The notes below the pieces were generated by a model. The model was not told where the DNA came from and did not search any database. It was given only the letters and a program-made list of their open reading frames with translations. From assembly GCF_041260155.1 (NCBI RefSeq), contig NC_091943.1:15863283-15927282 (forward strand): a stretch of DNA of 64,000 nucleotides. Reading direction: 5' to 3'. Positions 1-64,000 of this stretch are shown here, in pieces; positions within the stretch are counted from its first letter, which is position 1; every line of letters begins with the position of its first letter. The DNA comes from Ptychodera flava (taxonomy: Eukaryota > Hemichordata > Enteropneusta > Ptychoderidae). Both the position numbers and the translations under genes were made by a program.

Positions 1-44
1 GCCAACAATCCCAAGTACTGATTGATTGTCAATCTCAGTCTAAA

Positions 45-264
45 CCCTTTGAGCGCCAAAGTCTGTTTTTGTTCCCTTTTATAAAATAAACCCAGCCAAT
101 TTTTCCTAGATCTTTGCCAAAATTTTGAGAAAAAAACTGTAGCGAATGAAATAAAATGTCCATTTGGTCCAAAATTATCTAAAAAAACTTACAGAAAAAA
201 TCATAAAAATTGGTAAAATGCTGCACTAAAATTTTGGCGGGAAAAAATTACCGTGCTCAAAGGG
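45..264. mobile_element. Short TTAA-type MITE with CCCTTTGAGC ends
   Basis: The element begins CCCTTTGAGC and ends with the exact inverse GCTCAAAGGG, about 220 bp apart. It is followed by TTAA at 265-268 and preceded by TAAA at 41-44, which is one change from TTAA. The interior is AT-rich with no coding capacity. A TTAA target duplication with CCC-starting ends is the piggyBac pattern, so this is probably a non-autonomous piggyBac-like MITE. The family assignment is inference. Confidence 0.6.
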
Positions 265-268
265 TTAA

Positions 269-2032
269 TCTTGACCTCAAAGGAAGAAAAATACTGATAT
301 TTCACGTAACCAGCTTCAACAGTGAATTTTTATTACTTATGAAAGCGTTACCATGGCAAGCTAGCCACAGTCAGGTACTGATATCTGTGATGATAATTCA
401 AAATTTTAAATATTGATATATCAGGTAGTGTTCAAGTTGTGAAGGTCACTTTGTAGGTCACACTGTCCACAAATATTTGTCAACCAATTAAAGAATTGTT
501 TTTTGCTCTTAACAAGTTTAAATGTTCGACGAACATTCCATCTCGCTATGTCACGAAACTAGTGATGTGTTACGGAATAGTACTGGACGATATCTCGTCT
601 ACGTTTACTACAGACAGTTCCTGAGATATTAAAGACAACCTATATCGGCGGAAATGTGATATTTTAATTTTTTTGTACAAAGCAGCAAACACCTTGTTGT
701 ACATGAAATACGATGCTCTATAGTAAAGAAGGCTTGACTCCCACAAATCAACAATAGCAGTCTTGGGTTTCCCGGCCGTTTAACAACACAACTCTATCTT
801 GACCTGAACTTGAAGTGCTCGGATGCTTTTCCGTAGTCTTTCTCCCCTTTTTATAGCATAAATAATAAATTTTGCTTTGTATTGTATTTCTTCAATCAGT
901 GCACGCATTGCTGTGTACGGCGAAAACAGTTGGACGACCAGGCCATGCCTTAATTCTCCTGACAACCCTGTATATCTGTACATGACATCCTGTCAAATTT
1001 GCCTGTCGGGTTAGTCATCGATTGTTTCGCAAATGACCAGTAATTTCACGTGAATTGCCTTTCACTTGAACTCCAATTACAGAAAATTAATGTAATAAAG
1101 AATTAGAGGGGAAAAATCGATCAGGGATACTCGTGACCAAAATGGCTCTCTTTGAAGTCCTCTGAATGTTGATGGCGCACACCGTTACGCCTTCTTCAAA
1201 GGCAGAAGAAGCTCTCAGACTTTGTCTCAGAGTTCAAGCAATCGATAATTATTGCAAACATTCGAGCTATTGTCAACGTATCCTTGGAGCCTGCCAGTGT
1301 TTGCACAAAACAGAATCCAATGCACGCTAGGATACCAACTGCTTACGCAGTCGCGAATACAACCTCGAAATTTGCATAATTGTCCGGACAACGTTCAAAA
1401 TAGGCCGCCTGGCCTAGTAAGCTTCCCGCGCCCTCGCAAACGAATGTGAGACACACTGAACGTCTGCCCTTGTAGTAAAGGTATATTCTGGCCAGACTTT
1501 CTTGGCACTTATTAACTTACGTCTACGACACAAGACAGAAATCTGACATTGTAATGGCAAGACTACAGTGTTGTTAGTCACGGTTGCTCCTATATACGAG
1601 CCAATGACTCAATATTATACCGATTTATATTTTTTCCAGTAAAACGTTCTGCTAGCCGACCAAAATCCGACCATACTGCGCGAAGGGAGGCTACTGATTT
1701 CAGACACACGATAATGTCTTAGAAATGTGAAATCTCCCATTCTGTATCAAGGCTTCTGTATGTAGCAACGACAAAACAACGAATTCGCAACAAGAATTTT
1801 GCGGTGTTGAAAGTATGAGTTATGACGTGCAAGGATGTATATCGAAGAATCGAGATCTTGAGACTGTTTGTTCCCTTTGTTTGATGATTCACTCATCTTC
1901 TTTACATTGCTCCAGGCAAACAGCTGTCAGTGGTATAGAAGCGATGAACAAACACCTAGCCCAACATCTCTGTATACTAAACAGAAGTTACACATAGAAG
2001 TCAACAAATTTCAACAAGAAATTTTCGTATTC
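269..2032. other. Intergenic, no gene seen
   Basis: Only short open frames without recognisable domains occur here. I see no splice-supported gene, RNA gene or clear repeat. Confidence 0.5.
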
Positions 2033-2307
2033 AGAGCACGCACTTTTTCTCGTCTCATGACGTCATAGACCCAGAAGGTAACTGAAAACGGGAACGCATC
2101 GTCTGATTTTTTTCCTATCGCGATGGAATCTATTCTTTAATTTCTATGAAAATAGATGATTCAAGATGATGTAACGCAGCTAGCATCGGAACACTGAGAT
2201 GAGTATCCCGTAACCTAGCAACATGCCTTTCATCAAGTTATGTAATAGTCGGATGGTACTCTCTTTTCTATGAACCCGAGGGGATCATGTAAAAACGAGT
2301 TCAGCGT

Positions 2308-2387
<80 letters not shown>
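2033..2387 (+). repeat. Dispersed repeat A, copy 1, with (GA)n tail
   Basis: A unique body of about 278 bp (2033-2310) is followed by a pure GA tract (2311-2387). The same body, also followed by a GA tract and in the same orientation, recurs at 45864-46150. Shared landmarks in order are AGAGCACGCACTTTTT, a GACGTCAT site, a run of T before CCTATCGCGATG, GATGATTCAAGATGATG and CGAGTTCAGC. The body plus simple-repeat tail resembles a SINE or retroposed unit, but I see no convincing pol III box. The family is unknown. Confidence 0.7.
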
Positions 2388-4653
2388 CATATATAAAATA
2401 TAATTTGTCCAGGTACGCCGTCGAGATATTCTCAGATCTTTTCACATTATAATGGGCTTTAGTTGCACGTCGGTGTTAGTGCCAGCACTATCAACATAAC
2501 GATTCCACTTAACCGTTATATCAACACACAAATCAATTTATCCATAAATCGATACGCCTTAATGTCCCTAATTGAGTAATTTCACCGCAAGTTGCGGCAG
2601 ATATCATTGACCAAACATTACATAAAAACCATTATCTAGCTAGCAGGTTAAGGATGTCCGTAATAAACCGCATTCAGAGTGTCGACTGTACGCGTTCGGC
2701 GGGTTTTGAAATTCACAGGGTCAGAGGTCGCGACCGTGGGAAATGAATTAACGAGTGTGGTCATTCGATTTCTACAACAGCACAAACTAGGTGATGCGCG
2801 GGTATGATTTTATGTGAATATACAATTGATATCATCATCATCATCACTTAGATAAGCTTCATAGACTATTTTGATTCATTTCCGTCCATTTTTGTTCTCA
2901 GTTTCTATTTCAATTTTCAAATCATGTTCAAATGTCATGCATGCCTAGTGCTGATCTTGTCAAGACAGTTGTACGCGTGTATTGTCCGTTGTTATTGTTC
3001 ACAAGTCAATTTCAGTCTGAAGAAGAATCTATTTGTCGGCAATAAAAATCACACATTGAACTCAACACCTTGTTTTGGCAAGACTGGCATTTCAACATGT
3101 TATAGAGACAAGAGGACGAAGAACTCGCTGTTTGCTGGAACCAAAATAAATAAACATATTTCAAAAAGTGATATCCATTTGCTCCTATATCGTCGTATGT
3201 GGATAAAATAGACCACCGAGAAAGATTTTATAGGTGATCAAAGATACTTTTGACTGTGCTCCCAAAATGTATGTCACGATGCATGCCTAATAACTCACTA
3301 GTCGCCGAAATTGTAGCGACAGAAATGAGACAATATAAAAAAGGAGTTAAAAAGTCAAGAATGCATTTGGAAAGAAGGAAATTAAAATAAAACAGATGGC
3401 AGATGATATGCAACTTGAAATAACAAAGTTAAAATCCCTGACGAGTTTAAAATTAATGAATGAGTTTGGGATAGTTTGGGGACTGAGATTAAACCAAAAT
3501 AAAGAAGAAGGCCTTGAATTAGGGAAGTGGAAAATTGAAAATAAAAGTGAGAATATTTTGGCCAGAATAAAGCACTAGAAATACAGTTTGCTCTTGTAAA
3601 ACCAGTTTGCTTTAATTCTTTTGATAAAGATCCATCGAACAGGCAATGATAGAATTTAGTTTATTACGGTTTTCTGTTTCCGGGAGATTTACCAGAGTGA
3701 GGAAGGGCACGTGGCGAAGAGATGGGTGTTTTTAGCATTTTTTGTTAAGGGCAGATGGGAGTAGAAACGGAGAGATTTCTTCGTTTCCTCGACAAGGGAG
3801 GGAGAAGTAAACTTTAAAAAAGAAGTGGAAGGCTGATTTGATCAACTTTCATTTCCCCGACCAAATTTGAGTGCTTTAAATTTGCGTTAGAATGACATAT
3901 TTACCATTACACAATACCCCTCCAGCGTTACTCGTTCCTCAAACTCACGATGGCTGCAGAATTGGCTTGCCTGACAAAGACCATACTTTGCATAGAATAT
4001 CTGGGACAAACACTTCCTGATTAATATGCAAATCGCAATATTGTGCATTCATGCGTTGTGGGATGTTTTTTTGCAATTTTTTCGCGCCGCAATTAAAAAG
4101 GAGATAAACATTTTGACAAATTCCCACCGGACGCATCTCAATTATATTGATTGAATTTGACGAATGACAATAGCCTTGCGAGTATTCGGCATCGAACATG
4201 TCTTATTTCGTTTTTTTGCAAATACCAGAGAGAATAGTATAGTAGTATAGTAAAGCCGCACAACGGTATCACATTCACAGACGATGCAGTCGGTTTGACG
4301 AACTTAAAAATGCAACGATGCTAGCATTCTTGGCGGACAACCGTGCATCTTTGTCTCGCTAGCAGAGAGGAAAAGAGTCGAGCCAAGGGCGGGCTGGAAA
4401 GTCTTTGTCATCATGCATAGAGGAGGAGATGGAAAATGTCCATTCTTGTTCGGCGGGAAACTTCCAAAACAGGGTTTCCATGTGGTATAATTCGTTATGT
4501 AAAGAGATTTTCACTGAGGGCAGGGCAAAGCCTTATGCCGTTGATGGGAATAAATTTGGAACTTTTCTAATCTCGAAAGGACCAGGTGGGATCTTCCAGA
4601 ATTAGAGTTAGGTGGGAAAATGTTGTTGTCGGGTCGTAGGAGGCGTAGGAGGC
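2388..4653. other. Intergenic, no gene seen
   Basis: AT-rich sequence with short frames only. There is a small ATC run near 2833 but no domain or RNA gene that I can support. Confidence 0.5.
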
Positions 4654-4672
4654 GGGGGGGGGGGGGGGGGGG
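4654..4672 (+). repeat. G19 homopolymer
   Basis: An uninterrupted run of 19 G is preceded by GT/AGGAGGC-rich sequence. It could form a G-quadruplex or be an assembly-sensitive homopolymer. Confidence 0.8.
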
Positions 4673-6402
4673 CGGGGTCGCGAACATCTGTCGATTTTCC
4701 TCGACTGTCACCCAGTGTACGTTCATCAAACTCTTTGATCAGACGTTTTCATACTTCGTTCAATGATCTCCACCGATTTTTTTTCAATCATGTTCCTGCA
4801 GGATCTAACATCCAATTAGTTATTGTTAATCACTATGTTTCACTGTTTACATGTGGACGCCATGGATGCTCTGTTGTGTTTTTCCATCCCTTGGGTAGAC
4901 CTTAGTCCATTGCACAATTGTTTGTCATAATGAAGAGTAATTTAAACAAAGGGCATTGTTTCGTCCACAGAGCTGACAACGTAATGCGATGCCCCCTTTG
5001 CGGTCCAAATCAATGCGTGTAAATATTTGCACGGGCCTTCTTTTTCAGGGTCTATGGTTGGTCTGAGTAAGGGATCGTCCATTGTAAAAGCTGAACTTTA
5101 AAAACTTTAGTTTTGGTGTCTATTCCCCCATTCAAAACGAAACTCCTTGATGCGAAATTGGTTTCAGGAAAACTGTGTTGTCTTTGACGTGGAGAAAACC
5201 AACCTGTCTTTCATGCACACAATTATATTTTGTCATTTTTTATGGTCTTTGGTTTTGAGCCCCGTGGTCTTTAAAATTTACACACCGATACAGATAAACA
5301 AAATTTACGTTCACACATATTTCAACATTCCAAGTTGTCTACATTTTTAACAGAGTTCAAATTATGTTTGTTTTTGTTTTTTAGGTTGTCGTAATTTGTG
5401 TCCCATTTTTTCTCCATGAACGAGGAGATTGTCCTGTGTTTGAACCATCTAATCACATTAAGTTGAGTCCACAAGTTTAAAATCGCAAACGAATATGTTC
5501 CCCCTGTATTGTCATTCTTTCTCTTCTGTTATGGTTTTACTGTCCAATTATTTTATTTTCATTTTTTTTGCTGCAGAGCCCTTATTGCGATTTTGACTCA
5601 CGCAAAATGAATATGGGTCTTACCTCTCCGTCCCCCCCCCAAAAAAAACCCTGAAAAGTACGTTCTAGAAGTGGGTCAGCTTTTATGATCGTAAGTGCAG
5701 CGGCACAAACGACAACCGTCATCAAAACCAAGTTACATGTAATTTGCTTGAACATTTACCCTTTTCTAGTGTCTGTGGTTTGAGTCGTGGGATTTTTAAA
5801 TGGCGTTTCTTGTCTTTCTCCCAAAATAGTAATTTAAATGCCTGTAGCAACTTGCCAATGTCGTCTGTTATCCCGTACCTCCATTGTTATGGTTGACAAC
5901 TGGATTTTAATCTGGACTGGAATTTACTTCAAGTTGTCAACAATAACCTAGTAGACTGTATTTAGTGTATTGCGTTGGCGTCATATTTAGTATTGCTAAA
6001 TGCTTTTGGAACGAGAGAAAATAAGAAAATCTATACAAAACAAAATAAAATGCAAAATGTTATAAAACGTTAGAGCTGTTGTCCTGTGTCATGAATACCT
6101 GTCCAGTAGCGATTGCAACCACTCCGAATTCGGCTGAATTCGAGTCCGTATCATTTACGTAAAATATTATTTTATTAAGCCATAGACGTTCGAAGCGAGA
6201 CTGTCTACATGCATATTACAGCACACGTCGAAACTACAGTTCATTCACAACGTTTCTGCATATGCGGTTGAGCAAACACACTTTCATTGAACACCTCAAA
6301 GTCGTCAAGGTTATGTTTCGCCATTGGCCCGAGGTTGTTACAGCAAGCGCGATGTTTGTTCGTTCATTGTCTGTTGAAGGTCCAACAACCACTCTTGTGT
6401 TT
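4673..6402. other. Intergenic, no gene seen
   Basis: T-rich sequence with short frames only. Nothing recognisable was found. Confidence 0.5.
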
Positions 6403-6434
6403 GCTTGAGTCATGGAGGTAGACCATGCTTGAGT
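6403..6434. mobile_element. Ultrashort ATGGAGGTAG insertion (16 bp) with 8-bp duplication
   Basis: The direct repeat GCTTGAGT occurs at 6403-6410 and 6427-6434. Between them lies CATGGAGGTAGACCAT, which shares the ATGGAGGTAG start of the palindromic insertions near 9.4, 12.9 and 25.2 kb and ends in the inverse CCAT. It looks like a member whose second arm is reduced to four bases. Confidence 0.55.
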
Positions 6435-8249
6435 GGACGTAACGCGTTGGCCAAGACGCAAACTAGAAATTTTGCAACTGGCAGCTGAGGGACAGAGACT
6501 AGTCCGGGAGCTAGATGAAAAGGGAGAGAGGTTTCCAACCAGGACTCAGTTGAAGAACGATTCTCGAAAATTATTAACTTTAAAAAGTGACAATATGGTC
6601 ACCAGGGAACTGGCTTTCATGATTAATAGTAATGGGAACTAGATTTTTCAATATAGGGCATATACCCTTGGGATTAATGAATTACATAGAATCGGTTTAT
6701 TATAAGCTTACCACAATAAAGACGTGGTTTCCGCAACAGGTGAGTACAAAGAAACCACTCGGGGGAAAAACAACCAAAAATGTTACTTTCGGTTTAAAAT
6801 GCTGGTCTACGACACATCTGTTAAGGTGCGAATCGTTGCAGCGATGCAGGGGGTCCCCGCGTCCAAACCAAATCACATCCGACAAAAGAAACGAGAGTTA
6901 AGTTGCGCAGCAGGGGTCAGGTTGACTGAACAGATGGGGGTCAGTTCAACTCAAAAGGGCTACCCTTAGAAATGAATGATCGCTCGTGAAGGTCAAACTG
7001 ATTGTCATTGTGCTAACACTCATCGACTAATAGTCTTGATTTATCCGTGGTCGCATTCACCTTTGACCCGCTATTACCGTCCCCCCATCTTCCGTGAACT
7101 CGTAAACCGGACTTTATTGTTTAGCTGTGGACAAATACAGTTACTCAAACAAAAGCGGCCTAAAACACACGGTCGGTTACCACGGTCGGAAACCCGATGT
7201 TGCTCAGACTGCTTACCAAGTTACGTAGTGTCCGTATTTCTGATCATGGACAGCACATAACATTCTCAACAGTCTGTCTCTGTACCGACTGGCTTTCGGA
7301 ACTCGCATTTGTACCTCTTGAAACCTACGTGCTCTCCCCGGGGTGCTCTCACCACGATCCTACCACCGATGTACTAGATTCAAGCTCTCACAAAATGGTT
7401 CTATTTCAAATCAGGCAATATTTTTTATCTTCATTGGTCTGTAAAATGTAGGGAACTCAGAAATAATGTGTTTAAAGAGCCATTTATGGTGTACTCGTGT
7501 TGGTCCTGTAGCATAATAATTGCATAACATTTTCCCAGTGTATTGTTTCAGCTCGTTGTTTCAATTAATGTAATAAAAAACGACATTTCATCATGGAGGT
7601 GTCGTGGATGCCCTAGAATTTCTCCAAGCTTGCTGAATTATTAATATAATAACAGTGTAAACTGATATTCTAAAGTTCAACAGACTATGTCGCATTAATG
7701 ATGGATGATCGCGAAACAGGGAACTTCCGAGTACGCCCGAGCAAGATAAAAAAAGAAAGCGAACATAGCCGTTGTCAACGACATATGCCAAGTGACAAGT
7801 GAGCTAGTCTGTGACTACACTGCTGTCTTGCATGTACATTTTGCTTTTACCTGCCGAGTTTTATGGCGGTAAAACACTACAGTAACGCCGACCGAGTACG
7901 TTTCGATTTTATTCGCCGCCACGAACACTATTGTAACGGCCAAAAACAAGATGAACATCGTTAAACATGGAGCGTAGACAGTGAAGCGAAAGACTCACTG
8001 TACATGCGTGGATGTAGCACACAGGTGAACTTCCTCCATAGTCTCAGAGAATCCTGCGAGTGTCATCCAATACAAAGCCATGCAGATTTGAGTCTTTAGA
8101 ATTTATGCGCGCTTATACCCGTTGAATTACAAATACCCTGCAAACGATTAACATTAATCGTGGAGTGTGAGGGTGAAGACACATCAGCGGGTAGTGAACG
8201 ACATCAGCAACCGCCTGAGTTGATGCTGGTTCAGCATGTCTGTCTTTGT
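6435..8249. other. Intergenic, no gene seen
   Basis: Frames up to 94 codons occur, but none has a recognisable domain, coding periodicity obvious by eye, or splice support. Confidence 0.45.
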
Positions 8250-8381
8250 GTCACAAAGGAAGCCCTGCGTATAACTAGCTCTGCGAGGCAGGGCCATTGT
8301 GATACCGGCGTTATACGGCCTCCAACCACATCGTATAACGCCGGGAACACACAGCACGGTACGCAGGGCTAGTCACAAAGG
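8250..8381. mobile_element. Hairpin element B, copy 1, with 10-bp flanking repeats
   Basis: GTCACAAAGG occurs at 8250-8259 and 8372-8381. Between them is a 112-bp fold-back sequence beginning AAGCCCTGCG and ending CGCAGGGCTA. Its inner arms, GATACCGGCGTTATACG and CGTATAACGCCGGGAAC, are close inverses. A related hairpin with its own flanking repeat lies at 39225-39336, sharing TAGCTCTGCG, CAGGGC and the CCGGCGTTATACGG arm. The flanking repeats look like a target duplication. Confidence 0.7.
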
Positions 8382-8432
8382 GAGAGCTAATAACAGTGAG
8401 TGTATGAGAGACGAGAAGGTACCTTATCAGTG

Positions 8433-8475
8433 CACGGTCCCTCTTTCCCCGGAACGGTGATATAGAGGGACCGTG
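8433..8475. repeat. Hairpin with 12-bp perfect arms
   Basis: CACGGTCCCTCT at 8433-8444 is the exact inverse of 8464-8475. Direct repeats TCAGTG lie at 8427-8432 and 8477-8482, again suggesting a small palindromic insertion. It lies about 50 bp downstream of hairpin element B copy 1. Confidence 0.55.
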
Positions 8476-8965
8476 GTCAGTGTCTTCTCCGTAGAAGGTG
8501 ATATACCTGAGTCATGCATTGCTCACAACAAAGTCACAAACAATAATATTCCTACACATGCTCATTCAAATGAAATGTGTGGGCAAAGTTCCCGTCGGAT
8601 ATGAACCCCAAGTTCTCCCTTGCCCAAGTAGGCGCATGTCGTTTCACCATGCCGAAGAACCCACTGAATCTCGAACATTCGCCGGCCGCATGCGCGCACG
8701 GTCCGGGGTTTGTAAGACGTGCGCAGGAAAGGGCCAAACAGTAATTCTGTGAACACACAATGACGACCACATATAGTTTTTGGTTCTCTAAAAATAGTAG
8801 CGTTTGTAATACAGGAATGCGGATTCGCATCCTCATTTCAAAATTACCTACGGATGGATTAACGCAATGGCCTTCTCTGCCCTAAAAGGCCATGGCTTTC
8901 AGGGTTTATTTCTGTTGTCTGCTTGTGTTTACCCGTATCCATAGACTTTGTCGGGATGCAGCCTC

Positions 8966-9312
8966 TTAAGGTGGTACGCGTCTTGAAATTGAAAGACTTC
9001 AACTTTTGCTGAAGTTTTCCATAAAGAGACTTTAAACCATTCACTTTGTAGATATCAAGAATACAAATCAGGGGTCACCGCGCAAAATTTGGCATTAAAG
9101 AAACCAAGCATCCAATATTTTATACTGACATTTGAAATTCAAAATGGCCGCCATCCCTGTCTTGACTCTATGAGGAAAAATAAAATTTTCGATTTTCCCC
9201 AAAAATAAGTCTAGTAAAAACATGATTTAATCCATGAGCTTCAATCTTGAGTGGTAGGCAAATAACGTACTGAAGTCGGAATATCCCATCCCCGAGCTGC
9301 TTTCTACCGTAA
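8966..9312 (-). mobile_element. TTAA MITE family, copy 1
   Basis: TTAA at 8966 is followed by GGTGGTACGCGTCTTGAAA and the family interior. Landmarks in this orientation are an AGACTTCAACTTTTGC-type end, TCAGGGGTCACCG, and AAAATGGCCGCCATCCCTGT. The far end reads GCTTTCTACC followed by GTAA, a decayed TTAA. It is one of ten copies in the window. No coding capacity is seen. Confidence 0.75.
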
Positions 9313-9356
9313 TCAGGGTCACGGGTCATCTCGAGTAGCTGCATGGAGGCAGCACT

Positions 9357-9402
9357 GCCATACCATGGAGGTAGTAGTCTCTACTACCTCCATGGCCATA
9401 CC
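9357..9402. mobile_element. Ultrashort palindrome insertion (30 bp) with 8-bp duplication
   Basis: GCCATACC at 9357-9364 is repeated at 9395-9402. The 30 bp between them is a near-perfect palindrome: ATGGAGGTAGTAG, loop TCT, then the exact inverse, plus one extra G. The same core with other target repeats occurs at 12907-12946 and 25165-25204. Confidence 0.7.
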
Positions 9403-9954
9403 AACTATCTCCTCAGGATAAAGGAATAATAAGGGTTGCGTTGGATGCGCCACCACGCTGAAGCAGTTTCACCATCTTTGTTACTCATTCCTTTGCGAAC
9501 AAACTGGATAATTGTCAGCTAGAAGACAATAGTTACTTACTAGTATGTGATTTTAGAGAAAATCTTTTGGACAGGTTTTGGCGGGAAAGCTGCATGCACG
9601 ACAGTTTCCATAATCAACGCATGCAGAGCAGATAAGCGGCATACCAATGTGAATAATCACCACTATTCAATCATGTCAGTGTAGAATAGCGGATGTTGTT
9701 CACACGGTGCAGAAAAATCAGGACGGTAGTACGATATCAGCCGCGCCTGGAGATAAGCTATCCCTAGGCCAAAATACAAATTATTACCACAAGTTTCCTC
9801 GTTGTGAGTAGGTCACGGAGGAAGTTCATGAGTTCTGGATGGTCACGATAACAAACTTTTGTCGCTTGGATTTTAGTTTTCCTGCAATCTACCACCGGCT
9901 TAAAACATTTTTATGAAACAAAGAAAGAACATTTTTAGGCGCTTCACAAAGACT

Positions 9955-10313
9955 TTAAGGTAATATGCACCTCGAAAGTGAAAGACTTAAACTTTTGCTC
10001 TAACTTTCCTCAATGAAACTTTCAACCATTCTCTTACCAAAGCAAGAATAAAAATCAGGGGTCACCGTGCAGACTTTGGTACTAGTGAGACAAATAACTT
10101 GTGATTTCTCGATATTTGAAATCCAAAATGGCCGCCATCCCTGTGTTAACTCTATGAGAAAAAATAAAATTTTCGATTTCCGAAAAACTAAGACGGTGAA
10201 AACATATCTTTCGCCGAGAGCTTCAAAATGAGCCCCCACAAGTGGTAGGTCAGAAGAAAAGTGATAAAATTTGAAGGCCTGAATTTTTGTCCCCGAGGTG
10301 CGTTCTACCTTAA
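9955..10313 (-). mobile_element. TTAA MITE family, copy 2, with both TTAA sites
   Basis: TTAA occurs at 9955-9958 and 10310-10313. The terminal repeats GGTAATATGCACCTCG and the inverse of CGAGGTGCGTTCTACC are related to each other. The interior has TCAGGGGTCACCGTG and AAAATGGCCGCCATCCCTGT. The 132-residue open frame across it has no domain, and I treat it as chance. Confidence 0.85.
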
Positions 10314-11113
10314 ACGTAAAACCCTGAAAACCCGATCGAAGGAAACGAAAGCGATATCCAGACAGCACGATAGCCGTACTGTCATGTCGCCACATATAGG
10401 TTACTTTTTGTCACTGTGTTGTGGCGTGCTTGTCCCCATCAGGCCTGTGCTTCCACCGCAGACCACGGAGCACTATATAGGGGAGGTTACACCATGACTG
10501 CTATCAACGGAAGGAATGGCCGTGCCATGCAATACCGTAACCAGTATTGACAAAGGCGGCATGTTTGAAAGGCAGCTAAGCTTCCCCATTTTGAACTCGT
10601 GTTTACCGTGCAACTCTTCCCCTGTCCGTCTCTCAGGTACCTTGAATTCGTTTATAAGGTCTTCGTTGATTTCTCTGAATAAACAAATCAAAACAGCTCT
10701 GAATAAACATACGTCCAGCGCTATATAATCAAATTTATTTATCGATTAACTGTATTATGATTTGCGGCATGGTGGCAAGCAGCGTGAAGTCCTCTTTTTT
10801 ACCTTCATCCAAGCATGCAGTCATTTTTTGTCATAACTTAAAGTATATGTCGAAGATTAACCAAGCGGCCATTACATCCGGAATTTTATGAAGGGGCCCG
10901 CAGCAGGTGTGGCTGAGATCATGATTATGGATTTGAAGTTGATCTTCATTTTTCAAACTTACATTTTATATTATATATTTTTTCTGTACCTATTGACACT
11001 GACAGATAGAAGTGAAAGATGTGATTTAATAATTTGTATGTGTGACAATAAGAGTATGAGAATGGACGCGGCGTTGTAGTAAATGATAATATTGGTAAAG
11101 GATTGAAGTTAAA
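10314..11113. other. Intergenic, no gene seen
   Basis: No recognisable gene. AT content rises toward the following microsatellite. Confidence 0.5.
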
Positions 11114-11146
11114 ATACATACATACATACATACACCCATACATACA

Positions 11147-11180
<34 letters not shown>

Positions 11181-11308
11181 CATACATACATACATACATA
11201 CATACATACATACATACATACGTACATATATACATACATACATACATACATACATACATACATACATACATACATACATACATACATACATACATACATA
11301 CATGCATG
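11114..11308 (+). repeat. (CATA)n microsatellite
   Basis: Almost pure four-base repeat with a few single-base variants. Open frames through it, His/Thr/Tyr-rich or Met/Tyr/Val/Cys-rich, are artefacts. Confidence 0.95.
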
Positions 11309-11768
11309 CATTAAAGAGGGGCGACAAGAGGGAATAGCAAGGTAATCATGGAATCATGGCGGAAAGTCTTCTTGGAGGAGTCTAGCCACACTGCATGCAC
11401 TGACTTTTGCTTGTGAGCTGGCCAGGCCCAATTCTTCATTTCGCGGTGCACGTTTTCCAGTCGTGATCAATTTCAATGTACAGGTCATTTGCCATAATTG
11501 CAACCCACTTGAGTCTTGGCCACTCTACTGCTTAGCACTTTACTATGTGTGAAAGTTGTTATGGCGATGTCGCATGGGCGTTGGTTACGGCCGCTGTTTT
11601 GCCACTGAAGGTCAGCTTACGTAACTCTTGACCAATCGAGATGTGAAATACACACAATTTGAATAAGTTATCATATTGGTCGCCATGGCTAAAGCGATAA
11701 CCAATGAAAACATTCCATGTGTGATTGCGTTGACCTTATTTGGCAATACGCCAAGCCTCGCTGTATCC

Positions 11769-11863
11769 TTTTAAAAAGCTTGACTCCGCCCGAGATACTT
11801 TCACTTGCAAGAGTCTAGGAGAACAGCTTACATCTGTACAGCCGAGTTTACAGTTATAAGAAG
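11769..11863 (+). promoter_or_regulatory. TATA-like core promoter and non-coding first exon
   Basis: TTTTAAAAAG at 11769-11778 sits about 30 bp before TCACTT at 11801-11806, a plausible initiator. The inferred 5' exon (about 11803-11863) ends in AAG followed by GTGAGT, a strong splice donor. The matching acceptor is TTTCAG at 12976-12981, seven bases before the ATG of the mini-mucin gene. This is inferred from sequence only. Confidence 0.5.
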
Positions 11864-12906
11864 GTGAGTTGATCTTGTTTCTGTCGATCGAGCTTCAATT
11901 TTTCAGTTTTTGATTGACTAGAAGCCTACCTATAACCGAACGGTTGTGAATAAACTGTGATTTTGTGATGTAACCAAAATCTGCGAGCGTGCCATGAATC
12001 ATTGCAGTTCGGCGCGGTTCAACACGAGGAAGTTGCTTCTTTAGCTTGTTGCTAATGTGACCCAACGTTCAGTGCCTTGAAAATGCTTTCCCACTTGTTA
12101 AATATGGTTCCTGTTTACAATGCTTACAAGTTGCACCCTTCTGAAATTACACATTTTCGAACCCATTCAGGAAAATGTAATTTCACGTTGTCGTAATTTC
12201 TTCTCACCACATGGAGATACATCCACAAATCTACTATTCAAACAGTAGCCATCTTTTTGCGGTTCAGTTACAATCTTGCATCAAATATTTCATGTTCTTT
12301 CTGGAAGAAAATGGTATATAATTCGGCGACAATATTTTTTCCAAAATTTTCGCATTTTCTTTCCGTTTAGAGAAGGGTATGTGTGCTGTTGCCGCTGATG
12401 TTGCGTAATAACTTTTAAGTACTAAGTAAAATTGCATCTTTTGTCTACCATGAATGGCTTGGCGCTGATGTTGGCTAATAGCTGCACGTCTGGTCTTGTA
12501 CAAATGAATTGCGTTTCACAGATTCGTCGCCACTAGTTTCCATTGTGCGCGTCGTGGGTTCCCGGGAACTGCTCTGGTCGCCTCGCAACCGGGTATCCGT
12601 GCGCGCGGCACGTTATACGGTGCCACTGTGTTGTGGCAACATCACTGATACAAATACAAGGCCATACTTTTCTTTATTGCTCTTTATTTAATTGCTTTGG
12701 CAACATACATACTTGCAAATCGAAAGTCCCCCGGCCGTGATAATATTACAGCAAAAAAAGCAAACGACCTTCAGCCCTTCACCTGTTTTCAACTTGAAAA
12801 CATTTTCGAGCTCTCAAATCAACATTTTCGCACCCGTATGATTTTTCATCACCTTTTTGAAAACGCCCGCACGCATGGTATCGCTGGCGCAACGTTTTTC
12901 TTTGAC

Positions 12907-12946
12907 GGTACAACCATGGAGGTAGTAGCTACCTCCATGGTACAAC
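12907..12946. mobile_element. Ultrashort palindrome insertion (24 bp) with 8-bp duplication
   Basis: GGTACAAC at 12907-12914 is repeated at 12939-12946. Between them is CATGGAGGTAG, loop TAG, and the inverse CTACCTCCAT. The unit lies in the first intron of the mini-mucin gene, 43 bp before its coding exon. Confidence 0.7.
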
Positions 12947-12988
12947 TGACATTTAATACTTCTTTTTCACCTCCATTTCAGGACAAAG

Positions 12989-14320
12989 ATGCGTACTCTC
13001 CTCACAGCCGTTATTTTGGGTTGCATGCTATCAGTAGCATTCGGTAAGCTGTCAATACTCTCTTTAGTGTATACTCCCCAGGTGGTTCATTCGTATGCAC
13101 CTACATATGACGTATACGTGCAATGGAGAGACTGTGATTGGGAGGTGCCTCTGCGCGTCTTCCGCGCCGCCGGCCTGTTTCTAGAAATTTCTGCGTAGGG
13201 CGTGGCTCACGGTCATTGTACAAAAATTTAGCAAAACCATGTTGAATTTTATCCATCATTGTATCGTCATCATCCCTTTTTTTAAGATTTCTTGTGCAAC
13301 AGGCAAGAGTTTGAGGTGGGGCAGAGACATGTGACCTCTTTCTGAAGATAGTTCAAAATGTCTAAGCCCAGTAAGGAATTTCAAACCAAACAGTGACCAC
13401 TGATGTGTACACATCCCTCATACACAGGCCAATTCAAGCAGTAGAGGACCGTACGGCTTCTTGGGCCGATCATCTACTTTTTTCTAGTCTTCGGATCTTC
13501 CATACTGTGATTTAAGCGAGACGCAATCTTAGGTCCCTGCTGAGTGTGAATTTTTGTGATTTTTTTTCTAACTTTCATTTCTTTTTCATACGTACAGCCA
13601 CTACAGCTGCCCCAACCGCAGCCGCCACAACAGGTAAATTGAAATTTTATGTCTAGCTCTTTTTATTTGACAGATTCATCATGACCATCCTTTCACGAAA
13701 TGCAAATGTCAGTATTCACTATTCACATTCAAAAATCTGGATGAATGCACTTTAATTGGCAGAAGACACAGACGGTCAGGTTTTGAAAAAAACGGCAGGA
13801 GAAAGTTTGAAAACTAGGCATCCTTGACAATAGTATTATACTACATGATTTAGTTAATACCAAATACGAGATTAGAACCAAGTAAAACCGTTTCTACATG
13901 TACTCACTTTTTCTCTGTTTATTCTATAGCTGCAGCTGGAACAGGAGCGACGACTGCCGCCGCCGCCGCCACGACAGGTAAGACTTTACTTGAATCAGTT
14001 TCACCACATTAGTTACGTAACTTCGTCTGGCGGTGTTCCAGTTTCAAGTTTAGGCCGCGGGTTGTCATTGTTTGCGCGGGAATAAAAACCGTGAATGTTA
14101 GTTGCAATGGTTCAACTTCTTTATTGTGGCGGAGAAATAACATCTGTTACAGTTTCTCGCAATACCCCCTCACCCACCAAGCAAATATAACAAACTCTGA
14201 TATCGTGTCAAAATTTCCTTTTGTGTTTTGTTCTTTACAGAGGACACCAGTGGATTCCCAGTTGTCTCCGCAAACATCCTTCTCATTGCAGCTGCTTTCT
14301 TCATGGCTTTGTTCCGTTAG
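12989..14320 (+). CDS. 72-residue secreted, probably GPI-anchored Ala/Thr mini-mucin (spliced from microexons)
   Basis: Four coding exons splice exactly in frame: 12989-13043, 13598-13633, 13930-13977 and 14241-14320 (219 nt including the stop), all with GT-AG borders. Residues 1-19 are a signal peptide (MRTLLTAVILGCMLSVAF plus a split Ala). Residues 20-46 are almost only Ala and Thr with one Pro and two Gly, a dense mucin-type O-glycosylation region. The last exon adds EDTSGFPVVSAN and a hydrophobic tail ending FFMALFR, as in a GPI signal or a very short membrane anchor. Both middle exons (36 and 48 nt) are symmetric phase 1, so skipping or adding them keeps the frame. The ATG follows CAAAG with A at -3. 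After the stop, a donor at 14335/14336 and an acceptor at 14818-14819 imply a 3' UTR intron, and AATAAA lies at 15275-15280. I recognise no orthologue. CD52-like or sialomucin-like proteins share the architecture only. Confidence 0.6.
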
Positions 14321-14819
14321 AATCCTGAACCATGGGTAAGTTGCTACTCTTTGCGGTGTGGACATTCTCTGCTGCCTGTCAGTGAGGGAGATCCTGGCTA
14401 TATATTTAGTTGCTCCGGTGTGCCTCGCGATCTGAAATCGACATTTCCTCGTGGCCAATTCTCTCGCAGGTCACAGTGGACCGGTATGGTATTCAGTACA
14501 CGATTTGAGCTGGTGAATTTTCTATTGGTTAATACATTAATCATTTGATTCGCATCTCCAAACTGTCTCCACTAGTTCACGTCACTTTTATGTAAATGAA
14601 CAATTGTTCGCGTCGAATTCAGTGAAAGATATTTTAAGCATTGGTGATATAAAGCTTACTGTTTATACTTGACAGTATAAAATGTCAATTGGTTAATCTA
14701 ATCGATTTAAATTTATCTCAGCAGAAGCAACTTGTTTCCTCAATAATAATAAATGCCCCAACACAACGCTATAAAATTGACGGAACTTTGTATTAAAAAC
14801 ATTTCATCTTTTTTTTCAG

Positions 14820-15280
14820 ATATATTTAAAAAGAGCTGATGTTGCCAGTATGAAGTTTTTATGCCATGTATTCTTGAAAGTCGTCGTGAAGGCTGACATG
14901 ACGGTGCTTATAGATGAAGAACGGACGGACTTTGCCGCACGTCTCAGGACTTCGACGCCTAACCGGAAATGACGCAACTTCCCGTCGGTTCGGTGACTCT
15001 GCATCCGAAAGTTTTCACCCGACAGATCAATTGCCATTCCAGTAACCAAGGACACCAGTTCAAAAAATACGCCGCAAATATTCCAAACTTCGGTCGTTTC
15101 TTTCTAACACTTGTCTAACATGGCATAAAGTTCAACCGGCAGTCACTTGCATCGGCCACAGTGCAATTTTTTAATTGGGATCCCTTGGGACCCAACTACT
15201 AAAAAAACATTCTCACAACGGCTTTTAAAAAATTGCTGTACACTTTCCAGAGACGAATCGTCACTCCGTTGTGTAATAAA
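14820..15280 (+). other. Inferred last 3' UTR exon and poly(A) signal of the mini-mucin gene
   Basis: A T-rich tract and CAG at 14817-14819 form a good acceptor pairing with the donor 15 nt after the stop codon. AATAAA at 15275-15280 is the first clear poly(A) signal. The intron is too close to the stop to be expected to trigger nonsense-mediated decay. Confidence 0.4.
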
Positions 15281-16990
15281 ATAAATTGCTTTTTTTAATG
15301 TAAAATGGTTTGTGTAACGTGTCTCTTTGCCTCCCCAGATTCAAAATAATTGACCACTATTTTCAAGTGAGCCCTCACAAGTTTCGGCCTTGATTTTTAC
15401 AACTGTAGCATTATGTGACCCTTTCTTCTTGAAATAACAATCGGGTTGATAGACTCAAAATTAACATTTTTGCAAGGTTAACACTTTAAAGGTCATCACC
15501 TGTCGTACCCGGATGTATCAGGCCTCAATTGCAAACTTTACCGTCATAGCCGCATTGCTCTCCGCTCCTCAAAACGTGATATTGATGGCCGAAAAATCTT
15601 TGAAAAATGCTGCTCCATTTCAAAAAAATGTCCCCAATTTTGAACATGCTAGTGTCGTATATATAATGCTGCTTTTGAAAGCGAAAAATGGATGCATTCT
15701 GATAAAGTAAAATTGTTTTTAATCATCTTTAAACAAAGTTCAAATTCTTGGCAGGAGCTTTATGTATCCCCCTTTAGAACAACCTGTGCAAGTGATGTGT
15801 GGATCTGTTTTGATCCAGAAGCCTTCATGGTGGAGGGGCTATGTTTGAAGGTCGTCCGTTAATTGCAAAGAGGGGAGTGTTCCACCGATTGTATGCTTTT
15901 AGCAACAGAGCTCTAATGAAGCAACTCTGGCATAATTAAATGTTTATTCTGATTCCGATAAGTAGACCCACTCTGAGTAAAACGAACCATGTTGGCCAAA
16001 ATCTCTTCAGATAATGCATTCTCATTTCCCGTCTGTTTATAAGATGTGTTTTGCATGATTTCCCGTCTGTTTAAAGTGACTTCCATAATGCATGGAGACC
16101 CTGAAGCGAGGTCTCAGTCAACAGATACGACCGACAGTTATGCCACAGTTTCTAGCTCACAAAATTAATTAAAAATCGCCTTTTTTAGGCGGACAGCTTC
16201 ATCAGGCTGTATAATCAGAATTAAACAATGTTCACTTGCAATGAGTAAGGTATGAGTGTGAAAAACTGCGTCTCATCAAATGCTTGGAACTTCCAGGCCT
16301 GTTTGACGTGAAGTAAACGGAAAAAAGAGGAGTCGAACGCGGATGGTGTTGAACTTCATAAGTTTGTTGAGTAAATTGCGACAGACTACAGCGTAATAGT
16401 CAGAGTCGTTTCAACTCTGTAGGGACAATTCGGAAGAAAGAACGCTCATTTGCTGTGTACATAATATTGGTTTTGTTAAAAACCTGCGCTAAAATTTAGC
16501 AGCAATATTATATATCACGCTTTTGTACGCTGCACAAGAATCAACAGTGTAGCCTCACAATACGATACCGCGATTTTGACGTAGACACTTGAAAAGATGG
16601 TGTGTACGCTTTTGCTGACACTTGACAGATCATGAGTGACACAGAATGCAAACAAAAAGTGTTTCTCCTTGTAATTGTCACTTGCCCGCATATGCGGAGA
16701 GAAGCAACAGTCAAAGATCGTGTGTGAGTCGCCCTATAGTGGGGGTTGTGGCAAATTAAAAAAAAGTGACTGGAATGTAAATGACTTGAAAATTCCATCT
16801 TCAAAGTTTTAGAAAATCAGATGTCACATAACGTCTGTCCACCAATTACGTTGCTATTTTGTGGCAAGTTTGTCGCGAAAACGCCCGTCGGTCACCGCCA
16901 TCAACCGACAGAAATTCGCTCGGCGACGTCTTGACAGCCTTGCCTTGCGTCACTGGAAGTGAAGTTACAAATTGTTGTACGATGGAGGTA
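15281..16990. other. Intergenic, no gene seen
   Basis: Short frames only. The phrase TTTCCCGTCTGTTTA occurs twice near 16026 and 16060, a small local duplication. There is no RNA gene or domain. Confidence 0.5.
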
Positions 16991-17004
16991 CGAGCGAGAA
17001 TCAT

Positions 17005-17500
17005 AGATTTATTTTATTTTATTTTTATTTTATTTTATTCATTCTGACATCCAACAGGCATACCCCAATAACTGGATGCAAACAGAGAAAAATTAAAACA
17101 TGAAAAAGACAAATTACAATATGCAGAAACTAATTTTAAAAAAGGCACTAAACAAGTAACAACAGAGACTGACAAACATCAAAAACTCTCGGTAGTAAAA
17201 TGACTATCAGCAAGAGAAAATAAAACAGATGACACTTGGGTTTTAAAAGCACTAAGACTGGTAAACAAAGCAATATCAAAACGATAGACACTATTTAAAA
17301 GTGTCATTGCCCGAGACGAAAAGCAATATTTAGACAGGTTAACGCAGTGATTTGGTATCCGGAAAAGGTCAGAAGACCTGAGACGCCCTGAGGGCCGGGT
17401 CTCTGTTTTTCCATGTTCTGTGTAAAGTTGTTTTTTTTAATGGGCTGTAGACAACCTTGGTCTCGGTGTATCCGCGTTGTCTGCAAACCCGTGACAAATG
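17005..17500 (-). repeat. Possible retroposon 3' end with TAAAA-type tail
   Basis: Read on the minus strand, about 450 bp of low-complexity, formerly coding-like sequence runs into a (TAAAA)n tail at 17005-17040. This fits the 3' end of an old LINE or related retroposon, but I see no diagnostic reverse-transcriptase motif. Confidence 0.3.
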
Positions 17501-17796
17501 CCGTTTGTTAGGCAGAGATAATGAGTGTGGTTCTTGCCTTGCAGTGCAACGTAATTTATGTATATTGCTTTAGTAAATGCAAATCAACATCGCCCACCAA
17601 CAATGTAATTTGAATATCTATAGTGAAGATCCTCACAATGTAAAGGGGCAACTTTTCCCATGAGATTTGTTAAACCATTCATTAAAGTCCGTACCGGCAC
17701 CTTAAATTTATTCAAATATCCATGCTGTCCTTTCAATGCAAAATCAGTGATATGAACGCGGTTCAAGTTCAAATTTCAGCCCTATTTGTTAACATT

Positions 17797-18138
17797 TGTC
17801 GTGATGGGGTTTTATGATCAAGGTTCTTGTCTGACTTTTACACAGAACTGCGAACGACACCAGTTCATGCTAAGAACACAAGCTTTATTACTGAACACGC
17901 CGTGAGATAAAAAAGGCGCCAACCGGAACACAACTGTAGCAATTACATGTAAAGGCACCAAAGCGCATGCACCGAATGTAATAGAACACCAAAGGATAAA
18001 CATTTTTTTGGCGGGAGATTATAGTCCACAGTCATTGGACGAAAGTTACCGAAGAGTCTGATTGGTAGAAGGATAACACATAGGCTCTGCTTAGTCCTAT
18101 TAATAATGTTCAAATGATGTGTCATTTGTTCTCCGACA
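17797..18138 (-). repeat. 3' LTR of the BEL/Pao element
   Basis: 342 bp, TG...CA type (TGTCG...CGACA). It matches the copy at 23724-24064 at about 99%. It is preceded by ACATT, the left target duplication. Confidence 0.93.
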
Positions 18139-18258
18139 TTCTCCCGGCGACGAAAGATAATCTTGAACACTTTCAATATGAATTATCAATAAATGATTCG
18201 TTTGAACAAAAAACTCAGAAATTTCAAAGAGTTAATTGTCTCAACAGTTACAACAATT

Positions 18259-21200
18259 TTATGAAAGTTCGGATATTCTCATCCTGGCTGCAATGGCCGC
18301 ATCTCTGGACGGTCTCCCCGACTCGGGCGGGTCATTGGTTTTCTCAGCAGAAATTTCTTGCCGATGGATGTCTTCCCGCTCGTTCACATCTTTGTCTTCA
18401 GATGATGATAATTCTTGAGAGGCTACCTCAAGGGGGTATAACTTGTGTATAGGGCGGTTGGTGTGTCCCCTGGCGGTGGAGATTTCAGCTGATCGCACCA
18501 ACTTGTCACGTCCATAAACAAGTCTCTTCACAGTCCCGAGCTGCCATTTCATCCTACGATCGATATCACTATGGATCAGTACCACATCTCCCACTTTAAT
18601 TACATTGTGCTTGTTTCCGGAACCGGAGTGACGTTCTCTCAAAGCTGTCAAATACTCGGTTGACCATCGCTTCCAGAACTGTTGTTGGAGATTTGACAAA
18701 TGTGCGTAACGTCTGTTAACATCATTGTGGTTTCCAAAAGTCGGGTCTTCGATTTCTTCATCGGAGACTGTGATGTATGGTAGTGAGGTCAAGCTTCTAC
18801 CATGTAACAGGTGATTTGGGGTCAGGCTAACGTCATCATCCGCACTGGATGAAACGAAGGTGAGTGGGCGATCATTTAATACAGTCTCAATTTCGGTGAC
18901 GACGGTAGCAAGCTCATCATACGTGATGAATGATCGACCGAGAACCTTTTTAATCGCATTCTTCGTGAGACTTATGAGCCGCTCCCAAAAGCCGCCAAAC
19001 CACGGCGCACGTTTGGGTATGAAAGTCCATTTCACTCGCTGAGATGAGAGATAATCTCGAACATCAGGCGTGTCGAGCAAGGAGCGTATCTCCTCGGCTC
19101 CAGAGATGTACGTCGAGGCGTTGTCGGATAACATTCGGCTAGGCAGGGATCGTCTTGCAGCAAAACGGCGAAACGCGAGTAGAAATGTTTTAGTCGTCAA
19201 ATCCGGTACCAATTCCAAGTGTATGGCCGTGTAACCGCACAGGTAAACAGGCACACGTATGCCTTGTTTTGTTTACCATCAATAGCCTTGGTGAGGAGAG
19301 CCCCCGTGAAGTCGACCCCCGTCACACTGAATGGAGGGGTGATGTTCACGCGATATGTAGGCAGCGGAGCTTGGACTGGGTTAGTGTACGGCTTTCCTTC
19401 AACTTTCAGACAGGTAACACAGTTGTGAAGAATCTTGCTAACGATACGTCGTATTTTCGGTATCTAGTACTGTTGACGAAATGTGTTACAGTCGACTGGA
19501 CTCCTCCATGGAATACGCGTTCGTGTGCTTTCAGAACGACCAGTTTAGTGAATTCATGGTGAGAAGGCAGCAACGCTGGAAATTTCGTGACATAGTCCAA
19601 TGCTGCATTGTGTACACGGCTGCCACATCGAAGTGTGCCCTCGTTATCGAGATAGGTTGAGTTGTTGAACCAACGGTCCGAACCTCTTCACATTCATCCT
19701 CATGGAATGAATAGTGTCTGTATATATCTCAGATTGTACGTCTTTATCCAGATTTGTTCAGCATGTCGTATCTCGTCCGGTGAGACTACTCCTGACGGCG
19801 TGTCTCTGTTTCGCTGCAGTCGAGATTTGAAACGAAATACATACGAAGTAACGCGGAATAGTTTGTCTAACGAGCTGAAACGAGTAATGTCCACCGCGTA
19901 TTGTATGCCAACGTCAACTGTGGGGTCGATTTCCGTGTTTGATGAGCCGATGTTCTCAGTGGATCGGCGAGAAAGATCCTCAACGTGTTGCATTTTATCG
20001 GCAACCTCAGCATCGATTTGTGTGTGAGGCTCGATCATGAAGTCGTCCGTTGTAGCGATATGGTGTACTGCGCTATCAAACAGTTCACAGATTGGCCAGT
20101 CTCCATTTTCTTTCAACCAAGTAGGGCCGTTCCACCATAGAGTAGAATTGGCTAGTGATCAGAGGTAATGCCTCGAGTTAACAAATCAGCTGGGTTGTCA
20201 GCGGAGGGGCAATATTTGTAGATGTGACGAAAACCATTGATCTCTCTGACGCGATTGCTTACGAAGATCGGCAGCTTCTTGACACTGTTGATCCAATACA
20301 ACGCAATTTGACTGTCCGACCAGAGATACCGCTGTGTAATGTTTATCTTGCCGGAGAGAGCGTTTATTACGAATTTGCTGAGTCGAGTGCCAATCAGGGC
20401 GGCCATCAGTTCTAACCGAGGCAGTGACAAATCGGACGTTGGAGCGACGCGTGCCTTGGCCATAACGATAGAAGTTTCACTTGAACTGCGGAGATAAACT
20501 ACAGCTCCGTAGGCGGTAGTGCTGGCGTCAGCGAAAACATGAACTTCGCAGTCGTCGTTATCTTTATTCCCTGAGAAGTATTGGCGGTTTATTGTCGTCT
20601 TGCGTGTAGCATTCAAGTCCGCTGCGATCTGTATCCATTGAGAGTTCAATTCAGCATCGAGCGGTTCGTCCCAAGGGAGCCCGCGTTTCCATAGTGACTG
20701 TACAAAGAGTTTAGCTCTGATGTGAACTGGAGCTACGAAGCCCAGTGGGTCGTACAGTGTAGCGGAGGAACTGAGAACATCTCGTTTCGTTATCAATTCA
20801 TTTGGAATAGGCTCGCTATTATTTTCTGAGTAGGTCATCTTGTCGCTTTCTGGTTCCCAACGCAGGCCGAGTACTGGTACATCACGAGAGGGTTCGTAGA
20901 TATCGTCCTGTTTTGCGAGTTCACATAGTCGTTCACTGTTGGACGTCCATGAGCGCAGCTTGAACCACACGACTGCATGAGGTGGTTTGCGTCGTTGTAA
21001 TATGACACGGCCTTTTCATCAGACTTGGCACCGTCTATCACATTGTCAACATAAATATTATGTTTGAGGTCATCAGCAGTCGGTATGGAGGCATTACTTT
21101 CCAAGTGAGTCTTGATTACAGCGTTGAGCATGAATGGGGAACAAGCCGCCCCAAACAGAACAGACTTGAATTGATAAACATCAAATGGACTTTCGGGATC

Positions 21201-22650
21201 ACGAATGTCCGATAACCAAAGAAATTTGGTGTATTGACGCTCGTCTTCCTCTAGACGTATGTTTAAGAATGCCTTTTCAATGTCACTGACGAAAGCGATT
21301 CGGTTAGCGCGAAATCGTAGCAAAATGGCAGGTAAATCATTGATTAATGACGGCCCAGTTTGAAGACAGTCGTTTAGACTTGCCGAGTCAGCATTTTGTT
21401 TGCTACTGCAGTCGTATACAATACGTATTGGAGTGGTAACTGAGTCCTTCTTGACAGCTCGATGCGGCAAATAATGTCCTTCAGTTTTGTTGTCATCTTG
21501 AATCTTCTCGACGAAGTCTCGGCGCAGTTGATCGGTGATGATATCGTCATATCTCTTCGTTAAGTCAGGGGCCAAACGGCGAACCATAGCGCGCGTGCGA
21601 TTTTCAGTTGCCGCATAGTTTGAAGGCAGTGGCGGATGATCAGTTTTCCATGGTAAACGGGCAATGTATTTACCATTTTCAACACGTAGATGAGTGTCCC
21701 GATATGTTTCGAAGTCGGTATTTTCATCATTTTGCGAGTCTGCCTTCACTCCGATGAGCTCTAAATTCCACCAGTTTCGTATGTCATCGTCGGTGTGTGT
21801 TTCTACGTTCACGTGATGAATATTAATGTCAGAGTCCAATTCCCACGCTTTCCAGTAGGACCGGACAACAAGTAGCCGAACTTAGATGATATTGCAGTTG
21901 GACCTGCCCCGCGCACGATATGGTTTCCAACAAAGTTCCAATATTGATCAGCTCCGATGAGTACATCAATTTCCATAGTTTTAACATTGGAAACTGGTGG
22001 GCAAGCTTTAATCCCCGTAGATGGTCTGAGTTGAGTATTTCTGCTGACACGTGGTTGAATAGGTTGGACGAAATCTCGGGAATTATCAGGGCGTTAACAG
22101 TACTGGTATGCCCATTCTGTTCGTGCAAAGTTACCATTGCACTTTTCATGGAATGAATTTGTTTCGAATTGTCCCCGAATGTTGACAGGCTAACGTTCTC
22201 ATGAGTGTCCGATTTCAAGTTGAGTTTGTCAGCAAATCGCTGCGTGATAAAAGTTCTGTTGGACCCATCGTCAAACAGCACGGTAGCGTTGATAGGTTTC
22301 CTATCGCCGACCGACATAGGAATGACTGCCGTCTTGAGGAGAACCGATCCGTTGGGTGTAGATTTCCCCTTTGTGTCGTCTGTTTTCGCCAATGCCACAT
22401 GAACTTCAGAAGTTCCCTTTTTCTCAGACGGTGTAGCTGATTTGGTGTCATGAAGGGTAGAGTGATGTTTACGCTTGCAGATCTTGCAAGTGTAACGAGA
22501 CTTGCAATCGCTCACGCGATGCTTTCCAAGGCAATTGTAACAGAGACGATCGCGTTTGACAATGTCTAAGCGACGTTTCGGGTCGGTGACAACTTGGCAA
22601 TCACTTGTGTAGTGATTTCCCTTACAAAACACGCATGTTTTGATTCTCAA
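18259..22650 (-). pseudogene. pol-like region of the BEL/Pao fossil (protease, RT, RNase H, integrase)
   Basis: On the minus strand the parts run from a CCHC-knuckle and aspartic-protease section (about 21.8-22.65 kb, with CYNCLGKHRVSDC and a VLFDDGSNRTFI active-site region), through a reverse transcriptase section (about 20.8-21.8 kb, with FVSDIEKAFLNI and QFKSVLFGAACSPF), an RNase H section (about 20.15-20.8 kb, with FADASTTAYGAVVYLR), to an integrase and C-terminal section (about 18.26-20.1 kb, with MLSDNASTY, FIPKRAPWFGGFWERLI and a LIHSDIDRRMKWQLGTV module). These are standard Pao/BEL signatures. The region is broken and not a working gene. Confidence 0.88.
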
Positions 22651-23696
22651 AGGCTTTGTTGTGCGCGTAGATGCGGCCTTAGTATGAAATAAGCGGTCAT
22701 ATTAGGCTGTGTTGCTGTGTCCGCAACCGATAACTCATCGAGTGGAACTCCGGCTTGAATGGCGTCGATTTCCCGTAGGATGGCTTTGCGCAACTCTGGT
22801 AAAGTCCAAGCCTTGTTTCCGTGATCTCTTGCGATCTGTTTCCGAATATTGTTAGGTAGTTTATCTCGAATCATGGGAATGAGAAGTTCTCCATAAGCGT
22901 TCTCTTCTTTGCCAAGTGATTGTAAACCGCGAATATGACTTTCTAATGTGTCATAAAACAATCTCAGACTGTTAATGTCACTCGTAGGTTGAGGAATCTG
23001 CCACAGTGCAGTCATGTGCGCATCGATGATCAAATGATTCTGTCGGTAGCGTTCGATGAGTAGCTCTAAAGCATGGTCGTAGTTGGAGTTTGTCAAGGCG
23101 AGACCGCTAATCGTACGGGCAGCTTCATCAGTTAAACGCTGCGTAAGTATGTGAACTTTTGAATGTTCTCGAGGTTCTTATCATTATGGATGGACGATTT
23201 GAAAGTGTCGTAGAAACTCACCCACTCGAGTACGTTTCCTGAGAAAGTTTTCAGCTGTAGTTTCGGTAATGCGACCGTTTTCCTTCGATGTGTCTTGAGT
23301 AGCGGTGTCGGAGTTCGCCGATGGGCCAGTCACATTGTTCGGTTTGTTGTTTTTGATGAAATCAGTGATCTTGTCGTTTCTCTCGAATATCTCGGACATG
23401 TAGTCGCCGGATTCTTGGCTCGCAGCATCGTAGCTTGCTTCATCCGTATTATCTAAGATATCTTCTTCGATCTTAGTTAAAGATTCGTATTTCTGAGTCA
23501 GTTGAGTGTTCAATGCTGTGAGTATCCTGTAAGCTTCAGTCTTGTTCTCAGCTGCAGCGAACGTTGATGTGAGTTGTTCTGCACGGTTGAACAGCCTCGT
23601 CATTTGGGCACGTTGTCCCCTGCGCTTGAGTTTCAACTTGGCCAATTTCGTTGCCAGTTGCTCGGCTTGAGTTGGTTGCTGCTCCTCGTCAGACAT
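22650..23696 (-). pseudogene. gag-like region of the BEL/Pao fossil
   Basis: It starts just inside the 5' LTR after the primer-binding site. A Lys/Arg/Gln-rich coiled-coil-like start is followed by a section with the Pao-type pattern DALWQIPQP...LRLFYDTLESHIRGLQSLG and LIPMIRDKLP, typical of the DUF1759 family that accompanies BEL/Pao elements. It is broken. Confidence 0.8.
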
Positions 23697-23723
23697 CCTA
23701 ATCCTGGTCTCGGCACCAAAAAA

Positions 23724-24064
23724 TGTCGTGATGGGGTTTTATGATCAAGGTTCTTGTCTGACTTTTACACAGAACTGCGAACGACACCAGTTCATGCTAA
23801 GAACACAAGCTTTATTACTGAACACGCCGTGAGATAGAAAAGGCGCCAACCGGAACACAACTGTAGCAATTACATGTAAAGGCACCAAAGCGCATGCACC
23901 GAATGTAATAGAACACCAAAGGATAAACATTTTTTTGGCGGGAGATTATAGTCCACAGTCATTGGACGAAAGTTACCAAAGAGTCTGATTGGTAGACGGA
24001 TAACACATAGGCTCTGCTTAGTCCTATTAATAATGTTCAATGATGTGTCATTTGTTCTCCGACA
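23724..24064 (-). repeat. 5' LTR of the BEL/Pao element
   Basis: 341 bp and nearly identical to 17797-18138. It is followed by ACATT at 24065-24069, the right target duplication. Confidence 0.93.
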
Positions 24065-24187
24065 ACATTGTAGAGGTTCCTTCCGTTTTAAATGCATGCA
24101 AAGTGTTGAAAATTGACGAATGGACTGTAGACCACTGGCCGCGAAATTACCATGATAAGGGATGACTCGAGGCTTTGTGGTCAATAG

Positions 24188-24284
24188 CACAGGCTCTAGA
24201 GTCAATGCAGGCGAACCGCTAGCCGCCACTGATACAATATCAGTGGCGGCTAGCGGTTCGCCTGCATTGACTCTAGAGCCTGTG
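24188..24284. mobile_element. Perfect 97-bp palindrome, hairpin element C copy 1
   Basis: Arms of 47 bp (24188-24234 and 24238-24284) are exact inverses around a 3-nt loop, starting CACAGGCTCTAGAGTC. A second copy with one arm mismatch and a clear 8-bp target duplication is at 39075-39174. No duplication is evident here. CACAGG...CCTGTG ends with 8-bp duplications recall hAT-type MITEs. Confidence 0.75.
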
Positions 24285-25164
24285 TATGATGCAGTGCAAC
24301 TATTTTTTCTTTCATGGCGACTTACACGTTACCGTTAGCGCCCTCTGCGATGAACCTTGGGATGCGCGTGATGGGAGTGTTATACTGAAGAGAGTCGTTT
24401 TAGGTATGGATTATCGGAAAAAGAGAAATGCTGCAGAAGCAGGCGATAAGTAACATGGCAGACTCAAATTGGGAGAATACTGTGCGGAAAATCGTTCAAG
24501 CATCTTCAAGCTACAGCAAACTCAAAGGGATACAGTCGTCGGAACTGCGCTCATAGTTATAGGTCGTATGGGACCCATACGACCAATGTAAACACTGTAT
24601 CCAAGGTACGATGGTGATTGATGAAAGTTAAAACATGTGTGTCATAATCTAAATCGTATAATTTAAATGTTGCAGCTATAATGATTAGGTGCATCGAGAA
24701 ATCGTGTACGAAATGCATTGTTTATAACAAGAAACTCGCACAGGCGCAGTTCTGACGACGGTTTCCTGGGGATAAAAGTACCGACTGACGCCGCGGCGCG
24801 CAGGATGGGTCGATTGTACTTAACTTGTGGCCTTTCACAGACGCGTGTAGCTCAACTGTAGATGTTGGTACAACCTGAATGAGTACCGGGTGTGTGGCGC
24901 GTAATCCGGGTGTGAAGGGAAAATTCGACGTTTTGCCAGTTTACTATCAATCTCATTGGTAGATGAGTTAGAAGTGACTGCAAAGCCTTCGGATGATAGT
25001 CGCGCGGACGCTAACAAAAAAGCCCTCGGCAAAGAATCTCCATTTCCAGGCTAACTTCGTCTATAGCAATTGTGCATGGTTCGGTTATCTTTACTTAAAC
25101 GCAATATGACGGATAGTGAGCAAAATGGACGATCAGATGGACTATAATTCACGAAGGACTATAG
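24285..25164. other. Intergenic, one short perfect palindrome
   Basis: No gene is seen. GGTCGTATGGG, a single A, then the exact inverse form a 23-bp palindrome at 24562-24584, without obvious flanking duplication. Confidence 0.5.
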
Positions 25165-25202
25165 GTATAATGATGGAGGTAGTTACTACCTCCATGGTAT
25201 AA

Positions 25203-25204
<2 letters not shown>
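25165..25204. mobile_element. Ultrashort palindrome insertion (24 bp) with 8-bp duplication
   Basis: GTATAATG at 25165-25172 recurs at 25197-25204 (the identity extends to 11 bp, 25164-25174 and 25196-25206). Between them is ATGGAGGTAG, loop TTA, the inverse CTACCTCCAT and a final G. The insertion abuts a (TA)n tract. Confidence 0.7.

Positions 25205-25277
<73 letters not shown>
25205..25277. repeat. (TA)n microsatellite
   Basis: A pure TA run directly after the ultrashort palindrome insertion. Confidence 0.95.
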
Positions 25278-25280
<3 letters not shown>

Positions 25281-25583
25281 TTCAGGTTTGCCTGGAGTGA
25301 CAAAGTAACTGAGTTGTGACTCTAATTTTCGCACTCTATGTGGTCATCAGACAACTGACTGAGGAATTCTTGCTCTAGTCTGGTTCCCTGACCCATTTCC
25401 CCGGTAGAGGGCGTGGGGAAATATAGGGTCAGGTACCGGCTAATGTAAACATGGACGCTATTGGGTTAAAATAAAACAAGCTGTGATTGGATGAAAGTAA
25501 CACTTGTAACTTTTTCTCATGTTTCTTGGGTTCGCACTTTCAGGCTCACTTGACACCAACTTCTTGTTTGTACCACAAAGCCG

Positions 25584-25614
25584 TGGAGGTAGAAAGAAAG
25601 ACTTTCTACCTCCA
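25584..25614. repeat. TGGAGGTAGAAAG hairpin inside the fold-back element
   Basis: Perfect 13-bp arms at 25584-25596 and 25602-25614 surround a 5-nt loop. The outer bases match the ultrashort ATGGAGGTAG family but the inner arm differs (AAAG). Flanking 8-mers (ACAAAGCC and ATTTAGCC) match only partly, so a target duplication is unproven. Confidence 0.5.
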
Positions 25615-25629
25615 TGATTTAGCCATTGT

Positions 25630-26146
25630 GATTTAGCACACCTCTTAATACTTTTAGAACGTCGACATGATGCCTGGCATTTTTCACGAAATTCGGACAC
25701 CATTCTATCCATCGAAATCAATCGTCGTTCACAGTTCCAACAAAGTTTGCTTTCAATTAGCTTTGATATCGCAGCAGTACTTGTGGCGTGTATCGAACGT
25801 GCTCGGGTCATTGGGGTCACGCCACAGTCAGCGATGACCTCATGATGACCCTAGCGCATTCGATACACGCAACAAGTACTGCTGCGATATCACAACCAGC
25901 AATCATCTCTATTTCCCCGTACTTCTGGATTAATCCTTTCAGTTTATGTTTCCCGTCTCGTGCGCCAATGTTTTTGGTTTGGATACCAGTGTTCGAACAT
26001 AATTCTGATCCAGTCGATTTGACCGGCGTTTTCATGGCAGTAGCCATATTTGTTGTAGCATGTTCTGTCAGGTGACCAACCTCCGCCATCTTGAACAAAA
26101 TTCTGTTCAAGATGGCTACCCGGTACCTGACCCTATATTTCCCCAC
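25630..26146 (-). pseudogene. Captured fragments of a cysteine-rich, ZAD-like coding region
   Basis: On the minus strand, a frame at about 25.9-26.1 kb reads STGSELCSNTGIQTKNIG, then GKHKLKGLIQKYGEIEMI. Beyond the inner palindrome another reads KLIESKLCWNCERRLISMD, then SEFREKCQASC and SIKRC. The spacing (a Cys pair region, a charged middle, then CWNC, a Phe-Arg helix and basic end) resembles a ZAD-type zinc-binding domain split over two pieces. The identification is by pattern only and uncertain. An inner inverted repeat interrupts it, so this is a fragment carried by the fold-back element and not a working gene. Confidence 0.35.
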
Positions 26147-26475
26147 GCCCTCTACCGGGGAAATGGGTCAGGGAACCAGACTATTCTTGCTCTTGGCATA
26201 CATAAAATGTTCTTTGGCACCCAGGTGGCTGAGGAGTTGGAATGTAGTGGGCAGTTCCATTTTCTAGGTGGGATCCCAGGTATGGTTCATTAAGTAAAAT
26301 TTGTTTTCGTGGCGGCATTTAGAGACAAGTTCGGACCTTTTGTTGAGTAGACTGTTCTTGTCTGCATTGATTATGCAGAGTTTTTCTGCGAGGCACAAGT
26401 TGCAGCGCTTTGTCTCGTTAGTGTATGCGGTTGCCCTGGTGACGATGGACCAGCAAGTGGTAAATAAATAAATAA

Positions 26476-26477
<2 letters not shown>

Positions 26478-26508
<31 letters not shown>

Positions 26509-26514
26509 TGTATG

Positions 26515-26567
<53 letters not shown>

Positions 26568-26580
26568 TATATATAATACA
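26478..26580. repeat. (TATG)n/(TA)n microsatellite
   Basis: A TATG run followed by a TA run, ending 16 bp before the left end of the next transposon. Confidence 0.95.
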
Positions 26581-26999
26581 TATAATATTTACTTACGGCC
26601 AAAACGGAGTCACCGTGGACTCTCTCTCGTGCCGCGCAACAAATAAACGTAGCAACTGACGTTTATTACAGACAAAACATACAGACAATGTAGCAAATAT
26701 CATGTAACCTTTTTGTTGAAAGGCGTGCTGGCGTTACCAGGACTGTTTTGAACGTGTTGATTTCATCATGGATGTTAGATAAACATATCCATATCTAGAA
26801 CAAAAACTAATGAAAAAAGTTAAATTTCAATATTTCAACGATTTTATCCGACTCAGAAACGAAGGCTTTCCGTTTGGGGGCAAATTTGACCCTAAGTATG
26901 GATAGGGTCTAGGGAAACACTAAAATTTTAAAAACAGAACACGCAAGAAAATGTCAACAAGTTCGTAAGCCTGGCAATACCAGTCGTGTTCCTTGCAAT

Positions 27000-27254
27000 T
27001 CAAGGTGTTTGTGGATACGATGGTGGAGGTTCTTTGGGAATGGGTTGGAACCATTCGGTACGGATACTAGTCGCTGATGTGTTTAGCGGCAGAGGGGTGG
27101 AGGAGTCGGTCACAGTCACAGTCGCTGACGGTGTGCTCGCTGTTGTCGGAATTTCACCTGGACGTTGATAATAGACGTACGGTGATGAAGGTGGCATCGC
27201 ATAATACGGATAAGGTGTGTAGTACTGGCAATACGAAGGCAGCAATCTAAATTG
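27000..27254 (-). other. Pro/Tyr-rich open frame inside the DD37E transposon
   Basis: The minus-strand frame includes LLPSYCQYYTPYPYYAMPPS, PYVYYQRPGE, a Ser/Thr-rich middle and WFQPIPKEPPPSYPQTP at its end. Such composition with PPxY-like motifs resembles a cytosolic tail or low-complexity domain. It runs opposite to the transposase and occupies the place where the transposase N-terminal DNA-binding part would be expected. It could be a real second gene of the element, a captured exon or chance. There is no good start codon. I do not recognise it. Confidence 0.25.
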
Positions 27255-27453
27255 AGCTGCGTGCTGCGGAGATTGCTAGGTTGACGCAATCCCACTTTCG
27301 CTGAAGCTAACACCACCTCCTCGATCGGGCGTTTATGTAGATTCGGGCGCAGGAAACGTGATACCGCGCCGTTCAAGCTCTTTCTGTACAGGATTTACCG
27401 TATTTTTGTTTTATTCTCGAACCCATCGTATTTTTTCACCATCGACTCAATAA

Positions 27454-28011
27454 TTGAATGCCATCTCTTACTCTCTCTTTTTTGACGAATCAGGATTTAG
27501 TTATCCGGGAGTTTGTAATAGCCTGTACGGACATGCAGCTATCGGCACTCGCTGTGTTGAAATACAGCGGTACGCTAAACAACCAAATGTAACGCTGAAT
27601 CTACTTGTCAGCGCCCATGCGGGCATTTGTCATGCAAACGTAGTGGATGGGGCGCCTGACACTGATTCGTTTCTAGGCAGCAAATTTGGTAAGGACGATG
27701 GTAGTCCTTCGCTCATGGTTGGCGACGTCGTCATTGTTGACAATTGCCAAACTCATCACAATCGTGGAGGTGAACTTTTGGCACAATTATTAGATCTCAT
27801 GGGAATACAGTACATTTTCACGCCAACTTACTCGCCTGACTTCAACGCAGCTGAGTATGTTTTCGGACACTTAAAGACACTATGTAAAAGACCGATATTC
27901 AGGCATTTGTTTGAGGACAATAAACAATATGCTGTCCTTCGCGCAGTAATGGAAATTACGCCTGGTGATTGCCTCGGCTTTTATCGCAAAGTTGGCTATT
28001 TGACCATGTAG
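27454..28011 (+). CDS. DDE-superfamily transposase catalytic domain, N-terminally incomplete
   Basis: The 185-residue frame carries the three catalytic blocks of IS630/Tc1-type transposases: FFDESGF (first Asp, residue 11), VVIVDNCQTHHN (second Asp) and YSPDFNAAEYVFGHLK (Glu). Thirty-seven residues separate the second Asp from the Glu, giving DD37E. Full proteins of this group are about 300-350 residues with an N-terminal helix-turn-helix part. Here the frame opens only ten residues before the first Asp, and no HTH is seen upstream. The element is therefore probably dead by 5' loss or rearrangement, although its ends are well matched. Confidence 0.75.
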   Translation: MNAISYSLFFDESGFSYPGVCNSLYGHAAIGTRCVEIQRYAKQPNVTLNLLVSAHAGICHANVVDGAPDTDSFLGSKFGKDDGSPSLMVGDVVIVDNCQTHHNRGGELLAQLLDLMGIQYIFTPTYSPDFNAAEYVFGHLKTLCKRPIFRHLFEDNKQYAVLRAVMEITPGDCLGFYRKVGYLTM

Positions 28012-28556
28012 TTTTTCCTGGGAAATAGGTACTTTTCCTGAGAACGAACCACGTAACCCTAGAAAGACGGTTCGGTTTTTCTGTCATTTCATTTTACAGT
28101 CTGCAGTATACATGTATATCTCGCTGTCCAGAATGATGAATGTTTTCAGTGTGTTTCCAATTAATCCGTCTGTAGAGAAATTCTGCACACACAATTATTT
28201 GTTACAAAAAGGATACAAATTGAATCTTTTGTTTGATTTGTGCGATTGTTTGATGGCGTTTAGTTTGGGGTGTTCTGTCTGTAAAAACGTCAGTGAATGC
28301 GTTTACTTTGTTGCGCGGCACAACAGAGAGTCCAAGCTGACTCCGTCTTGGCTATAAATGTGTTTTGTACCGTAAAACAAAATTACAGAGATCTAACTGT
28401 TCATACCGTAGTACAGTTAAAACGAGGTAACAATTTTTTTTAATCATCGATAAAGTCGAACAAGTATGCGTATAATTACAAAGTAAATTTAATTCGTGGT
28501 TGATACTGGGGCGCATGCACCTATACAATGATCGTTTCCTTTATATTGGCGTCGAG

Positions 28557-28640
28557 GTCTCCGTGGCGCAACGGATAGCGCGTCGGACTTCTAAAGGGCT
28601 AGTTATTCGGAGGCTGTGGGTTCGAATCCCACCGGAGACG
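28557..28640 (+). tRNA. tRNA-Arg-TCT: tRNA-Arg(TCT) with 11-nt intron
   Basis: Exon 1 is 28557-28593 and exon 2 is 28605-28640. The acceptor stem GTCTCCG pairs with CGGAGAC, followed by discriminator G. The T arm is GTGGG TTCGAAT CCCAC, and the anticodon TCT is at 28590-28592. The intron (28594-28604) sits after position 37, the canonical place. The mature length is 73 nt, and TTTT follows within a few bases as pol III terminator. Confidence 0.95.
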
Positions 28641-28733
28641 CAGTTTTGTTGTCGGCAATCAGTTTTACAACTAATGAAGCGAAATCTTGCTGAAATCAGA
28701 CGCCTGCAGCGGATTGCTTGTAACACGAGCCCT

Positions 28734-29090
28734 TTAAACTTGTATGCGCCTTCAAAGTAAAAGACTTAAAGTTTTGCTCAAACTTTCCTCAAGGAATCTT
28801 TCAACCATTCTCATTCAAAATCAAAAACAAAAATCGGGGTCACCGTGCTAATTTTGGTACCAGAGACACAAATTTCTCAAGGTTTACCGATATTTGAAAT
28901 ACAAAATGGCCGCCATCCCTGTGTTAACTCTATGGAGAGATACAACACTTTTGGTTTTCGAAAAACTAAGCCGGTGAAAAGTTTCTTACACCAAGGGCTT
29001 TAAAATGAACCCCCACAATTGGTAGATCAGAAAATAAATGTCAAAGTTTGAGGGTCCGAACATCTGTCCCCGAGGCGCGTTCTACCTTAA
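28734..29090 (-). mobile_element. TTAA MITE family, copy 3, with both TTAA sites
   Basis: TTAA occurs at 28734-28737 and 29087-29090. The ends ACTTGTATGCGCCTTCAAAG and CGAGGCGCGTTCTACC match the family, as does the AAAATGGCCGCCATCCCTGT core. It starts 94 bp after the tRNA gene. Confidence 0.85.
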
Positions 29091-29164
29091 ACGGAAAAGA
29101 TTACCAAGTTACAAAATATTTCCCATGCATTTCTTTGCGTTAACTAGCTCAGAAACGAGGAATT

Positions 29165-29182
29165 GGGGGGGGGGGGGGGGGG
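29165..29182 (+). repeat. Poly-G run
   Basis: About 18 uninterrupted G, the second such run in the window. Confidence 0.8.
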
Positions 29183-30322
29183 GTGCGGAATAAAAATTGG
29201 CAAACTTGGCATTGGGCCCTGTAAGGCAACTTAAAAGAATTTGTAAAAACAAAGTAAAACGGGGTATGGTTTGAGGGCGCTTTTCTCGAGATCTGCTCTG
29301 AGTATCAATGCAATTCAATTCCCTATGATTAAGTTTTGCCTGTTAAAAAGACTTTCTGTTCTACTTTTTACAAGCTTTCTCGAGATGCATAGTATTCAAT
29401 TTGTCTATTCCGCAGCGGTTGTAAAGTCAAAATGTTATTGTAAGCTTACGAATTTTAGTCCAGAATAATTGAAGATATTTTACATCAGTAACATTGCTTG
29501 TACCATAGTGGAGCAACTGCCTATCGTTGAAACATCTGATGACTCATGAGAAACGCACAGCAAAAACATTTCAAAAGAATCCTCACAAAATTGCACAAGG
29601 TGTCCATTATGAAGGGCCAATAGTATATTTTCTCAATGCTGAAATTAATTCGATAAAAGGAACATCCCTTTGGCAGAAAACATCATGATACAGAGACGGA
29701 ATATGGTAAATATTTTAACAACTTGACCTGTAATTCAAATGATACAATTTAAAGATGAGAAACGCATTCTGATCATAACAATAATATTTTATTACTCTCT
29801 CAGTATTTGTGAGTTTAGTGAATTGTCAGGTACCCTGAAACATGATGAAAGGGTTGTCTAGCACAGACATCGTCATGCAACGTCGCTCACAGGGGGAACA
29901 ACAACAGCTAGCGAGGGTGAAAAACAACTTTTGCCATATACTTTGGATACATGCTAATGAGATGATAATATATTCTAATGAGCCTATCATATACGTGCAT
30001 GAGACTGTAATGTATGCTAATGGCTATCCAAGCAAGCTCAAAATATTAGCATTCGTTGCGGCGAAGTCGTACTTGACACAGATTATATCGTTACTTTGTG
30101 GTAGATAGGCTCATTACGATTTATTTATGGTTAAGTCTAAATTATACACATATCGGTAACTAAATATAAATTTTTGCCTGCTCTTCCCTTGGAGAGACTT
30201 ACGTTGCTCGAGCTACATTTTAGCAGTTAATTCCGTTTTCACGTTCACAAAATGAAAAGTACAGACTCTGAAGCTATTCACATTTTATAAAACAATATTT
30301 TGTAGTGACAGGAAACAGCGAA
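29183..30322. other. Intergenic, no gene seen
   Basis: An 88-codon open frame at 29842-30108 contains a loose repeat of ATGCTAATG-like phrases and no domain, so I do not call it a gene. Nothing else was recognised. Confidence 0.45.
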
Positions 30323-30416
30323 GTCTCCGTGGCGCAACGGATAGCGCGTCGGACTTCTAGTTGATGTGATGTGACATGACATTCGGAGGCTGTGGGTTCG
30401 AATCCCACCGGAGACG
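30323..30416 (+). tRNA. tRNA-Arg-TCT: tRNA-Arg(TCT) with 21-nt intron
   Basis: The exons (30323-30359 and 30381-30416) are identical to the copy at 28557. The intron 30360-30380 is unrelated in sequence and nearly twice as long. A TTTTT terminator lies just downstream. Confidence 0.95.
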
Positions 30417-30559
30417 TTCATATTTTTGTGTGGCATCTTCAAAAATATTCCAATTTATGTTGAATGGATGCTATTTCCAAGGTGTCTCTAGTATGGCACG
30501 TCGCTGTATTCCCGGTTCACCGCCTCCCACCGAGGAATTGTAATCGAGAGGTCGTACAG

Positions 30560-31900
30560 ATACATTAAAAATTAACGAAATGTTGGCTCTCATTTTTGAG
30601 CAATGTGAATAGAGTTAAAGTACGAACGAACTACCCCAGACTTGCAGGCCATATATTATATTAAGTAAAATGAAAGTTTTCATTATGAAAAAATATGGTA
30701 ATGCTAAAGTGAAAGTTTTTATATTATAATATTATAACATGTTTTCATAAGTTCCTCATTTAAAAATTATTCCAACTTTTATCCGTATACATTTATTAAT
30801 TCAGTGATGTTTGATTTCCACGTAATGCATTTATCGATTATCACTCCAAGAAATGGTGCGTGTAAAGCCTCTTATTACATGCCTCGATGTGAGTGCAAAT
30901 CAGTGCATTGATTTGAATAGGAACATCCGGGATGTTAACGGGCCGGTGAACAATGTACTGACCGGTTTTCATGCATGGTTACCAGGTCCAGTGAAGCCTT
31001 TCGACGTTTTCAACGACAAAATAGACGCTATTTTGACTTTCATTAAAATCTGTTTGCTGCTGGTCGATAAGGTAAAATTGTGTGAAAATGCCCTGCATGT
31101 AACTAAATGTCATAGCAGTAACTGTGAAGAGGCATGTAATAAAAATATTATTGCCTGAATACATGGGTTTATGTGCTCTCGCAGCAAGAGACAATTTGCC
31201 CTCCTGCCGTCGGGCAAATTGTCACCTGCTCTCGGGCATATAAACCCATGTATTCAGGCAATAATATATAATATAATATTACTTGTTTTGGAAATATTTG
31301 TGGTCGACATATATTAGCATCATACCAACGTGTATTCCCTCAAATGACGATCAACCAATTGTAGATCTACATCAGTTGTTTCTGCTTGGAAAGTGTAAAA
31401 AAAAACGTTTGAGTCATCTGCAAATAAGCTGAAGTCAAAATAATTGGAGGAATTCTGTAAATCATTTCTGCACATTTGGAGGAGCAGAGTCGGTCAAAGT
31501 TAAGACTTTGCTTCGTCTGCAAATACATATTGTAACTAATTATTCAAATCGTCTGCAAATCATACAATGTTGGAGTTCTGATAGGAGTATATTAGGATCT
31601 ATAGGACCAAATGCCTTCGTGAACTCGATCAAGTGATCGATCAATTTGCTAAATTTAATTATTCATGAATTTTTGGAGCGATAGCTGTGCACTTTGTTCT
31701 CTGCGAAAGCCATATCGGTGCTGAACAAGCAGGCAATACCCGTCTAACAAAATCATGACCTGTTTATTAACAATCTTCTCCGGACTTTTACTAATTATAG
31801 GCAAAGCAGGACGGGAGATTGGGCGATAGTTTCAGGGCGCATCTCTGGGACCTTTTTTGACGCATATAACCGTTGTGTCAATGTGTGACGTATGGTGGCT
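30560..31900 (-). mobile_element. Decayed LINE reverse-transcriptase fragment
   Basis: On the minus strand, RT blocks appear in order. Near 31.8 kb are VICVKKGP, NYRPIS and EKIVNKQVM, then YGFRREQSAQLSL. Near 31.45 kb is LFADDSNVF (the catalytic FADD block). After an interruption come FLGVIIDKCITWKSNI at about 30.8 kb and NIIYGLQVWGSS at about 30.65 kb. This is the order of the RT palm through the downstream region of CR1/Jockey-group LINEs. Several stops are present, so the copy is dead. The break between about 30.86 and 31.29 kb holds foreign sequence including a palindromic element. Confidence 0.7.
31146..31266. mobile_element. 121-bp palindromic element inside the LINE
   Basis: TATTATTGCCTGAATACATG at 31146-31165 is matched inversely at the other end, and similarity continues through GGGTTTAT and GACAATTTGCCC toward the centre. 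It lies between the FADD block and the FLGVIIDK block of the LINE fragment, so it inserted into the LINE. No clear target duplication is visible in the AT-rich flanks. Confidence 0.65.
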
Positions 31901-32257
31901 TGGTATGTCAACCTTCATGCCAGGTGCTGAAAAAAAATTTTGAATCTCCGGGGAACGCGTTATAACTCCGTGACATCACACGGCAGTTGAAAACTACCAA
32001 ATTTTACTATTCACAAAATTTATTTTGTTTCAAGCTGTCAATCATTACATAAGTATCAATTGAACATATGTTGAAAAAGTGTTCAGAGTTCGTGTAAACA
32101 CTAGATTTTACCAATTGTGAAAGAGTGATCACACACTTTTGAGCGTGACGATTTTGAAAAGTGGCTTGGTTCCTCAGTTTTAAACTTCCTTTCAAATTTG
32201 TACGGGCACGGGCATTTTACTGAGACCGTGCTACAGATAAAGAAAGTGATCGTCAGT
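31901..32257. other. Intergenic and 3' flank of the MFSD4-like gene
   Basis: No coding signal is seen. The 3' UTR of the minus-strand transporter gene probably lies here. Confidence 0.5.
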
Positions 32258-35200
32258 TTATTTCTTCCCGTATCTCAATGCCACGATTTGCATCGCGAGA
32301 AATACGAGGGCAGTTGCACCGGAGGCTGTGAGAATAAAGTACATCATTGAAGTAAGTCCAACAGATTCGAACAAGATCCCCGCTACCCAGGGCAGCGCCA
32401 TCATCGACGCCGACGTGACGAAAAGAAGAACGGCCGTTAAGGATCCAGACGTGTCGATGTAACCTTCCGCCCATGCCAGCCCCGACGGATACAAGGACGC
32501 CATGGAAGCGCCCAGCAAAATAGTTCCAGTCCACAGAGCCGCCACATTGTCGTTGGCGAAAATAGCGAGGAGGGCGCTTGCCGAGCACATTCCCACCACG
32601 TTTATCGTCAACATCGCTTTTGGCGCCAAACGGGTCGCAAAGCATATCGCGAGGCCCCGAGTGGCGGCGAAGGTGCCCCAAAAGGCGGAATTAAGGTACG
32701 AAGCCATCTGTGTCGAGAATCCCTGGCTTCCTTCGACGGCGTACATGTAAATAAAACCTCCGTAAACGGCTTCATGTGGAGCATAAAAGAAAAAGAAGGC
32801 AGACAACAAAACTATTAAAACGATACGTAAAGGCCTACGTCCTGAAACAACGGCCTCCTTGCTTTCAAGTCCATTTTTGTCGACCTTTTTGATCTTCTTT
32901 ACCAAGTTTGTGTTGCCGACGAATCGACAGTGTAACCATAGAAACATCATTGACACCATGAAGATGTAAGCCGAAATAATGCCGTACGGAATCCACAGCA
33001 GTCCTCGGGATTGGTCGTCTAATATGTCTGGCGCAGACGACAACCCGGTGTCGTCAGCGACAACAAGTCCGTAACTGCTGCTCGAATTCTGGTCATTCAA
33101 GCCCCTGGGCGCGCGCAAGTCCGGTTGGATTGTAACGAGCGTTTGTTGGTTTTCTTCTCCCCGGAGAGTCGAACCTGAGAAATTTTCGGCAAATCCACTT
33201 CGAAAGTGTACCGAGGTGACGTTCATCGAGGGTCCGCTGCCGGCGAGATGGGATGTATGGTTGGGGTGCGACTCGGCGACGGGCGATACGAAAGGCGACA
33301 CCAGGAGCGGAGACACAGTGGCACCAAAGGCGAAGGCGAAGTGAAGACCCTGCATGTAGGGATGTGAATCCTTCTTCCAGATTCTGAGACAAAATATATT
33401 GCAACCTAAGGAGAGACAGAGGAGGGAACACAAAACCCTGAGAGACAGATGTGTTATGTGTTGGTGAGCAGTGCCAGACTGATGAAAAAATATCGAGCAA
33501 ATGAACACCTGATCTAATTAATATTCGCTGGTGCAATAAACACATACTGTTACTGTATCGGAATATCTCGGAAAACGTCCCAGTTTGCCCTAGTCTTCAA
33601 TAATAAATATCACATTTAGTGAAATGTTCTCTCGCAACTGCTTTCCATCACTCATTTTTCACTCATCACAACCATCATCTGGTCGAATGAGATTGCACTT
33701 GAAATTCATGTATGTATATATGTGTGTGTGTATGTAAGTATGTATGTATGTATGTATGTATGTATGTATGTATGTATGTATGTATTTATGTCTGTATGTC
33801 TGTATAATTAATACCTACCAGTATCACTGAATCCCGTTGCCACACCTAAGATACACATTGCAGTCATTAGAAGTGCTATCACATTGGCCTTTGATATTGC
33901 GATACAAGACAGCGACATCAAAATCAGTGACAAGCAAAGGATTATGGGTGCTTCCACCCTGTCGTACGTCGGTCCGGCGAGCAAAGTACCGGCCATGTTG
34001 CCAATGCTGCGGGCGCTGAATACAAGCGAGATCCACTTCAGAGACGCCGAGACTTGGAGTTGCATGTCCGGTAGGGATGGTCCTATAACACCCGCTGTGA
34101 GTCCCTGGAAAGTGCAATAGCGTACCAAGTTAAGCTTATAGATGAGAATAATGCAATTCCTATGTAATGCACGCAACTGCACCAACATACCGATGTACTT
34201 TCTATTGGCTCTCTTTCATCGCACTTGGTGGACAAATATGAAAGCCTTGTGAACATATCCTAATCTTTCAGATATCATCCCATGGTAGCTCGATACAAAT
34301 TGGAAGGCGGTGAAAACTTTGATACAAAGAACGTAACGTGAACATGTTTGTTGCTGACGTTTTACGAAATATAGAGACAAACATGTTTAAAATCAATCTA
34401 TCTACCTATACATGTAGAATATACATATCAACAGGACTGCCTACCTACCCAGTATCTATCGCAAAATAGTTTGAACATGGAACCCTGGCTAGTACCTCAA
34501 TTATTTGAATCAGAATTTCAGAAACTATAGATATCCGAAGCCGAAAGTTTCAGTCACGTCTTTTAACGATCATTAGACGATTTGATGATCGCCATTGGCG
34601 TGAACCCTGTGCGTCTTTACTTTGAAATATTTCTGTAAGGCCGAACAAAAAAATTGTGCTTTTCCGATAACCCGACCTACCGTATTTTTTTGCCTGCCGA
34701 CCCTAAAGGAAAAAAAAAGAAAGAAAGAAAGAAAGAAAGAAAAAACCCGTAAAATCACGCGTTCGTTTCTTAGCATTTGATTTTCGCTTGAACGACGATG
34801 TCTCTTATAGCTTTTTTCTTTTATATGTATGATACATTTTTCTGGAAATGTTGTGGCCAGTGTTTGGCCGCCCTGAACCTCTGAAAAATGCATATTTAAA
34901 AATAAAAAAATATTTTGGAAAAACAAAAATTCCTGCTGGCCTACCTACCCTATTTTTGAAAACCATGTTATTGGAACAGCACAATTTTTTTTTTGCCTAA
35001 TACTGCTATGCACGTTTTTAACATTTCTCTGCTTTAAGTTCTCTCCCAAAGCAGACACCTGTACTAAGTTCAAATATGCGTTAGGTGAGCACTTCGATAT
35101 TTACCTGGCCGAAGAAGGTCAAGTACATTGCCAATGTATAGAGCACATCGTTCTTTGGTTTTGACTGTTTCAGGCTGACGTCATCGCTGTCTGCACCCAG

Positions 35201-35284
35201 CAGGCACTCGGAGGTTTCACGGGCGCGTGTACCTTTAGGAAACCCAGCGGGCTCTGCGTCTATTTCAACTTCTTCAAGCTCCAT
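32258..35284 (-). CDS. MFSD4B: MFSD4/NaGLT1-like major facilitator transporter (3 coding exons, 537 aa)
   Basis: The coding exons on the minus strand are 35284-35105, 34104-33819 and 33405-32258, joined by GT-AG introns of 1,000 and 413 bp in phases 0 and 1. They total 1,614 nt, exactly 538 codons with the stop. The start lies in GCCATGG context. Twelve hydrophobic segments fit the MFS fold: TM1 spans the first splice (FFGQ|GLTAGVIGP), TM2 has VFSARSIGNMAG followed by GPTYDR, TM4 ends GVATGFSDTG, and TM5 is MQGLHFAFAFGATVSPLLV. The blocks GLTAG.IGPSLPD, FSDTG and LHF.FAFGA..SPLL are hallmarks of MFSD4A/MFSD4B. The latter is described as a sodium-dependent glucose transporter in mammalian kidney. 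A long loop between TM5 and TM6 carries sequons NHT, NVT, NFS and NSS, so it is probably extracellular and glycosylated. The acidic N-terminus is cytosolic. The substrate in this organism is inference, and A versus B paralogy is unresolved. Confidence 0.85.
33714..33806 (+). repeat. (TGTA)n microsatellite in intron 2 of the MFSD4-like gene
   Basis: A four-base repeat run ends about 12 bp from the exon 2 splice donor (donor at 33818-33813 on the minus strand). Expansion could affect splicing. Confidence 0.9.
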
Positions 35285-36300
35285 GGCATGAGGGCGCTTT
35301 CAGGTCTTGGGAGTTCAAGGCCTGCTGTCCTGTTGTTGATTGTGAGAAAAGCATGCAAGTTATAGGTGGTATAAGGTCTAACTTACATTGTGAATTGTAA
35401 AAACTAACATTTCTGCAAATCTAAGCAGTTTCTTTTTCAATCTTAGCTGGACGGATATGCCTATGAAAGTAAACATCCTTGCAGCTAGAGCGCCATTACG
35501 TCGTGTCCGTCGCGTGTTTCCGGGATGTGTGGTACTTCATCACAACAAGCCTGGTAACATAGGACAAGCGGTTGTCAATACAATAATCAGTGAAATTAAA
35601 AGTATTTTACAAAATTAAAATAATAATATGGCCTTTCAGAGATGTGTCACGCTTGCAAAGTTTGATAAATGTCGACAATACTTTAACAAGGTAATGTGGA
35701 CTCAATGGTTTCGCTGCCCAAACACGTCTAACATTGTCCCTGTCGGAATGGAAATGAATATGTGTTTAACAGTTCCAAACACATGAGAGCAGTGTAGACA
35801 TCAGACTAAAACGTTTTCATTGCATGCATCGTTTATGGAACGTCGCGCGCTCCATAGGATTTCAATGGTAACTCGACAATGACGTCACGGGCCGCATAGA
35901 CATCACGTGACTGAAAGTGAACCGGAACTATTTTCAACTTCACCATATCGGAATTTAAAAATAATAAAATTACATGTTTTACATGGAAAATACTGTTTTT
36001 TACAAAATTATGCGAAAAAATTTCAACAAACCGCATAACAGTGATTTCAATATATCAATGCGCCATTAGATGATAAAAATCGTTCTATTTTTTCAACAGA
36101 TTTTCGTCTAATATGGAAATAAAGCATATGATTGTCATTTGTATGAACTCAAAAATTTAGAATGAAAACTCTGTAAGAGAGGCGTGAAGTAAAAGCATTA
36201 TAGCTAAAACAAGGGACTATGTACCCTCGAGGCAGGAGACCATTTGCCCGAAGTAGGTACCCTTGGGCACACGGTCCTATGTTTTGGAAATATATTTTTG
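35285..36300. other. Upstream region of the MFSD4-like gene
   Basis: No coding signal. Promoter and 5' UTR exons of the minus-strand transporter are expected here, but I cannot place them. The region is AT-rich beyond 35.4 kb. Confidence 0.4.
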
Positions 36301-36303
36301 GAA

Positions 36304-36382
<79 letters not shown>
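36304..36382. repeat. (TA)n microsatellite
   Basis: A TA run with one TTATA interruption, followed directly by a MITE copy. Confidence 0.95.
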
Positions 36383-36386
<4 letters not shown>

Positions 36387-36395
36387 TGCTTTGCA

Positions 36396-36682
36396 TTTGG
36401 ACAAATATTCGAACTCTCAAACCTTCACAAAATTTCTTTGGCCCACCACTTGAGGGGACCCACTTTAAAGTTTGTGGAGTTAGTTTTTTGAAAATCGGGA
36501 ATTTAATTTTCCCTCATAGAGATCTATACAACAAATATCGGTAAATATTGGGTAATTTGCTTCTCTAGTACCAAATTTGCACGGTGACTCCAATTTTTAT
36601 TCTTGATTTTATAAATAAATGGCTGGAAATTTGCTTGAGCAAAAGTTGAAGTCTTTCATTTTCGAGTTGCGAACTACCTTAA
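36396..36682 (+). mobile_element. TTAA MITE family, copy 4, left end missing
   Basis: It runs from ATATTCGAACTCTCAAACC to GCGAACTACC plus TTAA (36679-36682). The expected left end is replaced by the (TA)n tract. Part of the core near the usual GGCGGCCATTTTGAA block is deleted. Confidence 0.75.
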
Positions 36683-37385
36683 GGGTCAGCGGGTTCAATA
36701 TGGGGTATATGATATCCGACCGGGTACAACCTAGCGTAAACGCCTCATTACGTTTCATCTCATGTATAGCAATAGACTGGAAGCAGGAGATCGCTATATC
36801 TTTGATACATTCTCCCTACTTCTCCCCTATTATGCTCCCTACGAATACTTTTTCTTTCACCAATAGTACATATGTATTGAAATGTGTTGGCATATTGAAC
36901 AACTGGCGATTTTTCAAGTTGACATGTTTGCAGCAGAACAAGAAACTGTATTTTGCAATCAAAACAGAAACAACGGAAAACACATCGAAGGTTTCAGCTG
37001 ACGAATATTATTTTTTTTAATTTGCTTCAGGACACAACATAGACCTAAACGGTGTCGGCTATTTTCTTAACAGCGAGACCATCATCGGAGTCTATTACTT
37101 GGAGTCGCGTGAGAGGAGGTTTATAGTTTTTATTGCATGATCAGTAAGTGTTTTGTTACGAAATACTGCAACTACTTTGTGCGACCGTCTCTATTGCCGT
37201 AGCTTTAAGTTACTGTCGGATAGTTTGACAACTGAAGTTATTTCAATACTTTCAATCAGTATATCGGCGACAACAGAGTACCAATTTCCACATTCCTGGA
37301 AGAGTTGTTTCCGGAAGTCATAAACATTTTAGGACAGGTATCGATGCTAATGAGACTAACCTACATCGAGGTCACTTTTGTAGAG
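36683..37385. other. Intergenic, no gene seen
   Basis: No supported gene. The hairpin AGGTCAC/GTGACCT at about 37370-37391 borders the next fold-back. Confidence 0.45.
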
Positions 37386-37513
37386 TGACCTAGACTGAAA
37401 GATTCGTCGCGCGAGGGCGCTCTACACCCCATCCCCCAAACCTCCATCCCCCGTAAGAGGGGGAGCGTAGAGACCGCCCTCGAGAGAAAGATCTTTCGGT
37501 CTCGGACTGACCT
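37386..37513. mobile_element. Imperfect fold-back element
   Basis: AGACTGAAAGATT...GCGAGGGCG at 37392 onward is matched inversely, with mismatches, by CGCCCTCGAGAGAAAGATCTTTCGGTCT in the 37475-37502 stretch. TGACCT occurs at 37386-37391 and 37508-37513, a possible target duplication. The loop is rich in CCCC/GGGG. Confidence 0.45.
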
Positions 37514-38614
37514 TGCCTACATAGACTATATTGAGACTGGCCTTCTCCAGATTTGGCTGTTTTGTTTTTCACTGAGAGTACTTTAAATGCGGGAAAGGTA
37601 CTAACTAACTGTAGCCTATGGAAGTTGCTAGAATTGCCAAATATATCACTTGCCTACCATGACTTCAATGATCCACTCGGTCGGAAATGTTTGGCGGCAG
37701 GAACATCACGAGTTCACTTTATCCCACGGTGTTTTAAAACCACGTCATTGACAATATATGATCAGTTTTGCTTTCCTGCGGTTGTACGTTTCTGTAAAAT
37801 GGATCGATTTTCACCGCACGCTCGGCGGAGAACTCACGCACGTGACGCTATGGACGCGACAACGTCCAAAATGTTCATGCACGACTCACGCAGATGCCAG
37901 GCTACATATGTGTATAGCTCAAAACCTGATCGATTCGTACTTCTTTCATGGATCTTTCTCGTCAGAATGATGGACTTTTTGCAAATATACGAAATAACAA
38001 TTACGAAAAGAGCTCAGCGTACATCTAAAACTTTGACAAATTCGTCGCGAGTAACGTGTTTGCCATGTTAGTGACGTAATTCTGTTTTGAAGGTTTCCAA
38101 AATTTAATTAAACCTCACGTTATGGATTTATCTCCCCTTCATCGTGTTCATTGTTTTTCCTATCAAATGTAGTGCGCATGTACCCTAGAGCTGCTGGGCC
38201 TATGGTATAATGAGCTAAGCGAGGGTATAGCACTCGTTTCCCTGGTCCGTGAGTGTGAAGCACTGAATAAGTATCACATTATGACCTACCGGAAATATTT
38301 ACGATTCATCTGTGACGAGATACAGTAACGTGATGTAATTAGTTACTTTTCTGAAAAATAAAATATTTTCAAATCACCGCTGCGGTGCGAATAAGAAATA
38401 TAAATTCTTTATCCGCACCGCTGCGGTGCGAATAACATCTTCCTTTAATATTCATGATCCCGAACGGGTTTGCATAGCATGATTCTTGCATTTCTAAATT
38501 GAAAGATGTCAGTAAAGTTTGCATGTCCGACTGCCTACAGCTTGCTTTTCCATTACGCCATCGGCTTCATCATGGCATCTGTGGAGGGACGGCGTACGTA
38601 GACTGTAGAGGAGG
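37514..38614. other. Intergenic, no gene seen
   Basis: An open frame of 172 codons at 37553-38071 has no recognisable domain and no splice support. CGCACCGC/GCGGTGCG palindromic phrases occur near 38.37 and 38.42 kb. Confidence 0.4.
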
Positions 38615-38654
38615 CCCCTCTGTACTGTCTATAATCATAGACAGAACAGAGGGG
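38615..38654. repeat. 40-bp hairpin
   Basis: CCCCTCTGT and ACAGAGGGG form the outer arms, and GTCTAT and ATAGAC the inner arms. Confidence 0.6.
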
Positions 38655-39066
38655 TGGCTCTATTGTACAGAGAAACGGGTAGATTTGAGGATCACGCTGT
38701 TTTCCTGTCAAGTAAGCCGTGCAGTTGATATTTTAGGATTCATGGGCTTCAACAGGAGGAACTGTGGTTTCGTCCACTGGTCTCGGTGTAGTTTTAATAG
38801 ACGATATAGTGCGAGAGCCGAGAGGGTCTATTTTTGTATGGTCTATACAAGCATGGTATATAGCTGAAATAATGCACCGTCACTCCGTGAATAATGGTAG
38901 CACTTGGAGATATATGCTTGCTGGGTTCTTCTGTCGAGGTGGCTGTTTGCCGGCGTTGACAGCCAACACGACGGAAGAAGCCGGTACACGACCCGAGAGC
39001 TACAATAATTGCAGCTAGGAAGTGGAAGCTTCTGGCTTACCTCCATGCTACGATAACATAAGTATA

Positions 39067-39182
39067 TTAAAAGACACAGGCTCTAGAGTCAATGCAGGCG
39101 AACCGCTAGCCGCAACTGATACAATTGTATCAGTGGCGGCTAGCGGTTCGCCTGCATTGACTCTAGAGCCTGTGTTAAAAGA
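39067..39182. mobile_element. 100-bp palindrome, hairpin element C copy 2, with 8-bp duplication
   Basis: TTAAAAGA at 39067-39074 recurs at 39175-39182 (the match extends two more bases). The element 39075-39174 is two 50-bp arms, inverse except for one base, starting CACAGGCTCTAGAGTC. It is the same sequence as the palindrome at 24188-24284. An 8-bp duplication and CA..TG ends suggest a hAT-type non-autonomous hairpin. Confidence 0.85.
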
Positions 39183-39224
39183 CATCGTAACATACCGCAA
39201 TCCTTGGGTGGGGACAGAAGGCAG

Positions 39225-39336
39225 GAGCACACGTAGCTCTGCGAAGCAGGGCTGTGTGTTTATACCGGCGTTATACGGTTGGAGGCCATATAACGCCGGT
39301 AACACACAGCCCTGCCATGCAGCGCTAGAGCACACG
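39225..39336. mobile_element. Hairpin element B, copy 2, with 9-bp duplication
   Basis: GAGCACACG at 39225-39233 recurs at 39328-39336. Between them, 94 bp fold back: TAGCTCTGCGAAGCAGGGCT at the left and the inverse of AGCCCTGCCATGCAGCGCTA at the right, with inner arms around CCGGCGTTATACGG. It is related to 8250-8381 and begins only 42 bp after hairpin element C copy 2. Confidence 0.8.
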
Positions 39337-40536
39337 ATTCGCCGGATATTTGGTAGATCGTTTGGAGATTTCAACTTGGCAGGTCCAACAAGTGCATAGG
39401 ATTTGTCAGACGATGCTACCGCTATGCACCGAAAACAATGGCAGTAAATGGTCGGTATGGTGACAAACCTTGCCTGAATGCTTTCTCCGGCGCGATCACT
39501 AACTGCGCGGTGCGGCATACCCGTCAGGCGCGCTTAGCTACAGAGTGATCACAGCAACAAAACGTACACTTTCTCAGATATTGGCGTTTTCAATGTGTGC
39601 AACCGATGAACTTGGAAGGCGATTGTTACTTACTTATCGCGGACAGTGCGTGCAGTGAAGGAAAGATACCGACTTACCGAACACGACCACCACCACCACC
39701 AACAACTGCAAAATGGGTCGAAATGATTACGTAACGCCGCGCAAGCGCATTTTGATTTTTCAAAGTGTTGCACGACAAAGCTTGACCTTGGACATAGCGG
39801 GGACTGGTTGATATGCCAGTGGTATCATTTAAAATGTTATTGTTCCATATATAAATAGTGAATTAAAATTAAAAGCAGTCTGTATACGATTGCAGTTTAA
39901 TTCTCCCATATGCTGCTCAACCGGGGAAATAATTTCTCGACAAGGAGAGGAATAAAGTCATATAAATCCTTGCAACCAAAAGTGGACAGAGAATGGTATT
40001 CTTGCGGGAAACTATAAGACTTCATACAGCATTTCAGGAACTGTAAAACCAGAGTGATGAATATTTAAACTGAAATATTTGCAACCGAGGCCATAGCCAA
40101 ATTTTTAAATTTGTGTGATGGGAAATTTATATTTGTGACCAAGCTGTAACTACTAAAACACTTTGATCAGCATGCAAATGTTATAGCGTGCAAATATTCG
40201 CATAATGTAATTCAGTCCCTTTATCCATAGACCCTTTCGGGGTCTATGCTTAATAAAACCAGTTTCTCTGAAACCCTTCCACACGAGCAAGATGTCAGCA
40301 TTAATGGTCGTATTACATTGAAACGCGGTCTTTCGACACACAGGGAATGTGATTGAAACGATAACAGGTGTGTGGAAGGGGCAAATTATACATATCAATG
40401 ATAAACATTACAAGTGATTGTAACTTTTTGCACTGACCATGGAAGGGAACACAGTCATGATCAATGGCTTGAAAAAGCGGCACCTTCAGACAACAAAACT
40501 TCTCCTTTAACTCCGTACTCGACTCGGTAAAAGAGA
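39337..40536. other. Intergenic, no gene seen
   Basis: Nothing supported. A small hairpin ATAGACCC/GGGTCTAT lies near 40229-40248. Confidence 0.45.
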
Positions 40537-40623
40537 CGTCTCCGGTGGGATTCGAACCCACAGCCTCCGAATGTCTGATTGCCTGCTAGAAGTCCGACGC
40601 GCTATCCGTTGCGCCACGGAGAC
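40537..40623 (-). tRNA. tRNA-Arg-TCT: tRNA-Arg(TCT) with 14-nt intron
   Basis: On the minus strand, the exons (40623-40587 and 40572-40537) are identical to the other two copies. The intron 40586-40573 differs again. TTTT lies downstream on the minus strand at 40532-40529. Confidence 0.95.
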
Positions 40624-40839
40624 CTCGCTCTCACTCTCGCATCAAGTCAAACCTTGTGGGAGACAGTATGACTCGCCAAATCTTTGTCCCTTTCGTTTTA
40701 TAAACTAGAAAAGAGGGGTAAATCATCAATTAAATGTAGAGAAGAAGTGAAATTCACTGACACCATCATCACTATTACTCTGTAACAACAGGCATCGCCA
40801 CCTATCACCATAACAATTTCAACTTCACCACCACCACCA

Positions 40840-40880
40840 TCATTACCGTCATCGTCACCTCCACCACCACCACCACCACC

Positions 40881-40914
<34 letters not shown>

Positions 40915-40922
40915 TCACCACC

Positions 40923-40956
<34 letters not shown>

Positions 40957-40977
40957 TAATCATCATCATCATCATAG
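40840..40977 (+). repeat. (CCA)n/(TCA)n microsatellite
   Basis: Trinucleotide runs alternate. The Asp/Gly-rich frame on the minus strand is an artefact. Confidence 0.95.
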
Positions 40978-41474
40978 CTTACATAATTTGTAGCCAAGTT
41001 TTTATATTACAAGTAACCTATGGTTATATGTTCAGTGCATGAACTGTGATTTTTTCCCCAATGTCTTTATTCTCCTTTGCTAAAGACTCAAGCTTCAAGA
41101 CGAGTACAACATGGCATTTCGACAAGAAAAAAGGGGAATTTGTTATGTTAGATTGTAAAAATGAAATTTAGAAGAATAAAAAGGAGAGAAACACTGAATG
41201 TTGAACTGAGCAATATAATGTTGAATCGCGAAACTGTGAAGTGATGAAGTAACAGGTCGAGTTGTAGAATGTAAAAGAGAAAGTAGAAAGACAAACAGAA
41301 AGTCTCGCTCCAAAATAGTAAAATAGTAGTAATTTCGGCGTGGATTTGACACTATAGATATCAGTTCTAGGGGCAATACCACAAGAGACGGTGCTCTATA
41401 TTTTTATATACCTAAGCTAAAGGCGAGTGTCTCATCAAAATTACCATCATTGCACACTCACTTTTCTGCAACAC

Positions 41475-41759
41475 TTCTGCGGTCTAATGCTTGTGTGGGC
41501 TCGTTTTGAAGCTCTAGGAGTGAATAAAATTGCATTTAATTTCAGAGTTTTCCCAAGAGAGTCAACACAGGGATGACGGCGATTTTGAATTTTAAATGTC
41601 GATAAATATCAGACAATTAATTTCTATAGTAACAAAATTTGCAATGTGACCCCTGATTAATTTTGCTCTGGATTTTAAATGAAAGCGGTTTAGCGTTTCC
41701 ATGGGGAAAGTTTGAGCAAAAGTTTACGTCAGTCGGTTTCAAAGCGCGTACTCCCTTAA
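41475..41759 (+). mobile_element. TTAA MITE family, copy 5, left end unclear
   Basis: Family landmarks are GCTCGTTTTGAAGCTCT, AGTCAACACAGGGATGACGG, GTGACCCCTGATT and GCGCGTACTCCC, followed by TTAA at 41756-41759. The left end is too diverged to place exactly. Confidence 0.7.
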
Positions 41760-42410
41760 CTTAAGGTCATAAATAACGATGCTGAAAGAAAATTCAGTAA
41801 TTTGATCAACACGTACATGCTCAAAATTTGTTGGCAACTAACGCAGACCAATTTGATGCAATTCATTGAAAGCCAAGTTAGTCCGTTGACTGGAGGGGCC
41901 CATCGTGCAGCCCCATAAACCTAATACATGGGTATTTTTTTGTTCTTTAGGATCAGCTGAACTAGAAAAAAGATGTTAACATTGGATATTTTGGGATGCA
42001 CTACCTGTCTGGGCTGATTTTTTATTTGCATGTACCGCGAAAAATGGCGAAAAATGGGTTGGGGTATGGGGTACTATATCCTCCCCTACATTACGTAAAC
42101 TAGCATGAAATAACACAAACCTTACATTTTGGAAAGCTCAGATACTGCTCTTTCTGAGAAACACCAACTTTAGCAAAATAAATATGTGTACATAGAATAG
42201 GACGACTTTAAAATGAATGTTTTTGACAATTTTGAAATTTTTTACCCAAAATACCATGTAACAATTGTGATTTACTTTTTATTAAGCAAAATTTTGACAG
42301 CTTTTTGTGTTTAAATTAAACTGTGTCCAGCAAGTTATGAATAAGATGAATACATGTCATGTATTAAACTCATTTTCATTATACAAACCTTACCTGTGTC
42401 GCGCGTGTCT

Positions 42411-42752
42411 ATTACTTTAGCCTCGCTATCCCAGAGGGTAAGAGACGCCCGTCTTCCAAAATCGTGTTGGGAAATTCAAACGAATTCAGTGAATGCGTTG
42501 TTGGATTTTAATTCTCCGCTTACAACAGGAAGAGAGGTTTTCACAAAAATATTTTGTTGGAGGCCGCGGAAAGGAAAGTTCCGTGTATCGTGGCGTAGAA
42601 TTGACGACGTTTTAGCGTGGTCTTCTGAGAATTCATGCGATCTGTTTACCTGTCAAAATTGCCTGAGTAAGCTAAAGGTTTTAGACTGGCCTCAGGGAAA
42701 AGCAAGTAATACGTTGAAGAGACTTACATCTTTGACATTAAAACATCATTGA
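42411..42752 (+). CDS. Hypothetical open frame, possible exon, unrecognised
   Basis: The frame opens after a TTACTTTAG that could be a splice acceptor at about 42420. It reads through GREVFTKIFCWRPRKGKFRV, then NSCDLFTCQNCLSKLKVLDW and KASNTLKRLTSLTLKHH, and stops at 42752. The C-x2-C followed by a basic helix vaguely recalls the Cys-rich fragments in the fold-back element at 25.4-26.2 kb. I do not recognise the family. It could be a lone exon, a relic or chance. Confidence 0.25.
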   Translation: MTLASLSQRVRDARLPKSCWEIQTNSVNALLDFNSPLTTGREVFTKIFCWRPRKGKFRVSWRRIDDVLAWSSENSCDLFTCQNCLSKLKVLDWPQGKASNTLKRLTSLTLKHH

Positions 42753-42889
42753 TATTGTAGGCTCATATTATTGCCGACATTTGGAAAAATAAAACATCTA
42801 GCACAAAACGAAATGAAAATAAATAAAATAAAATACATACCATAGACTCTGGACTGGTAAAGATGACAAAACTCATAATTAAAATGTTT

Positions 42890-43540
42890 ATATTTAATCT
42901 TAATCTTAATCTTTATTTCTTATAAAGCGCATTAAATTAAAAATAATTTCAATGCGCTCTACACTAAAACTGAACAAATGAAAGGGTGAAGAATAAAATT
43001 GTTTTAAAAGTCACGGTGACATGCAAAGAAGAAAAAAGATTTATAGCTACATTTAAATACTCATCACAAAAGCAGCGAAAATTACGAATTAAATGATATA
43101 AAATGGTGAGTTTTGAGTTAACTTTAAAAAAACATCCAATGTTTGAACTGCTCGAAGTTGTAATGGCAGAGAATTCCATAAGCTAGGTGCATAAATTGAA
43201 AAAGCTTTATCACCGTAATAAGCTATGTTTCGAATAAACCAATTTGCGTCGAGAACGAGATCTCGCGAAATCTCGTATTGCGCGGAAAATCGTCTAAAGG
43301 CTGATATAAATCAATAACTCCGGAATGAGAGCGTAGTGTGAGTGTCCCGGATTGAGAAGAATTCACCACAATATTTTGGACCAAGACCATTAAGAAATTT
43401 AAATGTGATGCTAAGAATTTTGAATTCCACCCTTTGCTTAACTGGAATCCGATATAGATATAGAGGCATGGTATGATATGGTCGATTTTTCCTGTTTTAG
43501 TAAATAAGCGAGCTGCAGAATTCTCTTTCACCCCTCCCCG
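42890..43540 (-). mobile_element. LINE C-terminal and 3' end fragment (CR1/Jockey group)
   Basis: Read on the minus strand: RIPVKQRVEFKILSITFKFL, then NGLGPKYCGEF, later YGDKAFSIYAPSLWNSLP. This is the typical conserved block after the RT domain in CR1/Jockey-group LINE ORF2 proteins. The copy ends in an (AAGATT)n-type tail at about 42896-42915, the usual kind of 3' end. Frameshifts and stops are present, and the 5' part is absent. Confidence 0.75.
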
Positions 43541-44479
43541 GATGTCAATTACACTGTATAATCTACCGATTGACCCTATAAGTAAATCAAGTTTTAAGTA
43601 AGGTCAAGAGTTCAAAATATGTTACTAACCGAAAACTACTATCCCTGCCCATGGCATATTATTCACATAGTACCGGGCCAGAGGGCCAACTCGGCCGAAA
43701 CCAACTCGACCCTTCTAATCCACTCTGCAAAGACCAAATCAGCCAAACCAAACCAACTCGTCCTAACCTCTTCCCCGATACAGCCTAATCCTGACTCAGC
43801 AAGACGCACATATCATTAGCCTAACTCGGAGAATGCATTTGAATAAAACGTTCTTGTAAGCTTTTGCATGTCTCTTTATTCCATGCAAAACTACTTCATT
43901 TTGTCCTGTCACTCGAACGAAAGTGGGCTATTTGATGCCCATGTCATTTTTACCCACAAAGCGAGAAACTGGTGAAAAATGCAATTAAAAGTTACGAACG
44001 TAGGGTCAAATAATGTACAGGTTCTACTTGCATGTGTCCGTAAACAAATTAGTGGAGATCCCACTATTTTCATCGTATTTTTCGTAACAAAAATGTATTG
44101 TATGCAATGGCCGAGAAAAAGATATGGCTGTCTTCAGAAAAAGAGTGTGTCATCGGATACGCAACATTTTTTCCCTTCATGTTGTTATCGCAATCATAGC
44201 AGTCATCGATCGAGAGGGGGCGCTCTTGTCCGAGACGTGAATTTGATAAAGTCAGCAGTAAGTTGGCGCGCAGTATCGCAAGCCCAAACTTCAATCAGAA
44301 TTCTTTTCATTAATTATGGGATAAAACTTACGTGTAATCGTACTAGGGGTCTTCCCTCTAAGATTTGCTATATTGGAGGCAGGCTTACTGTGCCGATGCA
44401 GTGACAGTCATCGCGAGACCCTAATATCCACCATTAAACTGTCAAGTGACTGATTTGGGAAAATCTTACCGGATGTTAT

Positions 44480-45480
44480 TATTTATTTCACTTTATTTCG
44501 GACTAAATCAGTCCATATAATTCTTATTTCACGTGAAGGAAAAATTTTCTTAGAGCATTACAAAAATATGTTTTCTGTGTTGGTAAAGAAAGACAAAATC
44601 AAAGGTACAGGGAATCGATCCATAATTTACAAATATCAGAGATGAAATAAAGACGATCATGTACCAGCCTAACGATCATATTTTCACTTCTCGATAAGCG
44701 TGTCATAAAACCATACATTTGTTTTCTACGAATAGTCTAAAGCCCATACTAAGCAAAACTGACACTTTGGTACTAGAAAGAATAAAGTGTTCTGCTGAAA
44801 GTGAATCAGGACCAGCAGATTTACCCTTTTGTAATTTACCAATGGCACACTGAATGTCATAAAAGGAGAAACAAGAATTGCATAATCAATTACACAATCA
44901 TCTATCATATCCAAAACAAACTTCTGATCCCTGTTATTATGCACATCATTAAAGAGATTACAATAATGCTCCCGCCACATTTCGGCGGTATTTTAATCAC
45001 CACAGCAGCCGTTGACGCTGCTGGGCCTTGACAGAGTCTTAGCATTAATCTTGTTAACTGAACGCCAGAATTGGCGTTGATCACCACTACGAAGACTTTT
45101 TCCAGCAGTATCAGCAATTATTTGACTTTTGTTACGTCGACAATCTCTCAAAGCATGCTTGAAACGGGCATGAGTTCGACGTTTAAAATCAAACAAAGGT
45201 CCATGCTTGGGTTTTCCACAATCGCGCCATAATTTAAAGGCATCACGTGCAATTGAATGAACATCTTTAAGATAGTCATTCCAACCAGGAATAATACGAT
45301 TTCCATTGTTTTCAACGCCTGGTATCACCTGCATTCCGGCTGAGTACAGGCAATCAATGACGCTGTCATAGAATTGAGAAATGCTATCAACATGTTCTTT
45401 ACATTTGCAATGTATATCTTTACAACAAAGTGCATTACTAGGAATATTAATATCCTATCAGAGATATCATAGAAAGTGCT
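44480..45480 (-). mobile_element. LINE ORF2 fragment, linker and start of RT (CR1/Jockey group)
   Basis: The minus strand reads IPSNALCCKDIHCKCKEHVD, SAGMQVIPGVENN, GWNDYLKDVHSIARDAFKLW, FKRRTHARFKHALRDCRRN and FWRSVNKINAK. These are followed by MWREHYCNLFN and KLQKGKSAGPDSLSAEHF, the first RT block. The rest of the RT is missing. A tail with GGACT...AGTCCGAAATAAA near 44.5 kb looks like the element's 3' end, so the copy is internally deleted and dead. Confidence 0.75.
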
Positions 45481-45785
45481 TATTACATGTAAATATATAA
45501 TTCCACGGTATTTGGACGAATTTAAGATTAAGACAGAAACATTGAGGCTGTTCGCAACAGCTCCCACTGTGATTAGAGAAAATTGTCCTTCCAGTCTTCT
45601 TGTTTTCCAATTCCTCCTTCCCTAAAATGGTCCTCTTCAAATTACAAACGTTCCCTGCTGACGGTACAAACAACGAACGAAAGAGTTAACATTCAAACAA
45701 AGGACTGGAAGTTCGAACACAAAAGACAGTCAGAAAGTCAGATGAATTCTACTGACGTGAAATCAATAAACTCTGGGTTATGATG

Positions 45786-45848
<63 letters not shown>

Positions 45849-45850
45849 TA
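45786..45850. repeat. (TA)n microsatellite
   Basis: A pure TA run just before dispersed repeat A copy 2. Confidence 0.95.
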
Positions 45851-45863
45851 TATAAGTGCATTT

Positions 45864-46429
<566 letters not shown>

Positions 46430-48532
46430 CAACATGTTGGAAACTCCTTCCGTATGAAGCAGAAATATACATGTTAAACGTATGCTCGGTAAAATATAGA
46501 ACAAGTTTAGTGTAATTCGACAGAAAACACCAAAAAAACGAAGAGTAAATCACGTAGATAACTATATAACACCGTAGCACTCTATGAATATTACAGCGAA
46601 TATCACGCGTTTTTCTTGACAATCTTACTGCGAGCATTGATGCCATAAACTAGACAAATATCATCTATCTAAACCAACGTAATGAATGTTTGCTATGCTG
46701 CAAATCAATGAAACGAGATCTGATGTTTGACATAGTTTTTATTTCTGGATCAATGTGGGTAGAGCGCCATCAGGTGTTGTTCATTATGGTACCATTCGGC
46801 TAATTGAAACCTTTTAAATTTTAAAGACTCACAAAATATAAATAGACGATGATAGAGGCCATGGTGGCTTGTTGCTTGCAGCGATTCTGTCATTTCTCTA
46901 TGAAAAAGCTTTAATAAGTTTCGCTTGTCCACAGTGCCCAAATATTCCCCCATGTCGGTGGCGGATCGCAGTACACTTTCTAAAGAGACTTTGGCTTTTC
47001 ATGAAGGCTCATGAAACGATAATGTATGCGTCCCACAAAAATGTATGGAGGCAATTTTACGCTAGTAAATCTCGAGGCAATAACTGCACTGTATGACCTC
47101 GACCGTAAAGTGGGCAATATTCACATATACTGCCTGAAACAGGCAAACGTTACTACAGGAAACTTATGAGTGCATACTACAGATATCTCCTGTTTCACAA
47201 TGTTCGCCCTCTATCTACCCATTGAAGAAAGTCTGAAGGGCGAACATTCTGCTCTCCTTAATTTACTTTACGTCAGCTGAATTCTAGCTCTGTTTCGACG
47301 TTCATTTGGGAAATATCCGATACACACGAGACTTGTCTGCAGACCGTTCATAAAATATAGACGCCGGTATCGATCAAATGAAATATCTTTTCGAATAGCG
47401 TCTCCATGTTTAAGGAAACACTGCACAAATATTGGTCATTTACAGATTGACATGCCGTCGTCTTCTCCCACACTACCTACTATGCATCGAAATCACCATT
47501 GATATTTTAGATAACTCAAAGTCCAAGTTTTGCCTTTCTTAAAACCAATCAAAAATCAAATGTCACATATATTCAACAATTTCGAAATGACACACTCTGG
47601 CCGAAGATGATAGAGTAGTCATTGCGCGCCCGTTAACTACATTGAAACGATGACGCTCGCTTATGATTAATTAGAACGAGTTCAGTGAAATGGTGTGACG
47701 AAATTCAAGAAAGACTGAGACGGAAAAAAAATATATAAATAAAACCATCAGCTCGGCTGACATCTGCACAAATTCATCAACAAAGCCATTGATTATTACA
47801 TGAGTGAACGATTGCGAAATCTTCATTGAAAGATATAAATTGTCGTTCCAACGATTCGAAAACCAATCAGTCTGTAGCAAAATAAAGTATCTCTCGTCGT
47901 TTTTCTCTCCTCAATTTATACCGACGCACAAGACGTGATTTGTCATATAACTTCATCTCGAAAGACAGAGATTTAATCTTCCAACATGTTGACTCCAGCT
48001 TGGAAGCCTTCGCTCGTCTGAAGTGGTTTGCTGGACGGCCATGTTTAGCGTCCCTGTAACGCTTAGCCATCTTAATCTCATTTAGCCCGGGAGAGAGAAT
48101 CCCCGTTCATACCATATCGGTATTATCAAATTATTTTGGTCAATTTTGACTTGTCGTACAACTTTATTCCTGTTACCTTGGCGACTCAAGCATGATAAAT
48201 AACCAATATGCGGCACGAAGTAACCACTACACATACTCCATGCACAAAATATTGCGCATGTAGTGATATACGAGGAGCAGGCTCCCTAGGGCCGATGCAG
48301 TCACATGTTTTGATCTAAATTACTCCTTTTATCAAACAAAAGTAACAACAAACAAAGTCAAAAGGGGGCACGTTCGTCAGAAATTCTTTCAAAATGTTTC
48401 TCCCTACCGCTTGAAATATTGAGTTCTCTCATGGTATGGCGGAAAAGGAAGAACTTTAGAAACTAGTCTTTTCTGGAGTTTAGACTCTTACAGCAAGAGC
48501 TTTATTCACTCCAAGGAGAATATTATTCGACC
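46430..48532. other. Intergenic, one short hairpin
   Basis: No gene is supported. AATGTTCGCCCT at 47199-47210 is the exact inverse of 47237-47248. Confidence 0.5.
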
Positions 48533-48879
48533 TTAAGGTAGATCGCACCTCGGGTACAGATTTTCGGACTCTCAAACTTTTACAATTCTTTTCTGGTATA
48601 CCACTTTGGGGGGTTCATTTTAAAACTCTTGGTTTAAGAAAACCTTTCACCGGCTTAGTTTTTCGAAATTGGACAATTTTATTTTTCTCCATAGAGTTAA
48701 CACAGGGATGGCGGCCATTTTAAATTTCAAATATCGATAAATCTTGGGTTGTTTGTTTCTTTAGTACCAAAATTTGCAAGGTGACCCCCCGAATTTTTAT
48801 TCTTGATTTTCAAAAATTTCTTAAGGAAAGTTTGAGCAAAAATTTAAGTCTTTCACTTTCGAGGCGCATACTATCTTAA
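48533..48879 (+). mobile_element. TTAA MITE family, copy 6, with both TTAA sites
   Basis: TTAA occurs at 48533-48536 and 48876-48879. The ends GGTAGATCGCACCTCG and CGAGGCGCATACTATC are inverses with few changes. The core is GGATGGCGGCCATTTTAAAT. This is the clearest full-length copy. Confidence 0.88.
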
Positions 48880-49707
48880 GATCGTTGGTGTTTGACTAAA
48901 TCCTGTCATTGATAATGGCCTAGATGTAAGGCAACCTATATACCTTGACAAAACTACACGACTGGAAAAAAATACGAAAAATATAGTACAACAATCTTGT
49001 TGGTCACCTCTTAATTTAATAGATACTCCGACGAGTGAGGCACAATCTCGCTGTATCTTGGAAGTATCTATCGATCCTGCTTCAAATCGGAAACGCACAC
49101 TTACGACAAGACAAAAAAAATCGTCACTCCTAAATTTAATACAATCTCGAGCATTCTCCAGTTCGTTCCAAGGCCGATGTTAGTACGGCTGAACAGCCCT
49201 CTCGACATCCTGCCTGGCACTTCTCGTCGCTGCATGCGAATCTGGAGTAACACTTATCATACCTATTCTCATGATATCTTCTGCGGAGAATTGTCCGCCG
49301 AGTTACTTACTCAGACTATCAAGCTTACGTCTGACCCACTTTAAATTTTTCGCACACTCGAAAATCCTAAATGTTAACGTTTTGGAACATTGTAGATACT
49401 TAACATGTATTGCACGTGTTCATGGTCTTGGGGAAAAATACCATGGTTCATCCATCCACAGTTTTTTTTCTATTATTAGAGGTGATAATTGTTCTCTGCA
49501 GCTTAAAATAGTGCCTCCAAAAATAAACAACGACAAAAATATCAAATACTCCAATGCTCATAGATTGTTTGTCGGAACCAGATGTCCAAGGTTAATTTTC
49601 TCAAACACATGAAGGCGGGCCATTCGTTCAAAGCCGAATTCAAACGTTATCCTTCAACAATGAAGACAGATTATTCGTCATTTATAATTCGGCCATCCTG
49701 ATCAGAT

Positions 49708-50042
49708 CAGATATTTGGACTCTCAAACTTTTTCAGTTCTTTTCTGATCTACCACTTGTGGGGGTTCATTTTAAAGCTCTTGGTGTAAGAAAACTTTTTA
49801 CCTGTTTAGTTTTTCAAAGTTCGAAAATTTTATTTTTCACCATAGAGTTAACACACGGATGGCGGCCATTTTGAATTTCAAATATCGATAAATCTTGAGT
49901 TATTTGTTTCTCTAGTACCAACATTTGCAAGGTGACCCCCGAGTTTTATTATTGATTTTGAAAGATAACGGTTGAAATATTCCTTGAGGAAAGTTTGAGC
50001 AAAATTTTAAGTCTTTCACTTTCGAGTCTCATACTACCTTAT
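49708..50042 (+). mobile_element. TTAA MITE family, copy 7, left tip lost
   Basis: It runs from CAGATATTTGGACTCTCAAA to CATACTACC followed by TTAT. The core is GGATGGCGGCCATTTTGAA. The first 20 or so bases of the family end are missing. Confidence 0.8.
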
Positions 50043-53000
50043 AAGTTCGAGCAATATACCAACTCAGTGACAAAATACTAAAAATTATTCATAGTTCAAA
50101 GGTCAGTTATGTAACTTTTTTATACCAAATTAAAGACTGGGGTTCTGCTCTGAGTTTAGAGCTCTCATCTTTTTGCCTTAAGTGTCTGATATACAATGAT
50201 ACTTCTTTGTTATTTGTAATTTATTTTGTGTCCCATACGCTTTTTACCGGATTCGTGTTTTGCTTAACTGACTTGAATTTGTAAATGAAAACTACATAAT
50301 TTTGTCATTCACGCCACTCACTAAAATTATGCAAACTGAAATGACAAAAATATAAAAATATGGCGGGAACGCAAAGAAGATAGTTGGTGGTTTTAAAACG
50401 CACATAAACAGTCATTCCGACTGGGCATATTCCGAACTATACGGAGTATACTGTCTGATTTAGTTCTACTTGTATACGTGAAGCACACATGCAGAAAAAA
50501 TATGATGAGCGACTTGACGATGACTCGATTTGATCAACAGTCAGTGTTACACTACGCCGCATTTTCTCGAACTCAACGAGTCAAACACCACGACCGCCGC
50601 GGGAAGAATTGAATATCGTCTTACGAACGCTGGCTCCCTCAATTAATTGGTGTGACAACACTACACTCCAAGCCTGCCGACTCTGACACGGCGTTGGGCA
50701 CTTCTCCTTTCACTCTCTTGACACCCGAGAACTATCAAGGCCTCACGTCGGATTCGGTTTATTGCCAGTCTATGCCGAGTCTATCGGTTTTATTTTCGTC
50801 GTTCGGGGCTAACGCTCGTCGCTGCAAATTTCTTCATTAAAGAGACCATCTGAAGGGCAGGCCACACAATAAGGACTAAAAGCACCTGTCGTGTCTTTGA
50901 GGCTTTAATGGCATTTGCTCTTTACAACTCCAGTTTTTTTCAAAGGCGGAACACAGACTGGAAAATGGCTGGTTTTAACTTTTCTGCTTCGGTTATAACA
51001 ACAATGGTAGTATCGACTTCGCTCTTCTAAATATTAATAATCTAATTTATGAAGACGCTATGATAACAAGCAAATCCCGAATAAGATAGGTATAGTATAC
51101 AAAAAAAAAAAACATTCGGCCTAGCCATACGGTCTGACCATACACCTGTTTGCAAATGGTACTGCCTCGAACGTTCCAGGTCCTTCAAAACGCAGTCAGC
51201 GGACACTGTGCCCAGTTTTCATAACATGTATCCCCGGAGGCACAGCAAAAGACAAGCTCCGTTCAAGTTTTATCATCTTCGTCGATGGATGGATGGATGG
51301 ATGGATGGATGGGGGAGATTAAGACGATCAAAATACTGGCCGCCAGTAATCGTGGCTCACAGTTTACACTTCATAATATCACGATGATATATTTCTGCAC
51401 GCACCGAGTTCGATGACACAGTTTCTTATATTAAATCTTAAGCGTTGACTTGAAACACGATACTAGCCGATTCCAAAGTCGAAGACTTTAAGTAGAATTT
51501 GACGTCAAAAGACAAAATATGGCGTTAAACTGTCTTTAAGGTGGAAAACTAATCGAAAGTTATTTGAACGGATAAGATGCTAAAGCGGCTGACATATCAC
51601 ACTCTTGTTTCACGCTTACATTTGCAATAAGACAATCATCTCCATATTTCATAAATAATCGTATGGCGTAGGGGTATGTGACTATTTTTGTTAAATCGCC
51701 AACAGGTGAAAACATCTCCTACATTTTTATCTATAATTTCCCAGTTGCCGTTACTCTATCCTCGTTATTCATGGCGCAGCGCGATGAATCACTTGGCGTC
51801 GGAATTTAGCAAAATGGTTCGTAAGTGTAACATATGTGTAAAGCGAAAATCTATCTTTCACATATTATACAATAATGGCGAAACACGTGACGTCTGCGTA
51901 GGCTGACATGAAAGATAAATGCCTGGCGTTTGATTGTAGCCAACTCATGGCTTACATCCTGTTAAAGTCTTGAAAATATAGAAAAAAAAAGTTTCATATA
52001 ACTTAGTTTCATACGGTTTCTCGTGCACTCCGCATAAATCTTGCCCAACGGCGGTACAAAATACGCAGATAATTATCGCGTATCTTGTCCTAGATTATTT
52101 GTTCTGTGCAGTGAGGGAATTTCAATGTCGCCCTTTGCATGACGGTGATGAAGTCATATTTTAATCTCTACTGAAACATTGTAGAAGTTCTTCAAAGGAA
52201 AAGTAAAGAAACGACAGAAGAAAAGGACATTCATATCTCTGCGATCGATCAATAGTCACCATTTAAACTTTTCCTATGAACGATATCGACGTGAAGACTG
52301 AGAGATACCAACAACAAAACCATCTCAGCCGAGATAGGTTCCTTGCATGGTTTAGAAGATCTAAAACGACGGTCGATCGCAACCGGGCGAGAATTAAGAA
52401 AGAGGTAGAGATCCGACAATTTGCATGTCCAATAACGCAGCCCTAGACATGTTCTCGACCCATCAAGGAGAGTCGGGGAGTGCGAGGTTTCTTCTCCGGC
52501 AACGCGATCACTGTGTCGAGTACATAGATGCGCTGAGAAACTGTGCGCAACATAATCGTACTGTATGACACAGATTATTTCAAATTATAAACAAAAATAT
52601 GATGGTTGTACGCTGATCGTAAATGTTTAAACAAAAGGGCTTTTACAATCGGGTGAGTGGCTCTGCAAAGCTTTTGGAAATCACAACCCGAGATATTTTC
52701 CGTATCTAGTTACGTGGATCATGAATAAACACGTCTTCGATAATATGTCAGAACGGCGGCTCTCTATATAATTTATCACGGAATCTTTTTTTCTCTCCAC
52801 CCGTATGTCAAATTTAAGGGATTGTTCTATTCCTCAACGCATACCGTATCGGAGTGTGCACTTCACGATAACAGCGAGCGCACGCCATACTCAACATGCA
52901 CGACACAGTGTCGATGGCACCGGGAGCCCTACATTGGAAACAACCGCAAAGGATGTAATCTCGACAGTCACCGAACCCCCGACAACCCTAGCGGCAAGAA

Positions 53001-53910
53001 CCACCGAATAGATCGTCACTAAATGTGTAATTGGACTTGAACATTGCACGTAGGCGCGTCTAATTGGGCGATGTGAGATCCGATATCAAATGTATTCACA
53101 ATACCCCAAGTCGAAAAAAGTCGTGAAAAGTGTACGTACAATACACCACGTGATTGAAGAGAATGGCCTCGGGCACTCAAAACAGATAGCCTAGTTAAGT
53201 TTCTGTGCTCTCCACTGAAGATTTAATGTCCTGTAAAAATAAAATCTGGTGTATTTAATACTCATGCGGGAAGATATTGCATGTTGTTTTTAATGGTTTG
53301 CTTTTCATATTTGGATGATGGTGTAAAAGATATCTTCTCTCTCCCTCGCCCATCAAAAGTTAATATCGTTCGTTGTGAGCGAGGGTTAAGGTCAAGAATA
53401 ATCGACCGCTCGGAGAAAATTAACTCTGAAAGTATCGTCGATCGATCGGCAGGTAGCGGAGTTTGATCCGGCGTTCTCGAATGTAAGGCACTCATTTACA
53501 TCACTGTCGTACTCATAAACGTAACCGCATGCGGTTTCGGACTGCAGCGATGGCGCACAACCCATAAAGTCCCAGCGAGCGCGCTACCATCTTGCCTCCG
53601 GGCACTTGCCAGCACGCGAATGAAATGATACGTTCTCGGCAGCAGCGGATCACCCGTCGCGCTGCAGAGTAAACATAAATCGGGGAAGTCGTCATGACGC
53701 AGATATTCCGTATCGAAACAAAAGAAGGTACAAGGGAAAGAAAGTTAATTCCTCAGGAGAATGGCTCCAACGTCTTGAAAGGAGAGTTGAATGACTTGCA
53801 AAGAATATCTAACACATTGACAAACTATGAAATCACGCTGGTTAAAGCGCAAAATGGGGTTCACTCATAAAATAAGGGGAAAATTGGATGAATAAATTGG
53901 ACAAAATGCA
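50043..53910. other. Gene desert, no gene seen
   Basis: Frames are short and without domains. An (ATGG)n run lies at 51284-51312. The region could hold regulatory DNA, but nothing in the sequence alone proves it. Confidence 0.45.
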
Positions 53911-54240
53911 GTACAACGCGTCTCGAAATTGAAAAACGTAAACTTTTGCCCAAACTTTCCTCCATTGAAATTTTAACCATTCTCTTTCAAAATCGAGAGT
54001 AAAAATCAGGGGTCACCGTGTAGAGTTTGGAACTAGAGAAACAAGTGACCTAACATTTGCCGATATTTCAATACACAATGACCGCCATCCCTCAGGCTGT
54101 GTTAACGCCATCATAGGAAAATTATAATTTTCGAAATAAAAAAAAATTGCACATTTTCTCACCCAAAGAGCTTTAAAATTAGCCCCATAAGGCTAGACCA
54201 GAAAAGTATTGGAAAAATTTGAGAGTCCAAATATTGGTCA
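53911..54240 (-). mobile_element. TTAA MITE family, copy 8, ends decayed
   Basis: Reverse-orientation landmarks are ACGCGTCTCGAAATTGAAA, ATCAGGGGTCACCGTG, ACCGCCATCCC and TTTGAGAGTCCAAATATT. TTAA borders are not recognisable. Confidence 0.7.
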
Positions 54241-56138
54241 ATAACGGAATGAACTTCAAATGCGCCAAATTGTTTCCGAGTGATGTTCTTCTCAAACCGT
54301 TTGACTGCTGGTTCGTAGAGCAACGCACCTCTCAAACTTGGCTATTACTTCGACGACGTGAAAGTGTCAGAACCCTATCTTATCTTGTAAGACCTCTACA
54401 CGCTGCGCACACTGACAAGGGCCACGTGGCAAGTCGTTGAGCAAAAGACTGAACTTGTTCAAAGCTCAGAAACTCTTATTGTAAGCCCTACAAGCAGTCG
54501 CTACGTACACTACGGGTAATCGCATCTGTAATCAACGCTGATGTCGCTCTCTTGCCCGACAACATACATCCGTCTCTCGGCCAGCTGTGAGTCACCGCGA
54601 TTTTTCAATTTGACGAGCCAGCTCGATTGTTATGAAGTTGGCAAGACACTTTACGGAGGGTAATTTATCACTTTTGATATCGAGTCAGCGCGGGGTTATT
54701 GCGTTTTAATATCGCACGCCAGTGGAGGTAAATCTAACACTAACGAAATTAGTCGAGAAGAACCACATCGTCATTTTGCACAATGATGGAGACGAGGTAC
54801 AAAGAGTATGGAGAAGATGGTCGATGAAGTGATGCGCGTGGGATGTAGTCACAGAATTTCACGTTATTATGGACACACACACACACCTGTCAGTTGTGGC
54901 ATCGAACGCCAGTCGATGGAAATATCGGCGCCAGATATCCCCTCTGACATTCACGAGTCTCGTTAAAACAGCCGAGAAACTTGCATCTTTCGGAGAAGGG
55001 ATACAGTTTCGCGTGTGGCATTTCGGTATACCCGTTGATGGGACACGGCTCATCATAATTTAATAATCGTCATCATCACCACCGGCACATCATCCGTAGG
55101 CCCGACTCGCATTTTTCAATTACAGGCAGCGGAAGTGATCCCCAAGCACTTTAGGTTTATTCTCATCTGAATATTGGTTTTAAGCACAACGACAATTACG
55201 TCAATTTTCCCGTCACTGTAATACAGGATGAAACGGTCGTTAGGGAAATGACGAGTTATCCTTAAGCCCAAGGGGACGCAGCCATCCCAAAGTTAGTTGA
55301 AATACGTCATCCAATTTGTTAGTTTTTATATCGCCCTGGGTATTCCGAAGTTGTTTTGCGGACTATGTTAGATACACTTTGGCTTAAGCTACATTATGTT
55401 TGATCTCCGTGAATAATGAGGCGATTCACGGAGATCAAAATCCAGTCGATTACAACCGTGCAAATATGCAAATCCACACGCGCTGAGTTGGTAAGACGCT
55501 TCCGTGATTCAACCAATCGCGTCTATTGCAAGGCGCGAACGCCTCCCCTGTGACTCGCCAAGCAGGGAATGTCAGGAAGGTTGATACCCTTTTCAGACAC
55601 ATCTAACACAATGACAGCTTAAAAAGTACTGTACTAGCCATTTTGCTACGGTGAACTCTTGAACCCATAACTTTATATTTTTTCTGACAAGCTGCATCCT
55701 CTTTGGGAGAGATCCGAGGCTGAAAACGGGAGATAATTATCTGCAATGCCAGAAGTTAAGAAAGTAAACAATATAAATGCAATAAATATGCAATCGGACG
55801 CAAACCGAGGAGAGTTGGATAAAGTACCGTTTCCTTTTCACCGATAATTTTCGATTTCAGCGTGACGAGATCATCGTTGACTCGAGTAAGATGATCTGTA
55901 TGATCTGCTTCCTTATCATCAGTTGTCGTCTGTCAGTCAGGGCAAATTTATCTCGTTACGAATGCCGACTAATGTCCAACTCATAATACGGACACAGCGA
56001 CAACGTGTTCCCATTACAGTGTAATCACGCCGCCTTGCTTTTATCGAAATTCACATTGGTCCAATTTTGCCAAGATGATGTTTCTTGATCCATTCAAAGA
56101 GAAGAATGCATGTTTAAAGGGCGATTTGCATGAATAGA
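54241..56138. other. Intergenic with a 41-bp hairpin
   Basis: TTTGATCTCCGTGAAT at 55399-55414 is the exact inverse of 55424-55439 around a 9-nt loop. No flanking duplication or T-tract supports a terminator. No gene is supported. Confidence 0.5.
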
Positions 56139-56257
56139 GTATGTATGTATGTCTGTATGTCTGTATGTATGTCTGTATGTCTGTATGTCTGTATGTATGT
56201 ATGTATGTCTGTATGTATGTATGTATGTATGTATGTATGTATGTATGTATGTATGTA

Positions 56258-56308
<51 letters not shown>

Positions 56309-56582
56309 ATGTCTGTATGTATGTATGTATGTATGTATGTATGTATGTATGTATGTATGTATGTATGTATGTATGTATGTATGTATGTATGTATGTATGT
56401 ATGTATGTATGTATCTATGTATGTATCTATGTATGTATCTATGTATGTATCTATATATCTATGTATCTATCCATGTAATGTATGTATCTAAATATCGATG
56501 TATGTATGTATCTATGTACCTATCTATGTATCTATGTATGTATCTATTTACTGTATCTATGTATGTATGTATGTATGTACAG
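56139..56582 (+). repeat. Compound (TATG)n/(TCTG)n/(TATC)n microsatellite
   Basis: Over 400 bp of four-base repeats are arranged in blocks: mixed TATG/TCTG, TATG, TCTG, TATG, then TATC-interrupted. All three frames stay open as Met/Tyr/Val/Cys strings, which are artefacts. Confidence 0.95.
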
Positions 56583-59392
56583 GAGAAAGTGTGGATTGGG
56601 AAAAGGGTAAATACGGTATGTTTGTAGACTGCCTGCCCTATTAACGTATTCCATCAGAGCGATTACAATTTTACCATGCATGTTGTTCTGTAATCTGCAC
56701 ACGGAGTAAGTTTGGTGAAGTGCGATTAATGCATTCTTTACGGAATGAAATTTCGGAAAGACGTGTTTTGATAATATTCCACTCGAGCTCTAAGATATAC
56801 TGGACACCAAACACATCGCTGATGGCGCTCAAACATTCTGGGCAATATTTGTACACTGAGTAGATTGCTTGCCTGCCTGCCAGATCCATATGGGGCACCG
56901 TTTACCATTGAGAATGTCCCGAATTCAACAAAATCGTAGCAGTTTGAATGAATCTCGCATTATATTTGCCCCTTTCGTTTTTCCCCATTTAACGGAACTT
57001 TGTTTTGTTCGCCATGCATTATTGTACACAAACGGTCTTAATATTGCTCACGTGCCTTTGATTGATGGTGCATAATAAAATGACGCCAATAATCACAGCT
57101 TGACTTGAATAGCCGTCCCGGCAATTCTTAAGTCTGATGTACATCAATGACACAGCGAATTGGAATCCACGTATGATATTCATGTATTTCAAACATTCGT
57201 TATTTTCAAAAAAATGTTGAACGGCGCGGCTTTGTGACTTCAATCAACTTAATCATCAACTTGCTTTCATGGGATATTCGCGTTCTACGTAATAATAAAG
57301 CATTCATCGGTACCGGCATATTCGACCGATTACCGTCACAAATCCATATACAGATTTCCCCCCTTGAAGCTTAATCCTTACACTGACCATTTTTCTGAGG
57401 ATAATTACGTTACATTTTCCATGGCGGGAAAATGGATTCGTTTTCGTCAAGTTACAAAGAATGGCTGCCACAATAGCGAATCTAACCGACTTTTACCATT
57501 CAAGTTACCCTTTCGAGCTCACGACGAGTCCAAAAAGATGTTAGATATACTTGCATTTGCCCGAAGGACATTATAAAAACACATCGATTATTTACACTGT
57601 CAAACAGCTTACTTTATTTTTCCACACCTGGCGCCACACTTACGGAGGGTACACAACTTTAACGTGATAATTTTGTGGTGAGTTAAAAATACAGTTTACT
57701 AATTACAAGAAGAACAGAGTTGGCACGGGGACCAGCGAGGAGAAAGTTGACTTTGATCTATTATTTGTTAAGAATTATTGCGATGGCTTTTGTTCTGTGT
57801 TCTATGACTAAACAAATTGTAGCATTTGGTATTTACGGGACTCAACACAATTTATCTCAACACAAAGGCATTCAATATATAAAGATTAAATATATTTGTA
57901 ATGATTTTTTGTTTCGTTAAATCTGAGCGTTGTCACTGATCGGGGGCTCGGTGCCATTGATGTGTGCCTATCCACGCAAATCTAATTATATCACCGATAA
58001 AACATAGGTTTTGTTCACCGAGTGTAAATTCGACCCGGCGGTACGGACTGACATGTATTGAATACAGACATTTACTTCAACAAACAGTATCGTGGGTAAA
58101 GCGAATATACATGGAAATGGCATTTGCACAGAAAGGACGGGGGTTCTCATTCTTTGACAATTCCGTCGCCAGGCAACGAGTGTAATTACGCGCACGGTCA
58201 CGTGCCACTGAATCAATATTTAGTCACGTGGCTGTTAATATGTTACCTTTGAGAAAATTGTTTCACTGTGAATGACATTTTGAGCGTCACGCATCACGAT
58301 CGGAACATCCTTCATGGCAAGGGACATCAGCGGTACTTGTAAACAATTGTCAGTGAGACACAGATACCCCACAGATTGATGTAGATGATAGTCGATAATT
58401 TCTTCGGAAATATGGACCTGTCATAGTTTGATCAAGGGAAACAATTTGCATATTGAAATAAACTAAATTATCCATTCTCTTATTCAGTTTGGACCATTTT
58501 TCCCGCAAATAAGAATCGCCATTTGTATTTCCTTGAACCATTTGCGCGGCCGGTTTTTGCGAGATGTGAAATGCGCGGCGCAAGCACGCATGATCAAATC
58601 TCTTTTAACATCCCGAGAGGTGTGTGTTTGTCACACAAAACTCTTTAAAAAAACTTTGTTGACTTTCAAGATTGTTGAACTATAGTTTTCATTTTCATAT
58701 ATTCCTGTGTCAGAGTATATGTTATATGTTATATGTTATAGGTATATGTTCCCTTTTTGTATTCCCATCAAATCACACAAATTGTTCTCACTTTGATATT
58801 GAGTTTAGATCCAGTGTGGACGTGTTCTATTACTCAGTATTGTATGAGTAATGAGCGGCAGGGCCACCTATCTCTGTCATGTCATAGCTTAATGGAAAAA
58901 CAATCGTCCAAAGGTGTTTGACGGTCTTTACTCTTAAAATTAACTAGATTGTTTTCACTCCAGTTTACTATCTATACCGGATAAACAATGAATAACACGT
59001 CTTGTTTTCTCGAGGGCTTTTCACGGGACCATAAAGACAAGGGGAGGGCGACTGTATGTGTCGAAAGAATAACGGTACTTGTACTGAATCGCTGAGGAAA
59101 TTAAAAAGCTGGCCAATATCGACCCAAGTTATTGATGTTCTCGCTGTGATCAATTCGATATTTTAGGACGTGTTCGTTTATGATTAAAATTTTTTATTGT
59201 ACACCATACGACGCGAATGATGTTAAAATTATTAAAATCTCTTAAATAATGTGTTTGTAAAATTTCAAATTGTAGATCGGAAAGTTATCTGTTCCTGTGT
59301 CATAGACAATAGTATATTTATAAATCAATACGCCGTTCATGTTGGTTTTCAAAGTACGTGTGTATTTCTGAACTGTCGAATGCTATTACAGA
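56583..59392. other. Intergenic, no gene seen
   Basis: Short frames only. TTATATG repeats briefly near 58.72 kb. Nothing else was recognised. Confidence 0.45.
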
Positions 59393-59713
59393 GACAAAGT
59401 CGGCCATTCATGAATTTTGTTTGGTACGAGATACTATTTATATTGTTTGACATGTTGAAAGATACTGAATAAATGGGCGACCATGCACATATTCGACCCC
59501 AGTTTTAGACAAATTAAATGAAACCATCGCGAAAATGAATTAATGGCCATGACCATTGATTCATTTTCGCGATGGTTTCATGTACCATGTCTAAAACCGG
59601 GGTCGAATATGTGCACGGTCACCTGACATTCATTCAGTATCTTTCAACACGTAAAACAATATAAATAGTATCTCGTATCGAACAAAATTCATGAAAAAAT
59701 GGCCGACTTTGTC
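59393..59713. mobile_element. 321-bp long inverted repeat (fold-back element)
   Basis: GACAAAGTCGGCCATT at the left is the exact inverse of the right end. About 150-bp arms match at roughly 90% by eye, through TTCATGAATTTTGTT, ACGAGATACTATTTATAT, GTGCACATATTCGACCCC-type sequence and CCATCGCGAAAATGAAT. It encodes no protein. The right end is three bases from the TTAA of MITE copy 9, so the original right flank may be lost. Confidence 0.85.
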
Positions 59714-59716
59714 CCT

Positions 59717-60278
59717 TTAAGGTAGAATGCGCCTCGGGGACAGATATACGGACTCGATTTTTTTACTATTCTTTTTCAGATCTACCATTTGTTGGGGACT
59801 GATTTTGAAGCTCTTAGCGCAAGAAACATTTTTAGTTAGTTTTTTCGAAAGTTTTATTTTTCCCCTTAGAGTTAACACAGGGATGGCGGTCATTTTGAAT
59901 TCCAAACATCGGTAAATGTTAGGTAATTTGCTTCTTCAAGTCCAAACTTCGTACGATGACGTCTGACTTTTACAATTCTTTTCTGATCTACCACTTGTGG
60001 GGTCTCATTTTGAAGCTCATGGATAAAGCAAAACTGTCACCGTCTTAGTTTTTCGAAAATCCAAAATTTAATTTTTCTCCATAGGGTTAACACAAGAATG
60101 GCGGCCATTTTGAATTTCAAATATCGCAAAATGATGGTTAATTTGCTTCGCTTTTTCCAAAATTTGCACGGTAGCCCCGATTGTTATTGATGGTTTGGTT
60201 AGAGGATGGTTAAAAGTTTCTTCGGGGAATGTTTGAGCAAAAGTTGAAGCTTTTCACTTTCGAGACGTTTCACCTTAA
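59717..60278 (+). mobile_element. TTAA MITE family, copy 9, composite
   Basis: TTAA occurs at 59717-59720 and 60275-60278. The left end GGTAGAATGCGCCTCG is the family end. The element is 554 bp, not about 350, because the central part occurs twice: the GGATGGCGGTCATTTTGAA block near 59.88 kb and again AATGGCGGCCATTTTGAA near 60.1 kb. One copy may have recombined with, or been inserted into, another. Confidence 0.8.
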
Positions 60279-62917
60279 TCAATCAAATACTGGACGCTCA
60301 AGCGTGCTTCATGAAGATGAACTGAAAAAAGGCATCGAAAATGACTGCTTTAACATTGTTCGAGCGTATACGAGGACGAAAATGAAGTCCGAACGTGTGC
60401 CGTCCTAGTAATACCATCTGGATTTTTGGTCAATTTTATGCGTCGTGTGGCTCCTAATTCTACCCGCGAAGATAAACTTATTTATTGCTCTCCCGTGGTA
60501 AGTTTTTTTTACGAGACAACACTGCAACTTGATGTAGAGAAGGATTGATTATGTGAAACCGAAACTGAATGAAAGTAAAGCCGACAAAATAGGGAGGTGA
60601 AATGAGCCGTGATGGAACGATATTTTCTGAAAACCTTCGCTTTTATTGCTGCTCTCCGGTACTTGAACTTGAATTTTTAATGATAAAATGATTGCCTGTT
60701 TTGCATGTTTTCCTGCAAATTCATCGATCGCGTCACTGCGACGTTGCAAGCGAGGGATTCAACCAAAGGTATATTGATACATATTTTGGCCTTCAATACT
60801 CAATTTTTCCAGCGGCAAATAACTAACACAAATGACAGGAAGGGTAAACGAGCAACTGAGCTCGCGCTCATTGTTTGGAGCAAGCGTGATTTGGACAAGA
60901 AGAGTACGGTCAGCCTCAATCCTGGCCAACAGGGCCTTCCATGGATCCAGTCCAACCCGTGTCAGCGTTCAAATTGCCGCTTGTATCTGATTTGACTGAT
61001 ACGATTTTACAAGAAATCGTGAAGCAGACGAGTCCGCACTTTATGCGTCAAACGTGCTCAGCCGCTATTAATTATTTGGCCGTAGTCATGGGGATTATCT
61101 CTTATATGACATCATATTTTTATCATCTTTATCAAGCGTCCGTTCACTCTCATTTCGCGCGTCTCTATACCCAGAGTGTCTAGTACTCGTCAATCGCAGT
61201 CACCAACGCTTTGCTCAGAAACGTTTGACGCGTGATATGTAGCCCACTTAATCTGCGGGGAAAAGGTCAATTTGTCTGGCTACCCAAGGCAACCAGACCC
61301 TCCAGTAATACAGTGTTTTGCCGCACGAGAACCTGTTGAATCCTGGTGGTAAAAGAATCCCCGACAGCCTGGGAAACCTTTGGTCGTAGACGCTGAAGCA
61401 TAAAGACTCCCTATGTTAGACTTGGTAACAAAACATGTATAACGCTCCTCATCGCTGGTTATTACGGAGCACGCGTCAAAAATACATGCTCTGTATTTCA
61501 GATCCTCTGCCGGCTTTGTCTTTAAGTACACCGCGTATGTTGTAGGTACTTGATTCACATACAGAGCATACCGTTGATCCGCTTATTAGAAAAGACATTT
61601 TTTCTCTTACAGGAAGACATAAAATCTTTTTCTAATATTAAAGTTCGTACGAAACACCGTCATGGTTTCATTTTCTCCGACATGAATCGGGTTGGTACAA
61701 TGACAACCGCTTATTAAACATCTCCATTTCATCCTTATGAAAATAGGGGGAAAAATATTGCACTCCGTCTCCATGGAAACGCCATGATGCGGTTTCCCCC
61801 TCTTCAATAATTGCTATATGAGTATTAAAAAAGCTGTAACACGGAAAATCTGCCGATGGAAACCGGCCATTTCCTGTATTTTGTATGAAGCGTCAAGAAA
61901 CCCTGTGGCGGCAAACCCTCCTGTCCGCCTCGTCTTGCTCTGTAATATCAGTGAAAATGTGCCCTTTCTGGTAAACACGTGCTCTATAATGCCCAGTACA
62001 TATCTCTCGGTCGCATCATGTTTTGACCACTTTGTCATTTTGAAGTTTAAAATCGCGTGCGGAAGAGGAGGGGGGGGGGGGACGGTTGGAGGTGGCTGGC
62101 GTGATGTAGCCGCGTTTACACACTTAGTCCAACCCAATAAACACGAGATTATTCCAAAAGCCCGTCAGATTTTGACGAGCAAAATCGATTCGTGAAGCAT
62201 CAATAGTCTGGAGGTCAAAAGCAAAGGTTACGTAAACATCCGCTATCGAGAAATTGAAGAGATGTGAGAGCCAACAACATATGTTAGCAGAACCACTTTT
62301 GATTTTAAACATACGGAAACAACTTGAGTATTAGAAGGAAATGTTCATCTCAGTGCCGTATGAGTGCTGGGAACCCCCCTATTCTTCAGTCTGCAAAGTA
62401 ATAATAAAAGCTTTTAACTTTTTGCATTTTGGAGAATTATTAAAATGACAAATTAGTATTTCTTGCTTCATTTGCCTTCTACACCTCTACGATCCAGCGA
62501 CCAAACTATTGCACTTCCGACCGTCAGTGTTTGACGCATTGCCTGCCTGTTTGAACTGACTGCGTGTTCCGTGTGCAAATGTAATGTATGTCAACAGGTT
62601 GTCAAGATTAATTTAGGCGCGGAGTTCAGTTTGTTTCGACGGCGACGAAACGTCACGTGATTTGTAGGATAAAATGCCGTGTTGACAGAGCGTGTGTACG
62701 GTTCCTTTCGACATTATAGGAAGCTACAAGTGTGCAAAAAGTACTTTAATCCACAGGGCAAAATTACAAGGACACAAACATTTCAAAGGAACACAGCTAC
62801 CGTCCACGATATCTGTTAGGGCCGTGGACATTAAAAACGTTTGACAAGGAACCTCATTGCATTCAATAATGCGGGAGTGAGTTTAGCTTTATTTTAATTA
62901 TTATGCATAAATTAGAG
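60279..62917. other. Intergenic, no gene seen
   Basis: Frames of 80-125 codons occur (for example 60941-61183 and 61280-61558 reverse) but have no recognisable domain, start context or splice sites. A short poly-G run lies near 62.07 kb. Confidence 0.4.
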
Positions 62918-63282
62918 TTAAAGGTAGAATGTGCCTAAAAGACAGAAATTCGGACTCTCAATTTTTCCAGTATTTTCCCGGTCTACCGCTTGTGGGGGCT
63001 CATTTAAAAGCTATTGGAGTAAGAAAAGATGTCACCGTCTTACTTTTTGAAAAGCGAAAATTGTATTCCCCCCCCCCCATAGAAATAACGCAGGGATGGC
63101 GGCCATTTTGAATCTCAAATATCGTTAAATAAATGTCAAGAAATTTGTTTCTCTAGTACCAAACTTTGCACAGTGACCCCTAATTTTATTCTTGATTTGG
63201 TAAAAGAATGGTTTACAGTTTCATTGAGAAAAGTTTGTGCAAAAGCTGAGGTTTTTCACTTTCAAGGCGCGTACTTCCTTAA
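62918..63282 (+). mobile_element. TTAA MITE family, copy 10, with both TTAA sites
   Basis: TTAA occurs at 62918-62921 and 63279-63282. The ends AGGTAGAATGTGCC and GGCGCGTACTTCC are family ends. A poly-C run interrupts before the GGGATGGCGGCCATTTTGAA core. Confidence 0.85.
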
Positions 63283-64000
63283 CTATGTTTGTCAGTCTCG
63301 AAACTGAAACCGTGCACGTGCGCGCTTTCGGTCACTGTAGAGATCTTGTTTGAACTGTTTGTTTTTTTAATCAAAAATACATAGAACGTATGACTTCTAA
63401 CAACCTATCTTAGTAAGCTATCGTGTTTTTGCAATTCCAAACCTCTATTGGAGGTCAAAGTAAATACGTTTCGTTGCCATGCGCGTTTTTAATATTTAGT
63501 CGCGGTCCCAGTATATTCTAAGACAAAATACAAATCGCCAATTTTACGGAAAGGGTATCAGCAGGTAGAAGAAACAACAACTGCAAACCGCGTAAATCAG
63601 AACTGTTCACACGAAAGCCTCCTTTAAATACCGAGTAAGCCAGGGACAATCGACACTCCGCAACTCACTCTATCATTTGACACTAAACTGTCCCGGCCAT
63701 ACGCCGCGCTTTTAAACGAAGAGGAATTCAGCCGCTATTAGGGGGGATTCGGTTACTAAGTAACGGGTGGTTAGCTCTAATTCGCTGAATCCTCGGATTA
63801 AAACTACAGCAGTAAATGTCATCAGAAACGATGGTGCTTGAATTGTGACCACATGAGTGGCATAACCACCGTAGCAACGTTGCTACTTATGAAATTTTTT
63901 TTTTCTTTCAAAAAAACATTAATGGATCAAGTATAGGACTTAAGACTATTTTTAATAGCCAGCATATCACGTTCCTCTAAATGATAGTGGACGTGCGCCG
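63283..64000. other. Intergenic, no gene seen
   Basis: No gene or repeat recognised. Confidence 0.45.

Follow-up and report, generated by a model that had tools for sequence, protein, structure and literature searches.

Four short palindromes within direct repeats in Ptychodera flava: probable excision scars of a P-type transposon family

Four short palindromes, each enclosed by its own direct repeat, and a fifth palindrome of the same family lie in a 64-kb stretch of Ptychodera flava DNA, the whole of which we refer to below as the window. One protein match assigns the window to this acorn worm. The first four span 18.8 of the 64 kb, a weak clustering (p = 0.08, or 0.03 when the fifth is counted). 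The five sites are as follows, with the inserts of the first four parsed as left end, filler and right end.

S1, 6403-6434, + strand: candidate scar; 8-bp duplication GCTTGAGT (or 7-bp CTTGAGT) around CATGGAGGTAG-A-CCAT(G); insert 16 bp; 11 nt, 1-nt filler A, 5 nt (11/A/5).

S2, 9357-9402, + strand: candidate scar; duplication GCCATACC (or 7-bp GCCATAC) around CATGGAGGTAGTAG-TCT-CTACTACCTCCATG; insert 30 bp; 14 nt, 3-nt filler TCT, 14 nt (14/TCT/14).

S3, 12907-12946, + strand: candidate scar; duplication GGTACAAC (or 7-bp GTACAAC) around CATGGAGGTAGTAG-CTACCTCCAT(G); insert 24 bp; 14 nt and 11 nt, filler absent (14/-/11).

S4, 25164/25165-25204, + strand: candidate scar; duplication GTATAATG (or 7-bp GTATAAT, or 9-bp GGTATAATG) around (G)ATGGAGGTAGT-TACTACCTCCAT(G); insert 24 bp; 12 nt and 13 nt, filler absent, first base allowed one mismatch (12/-/13).

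S5, 25582-25616, + strand: CGTGGAGGTAGAAAG-AAAGA-CTTTCTACCTCCATG, a 35-bp palindrome of the S1-S4 family without an intact duplication.

The initial annotation had given the coordinates, repeats and insert form of S1-S4 correctly, although the 8-bp repeat at 25165-25204 extends to 9 bp. It had also described ATGGAGGTAG facing CTACCTCCAT at all four loci, which is the case at three, the right half at 6403 being reduced to CCAT(G). All four sites are built from CATGGAGGTAG(TAG), and in every case (4/4) the flanks are exact direct repeats that differ from locus to locus. The length of the repeat depends on the frame chosen: a symmetric reading of the palindrome, CATGG...CCATG, gives 7 bp, and otherwise it is 8-9 bp. 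In the symmetric frame there are exact 7-bp repeats at 4/4 sites, the inserts measure 17, 31, 25 and 25 bp, and CATGG is read inward at seven of the eight ends, the eighth being GATGG. The palindrome is broken at one base in S4 (G for C), which requires either one substitution or ends that are unlike by one base. The middle differs at each of the four sites, and all four inserts parse as a truncated CATGGAGGTAGTAG, 0-3 filler nucleotides and a truncated inverse. S5 is possibly a fifth scar, either older or from a sister family; its flanks (ACAAAGC and ATTTAGC) agree at only 4/7 positions, and shifted frames never reach 6.

Set against shuffled sequence, as the initial annotation had suggested, the pattern stands out: ATGGAGGTAG-N0-25-CTACCTCCAT occurs three times in the window and not once in 100 shuffles. 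With up to one mismatch CATGGAGGTAG is found 11 times, compared with a mean of 0.56 and a maximum of 3 in 100 shuffles, and nine of these 11 near-matches fall in S1-S5. The other two (9342, + strand, and 39037, - strand) are lone ends between which no matching flanking repeat was found, and a long element spanning them was rejected, the flanking repeat not being common to both. A generic palindrome search (arms of at least 7, 7-bp repeat) recovers S2 and S3 only, missing S1 and S4, and gives nothing in 20 Markov-1 sequences. As a control set we used 23 palindromes with the same core from pattern scans, 2 in viral and 21 in prokaryote contigs; a flanking repeat of at least 6 bp is present at 0/23 of these and at 4/4 of S1-S4 (7-9 bp). 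Chance is thus excluded as the source of the S1-S4 pattern. Matching the window to itself (dust-filtered, E<=1e-5) gave no match overlapping the four sites or within 50 bp of them, and for that reason we rejected the view that they are copies of one larger repeat.

Because the duplications are real and locus-specific, each of the four sites records a real insertion, as first proposed and as the exact, site-specific repeats (4/4) bear out. We propose that S1-S4 are probably the excision footprints of one family of P-superfamily-type cut-and-paste transposons with TIRs beginning CATGGAGGTAGTAG. An element with these ends would have inserted at four different places, with a 7-8 bp duplication at each, and a transposase would later have excised it, cutting the second strand inside the terminal repeat as in P elements (17 nt in Drosophila). 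Such a cut would leave the chromosome with a single-stranded tail derived from the transposon end at both sides. End-joining would then have shortened both tails and ligated them, and as the ends are inversely oriented copies of each other, the junction would be a short palindrome within intact target duplications. The duplications, a common end sequence, variable junctions and the lack of any larger surrounding repeat are what is observed at the sites.

What we infer is a longer former element that would have belonged to the P superfamily and been cut with a 17-nt stagger, a stagger whose unusual length, according to a passage of PMC7776569, distinguishes it from those of other characterised cut-and-paste transposons. 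The inserts of S1-S4 (17-31 bp in the symmetric frame) are all shorter than 34 bp, the sum of two 17-nt tails; S5, at 35 bp, is one above this. Each side retains 5-14 nt of end in a parse that admitted at most 14 nt; this agrees with a P-type cut but cannot fix the stagger. As that ceiling came from the 14-nt end sequence supplied as input, the parse cannot independently prove that the cut fell within 17 nt.

The excision products of the D. melanogaster P element provide the closest comparison for the structure as a whole. In these, two target copies enclose a terminal repeat and its inverse, each retained over at most 17 nt and meeting at a join (PMC2895639, Table 1), with junctions made up of the 8-bp target, a CATGATGAAATAACATA tail, the join, the inverse tail and the target. 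S1-S4 have the same order of duplication, end, join or filler, inverse end and duplication, and likewise have ends starting with CATG. When we parsed 63 isolates of the fly table, both full targets were kept in 44, with inserts of 7-44 nt and inverted arms of at least 5 nt in 40 and at least 10 nt in 35. Three fly isolates read CATGATGAAATAA(CAT)G, 17 nt with 4-bp arms, a form that matches S1 (parallel CATGATGAAATAACATG). Part of the target was lost in 19/63 fly isolates as against 0/4 here, where the sites were noticed through their repeats. There are also differences, in that the S1-S4 end sequence CATGGAGGTAGTAG is unlike that of P, that the P duplication is 8 bp whereas those at S1-S4 can be read as 7 or 8 bp, and that the fly products come from an assay in Rad51-deficient animals (PMC2895639) whereas S1-S4 come from a reference chromosome.

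The ends starting with CAT, the 7- or 8-bp duplications and targets resembling those of 1360 and Galileo together point to the P superfamily. A duplication of 7-8 bp is present at 4/4 sites (one extendable to 9), and the CAT-starting ends were compared with two members only, P and Pdre2. Zebrafish Pdre2 (THAP9), a deuterostome P-type element, is described with CAT-starting ends (CATACCTGTCAAC) and an 8-bp duplication, although its end sequence is another one and an intact element exists there, whereas none was found in the window. The Drosophila element 1360 has a 7-bp duplication with the target GTTNAAC, Galileo one of 7 or 8 bp with GTANTAC, and P one of 8 bp. Galileo and 1360 are known as longer elements, and their likeness to S1-S4 lies in the targets and in the length of the duplication; in the passages drawn on for these two, scars are not mentioned. 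The literature drawn on in this analysis also includes PMC10983969, PMC4168063, PMC3276498, PMC8101967, PMC1562414, PMC11175523 and PMC2775673.

Statistics on the targets cover four sites and five consensus sequences, with the frame chosen to suit each. On this footing the 7-bp duplications of S1-S4 are closer than random 7-mers of the window to the 1360 consensus (p = 0.00017-0.00022, n = 4) and to the Galileo consensus (p = 0.00047-0.0005, n = 4). The fit to the P consensus GTCCGGAC is not significant (p = 0.17, n = 4), and the 15-mers of the targets show no excess of palindromy over random (p = 0.42). For hAT target motifs at the same four sites the values are p = 0.08 (hobo) and p = 0.73 (nTnnnnAn), with nnnTAnnn at 1/4.

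No intact element with the S1-S4 ends was found in the 64-kb window, where exact copies of the 14-mer CATGGAGGTAGTAG are confined to S2 and S3. A tblastn search with 236 P-transposase relatives as queries found no P transposase, a protein with THAP and RNase-H-like parts, in the window at E<=0.01, and a Pfam scan of 10 window ORFs, mostly near the sites, gave no match at E<=0.05; these 10 and 5 others make up the 15 scanned among 65 ORFs of at least 100 aa. No hemichordate is named in the best 120 of 126 P-transposase relatives, nor in the best 120 of 1142, in lists that are arthropod-heavy and have most entries unnamed. Four or five scars of one P-like family in about 19 kb, with no element found in 64 kb, might conceivably reflect an acorn-worm family with unusually efficient or even regular excision, in the germ line or the soma, so that the genome would preserve a large collection of vacated P-type sites, although we consider this quite improbable.

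It is unlikely that the four sites are instead scars from a different superfamily that also duplicates 7-9 bp, such as a Mutator-like or unstudied one, and that leaves end sequence behind when it cuts or is imperfectly repaired. No transposase was found in the window to fix the family, and in the Mutator-like Muta1 as much as 13 bp of the terminal repeat may occasionally stay behind, according to a passage of PMC5225508. However, the end-retaining scars described there are occasional and derive from donors without duplications, excision being mostly precise where duplications are present, whereas here 4/4 sites keep both duplications and part of both ends. Merlin, for which ends beginning GG and an 8-9 bp duplication are described, was rejected, as S1-S4 have ends beginning CATGG and repeats that lie outside the CAT. 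To our knowledge hAT scars do not retain transposon ends, unlike S1-S4, which by our parse retain 5-14 nt of both. According to a passage of PMC3499496, hAT excision, with its hairpinned donor ends, results either in deletions or in the insertion of a few nucleotides that are complementary to the template; with no clear support from the target motifs, we set hAT aside.

Quite improbable, too, is a history without excision by a transposase, in which an inverted-repeat element already in place, either a MITE or a foldback, lost its interior through slippage during replication or through gap repair that was aborted, so that the outermost bases of both its ends remain. Such a loss would likewise give truncated ends in intact duplications with variable junctions, and gap repair after P excision is often interrupted in wild-type flies, as noted in part of PMC2895639, but remnants of many lengths would be expected whereas S1-S4 (four sites) are all 17-31 bp, and a larger two-ended remnant was not found in the 64 kb.

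We think it very unlikely that the 16-30 bp palindromes are mobile in themselves, with a hAT-like enzyme acting on them in trans, as the initial annotation had proposed, notwithstanding real duplications and a core common to the sites. A single mobile hairpin should give copies with a common middle, whereas the middles and lengths here vary by site and parse as two joined truncated ends with 0-3 filler bases; moreover, 16-30 bp seems to leave too little room for a transposase to bind at separate sites. The inserts are therefore probably not tiny transposons. Where that annotation had offered a hAT-like enzyme or a repair-linked process, repair is probably involved, but the enzyme is not supported, given the different description of hAT scars and target motifs without clear support at the four sites. 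Chance or an assembly artefact has a negligible probability; against chance stand the zero counts in shuffles, control palindromes and Markov sequences. We found no supporting point for it.

Assays in Drosophila have already yielded P-type excision scars. If the proposed origin of S1-S4 in P-type excision is true, their natural clustering in a hemichordate would mean that a P-like element with CATGGAGGTAGTAG ends was once active in the lineage, and this is the end sequence needed to locate that element. The sites also illustrate that an excision scar can be mistaken for a new ultrashort transposon. A genome-wide catalogue of such scars would reveal, from natural junctions alone, the position of the cut and the habits of end-joining (trimming, microhomology and filler) in an animal far from flies.

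The four short palindromes with intact target duplications (S1-S4) form a genuine set. Parsed against the end sequence CATGGAGGTAGTAG, which was derived from the sites themselves, every insert opens with a prefix of that sequence and closes with a suffix of its inverse, with 0-3 additional bases between them. They are given here with S5, a fifth palindrome of the same family:

S1, 6403-6434: insert of 17 bp, 11 + A + 5
S2, 9357-9402: insert of 31 bp, 14 + TCT + 14
S3, 12907-12946: insert of 25 bp, 14 + 11
S4, 25165-25204: insert of 25 bp, 12 + 13, one mismatch tolerated at the first base
S5, 25582-25616: 35 bp, CGTGGAGGTAGAAAG-AAAGA-CTTTCTACCTCCATG, palindrome of a sister end sequence; duplication at most decayed (ACAAAGC/ATTTAGC, 4/7 matching)

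The whole insert lengths are a firmer measure than the per-side parse, whose maximum of 14 nt is set by the length of the supplied end sequence.

The initial annotation placed S1-S4 exactly, and its locus-specific 8-bp duplications are borne out: an identical repeat bounds each insert and differs from site to site, extending to 9 bp at S4. The core ATGGAGGTAG (a 10-mer), said to face its inverse at all four loci, does so at three; at 6403 the right half is cut to CCAT(G). This pattern has 3 matches in the window and 0 in 100 shuffles, and near-matches to CATGGAGGTAG number 11 against a shuffle mean of 0.56, nine of them inside S1-S5. A generic structure scan recovers S2 and S3 but not S1 or S4, and returns 0 in 20 Markov sequences. 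A flanking repeat of at least 6 bp is found at none of 23 control palindromes with the same core (2 from viral and 21 from prokaryote contigs), and random window positions given the same slack show a repeat of at least 8 bp in about 1%, microsatellites in the window included.

Site-specific truncations combined with a constant outer edge are as expected from excision followed by end-joining. The earlier suggestion that the palindrome is itself a mobile hairpin fares poorly, since the same middle would be expected every time and the middles here differ by site. In the symmetric frame, CATGG...CCATG, each of the four sites has a flanking repeat of exactly 7 bp (CTTGAGT, GCCATAC, GTACAAC and GTATAAT), with S4 departing from the palindrome at one base (G for C). 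The 8-bp frame gives ATGG...CCATG or its reverse complement, the form originally described, and requires transposon ends unlike by one base. Duplications of 7 bp and of 8 bp are both described within the P superfamily. Four or five putative scars lie within about 19 kb and show weak clustering inside the window (p 0.08 for S1-S4, 0.03 with S5).

S1-S4 resemble Drosophila P-element excision products. P transposase is reported to make an unusually long staggered cut, 17 nt at each end (PMC7776569; PMC10983969), and the tabulated junctions left by P excision in flies lacking Rad51 run from an 8-bp target through a CATGATGAAATAACATA tail, the join and the inverse tail to the target again (PMC2895639 Table 1). 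We parsed 63 isolates, leaving out 3 that reach past the target, where the paper counts 68 junctions for the genotype. Both full targets are intact in 44 of the 63 and part of one is lost in 19; among the 44, inverted arms are at least 5 nt in 40 and at least 10 nt in 35, and inserts range from 7 to 44 nt, a range that contains all four S1-S4 insert lengths. Three tabulated isolates, CATGATGAAATAA(CAT)G, of 17 nt with 4-bp arms, have the form of the CATGGAGGTAGACCATG of S1.

Membership in the P superfamily is suggested by scar anatomy, ends and target lengths rather than by an enzyme. As described, zebrafish Pdre2 carries CATACCTGTCAAC at its ends and duplicates 8 bp of target (PMC10983969); the P element duplicates 8 bp with consensus GTCCGGAC, 1360 duplicates 7 bp with motif GTTNAAC, and Galileo 7 bp (8 bp in three copies) with motif GTANTAC or GTATTAC. 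The four duplications lie closer than random to the consensus of 1360 (p 0.00017) and to that of Galileo (p 0.0005), with no significant fit to those of P (p 0.17), hobo (0.08) or a generic hAT motif (0.73; n=4 throughout). The target 15-mers at the four sites are no more palindromic than random (p 0.42), a mild reason not to press the target test too far. A Mutator-like element stays as a rival source of the scars because up to 13 bp of its end is occasionally left, as reported for donors without duplications, although excision is described there as mostly precise when the donor has them (PMC5225508). For hAT excision the traces described are deletions or a few added nucleotides complementary to the template (PMC3499496). 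Merlin ends are described as starting with GG, whereas S1-S4 in the symmetric frame read CATGG...CCATG.

The 64-kb window yielded neither an intact element nor a match to a P-type transposase; beyond S1-S5 it has two lone near-matches of the end, with no shared repeat. Database searches at E<=0.001 returned 126 P-transposase relatives from a fly transposase query and 1142 from a 12-sequence alignment query; none of the names in the 120 matches listed for each is hemichordate, but these lists are weighted to arthropods and mostly without names, so the blank is no evidence of absence.

The window holds other features:

32258-33517, minus strand: ORF with 100% identity over 91% of the query to Ptychodera flava sodium-dependent glucose transporter 1C-like isoform X2 (next best protein match 46%); this single protein assigns the window to that species
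18259-23738, minus strand: Pao-type retrotransposon ORF series in several frames, one ORF with a Peptidase_A17 match
28557-28640, 30323-30416 and 40537-40623: tRNA-like sequences, each scoring above the Rfam gathering threshold

A 342-bp direct repeat (17797-18138 and 23724-24064, 98.8% identical) brackets the Pao-type ORFs and probably represents the long terminal repeats of a young insertion. Two of the three tRNA-like sequences, with unusual anticodons, may be repeats derived from tRNAs. There is also a DDE_3 transposase fragment. At 2489-2526 the exact 8-bp repeat TATCAACA surrounds TAACGATTCCACTTAACCGTTA, which itself ends in short inverted copies; this may be another element's scar or a chance arrangement. 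At 38377-38435 a CCGCTGCGGTGCGAATAA direct repeat around a partly inverted copy forms a compound palindrome. At 24188-24284 lies an inverted repeat whose perfect 47-nt arms are 3 nt apart; an ORF spanning it (23870-24328) and one in 39048-39533 share the run GSRVNAGEPLAATD, and this sequence is likely a dispersed repeat. Another dispersed family, of up to about 370 bp, occupies 8966-9244, 9947-10321, 28732-29098, 41450-41759, 48533-48887, 49708-50041, 53916-54234, 59716-60267 and 62917-63282, pairs being roughly 68-85% alike among the self-matches listed (45 of 69).

Among the open-licence papers listed on Ptychodera or hemichordate transposable elements, the Ptychodera genome assembly, excision footprints and short palindromic insertions, no title or abstract opening reports these scars. 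P-type excision scars are a known phenomenon, and the papers listed show no such report for this lineage; S1-S4 are best read as excision scars from a P-like transposon family.
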